A stretch of DNA of 33,197 bases. Source: Propionibacteriaceae bacterium (GTDB taxonomy: Bacteria; Actinomycetota; Actinomycetes; Propionibacteriales; Propionibacteriaceae). The notes under the pieces are model-generated. The model was not told the origin of the DNA. It saw nothing but the letters and a program-made list of their open reading frames with translations, and made no database searches. Positions 1 to 33,197 of the stretch are shown here, piece by piece. The position numbers and the translations under genes are program-made. The stretch spans positions 1-33,197 of the forward strand of contig JAISTC010000092.1 of NCBI GenBank assembly GCA_031272805.1, given 5' to 3'. Each line of letters begins with the position of its first letter. The stretch's first letter is position 1.

Positions 1-1045
1 GGGCGATCCGGCCGATGTCGTTGCGGCCCAGATCGACCAACATGTTGTGTTCCGCCAGCTCCTTCGGGTCCGCCAGCAACTCTTGTTCTAACGCCAGATC
101 GGCGTCCGGCGTGACGCCGCGGGGCCGGGTCCCCGCCAACGGGAACGTCTCCAACTCGCCGTCCCGCAGCTTGACCAGCGTCTCCGGCGCCGCGCCGGCG
201 ATCTCGACGTCGTCGGACGAGAAGTAGAACATGTAGGGGCTGGGGTTGGCCGCGCTCATCAATTGGTACGTCTCGAACAACGACCCTGTCGCGTCGCACT
301 CCAGCCGGTTCGACAACACGACTTGGAAGATGTCGCCGTCCTTGATGTGCCCCTTCGCGCGCAACACCATGGCCGCGTACTCCTCCGGCCCGAACAGCGC
401 CCGCCACTCGCTGGCCAGTTCCAGCGGCGCCGGCGCGGCCATCTGGCCGGAGTGCAGGATCGCCATGAGCGACGCCACGGCCGCCTCGGCCCGCGCGTAG
501 TTCTCCGGCAGGTTGTCGGTCAGGATGTTGACGATGATCGTCACGGTCTGCTCGAGCCGGTCGAAAGCAACGACCTTGTCGAACAACATGAGGTCGACGT
601 CACGGAAACCCTCGATGTCCGTTTGGCCAAGATCGATTGTCGGCTCGGCGTAGCGGACGAAATCGTAGGCGAAGTAGCCGACGAGGCCGCCCGTGAACGG
701 CGGCAGGCCCGTCACGCGCGGGGCCGAGTTGTCCGCCAGGATCTGCCGGATGGCGGCGGCCGGGTCCGCGCCATCCTGCTCGAAGCGGGCGGCCGACGTG
801 ATGGTCAGGTGGCCGTCCTGGCAGGTCAGCTCGAGCGTGGGGTCGAAGCCCAGGAACGTGTAGCGGCCGGAGTCCTGCTCGTTCTCGCGGGACTCCAGGA
901 TGAAGCACTGTTTGCTCAGGCGTTTCAGGCGCAGGAACGCGTCCGCCGGCGTCAGCGTCTGCGCGGGGAACGTCGCCCACACGGGCACGCGCCGGTAGCC
1001 CTCGGCCAGCGCCGTGGCCGCAGCCAGACTGGGGGTGATGTCCAT
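1..1045 (-). CDS. trpE: Anthranilate synthase component I, partial (C-terminus off the window)
   Basis: Translating the minus strand from the ATG at 1045 gives an open frame of 348 codons that runs off the left edge. The enzyme makes anthranilate from chorismate and ammonia or glutamine, the first step of tryptophan synthesis in the cytoplasm. Visible family marks are ILES at residues 49-52 (equivalent of the LLES tryptophan feedback site), NPSPYMFYF near residue 268, GAAPETLVKL, then PLAGTRPRG near 302, and the chorismate-binding stretch EHNMLVDLGRNDIGRIA at the edge. The family is usually about 500 residues, so roughly a third is missing. GAAGGA lies 5-10 bases upstream of the ATG and sets the start. 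A TAGGAT -10-like hexamer (minus strand, 1079-1074) suggests its own promoter. PabB is the main alternative; the ILES site favours TrpE. Confidence 0.88.
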   Translation of the reverse strand, partial: MDITPSLAAATALAEGYRRVPVWATFPAQTLTPADAFLRLKRLSKQCFILESRENEQDSGRYTFLGFDPTLELTCQDGHLTITSAARFEQDGADPAAAIRQILADNSAPRVTGLPPFTGGLVGYFAYDFVRYAEPTIDLGQTDIEGFRDVDLMLFDKVVAFDRLEQTVTIIVNILTDNLPENYARAEAAVASLMAILHSGQMAAPAPLELASEWRALFGPEEYAAMVLRAKGHIKDGDIFQVVLSNRLECDATGSLFETYQLMSAANPSPYMFYFSSDDVEIAGAAPETLVKLRDGELETFPLAGTRPRGVTPDADLALEQELLADPKELAEHNMLVDLGRNDIGRIA

Positions 1046-1073
1046 GCGGTCCTTCCGCCTCGCGTACCGCGGC

Positions 1074-1079
1074 ATCCTA
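1074..1079 (-). promoter_or_regulatory. Possible trpE -10 element (TAGGAT)
   Basis: On the minus strand TAGGAT lies 28 bases before the trpE ATG, which would give a short leader containing the GAAGGA ribosome site. I see no convincing -35 and no Trp-rich leader peptide or T-box in the 60-base gap. Weak support. Confidence 0.35.
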
Positions 1080-1105
1080 GCGCGGCCATGAGGCCGAGGT
1101 CGGCG

Positions 1106-1810
1106 CTAAGCCAAGGCCGGGCGGCGCGTGACCAATTGCGATCGGGCGCAGCGGGCCACCTGGCTCGTGTTGTAGCCGTCGACGACCGCGCCGACGCCGC
1201 CGCCGACCAACGGGATCTTGCGCGCGATGAAGCCCGCCAGGTCCTTCGTCCCGAGGTCGGCCAGCACGTCCGACAGCACGTTCCGCGCCACCTCGTTGGC
1301 CAGCGCCACGTCGTGCACCGGCGCGGTGGCCACAACCAGCGGCGTCCCGGGCAACTCCCCCGCCTTGACCTGCTTGGCGATGCGGCGGTTGCCGAGCAGG
1401 CACATGACGAGCGCCGTGCGGACGCGCGGGTCCTCGATGTCGTAGCCGTGGAGGTGGGCGATACAGGCGGCCAGGCGGATCTGCACGATGACGATGCCCG
1501 CCACGTTCGCCGGCATCCCGACGAGCGCGGCCAGCCCGCCGCCGACGTTCGTGACGAAGCCCTGGGCGGAGGCCAGGCCGATGTGGAGGCGCGTCAGCGA
1601 GCCGATGGCCGCGTCGACGTCCTGGCGGCGTTCCAGGTGGCGCGCGGCCACCTTCTTGGCGGGCGGCAGGCCGGGGCCGCCGTCGACGGCCAGGTCGATG
1701 AGCTTGAGGAGCCAGGCCGAGAACTTGTCGGGCGCCAGTTGCGGCAGCCCGACCATGACCGCGCCGGCGACCTCCGTGGCGACGGTCTTGACCGTGGCGG
1801 CTGAAGGCAT
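1106..1810 (-). CDS. EcsC family protein
   Basis: A protein of 234 residues. The order of motifs fits the EcsC family (named after Bacillus subtilis EcsC, biochemical role unknown): KKVAARHLERRQDVDAAI near residues 52-69, then LTRLHIGLASAQGFVTNVGG, a hydrophobic MPANVAGIVIVQIRLAACIAHLHGYD segment, DPRVRTALVMCLLG, and a Gly-rich hydrophobic C-terminal part (IPLVGGGVGAVVDGYNT). The long apolar helices and absence of a signal peptide suggest a membrane-associated cytoplasmic protein. The ATG at 1810 is preceded by AGGAAAGG, and a TACACT -10-like hexamer lies at 1843-1838. It lies 60 bases upstream of trpE on the same strand and may be co-transcribed, but no functional link is known. The family call is good; function is unknown. 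Confidence 0.8.
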   Translation of the reverse strand: MPSAATVKTVATEVAGAVMVGLPQLAPDKFSAWLLKLIDLAVDGGPGLPPAKKVAARHLERRQDVDAAIGSLTRLHIGLASAQGFVTNVGGGLAALVGMPANVAGIVIVQIRLAACIAHLHGYDIEDPRVRTALVMCLLGNRRIAKQVKAGELPGTPLVVATAPVHDVALANEVARNVLSDVLADLGTKDLAGFIARKIPLVGGGVGAVVDGYNTSQVARCARSQLVTRRPALA

Positions 1811-1844
1811 GGGAGGCCTTTCCTAGGTGTTGGATTCAGTGTAA

Positions 1845-1976
1845 GGCCGAGGTGTCTGATGCCGCGGCCCCAGGCCATGGGGTCGGGCACGCTGGCTACG
1901 GAGCGAGGAACGAGCGACAGCCACGGTGCCCGACCCCCTGGCGGCTCGACCTCCCAGCGGCGCCTGACACCTCGGG
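1845..1976. repeat. Family-2 hairpin repeat split by a family-1 repeat
   Basis: The left arm GGCCGAGGTGTCTGATGCCG (1845-1864) and the right arm ending CCTGACACCTCGGGC (1957-1976) are inverted versions of each other and match the arms of the intact 69-bp copies at 28973 and 30436. Between them, where the loop should be, lies a complete 59-bp family-1 element (1879-1937). This is a nested arrangement in the divergent ecsC/aat intergenic region, directly next to the putative ecsC -10. Confidence 0.75.
1879..1937 (+). repeat. Family-1 59-bp hairpin repeat, copy 1
   Basis: Begins GGGGTCGGGCAC and ends GTGCCCGACCCC, a perfect 12-base inverted terminal match, with the inner TGGCT/AGCCA continuing the stem. 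The loop carries the core CGAGGAACGAG (1904-1914). Intergenic, inside a family-2 element. Confidence 0.9.
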
Positions 1977-1998
1977 CTGGGGGTGCCAGGATGGGCTT

Positions 1999-2688
1999 GT
2001 GCCCGCGTTGCAAGTGTTCGGGCCGCCGGAACTGTGGCCGGCGGAGGATCTGGTGGCGTTCTCCGACGGGCTGGACGCGGACCTGGCCGTGGCGGCGTAC
2101 CGCTCCGGGGTCTTCCCCATGCCCTTGGAGCGCTCGTTCTTCGGCGCGCGCATGGCCTGGTGGTCGCCCGTGCGGCGCGGCGTCCTGGAACCGGCCGACC
2201 TGCGCGTCACGCGGTCGCTGCGCCAGTCCGCCAAGAAGTACCGCGTGACCGTCAACCAGGCGTTCGCCGACGTGCTGGCCGGCTGCGCCGACCCCCGCCG
2301 GCCGGGCGGCTGGATCGACCGTGACATCCGCGCCGTCTACACGGAACTCCACCAGGCCGGCATCGCCATCTCCGTCGAAACCTGGACGCGCGACGGCGTC
2401 CTGGCCGGCGGCCTGTACGGCGTCAGCCTCGGCGGCCTGTTCGCCGGCGAGTCCATGTTCCACCGGGCCGACATCGGGCGTGACGCCTCCAAGGTGGCGC
2501 TGCTCCGGCTCGTGACCGACTGGCTGCTGCCCGGCGGCCACCCCCGGCTGATCGACGCGCAGTGGCGGACCGACCACCTGGCCCGCCTCGGCGTGGTGGA
2601 GATCGGGCGGCGGGACTACCTCGACCGGCTGGGCCCGCTGCTCGACGCGCCGCGGCCGGAGTGGCCGGCGCCGGGCCAACAAAGATAG
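1999..2688 (+). CDS. aat: Leucyl/phenylalanyl-tRNA--protein transferase
   Basis: Transfers Leu or Phe from aminoacyl-tRNA to proteins with N-terminal Arg or Lys, feeding the N-end rule Clp pathway in the cytoplasm. With the GTG start at 1999 it is 229 residues, the usual size. Motifs in order: AYRSGVFPMP, MAWWSPVRRGVL, FADVLAGCADPRRPGGWID, YTELHQAGIAISVETW, GVLAGGLYGVSLGGLFAGESMF (family GGLYG...F.GESMF), ASKVALLRLV and LIDAQWRTDHLARLGVVEI. The reading frame is open back to an ATG at 1852, but that extension is the translated hairpin repeat and has no family similarity, so I reject it. CAGGAT six bases before the GTG resembles the -10 of a leaderless message. Confidence 0.93.
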   Translation: MPALQVFGPPELWPAEDLVAFSDGLDADLAVAAYRSGVFPMPLERSFFGARMAWWSPVRRGVLEPADLRVTRSLRQSAKKYRVTVNQAFADVLAGCADPRRPGGWIDRDIRAVYTELHQAGIAISVETWTRDGVLAGGLYGVSLGGLFAGESMFHRADIGRDASKVALLRLVTDWLLPGGHPRLIDAQWRTDHLARLGVVEIGRRDYLDRLGPLLDAPRPEWPAPGQQR

Positions 2689-2792
2689 TGGTGCGAGTTA
2701 CTAAAGTCGGGTTGCACACATTTCAGGGCGCCCCGCCGGGAAATTGCGACACGCCGTGACACGCCCGGTGGAAATGTCAGTTGGCGGCCCGC

Positions 2793-2817
2793 CGGGGCCA
2801 CTTGAAACCTGGCCCCG
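2793..2817. promoter_or_regulatory. 25-bp palindrome overlapping the -35 box
   Basis: CGGGGCCA (2793-2800) and TGGCCCCG (2810-2817) are perfect inverted repeats whose 9-base centre contains the TTGAAA -35 element. Its position suggests a repressor operator; it could also be the hairpin of a terminator for aat, though no T-run follows. Confidence 0.45.
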
Positions 2818-2829
2818 AATCGCTATGAT
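2802..2829 (+). promoter_or_regulatory. Sigma-A-type promoter of the DUF4956 operon
   Basis: TTGAAA (2802-2807), 16 bases, TATGAT (2824-2829): close to consensus and the best promoter in the window. It implies a leader of about 410 nt before the ATG at 3249. A weaker candidate, TTGAAT (2900-2905), 16 bases, TAACAT (2922-2927), lies downstream. Confidence 0.65.
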
Positions 2830-2959
2830 TCTGGCTGCCACAAGGTGTGATACGACAACCTAGGCTGGCCTTCGGCCGACCGTGTGACGATCTTCACAAT
2901 TGAATCTGCGCTGTTGTCGGGTAACATCGGGGCTGTTGTTAAGGAATGAAAGTTCCCCG

Positions 2960-3232
2960 ACACCGCTAAACGAGGCGCTGCGGTCGCAAGATTGCGGCGC
3001 CTAAGCCTGGGCCGGTATTTCGGAGTACGGCCCAGGCGGTCACGCCGGTGCCGGGTCGTCCTTCGGGGGGAGGACGACCCGGCATCGCCGAGACAGGCGG
3101 CGGGAGGCCTGTGCCCCTCGACCCCGTGTTCCCGCTTGAGGCGCGGCGCGGGCCGACCGCTGCCTCTCCGAATTTTCTTGGAGTTCTCTGGGAACTCGGG
3201 TTCCAGTATGTGATCTGTTACATACCAACTGG
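2960..3232 (+). ncRNA. Strongly folded 5' leader, possible cis-regulatory RNA
   Basis: Successive hairpins seen by eye: GGCGC (2974-2978) with GCGCC (2997-3001) enclosing an inner CGCA/TGCG stem; GCCTGGGCC (3005-3013) with GGCCCAGGC (3029-3037), a perfect 9-bp stem extended by GTA/TAC; GCCGGGTCGTCCT with AGGACGACCCGGC (about 3049-3083), 13 bp; GAGTTC/GAACTC (3181-3197); GTATGT/ACATAC (3207-3225). The last hairpin sits just upstream of the GGGGGAG ribosome site. I compared it from memory with c-di-GMP-I, ydaO, SAH, cobalamin, glycine and M-box riboswitch consensus patterns and found no match. Confidence 0.45.
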
Positions 3233-3248
3233 TCCCCTGGGGGAGCTC

Positions 3249-3842
3249 ATGTTCGACCTGATTCTGCCCGCCGCCGACATCGTCGCCATCGCCGTGCTCG
3301 CGCTCGTGCTCTACTACCCGCGCCACCACCGCCACGACCTCACTCTGTCGTACCTGGCGGTCAACGTCGGCGTCCTCGGCGTCGCCACGGCGCTCGGCAC
3401 GACGAGCGTCAACGCCGGCCTCGGCCTCGGCCTGTTCGGCGTCCTCGCCATCATCCGGCTGCGCAGCCTCGAACTCGACCAACACGAGATCGCCTACTAC
3501 TTCACGGCGCTGGCGCTCGGCGTCATCGGCGGGCTCGGCGCGGACATGGGCTGGGCGGCCGTCGGGCTGATGGCCCTCATCCTCGTCGTCATCGCCATCG
3601 GCGACGCCGGGGTCTTCACGCGGCGCCAACGCTCGCAGGTCGTGGTCCTCGACCACGCCGTGACGGACGACGCGGAACTCCGGGCCCGGTTGGAGGACCT
3701 GCTCGGGGCCAAGGTCGTCGACGCCCGGCCGCGGCGCGTGGACCTGGTCAACGACACGACCGTCGTGGATGTGCGCTACGTCGTGGGCGTGGGGCGGCCT
3801 GTGGGCGCCGCGCCCGTGTCGCCTTTGGAGGTGCGGGCATGA
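3249..3842 (+). CDS. DUF4956 domain-containing membrane protein
   Basis: 197 residues from the ATG at 3249, preceded by GGGGGAG at a good distance. The start was chosen over the in-frame ATG at 3048 because the extra 67 residues are the translated leader. Four or so hydrophobic segments lie in the first 125 residues, including the DUF4956 hallmark GLFGVLAIIRLRSLELDQHE followed by IAYYFTALALGVIGGLG. A soluble C-terminal part of about 75 residues (from RRQRSQVVVLD) probably faces the cytoplasm. DUF4956 proteins are commonly encoded beside VTC-domain and CotH or Cthe_2159 genes, as here, but their biochemical role is not established. The stop codon overlaps the next start (ATGA at 3839-3842), indicating translational coupling. 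Confidence 0.88.
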   Translation: MFDLILPAADIVAIAVLALVLYYPRHHRHDLTLSYLAVNVGVLGVATALGTTSVNAGLGLGLFGVLAIIRLRSLELDQHEIAYYFTALALGVIGGLGADMGWAAVGLMALILVVIAIGDAGVFTRRQRSQVVVLDHAVTDDAELRARLEDLLGAKVVDARPRRVDLVNDTTVVDVRYVVGVGRPVGAAPVSPLEVRA

Positions 3843-5038
3843 GCGGCGTCACGTTGAGTGCTGGTTTGGCCATGGGGTCGGGCACCCTGGCTACGGAGCG
3901 AGGAACGAGCGACAGCCAGGGGGCCCGACACCGTGGCCTCGCGCTCGGGACTACTCCCGCTGCGGCCACGGTGTCAGGCCCTGGAGTCGTTCGCAGAGCT
4001 CGCTCAGTAGCCGCAGTGCCCGACCCCGTGGCCTGGTCTGACGCCTCCTTGCCCGCTGTGTCCCTGGAGGAACTGGAGGCGGTCGCCGGGCTGATGGTGC
4101 GGCGTGACCGAAAGTACCTCGTGACGGACCGGCAACTGGCCACCCTGCTGGCGCAGCTCGCGCCGGGCACGCGCGTGCTCGAGATCGACGGCCGGCGCTC
4201 GTTCGACTATTCCTCGACCTACTTCGACACGCCCGAGGCGACGTGCTACTACCTGACGGCCCGGCGCCGGCGGCGGCGGTTCAAGGTCCGCACGCGCCAG
4301 TACGGGCCCGGCGGCCCCGTCTTCCTCGAAGTCAAGACCCGGGGTCCCCGGGGCATCACTGTCAAAGACCGCGTCGGCACACTTGCAACGCCCACCGACG
4401 CCTTCTCTGTGGCCGGAGCGTCTTTGGGAGGAGCGTTCCGGCCCGCGAGTCCGCTCGCTACCGTCCTGGAGGGAGACGGTGCTAGCTGGATGGCGGACTC
4501 GCCCCGGCCCCGGCCGGGCGCCCCGCGTGGGGCGTCCCGGCCAGGGGCCGCGTCGCCCGCGTCCCCCGCGTCGCCCTTGTCGCCCGCGGCGTTGGCCGCG
4601 TCCCCCGTGACCTTGGCCGCGTCCCCCGTGACCCCCGAATTACCGGAACTGGACGACGCGACCGCGCTGGACGTGGCGCTGGGCGTCGCGCTGGAACGCG
4701 GGGCGGCCGTGCCGGAGTGGGCCGACTTCTGGCCGGCCGTCGAGGTCCGGTATCGCCGGACCACGCTCCTGCTGCCGGACGGCGGGCGCGCCACGATCGA
4801 CACGGACGTGGTCTGGGGCCCGCCCGGCGAGCCGGGCACGGGCGTGACCGGCCTGGTCATTCTCGAAACCAAGACTCCCGGCCCGGCGACCAGCCTGGAC
4901 CGGGCGGCGTGGGCGCTGGGGCTGCGGCCCCAGCCACTGTCGAAGTTCGGCGTCGCGATGGCGTCGACGCATCGTGATCTGGCGAGTGCGAACCGCTGGC
5001 ACCGGGTGGTGCGGCGGTGTGAGGGGAGTGTCGCATGA
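3839..5038 (+). CDS. VTC-domain polyphosphate polymerase-like protein with in-frame repeat insertion
   Basis: 399 residues. The ATG at 3839 overlaps the upstream stop and follows TTTGGAGGTG, so this start is well supported. The VTC (polyphosphate polymerase/triphosphate tunnel) fold is seen from about residue 75: RKYLV (91-95), SSTYFDTP (125-132), the basic RRRFKVRTRQY (145-155), FLEVKTRG (162-169) and K176, then VRYRR (303-307), TIDTD (319-323), LETKTPG (342-348) and LSKF (367-370). Lys, Arg and Glu residues line the tunnel in this family. Two oddities: residues about 12-65 are the translation of an inverted pair of 59-bp repeats, and residues about 218-268 are an Ala/Ser/Pro/Val low-complexity insert splitting the domain. 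Both keep frame. Whether it makes polyphosphate is inferred from family only. Confidence 0.87.
   Translation: MSGVTLSAGLAMGSGTLATERGTSDSQGARHRGLALGTTPAAATVSGPGVVRRARSVAAVPDPVAWSDASLPAVSLEELEAVAGLMVRRDRKYLVTDRQLATLLAQLAPGTRVLEIDGRRSFDYSSTYFDTPEATCYYLTARRRRRRFKVRTRQYGPGGPVFLEVKTRGPRGITVKDRVGTLATPTDAFSVAGASLGGAFRPASPLATVLEGDGASWMADSPRPRPGAPRGASRPGAASPASPASPLSPAALAASPVTLAASPVTPELPELDDATALDVALGVALERGAAVPEWADFWPAVEVRYRRTTLLLPDGGRATIDTDVVWGPPGEPGTGVTGLVILETKTPGPATSLDRAAWALGLRPQPLSKFGVAMASTHRDLASANRWHRVVRRCEGSVA
3874..3932 (+). repeat. Family-1 hairpin repeat, copy 2 (inside coding sequence)
   Basis: 59 bp from GGGGTCGGGCAC to CCCGACACC with the loop core CGAGGAACGAG (3899-3909). It lies inside the VTC gene and is translated as part of residues 12-31 (GSGTLATERGTSDSQGAR). 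It forms an inverted pair with the copy at 3970. Confidence 0.9.
3970..4027 (-). repeat. Family-1 hairpin repeat, copy 3 (diverged, inside coding sequence)
   Basis: Minus-oriented copy running from GGTGTCAGGCC to GTGCCCGACCCC, 37 bases after copy 2. The loop has diverged (GTCGTTCGCAGAGCTCGC). Together copies 2 and 3 make a BIME-like pair within the reading frame. Confidence 0.75.
4490..4643 (+). repeat. Low-complexity tandem repeats inside the VTC domain
   Basis: Imperfect short tandem units such as GCGTCCCCCGTGACC and GCGTCGCCC encode an Ala/Ser/Pro/Val-rich stretch (about residues 218-268) between the two halves of the VTC fold. It probably forms a flexible loop. Confidence 0.7.
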
Positions 5039-6957
5039 CGCGAAGGGTGAAGTTCCAGTCACGCTGGGCGCGCGCCGGCGTGGCGGTCGCGGCGGCCGGG
5101 CTCGTGCTCGGTTTGGGCGGCTGCCTCGGCACGACCGCCGAGGCCGATCCGGCGTCCGGCGCCTCGTCCAGCGCCCAGCCGGGCAGCGCGGCGACGTCCG
5201 GGACCTCCGGAACCTCTGAGTCGTCGGCGTCGGGCGCCACGACGGGCGACCTCTTTATCCCCGCGTCCGTGGCGGAGGCGATGGCCGCCAACCTGGCGCC
5301 CGCCGAGGCCCAGTCCATTACCCAGAAGACGGTCACGGTCGAACTCAAGGGCGCGGACACGGAGAAACAGGCGGGGGTCGACGTGGCCGACGGCGTCGTG
5401 ACCCTGACGCAGGCGACCGACTACGAGCTGACCGGGACTCTCGACGGCCAGGTCGTCATCGACGTGTCCGACGGCGACGTCCACGTGACTTTGGCCGGCG
5501 TCACGATCAACTCCAGCTCGCCCGGCGCGCTCGTCATCGAGAACGCCGACCAGGTCGTGCTGACCCTGGCCGACGGGACCACCAACAAGTTGTCGGACGC
5601 GGGCGTGACGGCCGAGTCGGACGATTCCGACGTCCCCGCTGGCGCGCTGTTCTCGCGCTCGGACCTCATCATCGAGGGCTCCGGCACGCTGGTCATCGAC
5701 GCCGGCGCGGGCGACGGCCTTGTTTCCAAGGACGGGCTCGTCATCGACTCCGGCACGTTCGACGTGACGGCGGCCGACGACGCCATCCGCGGCAAGGACT
5801 ACCTCGTCATCAACGGCGGCACGTTCAAGCTCGACGCCGCCGGCGACGCGCTCAAGTCGACCAACGACACGGACGCCACGGCCGGTTACGTCTGGATCGC
5901 GGGCGGCACGATCGACGCCACCGCCGCCGACGACTGCGTCGACGCGCTGACCGACGCGCTCGTGTCGGGCGGGACGTTGAAGTTCAGTTGTGACGACGAC
6001 GGCATCCACGGCGACGCCTCCGCGGTCATCGACGGCGGCACGGTCACGATCACCCAGTCCTACGAGGGCATCGAGGGCCAGGTCATCGTCATCGCGGGCG
6101 GCGACATCAACGTGACGTCGAGCGACGACGGGCTCAACGCGTCCGACGGCTCCGGCGCGGGCGGCGGCGACTTCACGATGCCGGGGACCGGCTCGGGGAC
6201 CGGCACGGGCATGGGCGGCGGCACGATGCCGGGCTGGGATTCGACGGCCGCGCCCGACATGGGCGACGGGACCCTGCCCGGCGGCGGGACCATGCCGGGC
6301 TGGGACAGCTCGACCGCGCCGGACGCGGGCGACGGGACCATGCCGTGGGCCGGCGCGACGGCCGGGACGGATGGCTACGGGTCACGCGGCGGCAAGACCG
6401 GCGGCCGCGGCCAGATGCCGGGGACGGGGACCGGGACCGACACGGGGACCGGGACCAGCGCGGGGACCGGGACGACCTCGGACTGGCAGTCGCGCGGCGG
6501 CGGCGCCATGGGCGGCGGTATGGAGGGCTCCGGCAACGCGATCCTCGTCATCACCGGCGGGACGCTCGTCGTCAACGCCGAGGGCGACGGGCTCGACTCC
6601 AACGGGACCGCCTCGATGAGCGGCGGCAACGTCACGGTCTTCGGGCCGACGCGGACCGGCAACGGCGCGCTCGACTGTGGCAACGGGATCACGATGACCG
6701 GTGGCACGCTGCTGGCCGTCGACTCCGGCGGCATGTCCCAGGGCATCGGCTCCGGCTCCGCGGTCCCGTCGTTCGACACGCGGGCGACGCTGACGGCGGG
6801 CGAACTCCAGATCGTGGGCGCGGACGGCGCGGCCGTCGCCACCTACACGTTGCCCAAGGGTGCGACCACGATCGTGTTCGCCGGCGAGGCGCTGGCCTCC
6901 GGCGCGACCTACTCCATCGTCAACGGAGGCACGACGGTGGCCACGGCCACCACGTGA
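5035..6957 (+). CDS. Cthe_2159-type beta-helix carbohydrate-binding lipoprotein
   Basis: 640 residues. The ATG overlaps the upstream stop (ATGA at 5035-5038) and follows GAGGGGAG. The N-terminus is a lipoprotein signal (RRVKFQSRWAR, apolar core, lipobox LGGC with Cys30), then a Ser/Ala/Thr linker to about residue 75. Residues 115-370 show the repeating turns of the Cthe_2159 right-handed beta-helix: LADGTTNKLSD, DLIIEGSGTLVIDAG, GLVIDSGTFDVTAADDAIRG, YLVINGGTFKLDAAGDALK, IAGGTIDATAADDCVDA. A Gly/Thr/Met/Pro/Asp-rich stretch (about 372-496) interrupts the helix, which resumes at AILVITGGTLVVNAEGDGLDS. Family members bind plant polysaccharides and calcium. It should be anchored on the outer face of the membrane as the product of the DUF4956-VTC operon. 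Ligand unknown here. Confidence 0.87.
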   Translation: MTRRVKFQSRWARAGVAVAAAGLVLGLGGCLGTTAEADPASGASSSAQPGSAATSGTSGTSESSASGATTGDLFIPASVAEAMAANLAPAEAQSITQKTVTVELKGADTEKQAGVDVADGVVTLTQATDYELTGTLDGQVVIDVSDGDVHVTLAGVTINSSSPGALVIENADQVVLTLADGTTNKLSDAGVTAESDDSDVPAGALFSRSDLIIEGSGTLVIDAGAGDGLVSKDGLVIDSGTFDVTAADDAIRGKDYLVINGGTFKLDAAGDALKSTNDTDATAGYVWIAGGTIDATAADDCVDALTDALVSGGTLKFSCDDDGIHGDASAVIDGGTVTITQSYEGIEGQVIVIAGGDINVTSSDDGLNASDGSGAGGGDFTMPGTGSGTGTGMGGGTMPGWDSTAAPDMGDGTLPGGGTMPGWDSSTAPDAGDGTMPWAGATAGTDGYGSRGGKTGGRGQMPGTGTGTDTGTGTSAGTGTTSDWQSRGGGAMGGGMEGSGNAILVITGGTLVVNAEGDGLDSNGTASMSGGNVTVFGPTRTGNGALDCGNGITMTGGTLLAVDSGGMSQGIGSGSAVPSFDTRATLTAGELQIVGADGAAVATYTLPKGATTIVFAGEALASGATYSIVNGGTTVATATT

Positions 6958-6970
6958 CCCACCCTGATCG

Positions 6971-7043
6971 TCACGCCGGGCCCACGCGACCCTAACCCTT
7001 GCCCGGCGTGATCCCCTGGCCCACGGCAAAGCCGTGGGCCAGG
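6971..7043 (+). terminator. Two hairpins after the DUF4956 operon
   Basis: TCACGCCGGGC (6971-6981) pairs with GCCCGGCGTGA (7001-7011). Then CCTGGCCCACGGC (7015-7027) pairs perfectly with GCCGTGGGCCAGG (7031-7043) around an AAA loop, followed by TGCTTTCTG. The second is the likelier terminator. Confidence 0.65.
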
Positions 7044-7062
7044 TGCTTTCTGCCCCACGGCC

Positions 7063-7100
7063 ATGGGGTCGGGCCAGGCCATGGGGTCGGGCCAGGCCAG
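7063..7100 (+). repeat. Tandem 18-bp units abutting family-1 copy 4
   Basis: CCATGGGGTCGGGCCAGG occurs as about two tandem units ending at the left edge of the full 59-bp element. The unit is the left arm of family 1 repeated. Confidence 0.8.
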
Positions 7101-7159
7101 GGGGTCGGGCACGCTGGCTACGGAGCGAGGAACGAGCGACAGCCAGCGGGCCTGACACC
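7101..7159 (+). repeat. Family-1 hairpin repeat, copy 4
   Basis: 59 bp, GGGGTCGGGCAC to GCCTGACACC, core CGAGGAACGAG at 7126-7136. Its right flank (GTGGCCGGGGGTGTGAGTCT) matches that of copy 6 at 9819 until the palindrome at 7186 interrupts. Confidence 0.9.
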
Positions 7160-7185
7160 GTGGCCGGGGGTGTGAGTCTGCTGAG

Positions 7186-7218
7186 GTGTGACAAACGGAA
7201 CCGTCCCCAATGTCACAC
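7186..7218. repeat. 33-bp palindromic repeat, copy 1
   Basis: Starts GTGTGACAAACGG and ends AATGTCACAC; outer ends GTGTGAC/GTCACAC are inverted. Identical to the copy at 7434-7466. The central ACGGAACCGTCCCC resembles a motif I recall from intergenic repeats of unrelated bacteria (memory only). Confidence 0.8.
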
Positions 7219-7245
7219 GCGCGTCGCGCTGTCATCCCCGTTCCC

Positions 7246-7274
7246 TTGTCATCCCGGCGAAAGCCGGGATCTTT
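7246..7274 (+). repeat. GTCATCCCGGCGAAAGC hairpin repeat, copy 1
   Basis: TTGTCATCCCGGCGAAAGCC continuing to GGGATCTTT; ATCCCGGC/GCCGGGAT form the stem around a GAAA-type loop. Its translations contain PAKAGI and HPGESRDL, well-known spurious peptides of a widespread intergenic repeat. Confidence 0.8.
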
Positions 7275-7311
7275 CCTGCGACGGGGTCGTCTGGCGTGCC
7301 CCCTCAAACCG

Positions 7312-7339
7312 TTGTCATCCCGGCGAAAGCCGAGATCTT
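7312..7339 (+). repeat. GTCATCCCGGCGAAAGC hairpin repeat, copy 2
   Basis: Same element with one changed stem base (GCCGAGATCTT). It can pair with the inverted copy 3 at 7367-7395. Confidence 0.78.
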
Positions 7340-7366
7340 GGAACCGTGGTTCGTCCTGCCCGACGG

Positions 7367-7395
7367 AAAGATCCCGGCTTTCGCCAGGATGACAA
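7367..7395 (-). repeat. GTCATCCCGGCGAAAGC hairpin repeat, copy 3 (inverted)
   Basis: AAAGATCCCGGCTTTCGCC continuing to GGATGACAA is the reverse complement of copies 1 and 2 with one substitution. Confidence 0.78.
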
Positions 7396-7433
7396 GGCAG
7401 TTCGGCAAGACCGTCGGCGATGTCACACGCACG

Positions 7434-7466
7434 GTGTGACAAACGGAACCGTCCCCAATGTCACAC
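7434..7466. repeat. 33-bp palindromic repeat, copy 2
   Basis: Identical in sequence and orientation to 7186-7218, so the hairpin trio between them is bracketed by perfect direct repeats. Immediately before it, TGTCACAC-GCACG-GTGTGACA (7421-7441) is itself palindromic. Confidence 0.8.
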
Positions 7467-7551
7467 CAATGTCCGGTGGCCGATCCCGTGGCCGCGTGAC
7501 GCCGTGGCCGCGGGGCGTCTGTGGTGTGGGGGCAACAACTGGGCAACACCT

Positions 7552-7590
7552 TGTGTATAACTCAGATTGTTGAAGAAGTTCTGTGCATAA
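7552..7590 (+). other. Two DnaA-box-like 9-mers
   Basis: TGTGTATAA (7552-7560) and TGTGCATAA (7582-7590) both fit the complement of TTWTNCACA and lie 30 bp apart in the same orientation, about 65-100 bases before the Rpn gene. They may be chance or part of the Rpn promoter. Confidence 0.3.
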
Positions 7591-7654
7591 CCCGATTTCG
7601 GGGTGGCGGGTGTGGCAGCGTTGATGTCCTTACCCCCTGTGGAAGGACTGTCCG

Positions 7655-8647
7655 ATGGTCGACCGCAAACCGCCTCCCAGGCGCACCTTTCTGTTGTTCA
7701 ACGCGTTGTTCGCCCGGTTGATCGAACTGTCCGATCCGGCCCTCGTGACGTTCGTGAACGCGTTGTTCGGCACCGGTTATCCGGCTGACACGCGGGTGGA
7801 GCGGCTGTCGACCAGCCAGCATGATGGGCGTCGGCCGCGTTACCCGGACTTGGTGCTGCAACTGGGCGGTACCGGCTATCACATCGAAGCGCAGACGGGG
7901 CGTGACGGGTTGATGGCGATCCGGGTGTTCTCGTATGGCTACCAGGAGGCGATCCGGAGCCGTGTGAAGGCGGGGCTGGTCACGACCGTCCGGTTCCCGC
8001 AGGCCCGTGTTGTGTATTTGGAGGGGCGGACTCGGGCGCCGGAGCTCGAGACTCTGCGGTTGGTGTTCCCCGACGGGAGCACGCACGATTACCATCTCCC
8101 GTCGGTCGCCGTGGCGCGTCATGATCCGGCTGAGTTGGATCGGTTGGGGTTGGCTGCGTTGTTGCCGTTTGTGCCGATGCGGTTGCGGCATCAGGCGGAC
8201 CACACCGACCACGAGCACCGTGTCGAGGTGGCGGCTCGGCTGGTTGACGTTCAGCGGGACATTATCGCTGCATTCCAGGCGGCGACGGCCGCCGGTAGAC
8301 TGTCTGCATCGGACCGGCAGTTGTTGGTCGTCTTGGCCGACGAGTTGGTCTTCCAGGTCTTCGAGGATCGGTACGAGGAGTTCAAGGAGGCGAACGAGAT
8401 GGCGCCATTGGTCAAGACTAGGGTCGAGCGAGCCCGCGACGAAGCCCTCGAAGAAGGCCTTGAACGAGGCCGCGAGGAAGGCCTGGAACAAGGCCTGGAA
8501 CAAGGCCTGGAACAGGGTCGTGCGGCGGAGCGGGAGGCGATCGCGCGGGCGATGATCGCGGGCGGTTTGGCTGATGACGATATCGCCCGGTACAGCCATC
8601 TGTCGGCGGAGCGTATTGCCGTCCTGCGCGCGGAGGCCGTGCGCTAG
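7655..8647 (+). CDS. Rpn family PD-(D/E)XK nuclease / putative transposase
   Basis: 330 residues; GAAGGA lies 7 bases before the ATG. The N-terminal half has the Rpn/PDDEXK layout: LFNALFARLIELSDPALVTF at the start, then RYPDLVLQLGGTGYHIEAQT with Asp65 and Glu78-x-Gln80 as the expected catalytic residues, followed by MAIRVFSYGYQEAI. Residues about 200-255 are helical. The tail carries a Glu/Gly repeat (EEGLERGREEGLEQGLEQG, about 265-290) encoded by near-perfect tandem copies of GGCCTGGAACAA, a feature common in Rpn proteins. Rpn nucleases of Escherichia coli cut DNA and promote RecA-independent recombination; action here is inferred. It converges on the RAYT gene. Confidence 0.85.
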   Translation: MVDRKPPPRRTFLLFNALFARLIELSDPALVTFVNALFGTGYPADTRVERLSTSQHDGRRPRYPDLVLQLGGTGYHIEAQTGRDGLMAIRVFSYGYQEAIRSRVKAGLVTTVRFPQARVVYLEGRTRAPELETLRLVFPDGSTHDYHLPSVAVARHDPAELDRLGLAALLPFVPMRLRHQADHTDHEHRVEVAARLVDVQRDIIAAFQAATAAGRLSASDRQLLVVLADELVFQVFEDRYEEFKEANEMAPLVKTRVERARDEALEEGLERGREEGLEQGLEQGLEQGRAAEREAIARAMIAGGLADDDIARYSHLSAERIAVLRAEAVR

Positions 8648-8709
8648 GCGCCGGGTTTTCTTGTCGGTTTGAGCGGTTCGTTGACGCTCACGGCTGGCTG
8701 TTCATGCTT

Positions 8710-8920
8710 GGCCGTCACGTTGTTGGATGGGCCCGCGTTGACGAGGGCCCCCTTGTGGGGCCCGAGGAGACGCAACTGTGTTTCCTCTCTTTGGCCTTGG
8801 TCTGGGGTGGGGATTGTTTCCCGTGGCGGCCGCGGTGTCGGGCCCCGTGGCTGTCGCTCGTTCCTCGCTCCGTAGCCACGGTGCCCGACCCCACGGCCGC
8901 GGGCCCCACGGCCGCGGGCC
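8710..8920 (+). repeat. Long direct repeat flanking RAYT, left copy
   Basis: Begins GGCCGTCACGTTGTTGGATG and continues through GGGCCCGCGTTGACGAGGGC, GGTGGGGATTGTTTCCC, GGCGGCCGCGG and a 59-bp element. Near-identical to 10046-10257 in the same orientation. Confidence 0.85.
8834..8892 (-). repeat. Family-1 hairpin repeat, copy 5
   Basis: 59 bp, GGTGTCGGGCC to GTGCCCGACCCC, core on the minus strand (CTCGTTCCTCG at 8857-8867). Confidence 0.9.
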
Positions 8921-8936
8921 CCACGGCCGCGGGCCG
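8889..8936. repeat. 17-bp tandem array beside family-1 copy 5
   Basis: Three tandem copies of CCCCACGGCCGCGGGCC directly abut the GGGGTCGGG end of the element (read on the minus strand). Confidence 0.85.
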
Positions 8937-8951
8937 CGTGACGTTGGGGCG

Positions 8952-9704
8952 CTAGGTTGGGCGTAACCAGCGGGTCACGATGCCGCGGGGCACGCCGGTG
9001 ATCCGCGCGATCTGGCGCTGGGTGGCACCGCGGGCCGCGAGGGCGGCCACGGCGGTCTTCTGGTCGGCGGTGGGCAGCGCGTGGAATGAGGCGGGGGTAC
9101 CGGTCCCGGTGAGATCCCGCAGCCAGGCCTCAGCCTCGGCGTCCTGGGGCCCCCGAACCCCGCCGGGCTCCGGGACGGGCGGAGCCACGGGGTGATCCTC
9201 ACGCTCCGTGATCGCGGCCAGCGGCGCGTAGCCGGCGAGCACGTCCGTGTCGACCAGACCCGGGGCTTGGCCCAGCAGGGACCGGCTGCTCCACGGGTAG
9301 GCCGCGGTGCTCGTGACCAGTCCAGCTTCGACCGGGTTGCGGTGGATGTAGGCGACGACGGCGGCGAAGTAGGCGTCGGTGGGGACCAGTTGGGAGCGGA
9401 AACGGCCGTCGAACAGGGGGCCGACTCGGTCGTACTTGGCGTTGAACCATTGGGCGTACTCGCCGGCGGCGCGGCGCATGAAGTCGGAGATGGGTTGGCC
9501 GCGCTGCTGGAGGAGGAGGTGGACGTGGTCGTCCATGAGGCAGAAGGCCAGGAGGGCGACGTGCGTCGCGGCCTTCGCGCGCGCGACGAGCTCGAGGAAC
9601 CGCCGGCGGTCCGCGTCGTCGTAGAACAGGGGGTGGCGGTCCAGGCCGCGGCACGTGACGTGGTAGATGCCGCTGGCGCCGAGTTGGCGTGGGGGGCGGG
9701 CCAT
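8952..9704 (-). CDS. REP-associated tyrosine transposase (RAYT, Y1_Tnp/IS200-like HUH fold)
   Basis: 250 residues from the ATG at 9704, with GAGGA upstream. The frame is open further upstream but that part is translated repeat. Motifs: SGIYHVTCRGLDRHPLFYDD near the N-terminus, FCLMDDHVHLLLQ with the HUH pair His60-x-His62, Tyr83 in AGEYAQWFNAKYDRVGPLFD as the candidate nucleophile, GRFRS, then YIHRNPVEAGLV and YPWSSRSLLG. The last 40 residues (AALAARGATQRQIARITGVP and WLRP) look like a helix-turn-helix. RAYTs nick single-stranded REP hairpins at their foot; they are single-copy domesticated relatives of IS200/IS605 transposases. Family-1 hairpins lie on both sides, as is usual for RAYTs and their cognate REPs. 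Confidence 0.9.
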   Translation of the reverse strand: MARPPRQLGASGIYHVTCRGLDRHPLFYDDADRRRFLELVARAKAATHVALLAFCLMDDHVHLLLQQRGQPISDFMRRAAGEYAQWFNAKYDRVGPLFDGRFRSQLVPTDAYFAAVVAYIHRNPVEAGLVTSTAAYPWSSRSLLGQAPGLVDTDVLAGYAPLAAITEREDHPVAPPVPEPGGVRGPQDAEAEAWLRDLTGTGTPASFHALPTADQKTAVAALAARGATQRQIARITGVPRGIVTRWLRPT

Positions 9705-9779
9705 AGGGAGTCCTCGGAGGTTGGGGGAGAGATGTCCCATTGTGGGCGCAGCGTCACGCCGTGGGCAAGTCGAGCGAGG

Positions 9780-9818
9780 CCATGGGGTCGGGCAAGCCAT
9801 GGGGTCGGGCGAGGCCAT
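9780..9818 (+). repeat. Tandem 17-18-bp units abutting family-1 copy 6
   Basis: CCATGGGGTCGGGCAAG and CCATGGGGTCGGGCGAGG precede the complete element, as at 7063. Confidence 0.85.
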
Positions 9819-9877
9819 GGGGTCGGGCACGCTGGCTACGGAGCGAGGAACGAGCGACAGCCAGCGGGCCTGACACC
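9819..9877 (+). repeat. Family-1 hairpin repeat, copy 6
   Basis: 59 bp, core at 9844-9854. Paired with minus copy 7 at 9938, 60 bases apart. Confidence 0.9.
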
Positions 9878-9937
9878 GTGGCCGGGGGTGTGAGTCTGTT
9901 GTGGTCAGGGGTGGGGATTGTTTCCCATGGCGGCCGC

Positions 9938-9996
9938 GGTGTCGGGCCCCGTGGCTGTCGCTCGTGCCTCGCTCCGTAGCCACGGTGCCCGACCCC
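9938..9996 (-). repeat. Family-1 hairpin repeat, copy 7
   Basis: 59 bp with one core change (CTCGTGCCTCG). Followed by CGACCCCGTGG-type half units to about 10030. Confidence 0.88.
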
Positions 9997-10045
9997 GTGG
10001 CCGCGGGTCTCGCGGTGCCCGACCCCGTGGCGGGGAGGTGATAGT

Positions 10046-10257
10046 GGCCGTCACGTTGTTGGATGGGCCCGCGTTGACGAGGGCCCCCTGGTGGGGCCCG
10101 AGGAGACGCAACTGTGTGTCTCTTCTTTGGCCCTGGGCGGGGGTGGGGATTGTTTCCCATGGCGGCCGCGGTGTCGGGCCCCGTGGCTGTCGCTCGTTCC
10201 TCGCTCCGTAGCCACGGTGCCCGACCCCACGGCCGCGGGCCCTACGGCCGCGGGCGC
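10046..10257 (+). repeat. Long direct repeat flanking RAYT, right copy
   Basis: Same order of blocks as 8710-8920, with small changes (for example CCCTGGTGGGG for CCCTTGTGGGG). The RAYT gene lies between the two copies. Confidence 0.85.
10170..10228 (-). repeat. Family-1 hairpin repeat, copy 8
   Basis: 59 bp, core CTCGTTCCTCG at 10193-10203; followed by ACGGCCGCGGGC tandem half units to about 10260. Confidence 0.9.
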
Positions 10258-10492
10258 CGCGGTGGCCGACCCTGTGGCCGCGGGGTCTAGGGCCGTGGGG
10301 CCTGTGGGTTTGTGGGGTGTGAAATGATTCATGATTGTGGTGTGGGGGTGTGGGGTTTTTTACTGGTGTGGGGGATTGCACACGGGTGGGGTTGTGGGGT
10401 TGGTCACAAATGGTGGGGGTTGATCTGATCTTGATGTTTGTTGGGGCTTGTCAGGGGCGGGTTGTTGAAACCTTGGGGGGCGTTCAGGTGAC

Positions 10493-10520
10493 TTGAGTCT
10501 CATCTTTCGGCGGGTACCTT
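10493..10520 (+). promoter_or_regulatory. Candidate promoter of the giant surface protein
   Basis: TTGAGT (10493-10498), 16 bases, TACCTT (10515-10520). It is the best spaced pair in the 120 bases before the gene, but the -10 is weak. It would give a leader of about 85 nt. Confidence 0.35.
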
Positions 10521-10597
10521 CGATGGTTGAGTGCGCGGGGTAAGGGTGTCTCATCGCTGACCCCTCGGGCTTAACGAGTTCTCCTCAAGAATCGATG

Positions 10598-10604
10598 AAG
10601 GTGA
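10598..10604 (+). promoter_or_regulatory. Ribosome site deciding the start of the giant gene
   Basis: AAGGTGA lies 8-9 bases before the ATG at 10613, while nothing similar precedes the ATG at 10595. Confidence 0.6.
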
Positions 10605-10612
10605 CATTTTTC

Positions 10613-13600
10613 ATGCCGTGGCTTTCTTCTGCCAGTTCCACCTCTCCTACCGGCGCACCGCCGCAGCGCCGCTTCCGCAAGGCCCTGGCCTGGGTGGCCG
10701 CCCTGGCTGTTGCAGTCAGCGGCGTGACGCTGGCGCAGGAGACCGCGAGCGCCCCCGACGCTGCGGCCTGGAGCCTGAACGGCAACGGCGAGACCAACTG
10801 GGCCGCCCTGGGCGGCAAGTTCAGCCGGAACGTGCTGTACGGCACGCAGACCCAGGACGCTGTGAGCGGGAGCGTTTGGGGCGTCAAGGAGCCGTGGCAG
10901 GAGACCACCCAGTGGCCTGCCGACATCCGCTGGATCACGGGGAATGACAACACGGGCACTGGCCCGACGAGGGCTAACACCATTGCCGTGGGTCCGAACC
11001 CTGACAAGGACGGAGAACTGTCCCTCTTCAGCTGGAACGCGTACCCCAACAGTCGGCTCTACCGGACCGACTCCGACGGGACGGAGACCGATTACGGGGA
11101 ACTTCTCCATACGGCGGTGTTGGGCTGGAATAACCCGTACCTATGGGGCGGCGAGATGAACCAGAAGACGGGCCAGCTCTACGTCACGTCGAACTACACC
11201 GACAACCTGACGTGTGGCGATGGCAGCACCGCGGCGAGCAAGAACAGCACGGGCGGCAGCCTGAAGCTGGCCATCGTCAATATCGGGAAGAGCACCGACA
11301 AGACCAAGCTGTCGCTGGCCGCGTCGAGCGCTAGCGCGCCCACCGTTCGGCCCGGCGCGGACACCGTCTGCCGCACCGAGCGGCTCGTGAGCAAGGCCCT
11401 GGGCAAGGAGAACAATTTCACGACGTGGGACGTTGCCCCAGACATGGCCATCGACGCCGAGGGCAACCTCTATCTTTGGACGACCGCCAACGGCAACAAG
11501 ATCCACTACCTCATCAAGGTCGAACCGCCGCGCGAGGACGGCAAGGTCACGTCGGGCACCTGGTACTACACTCCGGTCCTGCGCTTCGACGGGACGGACG
11601 CCAAGAACTTCACCGATCCGAGCCTGGCCGGAAGTTTCCCCACCGCCCAGAACTTCGGCGGCATGGCCTTCCTCAACGGCGAGCTCTACCTGGCCACGTG
11701 GACGGGCGGCTACCAGGTCTGGCGGGTCAACCCGTTGACCGGGAAGGCCACGCGCCTCATGTCCGAAACGGAGGGCCGCTACCGCGTGCTTGACCTCGCC
11801 GGCGCGCAGATGGCCCCGGTCATCACGGGCAAGCTGTACATCGACGCCGACGGCGACGGCGCACTCTCCGACGACGAGAAGGCCGCGCCCGGCGTCCCGA
11901 ACGCGACCGTCGAGTTCTACCGCGCGTCCGACAACCAACTCCTGGGCTCGCAGACGACCAACCTGTCCGGCGAATACTCTGCCCTCCTGCCGCTGTCCGA
12001 TGGCACTGTCTACGTCCGCGTCAAGCAGCCCCAGATCGACGGGGTCAACGCCATGCAGACCTGGGCCGGCTACTGGAAGGGCAACGACGCGAAGGTGACC
12101 GATACGACCGGCCACAACGAGGTCAAGCCGGTCTGCGTGGCCGGCGGCTCCGACCACCAAGAGGTCGACCACGACACCGAATGCTACGGCGCGCTCCAGA
12201 GCGGCGTCGATCCGGACAGCGTGACGGATGCGGAGACCGAGGCGCTGTTCGTGTCCAAGGTCGTGATGCACACGGACATGGAAGTGCCGCACGCCGACTT
12301 CGCCTTTACCGTCAACGGCTCCTTCGGCGACGGCCCCACCTCCAAGGCGGCCGACGGCGGCCCGCAGCACATCAACCTGGCCAAGGACGAGCACGTCTGG
12401 CTTGGTACCACGCTCGGCGCCAACACGGACGGGACGAACAACGCCACGGCCGGCGATCACGACAGCGACGACGGCGTCTTCCTCCAGTTGGCGGACGGCT
12501 CGCTCGTGACCCTGCAGGGCCAGGTGTTCTCCGCCGGCCGCACGTACCCGGTCGTGGCCCACGTCACGGCTGACTCGAGCGATGTGCTGACCCGGGCGCA
12601 GATCGTGGGCTACTACCAGCCGGGCGTGACCGCGGGCTGGCGCGACGCCCAGGGCGGCATCGCGTCGGATGTCCAGGCGATCTTCGAGCAGTCGCCGCTG
12701 CAGAACGCCACGGCGACGACGCCCGCCACGGCCGAACTACTCGGCCAGATCGCGGCGCCCGCGGGCGTGAGCGGGGTCAAGGCCGGTCGCTTCCGCGCGT
12801 CCACGACGACGAGCGGCCAGTCCCTCGGCCCGGACAACGCCGACGGCCACTACGCGGCCAACGCGGCCAACCCCGGCCTCACGTGGGTGACGGACGGCGA
12901 GACCGAGGACTACGCCGTGTACACGGGCGGCGCGCAGGTTCGCATCGGCCTCCACGCGAACGGCGGCAAGACCCAGCCGACCCTCGGCTTCAAGGTAGGC
13001 AACGTGTCGAAGGACGCGCCGTCGTCCCAGACCGACGCGGTCACGGGCCAGAACGGCGTCACGGTCGTGTCGCCGCAGGCGCACCTGGTCGACAGTACGG
13101 CCAAGGCCACCACCATCACGATGGACAACCCCGCCGCCACGGGCTTCGAGTTCACCGGCGCCACCTGTAGCGACGTCCTGAGCGGCCAGTCGGTCCAAGC
13201 CGATCTCAGCACGAGCAGCAGCGGTCAGCCCGTGGTCACGATCCCGGCGGGTCAGCTCGCGGACGACCACAACGACGTCCTCTGCACGTTCACCGTCCAG
13301 AAGCCGGCCGACGCGGCCCTGTCCACGCTGACGCTGACCCCGACTGACGGCACGGCCGACGTCGGCGAGTTGATCACGCTGACCGTCACGGCCCAGGCCA
13401 GCGAGGGCGGCGAGACCGTCCTCGTGCCCGGCACGGTCGTGACGTTCACGAAGGCCCAAGGCCTGACGCTGTCGGCCGACTCCTGCGTGACCGGCCAGGA
13501 CGGCACGTGCTCCGTCACCGTGACATCACAGACCGCCGGCACGTACACGAATGGCATCGGCGCGTCCATCAAGGGCGACAAGGTCGGCGTCGGCTCGCCC

Positions 13601-16600
13601 GCGACCGTCACGTTCCAGGATCCGACGCCGGATCCGGACAAGACGACGCTGGAGATCCACAATCCCGGCACGGTCGGCGAGCCGCTGCCGCTGACCATCC
13701 ATCTCCGCGATGGGGCCAACCGCCCGCTGTCCGGCCTGGCCAAGGAGGCGTTCACGGTCTCCGGCCAGTCCCAAGCCGACAGCTTCAAGTTCCTCGCCAC
13801 AACGGACGTGGCGGAAGACCCGCAGCACCCCGGCGACTACGTCGTCAACCTGACCGCGGACCTGGCCGGGACGTACCTCGTCTCCGTCACGGTGGAGCCG
13901 TGGAGCCAGCCGAAGACGGTCCAGGCGACGTTCAACCCCGGCGCCCCGGACGCGAGCCAGTCCTCCATGACCGTGGACCGCGACGAGCAGACGGTCGGTC
14001 AAGACATCATGGTCACCCTCCACGTCCGCGACAAGAACGGCTATCCGGTCACGGGCCTGGAGCGGGCCGGCGTGCGCGGCAACGGCTACGAGGGTGACTA
14101 CCACATCACCGCCACGCTGACGTCCGACGCATCGGTCTGGCAGTACGTCCTCTACCGCCAGCCCGTCGACGGCTACCCCGGCGACTACCGCGCCACTCTC
14201 AACACCACGGTCGCGGGCACGTACCACCTCGTCGGCTATGTCCACGGCGTCCCCGACGTCGAGATCGACGGCCCCGAGGTCACGTTCACCACCGGCGGCT
14301 ACTGCACGTCCGGCGCGAACTGCGGTACGGCCGTCGGCCAGATCGACCCCAACGACGCCGACAATGACGGTGTCGCCGAGGACAAGGCTGTCGTCCACGT
14401 GACGGACCAGTTCGGCAACCCGAAGCAGGGCGTCATGGTCGGCTCCACCGGCCTCTACACGGGCAACGCGCCCGCCAGCAACACTGTCGTCCAGACCGTC
14501 GAGACCGACGAATTCGGCAACGCCACGCTGGCGTGGGTCTCGACGCAGCCCGGCACGTTCAGCGCCGACCTCTACCTGGACGGCGCCAAGTGGCAGACGC
14601 TCGGCGACATCCGCTTCCAGACGACCGGGGCGAACGCCCAGCAGAGCCTCTTGACCGTCCGGACCCCGGCCGGCCGTGACGTGGTGGACCCGGCCGGCGA
14701 CGGCACCCCGGCGACGACGATCGGCGTGGGCGAGTTCTACACGGCCACGGCGACGGTCAGGGACGGCACGAGCAACCTGCTCCAGGGCGTGACGGTGTCG
14801 TTCAGCGCGGGCGGCGGCCAGTTGTCCGCCGCCACCTGCGTGACCGGTCAGGACGGCACCTGCCAGGTGACGGTGACGGCGACCAAGCCCGGCAAGGTCC
14901 TGTTGTACGCCAAGGTCACCCAGGGCAGCGTGGCCAAGTCGATCGCGAAGAGCCCGGCCACCCTCGGCTTCGCGGCGGGCGACGTCTGCGTCCAGAACTG
15001 CTCGGGCCAGGACGCCCAGCACAAGACCCACGTCGCCGTCACGCAGAAGACGGCCACGGCCGACGGCCAGGACCTGGTCGAGGCGACGCTGTACACCTAT
15101 GACACGTACGGCAACCCCGTGGCGGCCGCCTGGACGACCACGCCCGGGACCAACCTGACCGCTGTCGCCACCGCCGGGACGACCGACGCGACGACCGGTC
15201 AGAGCGTCCTGCAGTACAAGACGACCTACTCCGGGACCCGCCAGGCGAGTGTCCAGGTCAACGGTCAGACGGTGACCGGCTCGCCGGTCGAGTTCGAGTT
15301 CGGCGTCGGCCACGCCAGCCAGGTCACGCTGACCGCCGACCCGGCCACCGCCGTCCCGGTCGACGCGGCCGATCCGACGTTCACACTGACGGCGACCGCG
15401 ACTGACGCGGCGGGCGCCAAGGTCCCCGGCACGGCCGTAGAGTTCGCGGCGGTCGATGTCCTCGACCCCAGCAACAGCCTGACGTTCGTCGGCGGCAAGA
15501 ACACGTGCATGACCGGCAACGACGGCACGTGCTCCGTCCAGGTCACGACGACCGTCCCCGGCACCTACCAGGCCGGCGCGACGTTCGCGGGCGACCAGGC
15601 GGCCAGCGGCACGCCCAAGCTCCAGTTCACGGCCGGCGGCGTCTGCACGGACGACTGCCAGCCGGGCCATCAGACCACGGTGACGATGACCACGAACGGC
15701 GCCAAGCCGGACGGCACGGCGTCCGACGAGGCCCAGGTCCAGGCGTATGACAAGTTCGGCAACCCCGTGTCCGGCCTCGTGGTCTCGGCCCAGCAGAACG
15801 GCGGCCACGAGATTACGGTCCAGCCGATCGCGCCGACCAATGTCTACGGCCAGACGGTCATCCGGTTCACGTCCACGCAGGGCGGCGCCTTCCCCGTCGA
15901 CGTCCTGGTCGGCAGCGCCAAGCCCCAGGGCTCGCCGCTGACGGTCAGCTTCGGCGACGGGCTGGCCGACGCCGCCCGGTCGCAGCTCGTGGTGACGCCG
16001 ACGACGGCCCTGCCCGTCGGCACGGGCCCGGCCTCGACCTTCACGGCGACGGCCACGGTCCACGACGTCAACGACAAGCCGGTCAAGGGCGAGATCGTCC
16101 AGTTCGCGCTCGCCCCGTCCGGCCCGGCCGCCAGTGCGACCTGGTGCCAGACCCAGGACGACGGCACGTGCCAGGTCACGCTGACCGCGACCCAGGCCGG
16201 CACGTACACCGTGACCGCGACCATCCACGGCACGGCGGACACGATCGGCACGGCCGACCTCCGCTGGACGGCGGGCACGGTCTGCGCGGCCGCTGATTGC
16301 GCCCAGCCGGGCGTCGACGCGGCCCACCGGACCCACGTCCAGATGACCACCAACAACCAGGTGGCCGACGGTCAGCAGCAGGACATCGCCACGGTCTACG
16401 CCTTCGACGCCTACGGCAACCCGGTGGCGAACGTCGCGTTCTCGGTCGCGGCCAAGGACGCCACGGACGACCAGTTCACGGTCGTGACGGATTCGGGCCA
16501 GACCAGCGCCCAGAACCCCGGCTACGGCCAGGCGACGGCCGCGTTCACGGCCACGGGCGCGGGTCAGCACAGCGCGATCGTCACGATCGACGGCCACGAC

Positions 16601-19600
16601 TTCGAGGTCACCCCCGCGTTCAAGCCGGGCGACCTGGACAACGCCCACCTCTCGGCCAGCCCGATGTCGACCACGGTCGGCCAGCGGGTGACGATCACCG
16701 TCGAGGTCCACGACGCCAATGAGAACCCGATCACGGGCCTCCACGCGGGCGACTTCAATGTCAGCGCCAAGGACGCGGCCGGCCACGACCTGGCCGTGCA
16801 GCCCTTCTCCGCGCTGGGCAACGGCTTCTACACGTGGGAGATCACGTCGAACGTCGCCGGCTTCGCCACGGTCGGGGCCGAGGTCAAGGGCATTCCGGCC
16901 CTGACGAGGGACAAGACGCCGGCGACGACCATCAACCCGTACTTCGCGGCGGGCGGCGTCTGCGTCCTCAACTGCCAGCCGACCGACCCGAGCCACGTCA
17001 CGCGCGCCGTCGTGACGCAGAACAACCAGTTGGCGAACGGCCAGGACCAGGACAAGGTCACGGTCTACGCCTACGACGCCTACGGCAACCCGAAGTCGGG
17101 CGCGGTCGTGACGGCCAGCGCCGTCGACGGCCTGACCCCGGCCTGGGACACCACCCAGACCGTCACGACCAACGACCAGGGCCAAGCCCAGCTCGCCTGG
17201 ACGGCGACACAGGACGGCTCCTACACGCCGATCATCGCGGTCGACGGCAGCTACGGCTTCGCCGGCTCGTTCGACAGCAAGCTGACGTTCGTGGCCACGG
17301 AGGTCAAGCCTGACAACACGAAGTCGACCCTGCAGGTCATGGCGACCAACGGCCTGACCGCGCCGATCGAGGTCGGCCAGGCGTACCGCGCCGTGGCCAC
17401 GGTCCACGACGCCAACGACCAGCCGCTCAACGGCGCCGTCGTCACGTTCGAGGACGTCACGGGCGGGCTGACGCTGCTGGCGCCGACCTGCACGACGAGC
17501 GAACAGGCCCCCGACGGCCCCGGCACCTGCCGCGTCACGGTCCGCGCGACCGCGCCCGGCACGTACCAGGTCGGCGCCACGGTCGTCGTCGCGGGCCAGC
17601 CCAAGGCCCTGCAGGGCTCGCCCGCCGAGGCTCAGTTCACGGCCGGTGCCGTCTGCCTCAAGGACTGCCAGGGCGACGGCAACCCGGACCACGTCACCCG
17701 CGCCGCCGTGACCAAGAACGACGCCCAGAGCGACGGCGTCTCCTATGACACGGTCGAAATCCGGACGTACGACTACTACGGCAACCCGGTGGCGGCCAAC
17801 TGGACGCTCGAGGCGCCGCGCGAGGTCACCCCGACCGCGACCTCCGGCACGACCGGCAACGGCCTCTCGACCGTCAACTTCACGTCGAAGATCCCGCCGT
17901 CCCACGCCGTCCATGTCCTCATCAACGGCCAGGACATCACGGGCTCCCCGGTGACCGTGGCGTTCGCCCGCGGCGTGGTCGACCCCGACCAGGTGACGCT
18001 GGCGGTCAGCCCGACGCCCGGCCCGATCGAGGTCAACGCGCGCTACACGCTGAAGGCCCGCGCGCTCGACAGCCAGGGCCACGCCATCTACGGTGCGGAC
18101 GTCGTCTTCACGGCGGACCAGCCGGAGCTGACGTTCCAGGGCGACGCCCAGAACGGCCACGTCCACTGCGTCACGGACGAGGACGGCTACTGCTCGGTCA
18201 AGGCCCTGTCGACCAAGGCCGGCGACTACCACGTCACCGCCACGTTCGACCAGCGCGCCACCCGGGAGGCCGACCTCGGCTTCCACGCCGGCGCGGCCTG
18301 CGCGGACAACTGCCAGGGCACCCAGACGAGCGTCGAGACCGTCCGCAACGGCGTCAACCCCGACGGCCAGCAGCGCGACCACTTCCGCGTCTCCGCCTAC
18401 GACTACTACGGCAACCCCGTCCGCGGCGCCCTCGTCACGATGACCGTCAAGGGTGGGCCCGACTCGGCTCAGGTCCAGGTGACCGAGCCGACCATCCTGA
18501 CCGACGCCAGCGGCGTGGCCCAGGTCTACGCGACGTCGACCGCCGCGGGTGTCTTCACGGCCGACTTCGCGCTGGACGGCGTGACGGTCGCCCGGGACGT
18601 CCTCGTGACGTTCGGCAACTTCGTCGTGGACCCGGACAAGTCGAGCTTCAAGATCACGGCGGCCGCCGGCGACCCGGTCTCGACCAACGGCCCGCTGCCG
18701 GTCGGCACGGGCGCGGAGTCGAGGTACACCGTGACCGCCACGGTGCTCAGCTCGACCGGCGACGGCATCAAGGACGCCATCGTCTGGCTGTCGACCAACG
18801 GCCCGACCCTGGCGGAACCCAAGTGTGTGACCGGCAGCGACGGTAAGTGCTCCGTCGACTTCTGGTCGACGGCCGCGGGCACGTTCCAGGTCACGGGCAA
18901 CGTCCAGCAGATGCCGAAGACGGTCGAGGCGACGTGGACCGCGGGCGGGCTGTGCCTGCCCGGCGACCTGACGACGCCGCAGGACCTGCCGGATGACCGC
19001 CGCACGCGTGTGGCGGTGACGACGGACGGCCGTCCGGCCGACGGGTCGACCAAGGACGACGTCACGGTCTACGCCTACGACTGCTTCGGCAACGCGCTGG
19101 CGGGCGTCCCCGTGACGGCGGCGCCGTCGACGGGCGAGACGGACGCCATCATCGCGTCCGTCATCAACCCGACGTCCGCCGAGTCGGCCCGCCGCGGCCA
19201 GACGACGTTCGGCGTGGCGTCCCGGACCGCCGGGCTCCACCATGTCGACGTCACGGTCGGCGCGGCCGACGCGCGGACGGTGTTCAACAACGTCGAGCTC
19301 AACTTCACGGCCGGGCAGTTCAGCGCCGCCCAGTCCACGGTCGCGGCCAACCCGTCGACCCAGACGGTGGGCGGCAACATCGTCCTGACCGTGACCGCCA
19401 AGGACGCCCACGGCAACCTCGTGTCGAGCCTGGTGAAGGACCAGTTCGAGGTCGTCATCAGACCAGTCGGCGGGGGCCAGCCGCTCGTCGCCACGGCCAT
19501 CCCGGACGGCCGTCCCGGCCTGTACCCGTTCAGCGTCACCAGCCAGGTGGCGGGCGAGTACCAGGCGACCGTGACCGTGCTCGGCCAGACGCTGGCCGAG

Positions 19601-22600
19601 CAGCCGGTCTTCGAGTTCACGGCCCGCGGCGTCTGCGTCAGCAACTGCGCGGCGACCGACCCGGCCCAGCAGACCCGGATCGAGATCACGGACAACAACA
19701 AGCTGGCCAACGGCCAGGACCAGGTCAAGGCGACTCTCTACGCCTTCGACACGTTCGGCAACCCGGTGGCCGGCGCGACCGTCACGGCGGCCGCCGACCA
19801 GGCCGGCCTGACGGTGGCGGGCGCCGCCGAGACGAAGACCCTGGCCAACGGCACGGCCCAGCTCGCCTGGAGCGCGACGAAGGCCGGCCAGTACACGTCG
19901 ACCGTGACGGTCGGGCAGGCCGTCCTCAGCGCCGGCCCGCTGAACTTCGGCTCCGCCGGCGTCGACCTGACCCGCTCGACGTTCGTCGTCACGGCCCCCA
20001 ACGGCCTGACCCCGCCGCTCACGGTCGGCCAGCCGTATGCGGCCAAGGCCACCATCCAGGACGCGGGCGGCCAGCCCGTCCAGGACGTCATCGTGACGGT
20101 CGAGGCCGACGAGCCTGGCGTCGACGGCCTGCCGGCGACCTGCCAGACGGGCCTCGACGGCACCTGCCAGGTCGTCATCCGGTCGAAGACCGCCGGGACG
20201 TTCCACGTCCGCGGCCACGTCCCGGCCGGCGAGCTGCCCGGCAGCCCGCAGGCGATCAGCTACCAGGCCGGCGCGCTGTGCGTCAAGGACTGCACCCCGA
20301 CCGACCCGGCCAAGGTCACGCAGGCCCAGATCACGCGCAACTCGGCTGTCGCCGGGCTGGCCTACTCGGCCACCGACCCGCGCAGCTACGACGAGGTCGT
20401 CATCTCGGCCTACGACACGTACGGCAACCCGGTCCGGGCCGACTGGTCCGTGACCCCGGCCAGCGCCGCCCTCCACCCGCTGGACAACGCGGGCACGACC
20501 GGGGCCGACGGCCGCTCGGCCGTCCGCTTCACGTCGGACTACTCCGGCCAGCACCTGGTCACGATCAAGGTCGGCGGCGAGTCCGTGGTCAACCTGTTGG
20601 CCGAGCAGGGCGAGTCCCTGTCCGAGCTCAAGCTGGCGTTCGCCGCCGGCGTCATCCACGCCGGCGACGTCACGGTGACGCCGGACGACGCCCAGGCCGC
20701 GGGCCGCGCCTTCACGGTCAAGGCCCACGCCACCGACCTGGCCGGCTCCGACATCTACGGCACGGACATCGTGTTCAAGTCGGATGCTGCGGTCACGTTC
20801 AGCGCGGGCCACTGCGTCACGGGCGCCGACGGCCGCTGCCAGGTCACGGCCACGTCGAAGCAGGCCGGCGACCACACGGTGACGGCGGTGTTCGACAACG
20901 CCATCGCGGTCGACAAGACCATCACGTACACGGCCGCGGGCGTCTGCGTCAGCGGCTGCGAGACCGACACGCCCGGCACGGGCGGCGGCGACGCCGCCCG
21001 CCAGACGCGGGTCGTCGTCTCCAAGAACGGCGCCAAGCCGGACGGCCAGGCCGTCGACGTCGTCGACGTCTACGTCTTCGACACGTACGGCAACCCGATC
21101 CAGGGCCTGACCCCGTCGGCCAGCGGCGCGGACGTCACCATCGCGGGCCGCATCGCCCAGACCGACACCTCCGGCCACACGCAGATCCGGTTCACGTCGC
21201 TGGTCGCGGGCGACCACTACGCCGACATCGACGTGGCCGGGCAGGAGCCGAACGGCTCGCCGGTCAAGCTCGCCTTCGGCGAGGGCCAGGGCGCGGCGGC
21301 CAACTCGTCGTTCCGCGTGACGCCGCAGGGCCCGCTGCCCGCCGGCACGGACAAGGCGTCGGCCTACACTCTGACCGCCACGGTCAACGACATCTACGAC
21401 AAGCCCGTCAAGGACGCCGTCGTGGACTTCACGGCGACCTCGGCCGTGACCGCGGGCGTGGTCGGCTCGACCGGCCCGGCCTGGCCGCAGGGCCAGACCT
21501 GCCGGACGGATGCCACGGGCACCTGCTCGGTCACGCTGACCTCGACCAAGGCGGGGACCTACTCGGTCCAGGCGGCCACGGCGGGCGATCCGATCGGCCA
21601 GGCGCAGTCCGTGACGTGGACGGCCGGGGGCCTCTGCGATGAGAGCTGCACGCCGGAGGGCGGCGACGCGACGCCGCACAGCCGCGTCGAGGTCGTGGCC
21701 GACAACCAGCCGGCCGACGGCCACTCGCTCGACCAGGTCCGCGTCTACGCCTACGACGCCTACGGCAACCCGATCTCGGGCCTCGAGGTGACGGCGACCC
21801 CGCAGACCGGCGACCAGGGCCTCGTCGTCCAGTCGCCGATCACCCGGACCGGCCTGGGCGGCCACCCGGCCGGCCAGACGACCATCACGTTCGCCAGCGC
21901 CAAGGCCGGGACCCACAAGGTCGACATCACGGTCGGGGGCCTGTTGCCCCACGGCTCGCCCGTCGACCTCGGCTTCACGGCCGGGGCCTTCGACCCGGCC
22001 ACGTCCAGCGTGACCGCGTCCCCGGCGACGCAGAAGGTCGGCGGCACGGTCACGCTCACCCTGGCCGCGCGTGACGCCTCGGGCAACGCGCTGACCGGCC
22101 TGACGTCCCGCGACATGATGATGGCGGGCCTGACCGCCGACGACGGCCCGCTGGACCTGATCGGCGTCAACTGGCGGACCGACAACAAGGGTTCCTACAT
22201 GACCGACGTCTCGACGACGACGGCCGGGAAGTTCCAGGCGTTCGTCCGCGTCCTCGGCCAGACCGTGGCCGACCAGCCGGAGTTCGAGTTCACGGCGGGC
22301 ACCAACCCCTGCTTCGTCAACTGCTTCCCGGCCGACGAGAGCCACGTCACGCGCGTCGAGGTCACGACCGACAACGCCACCGCCAACGGCAAGGCCCGCG
22401 ACATCGCCACGGCCTACGTCTACGACGCCTACGGCAACCCGCTCAAGGGCGTGGCCGTGACGGCGTGGGCGCCGGAGCTGGAGAGCGCCGCGCAGGCCGG
22501 GACCACCGGCGCCGACGGCACGGCCCAGTTCTCCTGGACCGCCACGAAGGCCGGGACGTACACCGTCCACACGACGATCAACCAGACCGGCAGCGGGTTT

Positions 22601-25600
22601 GCGGGCGCCACGCTCGGCGTGACCTTCGTGGCCACGCAGCCCGACGCGACCCAGTCGTACCTGACCGTCGCCCCGCCGGCCGGCCAGACCGCGCCGATCA
22701 GCGTCGACACGCCGTACACGGCGACCGTCCACGTGCTCAGCGCCGACGGCCTGCCCGTGGCGGGCGCCCAAGCCGCGTTCCGGACCATCGCGCCCGGCCG
22801 CTTCACGGGCAACGGTTTGCTCGACACGACCTGCACGACCAAGGACGACGGCACGTGCGCCGTCGGCATCACGAGCTCCGTGGCCGCCGACTTCGGCGTC
22901 GCCGCCACCCTCACGGTCAACGGCCAGCCGACCGAGGTCAAGGACTCGCCGCAGCAGCTCTCGTTCAAGGCAGGCGGCCTCTGCGTCGCCGGCTGCACGC
23001 CCAAGGACCCGGCCAACAAGACGCGCGTCGAGCGCGTCAGCAACGGCGCCGAGGCCGACGGCATGGCGACCGACGAGGCGATCCTGTACGCCTACGACAA
23101 GTACGGCAACCCGCTGTCGCTCGACTTCGCAGTCCAGCCCAGCCAGGGCCTGACCGCCCTGACGCCGTCCGGCCGGACCGGCGCCGACGGCACGGCCCGC
23201 CTCGCCTTCACGGCGACGTCCGGCGGCCAGTACACGGCCGACGTCACGGTCGGCGGCACGACGGCGCCCGGCTCGCCGCTGAACCTCGGCTTCACGGCCG
23301 GGGCTCCGGCCAAGGTGACGCTGTCCGCGGCCGCCACGACCGCGCCGGCCGACGGCTGGATCACGCTCAAGGCCCACGCCGAGGCGGCGTCGGGCGACGG
23401 CGTCGAGGGCGTCGTCGTGACGTTCGAGGCGGCCGGCCTGAGCTTCGGCAACGGCCTCGACTCCTGCTCGACGCTGGTGACCGGCGACTGCACGGTCCGC
23501 GTGACGTCGGCCAAGGCCGGGACCTTCCCTGTCCACGGCTTCTGGACCGGCGCCGAGCTGGTCGGCAGCCCGCTGGACGTCACGTTCACGGCCGGGTCCG
23601 TCTGCGCCGGGACCTGCGTCCCGGACGCCGGGCTCGACCCGGCGCTGACGACCCACGTCGAGGTGGCGTACAACGGTGCGCTGGCCGACGGGGTCGAGGC
23701 CGACCAGGTCCGCGTCTTCGCCTACGACAAGCACGGCAACCCCGTGGCCGGCGTCAAGGCGACGGCCGCCGGGCCGCGCCACGTCACGGCCGCGGCGGCC
23801 GACGCCATCGCGCCGACCGACGCCAACGGCACCACGCTGGTCAACTTCACGGCGGACAAGCCGGGCTTCTACGAGGTCCAGGTGACGGTCGCCGGGCAGG
23901 CGCCCGCCTACCCCGTGACCATCGGCTTCGGCGGTGGCCAGGGCGACGACACGCACTCGACCTTCACGCTGACGCCGGCCTCCGGCGACGTGTCCGCGCC
24001 GCTCGCGGTCGGCAGCGGCGTGGCCCACCAGTACCGGGCCGCCGCCGTCGTGCGCGACCTCTTCGACGAGCCCGTCAAGGACGCCGTCGTGACGTTCGCC
24101 CTGACGCCGGCCGGGCCGGCCTGGGTCAAGGCGCCCGCCGGGTCGCCGGAGGGCCAGACCTCCTGCCGGACCGACCGCAAGGGCCGGTGCGAGGCGCTGG
24201 TCGAGTCGACGGTCGCCGGGACGTACCTCGTGACGGCGGAGATCGCCGACGGCTACGTCGGCCAAGCCGAGACGGCGACGTGGACCGCGGGCGACATCTG
24301 CGGTGAGGGCTGCACGCCCGACGACGCGGCCAAGGCCGCGGGCCACGTCACGAAGGTCGCGGTCGTGACCGACGGCCAGCCGGCCGACGGCGCGGCCACC
24401 GACCTGGCCAAGGTCTGGGCCTACGACCAGTACGGCAACCCCGTCGTGGGTGTCCCGGTCGACTCGACCGCCGCCCGGCCCGCCTCGTTGCGCGTCCAGC
24501 CCGGCATCCGGGCCACGGACGGCGACGGCACGTCGACCATCGCCTACGCCTCGACCGAGGCGGGCGTCCTCAAGGCGACCGTCTTCGCGGACGGCGTCCA
24601 GCCGGCCGGCTCGCCCGTCAACCTGACGTTCACGGCGGGCGACGCCTGCGTCGGACTGTGCGCGCCGGACGCCGACGTGCCCAACTCCCGGCGCAGCCGG
24701 ATCGAGGTCGCGGCCGACGGCGCCTTCGCCGACGGGGTCGCGGCCGACGTGGTCGACGCCTACCTGTTCGACCGGCTGGGCAACCCCGTGACCGGGGTGG
24801 CCATCGCCGGGCTGGGCGCGGCGGGCGCGTCGTCCGGGCTGACCGCCGTCGGCGGCGACGTCCTGACCGACAACGCCGGCCACGCGCGGCTGTCGTTCAC
24901 GTCGACGGTCGCCGGGGAGCGGCTGGCGCGGGTCGTCGTCGCCCAGACGGGCGCCGACATCCAGTTCACGCCGCAGCCCGACGTGGCGGCGCCGGCCGGA
25001 TCCCAGTCGTCGCCGGTCGCGTTGCACTTCGTGTCCGGGGCGCCCTGCGTCGGGGACTGCGTGCCCGGCTCGGATGTCCCGAACTCGCGCCGCAGCCGCC
25101 TGCAGGTCAACCCGGACTACCAGTCGACGCGGCCGGACGACCACGACCTCGTCCACGTCTACGTGTTCGACCAGATGGGCAACCCCGTGGCGGGGATCCC
25201 GGTGGTCGTCAAGACCGACGACAGCGCGCTGTCCGTCGCCGACTCGATCGAGCCGACCGACGCGTTCGGCCACACGATCGTGGCGTTCGCGTCGCGGGTC
25301 GAGGGCGAGCACGAGGCGCGGATCTTCATCCTGGTGTCCGAGGCGGAGAACGAGATGACGTTCACCCCGGCGCCCGGGCCGATCCCGGTCGAGATGACCG
25401 GCTCGCCCGCCACCGTCCACTTCGTGGACGAGGACACGCCGAACGCGCCCGTCATCACCGGGCCGTCCAGCGGCGACCTGCTCGGCGACTCGGAGGTGAC
25501 GTTCTCCGGTACCGGCTCCGAGGCGGGCGACCCCGTCACGATCATGGACGGCGACACGGCCGTCTGCACGACGACGGTGAAGACCGATCTGACGTGGTCC

Positions 25601-28600
25601 TGCACGGTCGACATCGCCGGCGGTGCGGCTGGGTCTTCGGATGGCTCGCATACCTACACGGCGGTCGAGACCAACCCGTCGAACCACCCGTCCGAGCCGT
25701 CCGCGCCGGTCACGGTGACCGTCGACACGACGGCGCCGGACGCGCCCGTCGTGGTCCAGCCCGCTCCCGACCAGGCCGTCGACAGCCAGACGCCGGAGTT
25801 CGCCGGGACGGCCGAGCCCGGCTCGACCGTCGAGGTCAGGGACGGCGACGAGGTCCTCTGCTCGGCCCTGGTCGGCGCCGACGGGACCTGGAGCTGCCGC
25901 CCGAGCCTGGACGAGGGCCCGCACGAGTTGGTCGTGACCGCGACCGACCCGGCCGGCCACACGTCCGACGGCACGACCGTGGAGATCACGGTCGACGTGA
26001 CCCCGCCCGACGACTCGCTGCTGGCCATTACGACGCCCGCCGACGGCTCGGTCTCGACCGAGAACGGCATCGTCATCGGCGGCACCGCCGAGCCCGGCGC
26101 GACCGTGACGGTGTCCGAGGGTGGCCAGACGCTCTGCACGGCGACCGCCGATGCCAGCGGCGCGTGGACCTGCGAGGCCTCGACCACGTTCGACGAGGGT
26201 TCCCACACCCTGGTCGTCGTCCAGACGGACCCGGCCGGCAACGAGGGCAACCCGAAGGTCCAGACCTTCGACGTGGACTCGGACGCGCCTTCCTCGCCCT
26301 TGGTGGATCGGCCGGCGCCGTCTTCCGAGGGCACGGCCAACCTCGAGCCGCCGACGGTCTCCGGGACCGCCGAGCCGGGGTCGAAGGTGACGGTCGATGC
26401 CGGCAACGGCAACCTGTGTGTGGCCGAGGCCGACGATCAGGGGGCGTACTCCTGCACGCTGCCCGACGCGCTGCCGGACGGGGAGGACGTGACCATTACG
26501 GTGACGGCGACCGACCCGGCCGGGAACGACTCCGACCCGACGGTCGTGACCGTCACGGTCGACAACACCGCGCCGGACGCGCCGGTCGTCCTGTCGCCGG
26601 CCGAAGGCTCGACCCTCGACGTGGCCGACCCGGTCGTCAACGGCACCGCGGAACCGGGCTCGTCGGTCACCGTGGTGGTCGACGGCAAGGTGGTCTGCAG
26701 TGTCGAGGCCGACGCCGTCACGGGGGAGTGGAGCTGCGACGAGCTGCCCGCCCTGGACGACGGTGCCCATGCCATCAGCGTGACGGCGACGGACCCGGCG
26801 GGCAATGAGTCCGTGCCGGTGGTCGTCGTCGTGACGGTCGACACGGAGCCCGAGCCGGGTGAGCCGACGGAGCCGCCTTTGCCGCCTGCGCCGCCGGCGC
26901 CGCCGGCCGCGCCGGTCGTGGAGAAGCCGGCCGACGGCCAGCCGATCAACACGGACCAGCCGACGGTCTCCGGGACCGCGGAGCCGGGGTCGACGGTGAC
27001 GGTGACGGACGATGCCGGGAACAGCGTGACCTGTTCGGCCGATAACGTCACGGGCCATTACGAGTGCACGCTGCCCGGGACCGAGCCGCTGGACGACGGC
27101 GATCACACGATCACCGTGACGGCGACCGATCCGGACGGCAACGTGTCGGACGAGACGACGGTCACGGTGACGGTCGATACCGAGGCGCCTGTGGCGCCGA
27201 CGGTCGACTCGCCGCGGCCGTCGGAGGACGGTACCGCCAAGCTGGACCCGCCGACCGTCGCCGGGACGGCCGAACCGGGCTCGACCGTGACGGTGGACGC
27301 CGGCGACGGCAACAAGTGTGTGGCGGAAGCGCAGGCGGACGGGACGTACTCCTGCACGCTGCCGAACACGCCTGACGACGGCTCCGACGTGACGATTAGC
27401 GTGACGGCGACCGATCCGGCGGGCAATGTGTCCGATTCGACCGTGATCGACGTGACGGTCAAGAACACGGACGATGAGCCGGTTGACCCGACCCCGCCGA
27501 CTCCGCCGGCCGCGCCGGTCGTGACGAAGCCCGCCGAGGGCGAGCCGATCAACACGGACCAGCCGACGGTCGAAGGGACCGCCGAGCCGGGGTCGACGGT
27601 GACGGTGACGGACGATAAGGGCAATTCGGTGACGTGCGAGGCGGACAAGGCCGGCCATTACGAGTGCACGCTGCCCGGGACCGAGCCGCTGGACGACGGC
27701 GATCACACGATCACGGTCGTGGCGACCGATCCGGCCGGCAACGTGTCGGACGAGACGACGGTGACGGTGACGGTCGATACGGAGGCGCCGGGTGCGCCGA
27801 CGGTGATCAAGCCGCAGCCGGGTGAGTCGATTGACACGGATCAGCCGACGGTCGAGGGCACGGCGGAGCCGGGCTCGAAGGTGACGGTGTCCGACGACGC
27901 GGGTCATTCGGTGACCTGCGAGGCGGACAAGGCCGGCCACTACGAGTGCACGCTGCCCGGTCCTTTGGACGACGGCGATCACGAGATCACGGTCGTGGCA
28001 ACCGATCCGGCCGGCAACGTGTCGGACGAGACCAAGGTCGGCGTGACCGTGGACACCAAGCCCACGCCCTCGCCGAGCCCGACGCCCAGCCCGTCGCCGA
28101 CGCCGAGCCCGAGCCCGAGCGTGACGCCGAGCCCGAGCGTGACGCCGAGCCCGAGCCCGAGCGTGACGCCGACTGCTGACGTGACGCCGAGCGTGACGCC
28201 GGAGGCCACGGTGGAGCCGAGTGCCGAGCCGACCGCCGAGCCGACGGCGACGCCGAGCGCGGAGCCGACGGCGACCGCGACGGCCAGCCCGAGCGTGACC
28301 CCGACGGCGCCGAGCGTGCCGACGGTCGACACGTCGGACGACGCCACGGTGTCGGGTGCGGCGGAGCCGGGTGCGAGCGTCGTCATCACGGACGAGAACG
28401 GCAATGTTCGTTGCGAGACGAAGGCGGACGGCAGTGGTGCGTACTCCTGCACGCCGGCCCAGCCGTTCGAGCCGGGCGACCGGGTGACCGTGACGGTGAC
28501 CGACGAGCATGGCCAGACGGCCGCGAAGACGGTGCGCGTCAAGGCGGTCACGGTGACGGCGGCGACGGTCCGGCGCGGCGCGGAGCAGACGGCCACGGGC

Positions 28601-28915
28601 CGGTACTTCGAGCCGGGCGAGAAGGTGCGCGCGATCATGCACTCGACGCCGGTCGACCTCGGCGAGGCCGTGGCGGACAAGGACGGCGTGGTGACCGTGA
28701 CCTGGACCATCCCCATGGGGGCGGACCTGGGCGCGCACGACGTCACGCTGATCGGCGAGACGTCGGGTCTGGGCAAGGCGGAGTTCACGGTGGCCGACAC
28801 GCTGAAGGTCACGGGCTCGCTGGTCAACCCGACCGAAGTCGGCGCCGGCGCGTTGTCCCTGCTGATCGGCTGCCTGCTGCTCTTGGCAGCAGCCCGCCGC
28901 CGCAAGGAGGACTAA
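10613..28915 (+). CDS. Giant secreted multi-domain Ig-like (Big-1) surface protein, about 6,100 residues
   Basis: I place the start at the ATG at 10613 because AAGGTGA lies 9 bases before it; the in-frame ATG at 10595 has no ribosome site. A Sec signal (RRFRK then an apolar core) ends near Ala47. Residues about 50-403 look like a beta-propeller ([48 protein letters not shown]). Residues 406-473 resemble an SdrD/CnaB-type domain with the Asp-rich loop DADGDG. Residues 563-773 fit a GEVED-like region ([11 protein letters not shown]). From about 902 come Big-1-like domains, including eighteen GNP-type units with paired cysteines (nt 14294-25439). About ten Ig-like domains ([11 protein letters not shown]) follow, then a Pro/Ser/Thr linker (28057-28320), a domain containing [20 protein letters not shown], and an apolar segment plus RRRKED. 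It is probably an adhesin anchored at the cell surface; its ligand is unknown. Confidence 0.9.
14294..16950 (+). repeat. Higher-order repeat block 1 (units A-B-C-D)
   Basis: Contains GNP motifs at about 14411 (A), 15107 (B), 15755 (C) and 16412 (D). The B unit reads YGNPVAAAW, the C unit NGAKPDG, and the D unit is followed by a cysteine-free half domain with QxVG-type wording ([20 protein letters not shown]). Confidence 0.8.
16951..19624 (+). repeat. Higher-order repeat block 2 (units A-B-C-D)
   Basis: GNP motifs at about 17081 (A, with LANGQDQ), 17777 ([10 protein letters not shown]), 18407 (C, NGVNPDG) and 19085 (D, here the variant FGNALAG). The closing half domain reads [20 protein letters not shown]. 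Same phase order as block 1, offset 2,652-2,673 bp. Confidence 0.8.
19625..22296 (+). repeat. Higher-order repeat block 3 (units A-B-C-D)
   Basis: GNP motifs at about 19754 (A, LANGQDQ), 20419 ([10 protein letters not shown]), 21086 (C, NGAKPDG) and 21761 (D, NQPADG). Closing half domain [20 protein letters not shown]. Confidence 0.8.
22297..24635 (+). repeat. Higher-order repeat block 4 (A-B-C-D, last half domain missing)
   Basis: GNP motifs at about 22430 (A, TANGKARD), 23102 ([10 protein letters not shown]), 23731 (C, HGNPVAG) and 24431 (D, GQPADG). The cysteine-free half domain that closes blocks 1-3 is absent; the sequence passes straight into the short terminal units. Confidence 0.78.
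24636..25439 (+). repeat. Two short terminal units of the Big-1 array
   Basis: Units with LGNPVTGV (about 24776) and MGNPVAGI (about 25175), each with a Cys pair and the shared wording DVPNSRRSR. They are only about 115-135 residues each because the second half domain is missing. Confidence 0.78.
25440..28056 (+). repeat. Tandem Ig-like domains (GTAEPGS type)
   Basis: About nine consecutive domains of roughly 85-100 residues, each with a P.V..P....GTAEPGS.V.V pattern, a Cys pair (C.A..DG.W.C or C.AD..G.Y.C) and VTATDPAGN before the next; a tenth follows the linker. The copies at 26920-27185 and 27520-27785 are nearly identical at DNA level. Confidence 0.82.
28057..28320 (+). repeat. Pro/Ser/Thr/Glu low-complexity linker
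   Basis: Tandem codons for PSPTPSPSP- and PSVTPSPS-type units, then [14 protein letters not shown]. About 88 residues that would span the wall as an extended stalk. Confidence 0.85.
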
Positions 28916-28926
28916 GCCCAACCAAC

Positions 28927-28964
28927 GCAGAGGAGGCCGCGGGACACCCCGCGGCCTCCTCTGC
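28927..28964 (+). terminator. Terminator hairpin after the giant gene
   Basis: GCAGAGGAGGCCGCGGG pairs perfectly with CCCGCGGCCTCCTCTGC (17 bp) with a 4-base loop, beginning 12 bases after the stop. There is no T-run, as often in high-GC actinobacteria. Confidence 0.8.
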
Positions 28965-28972
28965 GCACATGA

Positions 28973-29041
28973 GGCCGAGGTGTCGGATGCCGCGGCCTTG
29001 GCGAGGAACGAGCCCGGGCGGCGGCATCTGATACCTCGGCC
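28973..29041 (+). repeat. Family-2 69-bp hairpin repeat
   Basis: Left arm GGCCGAGGTGTCGGATGCCG and right arm ending CATCTGATACCTCGGCC are inverted. The loop contains CGAGGAACGAG (29002-29012), the same core as family 1. Confidence 0.88.
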
Positions 29042-29063
29042 GGTGGGGATTGTGTGTGGGGGC

Positions 29064-29171
29064 GGCCGCGGTATCAGGTTCCCCCGCCTGGTCCTGCGAC
29101 TCCGGCGCTGGCGCGCCTCCGCGCAGGATGACGTGTGCCTCGCCAAGGCGGGGGAGCCTGACACCTCGGCC
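29064..29171 (-). repeat. Family-2 repeat interrupted by a family-3 repeat
   Basis: Arms GGCCGCGGTATCAGG (29064-29078) and CCTGACACCTCGGCC (29157-29171) match the intact copy at 30436. In the loop lies the 44-bp family-3 element 29091-29134, replacing GCTCGTT of the intact loop. Confidence 0.85.
29091..29134 (-). repeat. Family-3 repeat inserted in a family-2 loop
   Basis: From GTCCTGCGACTCCGGCGC to GCGCAGGATGACGT. Identical over more than 40 bases to 31291-31334. Confidence 0.85.
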
Positions 29172-29217
29172 TGGGCTGACACCTCGGCCGCTGTGGCAGA
29201 CACTCCCGCCGGGCCAC

Positions 29218-29276
29218 GGTGTCGGGCCCGCTGGAGATCGTTCGTGCCTCGCTCAGTAGCCAGCGTGCCCGACCCC
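29218..29276 (-). repeat. Family-1 hairpin repeat, copy 9 (diverged loop)
   Basis: 59 bp, GGTGTCGGGCC to GTGCCCGACCCC; loop GATCGTTCGTGCCTCGCTC is changed at several bases. Confidence 0.82.
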
Positions 29277-29289
29277 ATGGCCCTGGGGC

Positions 29290-29295
29290 TAGGGT
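29290..29295 (+). promoter_or_regulatory. Possible leaderless -10 of mltG (TAGGGT)
   Basis: TAGGGT followed by six bases and the ATG at 29302. Its spacing fits an actinobacterial leaderless start. Confidence 0.4.
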
Positions 29296-29301
29296 GGCGG
29301 C

Positions 29302-30345
29302 ATGACCGTAGCCTCGGGGACTGGGGCGGGTGGGCCGCGGCGGGCTGTGCCGCGCCGCGGGCGCGGGGCCTGGGTGGTCCTCTCCGTCGTCGTCACGCTC
29401 GTGGCCGCCGGTCTCATCGTGGCGCAGCCCTGGCGGTGGTGGGGCGTGGGAGAGGGGTCCGCCCCGCCGCTGGGGCCGACGGCGGACGTGACGGGCAGCG
29501 TGACGCCCACTCCCGCGACCCCCATCCCCGCTTCGCCCACTCCCAGCCCCGCTCCAACTCCCTCGGCCGCGCCCAGCGTGACGGGGCTGCCCGTGGAGGT
29601 GGCCGCGGGGCAGCGGTGGGTCGACCAATTCAGGCCGTCCCTGGCCGCGCAGACCGGCCTCACTGAAGCCGACCTCGACCGGGCGGCCGCGGCGGCCATC
29701 GGCCTGCCCGCCTACGCGGCCGGCGTCGAGGGCTTCCTCTTCCCAGGCACCTACACGTTCCCCGTCAACACCGACCCAGCCGACCTCGACCCGGCCGACC
29801 TCGACGCGGCGGCCACCGCCCTCCTGTCCCAGATGACCGCCCAGTTCAGCGCCACGGCCGCCGCGCTCGACCTGGAGGAGGGCGCGGCCAACCTGGGCCT
29901 GACGCCGCTGGAGGTCGTGACCGTGGCCAGCATCGTCCAGGCCGAGGTCAAGTCGCCGGACGACCAGCGCAAGGCCGCGCGGGCGATCTACAACCGCCTC
30001 GCCGGCGGCACGCCCCTGGGCGTCGAAACCGCCTACCGCTACGGGCGGCTGATGGCGGAGGGCGTGCCGTACGACGACGCCGTGACGCTGGCCCAGCAGC
30101 AGGCCGACACCCCGTACAACGTCTACCGCAACCCTGGCCTGCCCGCCGGCCCGATCGGCAACCCCGGCGCCGCGGCGCTCGACGCGGCCCTCCACCCCGC
30201 CGACGGCGACTGGCTGTACTGGGTCACGGTCGACCTGGACACGTGGGAAACCGTGTTCACGGCGGACTACAGCGAGTTCCTGGCGGCCGCCGACCGGTTC
30301 TACGCCTGGTGCGACGCCCACGGCGACCCGCCGGGCTGCTACTGA
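29302..30345 (+). CDS. mltG: Endolytic murein transglycosylase MltG (YceG-like)
   Basis: 347 residues. A short basic cytoplasmic tail is followed by one membrane helix (about 23-42, ending QPWRWW), then a Pro/Thr/Ser linker (60-93) and the extracellular catalytic region. EGFLFPGTYTF (143-153) and LGLTPLEVVTVASIVQAEV (198-216) are diagnostic, with Glu215 as the expected catalytic acid; later marks are IYNRLAGGTPLGVETAYRYG, PYNVYRNPGLPAGPIGNPG, ALDAALHPADGDWLYWVTVD and TADYSEFLA. MltG cleaves nascent glycan strands at the membrane and ends chain growth. In many genomes it precedes ruvX or aroE relatives; here it stands alone between repeats. The LysM-like N-terminal subdomain is short. The start is supported by the TAGGGT-N6-ATG arrangement rather than a clear ribosome site. 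Confidence 0.92.
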   Translation: MTVASGTGAGGPRRAVPRRGRGAWVVLSVVVTLVAAGLIVAQPWRWWGVGEGSAPPLGPTADVTGSVTPTPATPIPASPTPSPAPTPSAAPSVTGLPVEVAAGQRWVDQFRPSLAAQTGLTEADLDRAAAAAIGLPAYAAGVEGFLFPGTYTFPVNTDPADLDPADLDAAATALLSQMTAQFSATAAALDLEEGAANLGLTPLEVVTVASIVQAEVKSPDDQRKAARAIYNRLAGGTPLGVETAYRYGRLMAEGVPYDDAVTLAQQQADTPYNVYRNPGLPAGPIGNPGAAALDAALHPADGDWLYWVTVDLDTWETVFTADYSEFLAAADRFYAWCDAHGDPPGCY

Positions 30346-30435
30346 GCAGAAGACGGCGGTCGGGCCGATCGCGTCGCTCCCGCGCCGCTGGAGGTGGTCG
30401 ACGCGACGAGCGGCCGGTGGGGGTTGTCTGGGGTC

Positions 30436-30504
30436 GGCCGCGGTATCAGGTGCCCCCGCCTGGGCTCGTTCCTCGCCAGGGCGGGGGCGCCTGACACCTC
30501 GGCC
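30436..30504 (-). repeat. Family-2 69-bp hairpin repeat, intact
   Basis: GGCCGCGGTATCAGGTGCCC to CCTGACACCTCGGCC with GC-rich inner arms; core CTCGTTCCTCG at 30465-30475. It ends 36 bases before the thpR start. Confidence 0.88.
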
Positions 30505-30526
30505 TGGGGGATGCCTCGGCCTGGGG

Positions 30527-30532
30527 GACAAT
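30527..30532 (+). promoter_or_regulatory. Possible leaderless -10 of thpR (GACAAT)
   Basis: GACAAT followed by seven bases and the ATG at 30540. It matches the arrangement seen before mltG and purD. Confidence 0.4.
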
Positions 30533-30539
30533 GGTGGGT

Positions 30540-31094
30540 ATGCGCCTGTTTGCCGCGATCGTGCCGCCGCCGTCTGTCCTGGACCATCTGGAACACGCCC
30601 TGGACCAGGTCATTCCGTCACGTGCGGGGCAGCGCAACCCGCGCACGCCGCGCTCCACGTGGCACGTCACGCTGGCGTTCTTCGGCGAGGTGCCCGAGGG
30701 CGACGTGCCGCGGCTGGCCGCGGACTTCGCAGACCTCGTGACAGAGCACGCCCCGTTCGCCCTCGAACTGGCGGGCGCCGGCACGTTTTCTTCCCGCACG
30801 GCCTGGGTCGGCGTGGCGGGCGCGCTGCCCGCGCTGAAGCGGCTGGCCGCGGACGTGCGCGGACTCTGGTTCGAGCCGGACGGCGACGAATCGGGCCAGG
30901 CCCATCGCCCGCACCTGACCATCTCCCGCCAAGCCGCCCGCGCCGGCCTGCACGAACCGCTCAAAGCCCTGGCCGTCTACCGGGGACCGGAGTGGACCGT
31001 GACGACGGCGACGCTATTCGAGTCACGCCTGGGTCACGGCGTGGGCGGCCACGCGCTGTACGTGCCAGTGGTTGAGGCGCCGCTCGGGCAGTAG
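30540..31094 (+). CDS. thpR: RNA 2',3'-cyclic phosphodiesterase (LigT/ThpR, 2H family)
   Basis: 184 residues from the ATG at 30540; the ATG nine bases earlier adds only MVG and is disfavoured because the family begins MRLF(A/V)A. The two catalytic HxT motifs are present: HVTL in STWHVTLAFFGEV (about residues 41-44) and HLTI in AHRPHLTISRQ. The enzyme opens 2',3'-cyclic phosphates at RNA ends to 2'-phosphates in the cytoplasm. Downstream it converges with purB across a long hairpin. The 2H family contains other phosphodiesterases, but length, N-terminus and spacing of the HxT motifs fit ThpR. Confidence 0.92.
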   Translation: MRLFAAIVPPPSVLDHLEHALDQVIPSRAGQRNPRTPRSTWHVTLAFFGEVPEGDVPRLAADFADLVTEHAPFALELAGAGTFSSRTAWVGVAGALPALKRLAADVRGLWFEPDGDESGQAHRPHLTISRQAARAGLHEPLKALAVYRGPEWTVTTATLFESRLGHGVGGHALYVPVVEAPLGQ

Positions 31095-31103
31095 TACCCC
31101 CCC

Positions 31104-31356
31104 GTCATCCTGCGTGGCGACCGTCATCCTGCGCGGAGGCCCGCTAGGGCCGGAGTCGCAGGATCTACCCGTCAGACGAGACGACCAGGTGACGGGTAGA
31201 TCCTGCGACTCCGGCGGCAGGGGGCCTCGTTCCTCGGCCCGCGCCGCCTCCGCGCAGGATGACGGTGTGGGGTGGGGCCTCGGCCCGCGCCGTCCTGCGA
31301 CTCCGGCGCTGGCGCGCCTCCGCGCAGGATGACGTTCCTGCGCGGAGGATGACGGG
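31104..31356. repeat. Family-3 repeat cluster between thpR and purB
   Basis: Elements built from GTCATCCTGCGCGGAG and CGGAGTCGCAGGATC: a partial unit (about 31104), a plus unit (31122-31173), a minus unit (31191-31265) whose loop contains CTCGTTCCTCG (31226-31236), another minus unit (31291-31334), and a fragment before the purB stop. Confidence 0.83.
31151..31213. terminator. Bidirectional terminator-like hairpin between thpR and purB
   Basis: 31151-31173 and 31191-31213 are perfect inverted repeats (23 bp) around a 17-base loop, formed by two inverted family-3 units. Placed between two convergent genes, it probably ends both transcripts. Confidence 0.6.
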
Positions 31357-32787
31357 CTACACGATCGAGCCGGGTCGGTACGCTGCGGCCTCGGGGTTGG
31401 CGGCGGCCAACTGCTCGACGGCCCGGACTACTGCTGCCACTTGCGCGCCGGCCGCGCCCGTCAGCTCCAGCGGCGCGGTCACCAAACGGTCCAACTCCGC
31501 CCGGCTGAGCCGCAGGGCAGTATCCGCCGCCAGCTCGTCCAACAGCGGGTTCGGCCCCGGCTGCTCGCGCAGCCGCAGGGCGGCCGCCACCGCGTGACCC
31601 TTGATCAATTCATGCGCCGTCTCCCGGCCGACGCCCTTCCGCACGGCCGCCATCAACACTTTCGTGGTCACGAGGAACGGCAGGTAGCGCGCCAGCTCCG
31701 CCTCGATCACGGCCGGGAACGCGCCGAAATCCGCCAGGACCGTCAGGAATGTCTCGACCAGCCCGTCGAACGCGAAGAACGCGTCCGGCAGCGCCACGCG
31801 CCGCACGACCGAGCACGACACGTCCCCCTCGTTCCACTGGTCGCCCGCCAGCTCCCCGGTCATCGACACATACCCCCGGAGGATGACCGCCAGCCCGTTG
31901 ACCCGCTCGCAACTGCGCGTGTTCATCTTGTGCGGCATCGCGGACGAGCCGACCTGGCCGGGCTTGAAGCCCTCCGTGACGAGCTCGTGGCCGGCCATCA
32001 GCCGGATGGTCGTGGCGAGGTTCGACGGCGCGGCGGCGAGCTGGGCCAGCGCGGTCGTGACCTCGAAATCGAGCGACCGCGGGTACACCTGGCCGGTCGA
32101 CACCAGGACGTGGGCGAAGCCGAGCCGGGCTGTCACGCGGTGCTCGAGTTCGGCGAGCCGGGCCGCGTCCCCGCCGAGCAGGTCGAGCATGTCCTGCGCC
32201 GTGCCCATCGGGCCCTTGATGCCGCGGGCGGGGTAGCGGGCGATGAGCGCGTCGAGGCGGCCGAGCGCCTGGAGGAGCTCGTCGGCGACCGTGGCGAAGC
32301 GCTTGCCGAGCGTCGTGATCTGGGCGGCCACATTGTGCGACCGGCCGGTCAGCGGCTGGTCGGCGTACTGGGCGGCCAGGCGCGCCAGCTGGACGAGGAT
32401 CGTGACCGTGCGCGAGCGGACGAGCTTGAGCGACGCCAGGACTTGGGCCTGCTCGACGTTCTCGGTCAGGTCCCGCGACGTCATGCCCTTGTGGATGTGC
32501 TCGTAGCCGGCCAGCGCGTTGAACTCCTCGATGCGCGCCTTGACATCGTGGCGCGTGACGCGCTCGCGGGCGTCGATCGAGGCGAGGTCGATCTCGCCGG
32601 CGTGGGCCCGGTACGCCGCGATGACGGCGTCGGGGTCGTCGCCGCCGAAGTCCACGCCGAGGTCACGCTGGGCCTCCAACACGGTGATCCACAGGTCACG
32701 CTCGAGCGCGATCTTGTGCTCCGGCGACCACAGTTCCCGGAGCGCGGCCGACGCATACCGCTGGGCCAGCACATTCGGCACAGTCAT
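31357..32787 (-). CDS. purB: Adenylosuccinate lyase
   Basis: 476 residues from the ATG at 32787, which is preceded by a strong AAGGAGG; an in-frame ATG 21 bases earlier is disfavoured. The enzyme removes fumarate from SAICAR and adenylosuccinate in purine synthesis (cytoplasm, tetramer). Signature GSSAMPHKMNTR at 280-291 is complete. Other marks are RHDVKARIEEF (79-89), HKGMTSRDLTEN (99-110), GRSHNVAAQITTLGKRF (148-164) and KGPMGTAQDMLDL. The sequence resembles the class that carries MPHKMN and GRSHN rather than the shorter Bacillus type. It is divergent from purD, with an inverted pair of 59-bp repeats between the two starts. Confidence 0.95.
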   Translation of the reverse strand: MTVPNVLAQRYASAALRELWSPEHKIALERDLWITVLEAQRDLGVDFGGDDPDAVIAAYRAHAGEIDLASIDARERVTRHDVKARIEEFNALAGYEHIHKGMTSRDLTENVEQAQVLASLKLVRSRTVTILVQLARLAAQYADQPLTGRSHNVAAQITTLGKRFATVADELLQALGRLDALIARYPARGIKGPMGTAQDMLDLLGGDAARLAELEHRVTARLGFAHVLVSTGQVYPRSLDFEVTTALAQLAAAPSNLATTIRLMAGHELVTEGFKPGQVGSSAMPHKMNTRSCERVNGLAVILRGYVSMTGELAGDQWNEGDVSCSVVRRVALPDAFFAFDGLVETFLTVLADFGAFPAVIEAELARYLPFLVTTKVLMAAVRKGVGRETAHELIKGHAVAAALRLREQPGPNPLLDELAADTALRLSRAELDRLVTAPLELTGAAGAQVAAVVRAVEQLAAANPEAAAYRPGSIV

Positions 32788-32833
32788 AGGGTTCCTCCTT
32801 GTCGTCACGCCGAGCGTACCGAAGGACAGCCAG

Positions 32834-32894
32834 GGGGTCGGGCACCGTGGCTACGGAGCGAGCTCTGCGAGCGGCAGCCACGGGGCCTGACACC
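32834..32894 (+). repeat. Family-1 hairpin repeat, copy 10 (diverged loop)
   Basis: GGGGTCGGGCACC to CCTGACACC, 61 bp. The loop reads GAGCTCTGCGAGCGG, so the core is altered, as in copy 3. Confidence 0.82.
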
Positions 32895-32927
32895 GTGGCG
32901 CCGCTGAAGACACACCCCCTGGGCCAC

Positions 32928-32986
32928 GGTGTCCGGCCCGCTGGCTGTCGCTCGTTCCTCGCTCCGTAGCCAGCGTGCCCGACCCC
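32928..32986 (-). repeat. Family-1 hairpin repeat, copy 11
   Basis: 59 bp with an intact core (CTCGTTCCTCG, 32951-32961), 33 bases from copy 10 in opposite orientation; a BIME-like pair between purB and purD. Followed by GTGGCCTGGCCCGACCCC half units. Confidence 0.9.
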
Positions 32987-33019
32987 GTGGCCTGGCCCGA
33001 CCCCGTGGCCGTACCCCGG

Positions 33020-33025
33020 TAGGCT
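33020..33025 (+). promoter_or_regulatory. Possible leaderless -10 of purD (TAGGCT)
   Basis: TAGGCT followed by seven bases and the GTG at 33033. No good ribosome site lies upstream. Confidence 0.4.
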
Positions 33026-33032
33026 CGCCACC

Positions 33033-33197
33033 GTGACTCTGACTGTGCTTGTTATCGGCTCCGGCGGGCGGGAGCACGCGCTCGCCCTGGCCCTGGCGCG
33101 CGATCCCGCCGTCGGCGCGGTCCACGTCGCCCCCGGCAACCCCGGGACGTGGGCTGCCGAACCCGCCGCACCCGCCGACCCGGCTCCCCGCGTGACC
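33033..33197 (+). CDS. purD: Phosphoribosylamine--glycine ligase, partial (N-terminus only)
   Basis: The GTG at 33033 opens a frame of 55 codons running off the right edge. It begins VTLTVLVIGSGGREHALALA and continues to VAPGNPGT, the standard GARS N-terminal nucleotide-binding start (VLVIGSGGREHAL...V.PGN.GT). The enzyme joins glycine to phosphoribosylamine in purine synthesis. Residues after position 38 (WAAEPAAPADPAPRVT) are less typical but lie in a variable stretch. The GTG at 33045 is an alternative start. It is divergent from purB and may share control with it. Confidence 0.88.
   Translation, partial: MTLTVLVIGSGGREHALALALARDPAVGAVHVAPGNPGTWAAEPAAPADPAPRVT

Follow-up and report, generated by a model that had tools for sequence, protein, structure and literature searches.

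Bacterial Ig stalks are often seen as strings of interchangeable beads, and the locus described here raises the question of whether the single domain or a larger ordered block is the part from which such a stalk is built. The 33,197 nucleotides analysed (the window) come from a Propionibacteriaceae draft genome of 239 contigs and contain, on the forward strand like every feature given below, a gene (10595..28915) for a giant surface protein of 6,106 aa with 16 two-domain units in four phases (A to D), as seen from the open reading frame, its translation and Pfam matches to Big_1, Invasin_D3, Big_6 and Big_13. The N-terminal signal/head region (10595..13054), which over part of its length was 42% identical to a stretch of the relative G008, precedes two Db-like Ig domains identified by domain calls (13616..14287, ends approximate). 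In the register of the first-pass annotation, these are followed by block 1 (A1a to D1b, 14288..16957), block 2 (A2a to D2b, 16958..19630), block 3 (A3a to D3b, 19631..22306) and block 4 (A4a to D4a, 22307..24643), which stops after the first D half. Motif and domain calls placed two extra Da-like GNP domains after the last cassette (24644..25042 and 25043..25474, end of the second approximate). The C-terminal part consists of a Big_6/Big_13 Ig array by Pfam (25475..28051, ends approximate), a Pro/Ser/Thr-rich spacer with tandem repeats (28052..28309) and a tail (28802..28915). The four blocks contain 31 domains, 27 of them with a cysteine pair, and with the further Ig domains that Pfam found beyond the blocks they make up a long Ig-type stalk. 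An antisense frame of 5,250 aa was rejected as a gene.

The four-phase higher-order repeat of the window protein was confirmed. All 16 GNP motifs that had been listed from about 14411 to about 24431 were present within 1 base of the positions given, and the same-phase spacing, put at 2,642-2,683 bp, was measured as 2,643-2,682 bp over the 12 same-phase neighbour pairs. The FGNA at 14513 was a chance motif and not a repeat unit. The units were 26-48% identical to one another, and in the all-against-all alignment the best match lay in the same phase for 15 of the 16, as predicted, the exception being unit B4, which preferred A3. Mean protein identity was 40.5, 38.0 and 38.9% at lags of 4, 8 and 12 units and 32.8-34.8% at lags 1-3, 5-7 and 9-11; lags 13, 14 and 15 gave 34.9, 30.6 and 37.8% from only 3, 2 and 1 pairs. 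None of 5,000 label shuffles reached the observed period-4 contrast, for identity or for score. The same test of the 16 units gave no signal for periods 3, 5, 6 and 7, and for periods 2 and 8, a factor and a multiple of 4, the identity contrast was reached in 13 and 91 of 5,000 shuffles. In the tree of the 16 units, the expected clustering by phase was recovered as four single-origin phases with the minimum of 3 phase changes (0/200 shuffles as low), supported at 99/98 for B, 88/92 for C, 86/85 for A and only 54/88 for D, with A1 on a long branch.

The wording ascribed to the phases was partly loose. The B pattern occurred in all four B units, while ANGQ/ANGK was found in three of the four A units, PVGTG/PAGTD in three of the four C units (C4 reads AVGSG) and QxVG in two of the three D half-domains (D1 reads TTVG); the absence of cysteine from the D half-domains of blocks 1-3 held for all three (D1b, 16634..16957; D2b, 19319..19630; D3b, 21989..22306). 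The dot plot, in which the 2.67-kb signal had been expected to exceed the one at 0.67 kb, agreed with this expectation for protein words and codon-aligned DNA and disagreed with it for exact DNA words. Protein 4-mers per 10^4 cells numbered 6.95 at 890 aa, 7.88 at 1,780 aa and 4.53 at 222 aa, together with 5.21 at 2,002 aa and only 3.74 at 2,670 aa. Codon-aligned nucleotide identity was 59.0% at lag 4 versus 53.7-56.4% at lags 1-3, 5-7 and 9-11, an excess that none of 10,000 shuffles reproduced. DNA 14-mers gave 0.39 at 0.67 kb, 0.31 at 2.67 kb and 0.72 at 5.34 kb, and the DNA tandem-repeat search, covering periods up to 500, returned nothing at 0.67 or 2.67 kb. Exact DNA words were much affected by the common DxYGNP motif: 9 of the 16 exact matches of at least 18 bp, including all but one of the five near 0.67 kb, lay inside such shared words, and no clear recent duplication was seen.

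Comparison with relatives indicated that the block is an old cassette of eight invasin-like Ig domains in the order Db-Aa-Ab-Ba-Bb-Ca-Cb-Da. A contig search that used only block 2 as query gave no relative in the 32 stretches compared, and a search with the alignment as query found 34 loci; matches occurred in 24 of the 198 genomes, and 3 of the 29 genera, of the family Propionibacteriaceae. Nearly all relatives that carry a name belong to the Propionibacteriaceae, and several come from termite guts (PMC7024585, PMC12483993). Complete cassettes numbered 44, in 29 of the 45 giant proteins examined and 17 genomes. The natural register begins with the cysteine-free D half-domain (Db-A-B-C-Da), so that D1b opens the next cassette, because the next called domain upstream of a complete cassette was Db-like in 44 of 44 cases and extra domains between cassettes sit between Da and the next Db. 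No inserted domain was found at the 264 interior junctions of the 44 cassettes, where the gaps ranged from -9 to 23 aa; variable domains follow Da, and the number of flanking single Ig domains varies widely among the giant proteins. Cassette spacing was constant within each array of three or more (8,8,8 domains in the window, 9,9 in G017 and 10,10 in G225) and varied from 8 to 11 domains between arrays.

Of 294 domains, 282 had their best match in another genome at the same cassette position; in the window 25 of 28 did so, and three of the four Da domains there matched Ca. Mean identity between cassettes of different genomes was 40.5% (29-74%, 811 pairs). Since complete cassettes were defined by domain order and the domain models were built from selected cassettes, the cassette counts and same-position matches lean towards order. 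When the models were built from window sequences only, the order was kept in 73 of the 100 confident steps that start from any of the domains Aa to Cb in relatives; of the 306 strong-neighbour steps starting from these domains, 18 broke the order, and some of the 18 lay in other arrays or at the ends of contigs. In G225, which was absent from model building (its congener G049 was used), three cassettes were in order. Several calls have to be read with their scope: in the window cassettes with A3 and A4 the first domain received the call Ba, yet both cassettes were counted as complete, many Db calls were weak (15-60 bits) with a Db model from three window copies, and the Cb place in G001:C9 was called Db. 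In the alignment of 61 rows, the 19 with fewer than 690 filled columns were dropped for matching, identity and domain models, and several rows of the 61-row tree were runs of Db-like domains in shifted register.

The proposal that the gene grew by duplication of whole blocks was supported by the cassette tree of 50 rows above 500 bits, in which the four window cassettes formed one group (98/71), itself joined to one from contig C82 of the window's genome (98/93) versus 45 cassettes from other genomes. The four-unit block stands as the duplicated unit in the growth of the window gene, but it did not arise there: the cassette is old and is present throughout the genus as well as in a second one. 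Cassettes also grouped within their own protein in G225, G005, G008 and G049, and whole cassettes appear to have multiplied in several lineages, that of the window included. Later homogenisation within the window gene could produce the same grouping, although the identity of blocks 1, 3 and 4 to block 2 was only 36, 43 and 37%. The same order recurs in other giant proteins of related bacteria, so the ordered block, rather than the single domain, looks like the building part.

The cassette domains are predicted to have an invasin-like fold. In the two halves of the protein, Big_1 scored 433.1 and 434.5 bits (Pfam cut-off 34.9) and Invasin_D3 scored 248.2 and 165.4 bits (cut-off 33). The first PDB match of a three-domain model (pLDDT 89.8) was invasin 1cwv over three linked domains (E 1.2e-12, query TM-score 0.43), which was also matched by profile (2.6e-18). 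An eight-domain model of 891 aa (pTM 0.34) was left out of geometry; both models were built on window sequences. The translated tail reads LKVTGS, a hydrophobic stretch, RRRKED and a stop, a TG-hydrophobic-RRR arrangement and not the canonical LPXTG, and three sortase genes lie elsewhere in the genome; the protein is probably anchored to the cell wall. The N-terminal pieces gave no adhesive head domain over the Pfam cut-offs, with weak DUF6923-like and GEVED-like matches below them and SpaA_4 (prealbumin-like fold) just above, and the head had no close match among solved structures (best E 0.55).

Considering the order, its conservation across genomes, the variable number of domains outside the cassette and the grouping of the four window cassettes, we think it rather probable that the protein is a giant wall-anchored stalk built of whole copies of the ordered cassette, with neighbouring domains fitted to each other. 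Each cassette would be one rod segment, and specific fit between neighbours would be the reason for the fixed order; the stalk would therefore lengthen or shorten through whole cassettes and spacer domains, the cassette interior neither gaining nor losing single domains. The cysteine pairs may form disulfides that stiffen most domains, a sortase would fix the C-terminus, and the N-terminal head would be carried outward. The order could instead descend from one ancestral cassette copied by in-register unequal crossing-over without functional need, since such recombination between cassettes may keep order without selection. The cassettes of G006/G017 and G016/G018 pair across species and the change in cassette number is therefore slow there, which fits such a history; yet flanking domains vary widely while the interior junctions have admitted none, despite the low identity between cassettes, and whole cassettes grouped within the protein in five cases. 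We regard this history as possible and tentative.

Binding of a periodic ligand, with certain cassette positions as binding sites and repetition setting a regular spacing, seems quite unlikely. It would fit the constant spacing within arrays, the higher identity between non-window genomes of Aa, Ca, Cb and Da (43-45%) versus Ab, Ba and Bb (38-39%), and the four residues, two in Aa (P and W) and two in Cb (L and W), that passed a strict filter for position-specific residues; the window retains all of them except the P. However, the spacing differs between arrays, ranging from 8 to 11 domains, which does not match one common lattice, and no ligand or binding residue has been identified. A recent tandem expansion of the gene, or its misassembly because of the repeats, could be suspected from exact DNA matches of up to 31 bp and the draft state of the genome, but the same architecture occurs in other genomes and the blocks have diverged too far to be recent copies or a collapsed repeat, which leaves this origin a negligible probability.

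The stalk of fitted cassettes shares features with several known systems. The A-band super-repeats of titin have a fixed multi-domain order with equal positions alike and grew by duplication of whole super-repeats, according to the covered text of PMC10665226. A repeated domain order with equal positions most alike is also seen in the window protein; titin, however, combines Ig and FnIII domains in muscle, whereas the cassette consists of invasin-like Ig domains, occurs in many different bacterial proteins with variable numbers of spacer domains between copies and has no known partner filament. The stalks of invasin, FdeC and intimin (PDB 1cwv, 4e9l, 6tpl) share the domain fold and the Pfam families Big_1 and Invasin_D3, but the window protein is actinobacterial, probably wall-anchored, without a beta-barrel family among its Pfam matches, and has cysteine pairs in most block domains and the higher-order repeat. 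The Mobiluncus mulieris adhesin (7,651 aa, 51 Ig-like domains, one domain with a disulfide) is likewise an actinobacterial giant Ig-domain surface protein, but has ester- and isopeptide-bond Ig domains and a thioester head, and the part of its description covered makes no mention of an ordered super-repeat (PMC10619420). Periscope Proteins also have tandem-domain stalks whose repeat number sets their reach, with highly identical repeats in the text covered (PMC9704523), unlike the units and blocks of the window; fibrillar adhesins resemble the window protein in their long Ig-type stalk. Among the titles and abstract beginnings searched, none described an ordered super-repeat of Ig domains in a bacterial surface protein, and a literature search for surface proteins with Ig-like domains in Propionibacteriaceae from termite guts gave no paper.

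The layer of ordered eight-domain cassettes, which resembles titin in architecture, is overlooked by a plain Big_1-array domain call, as the first-pass annotation had said. Complete cassettes from 17 genomes preserve the eight-domain order at about 40% identity, while single domains come and go in the flanks. A "bacterial titin", in which each cassette would act as a ruler, its domain order specifying a defined shape and binding positions at even intervals, with the reach and valency of this Propionibacteriaceae giant surface-protein family tuned by whole cassettes, is a more doubtful extension. Should selection act on the order, these proteins would be built and lengthened in units of the multi-domain cassette, and their natural variants would provide a ready test set for whether neighbour fit constrains long stalks.

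The giant surface-protein gene was an open reading frame of 6,106 aa on the plus strand (10595-28915, from the ORF call and translation), with Big_1, Invasin_D3 and Filamin-type Ig domains in the middle of the protein and Big_6 and Big_13 in its C-terminal part (Pfam). The 16 GNP motifs listed in the first-pass annotation were placed correctly to within one base. Across the units of the protein each unit consisted of two Ig-like domains, "a" and "b", with the GNP motif in the "a" domain. A cysteine pair lay in the entry linker of the "a" domain in 15/16 copies (C-x3-C in 13; none in D2). The "b" domain contained a pair in all 12 copies from phases A, B, and C, 11 of them with C-x7-C spacing, and no pair in the three copies from phase D. 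D4 was a half unit and was followed by two further Da-like GNP domains. The C-terminus was formed by a TG-hydrophobic-RRR tail, in which the canonical LPXTG was absent; this tail was also found in many relatives where the protein end was present, and the window's genome contained three sortases. An open frame of 5,250 aa on the minus strand (13526-29278) was antisense to the giant gene with codons in register. This frame stays open because TTA, CTA and TCA occur as codons just three times in the sense gene, none of them beyond 13526.

Sequence comparison showed that every fourth unit is alike, as had been proposed from the sequence alone. The best match was in phase for 15 of the 16 units, the exception being B4, and the mean unit identity was 40.5%, 38.0%, and 38.9% at distances of 4, 8, and 12 units, against 32.8-34.8% at the remaining distances up to 11. 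This period-4 contrast was matched by 0 of 5,000 label shuffles. In the maximum-likelihood tree each of the four phases formed one group, with the minimum possible number of phase changes and with support from 99/98 (B, the highest) to 54/88 (D, the lowest). The predicted dominance of the block-length diagonal held in part for the protein, where the density of shared 4-mers per 10^4 cells was 6.95 at 890 aa and 7.88 at 1,780 aa vs 4.53 at 222 aa, but 5.21 at 2,002 aa and 3.74 at 2,670 aa. It failed for exact DNA 14-mers, whose density was lower at 2.67 kb (0.31) than at 0.67 kb (0.39), with 0.72 at 5.34 kb; taken at face value, this result contradicts the four-phase reading for DNA. Nine of the 16 exact DNA matches of at least 18 bp were within DxYGNP words common to units; these nine include all but one of the five matches at about 0.67 kb. 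The codon-aligned nucleotide identity was 59.0% at four units vs 53.7-56.4% at non-multiples of 4 up to 11, an excess reached by 0 of 10,000 shuffles.

The repeated element can be described as a cassette of eight domains in the order Db-Aa-Ab-Ba-Bb-Ca-Cb-Da. With block 2 as the query, 17/96 genomes (own included) and 2/35 genera had a match among the matches listed, and the relatives' proteins were taken from stretches around many, though not every one, of these matches. Eight domain models built from the window alone spelled the same order in relatives, with 73/100 steps leaving Aa to Cb in order (both domains >8 bits). With refined models built on 42 cassettes, 29 of 45 giant proteins (the window's among them), from 17 genomes, contained a total of 44 complete cassettes; two of the window's four cassettes were counted as complete even with a first domain called Ba. 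A complete cassette was missing from 16 of the 45, in at least five of them since the cassette runs past the contig end. The order within the 44 follows from the definition of a complete cassette, whereas four properties were not forced by it. The next called domain upstream was Db-like in 44/44, often with a weak score; the gaps at the 264 interior junctions, at -9 to 23 aa, were too small for an inserted domain; and the domain following Da was variable (Ab 15, Da 14, Db 10, Ba 4, Bb 1). Over all 45 proteins, 288/306 strong steps leaving Aa to Cb were in order and 18 were out of order. The cassette period, the fourth property not forced by the definition, ranged from 8 to 11 domains between proteins and was constant in each of the three arrays with at least three cassettes (window 8,8,8; genome G017 9,9; genome G225 10,10). 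In G225, from a second genus (g9), contig C54 (loci L119/L120) carried a 7,577-aa ORF in which three cassettes came out in order, with a weak Bb; this genome was left out of model building, while its congener G049 was included. The best match in another genome had the same cassette position for 282/294 domains of 42 cassettes and for 25/28 window domains, the misses being Da matching Ca, and 12 cysteine columns of the cassette were conserved at 90-100%. Cassettes of different genomes were 29-74% identical (mean 40.5%, 811 pairs); as a yardstick, PurB identity between the window genome and its congeners was 68-77%, based on the 11 of 12 searched that yielded the whole gene. One relative's protein (locus L070, G013:C269) had an alternating Da-Ba run, a simpler two-domain repeat, and no cassette.

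The tree of 50 cassettes supported the proposal that this gene grew by duplication of whole blocks. The four window cassettes formed one group (support 98/71), joined by one from the same genome's contig C82 (98/93), with b1 branching first, b4 next, and then b2 with b3. Grouping by own protein was also found for the cassettes of G225 (3), G005 (2), G008 (2), and G049 (2), with support of 100/99 or 100/100. The simplest reading of these groupings is independent multiplication of whole cassettes in five lineages, although homogenisation inside a gene could imitate them. In G006/G017 and G016/G018 the cassettes paired across species, and those multiplications therefore predate the species. The two cassettes of G001:C1 and of G002:C4 fell in different clades, which suggests that unlike cassettes were joined.

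With a 19-row profile (E <= 1e-20), 24/198 genomes of the family (own included) in 3/29 genera matched, several of them partially, and a phylum-wide draw of 396 genomes (E <= 1e-40) gave no match beyond the window's own genome. Among named genomes, 33 of 34 loci were titled Propionibacteriaceae MAGs and one Actinomycetes. In the accessible parts of the sources, the sample codes Emb289, Lab288, Nt197, and Cu122 denote higher termites (PMC7024585), and an Md513 MAG came from the gut of Mastotermes darwiniensis (PMC12483993); the traced codes establish a termite-gut origin for part of the set only.

Elsewhere in the window, an IS200-like (Y1_Tnp) transposase gene (8952-10160, minus strand; within 8889-10299) was flanked on both sides by tandem copies of the 15-mer CCCCACGGCCGCGGG and may be of the REP-associated type. 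Genes for DUF4956, a VTC domain, and Cthe_2159 lay side by side at 3048-6957. Five other contigs of this genome (C229, C129, C57, C202, C226) contained further giant open frames of about 2,300-4,240 aa with DUF11 matches.

As far as the cited excerpts go, the cassette protein resembles the titin A-band super-repeats in that the order is fixed, domains at the same position are alike, and growth proceeds by entire super-repeats (PMC10665226). It does not belong to the Periscope Proteins, whose own repeats are highly identical (PMC9704523, in part). The nearest giant actinobacterial protein found was a Mobiluncus adhesin (PMC10619420, in part), and stalk-domain combinations are covered in a survey of fibrillar adhesins (PMC8286594, in part). 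Among the best-ranked titles and abstract starts, with subscription literature mostly outside the search, no description of an ordered Ig cassette in bacterial surface proteins was found.

The predicted three-domain model (15 window sequences) is confident, with a pLDDT of 89.8 and a pTM of 0.68; its first solved-structure matches were invasin, FdeC, and filamins, with InvD and intimin lower down, and sequence alone retrieved invasin 1cwv (2.6e-18). The eight-domain model (4 sequences; pLDDT 80.3, pTM 0.34) was left out of the geometry. Only four residues passed a strict position-specific filter, so that interfaces and binding sites both remain candidates. The main rival explanation of the fixed order is frozen history. 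The giant protein is likely a wall-anchored stalk, and its fixed domain order may reflect neighbour-specific fit, since the interior of the cassette is constant while its flanks vary.
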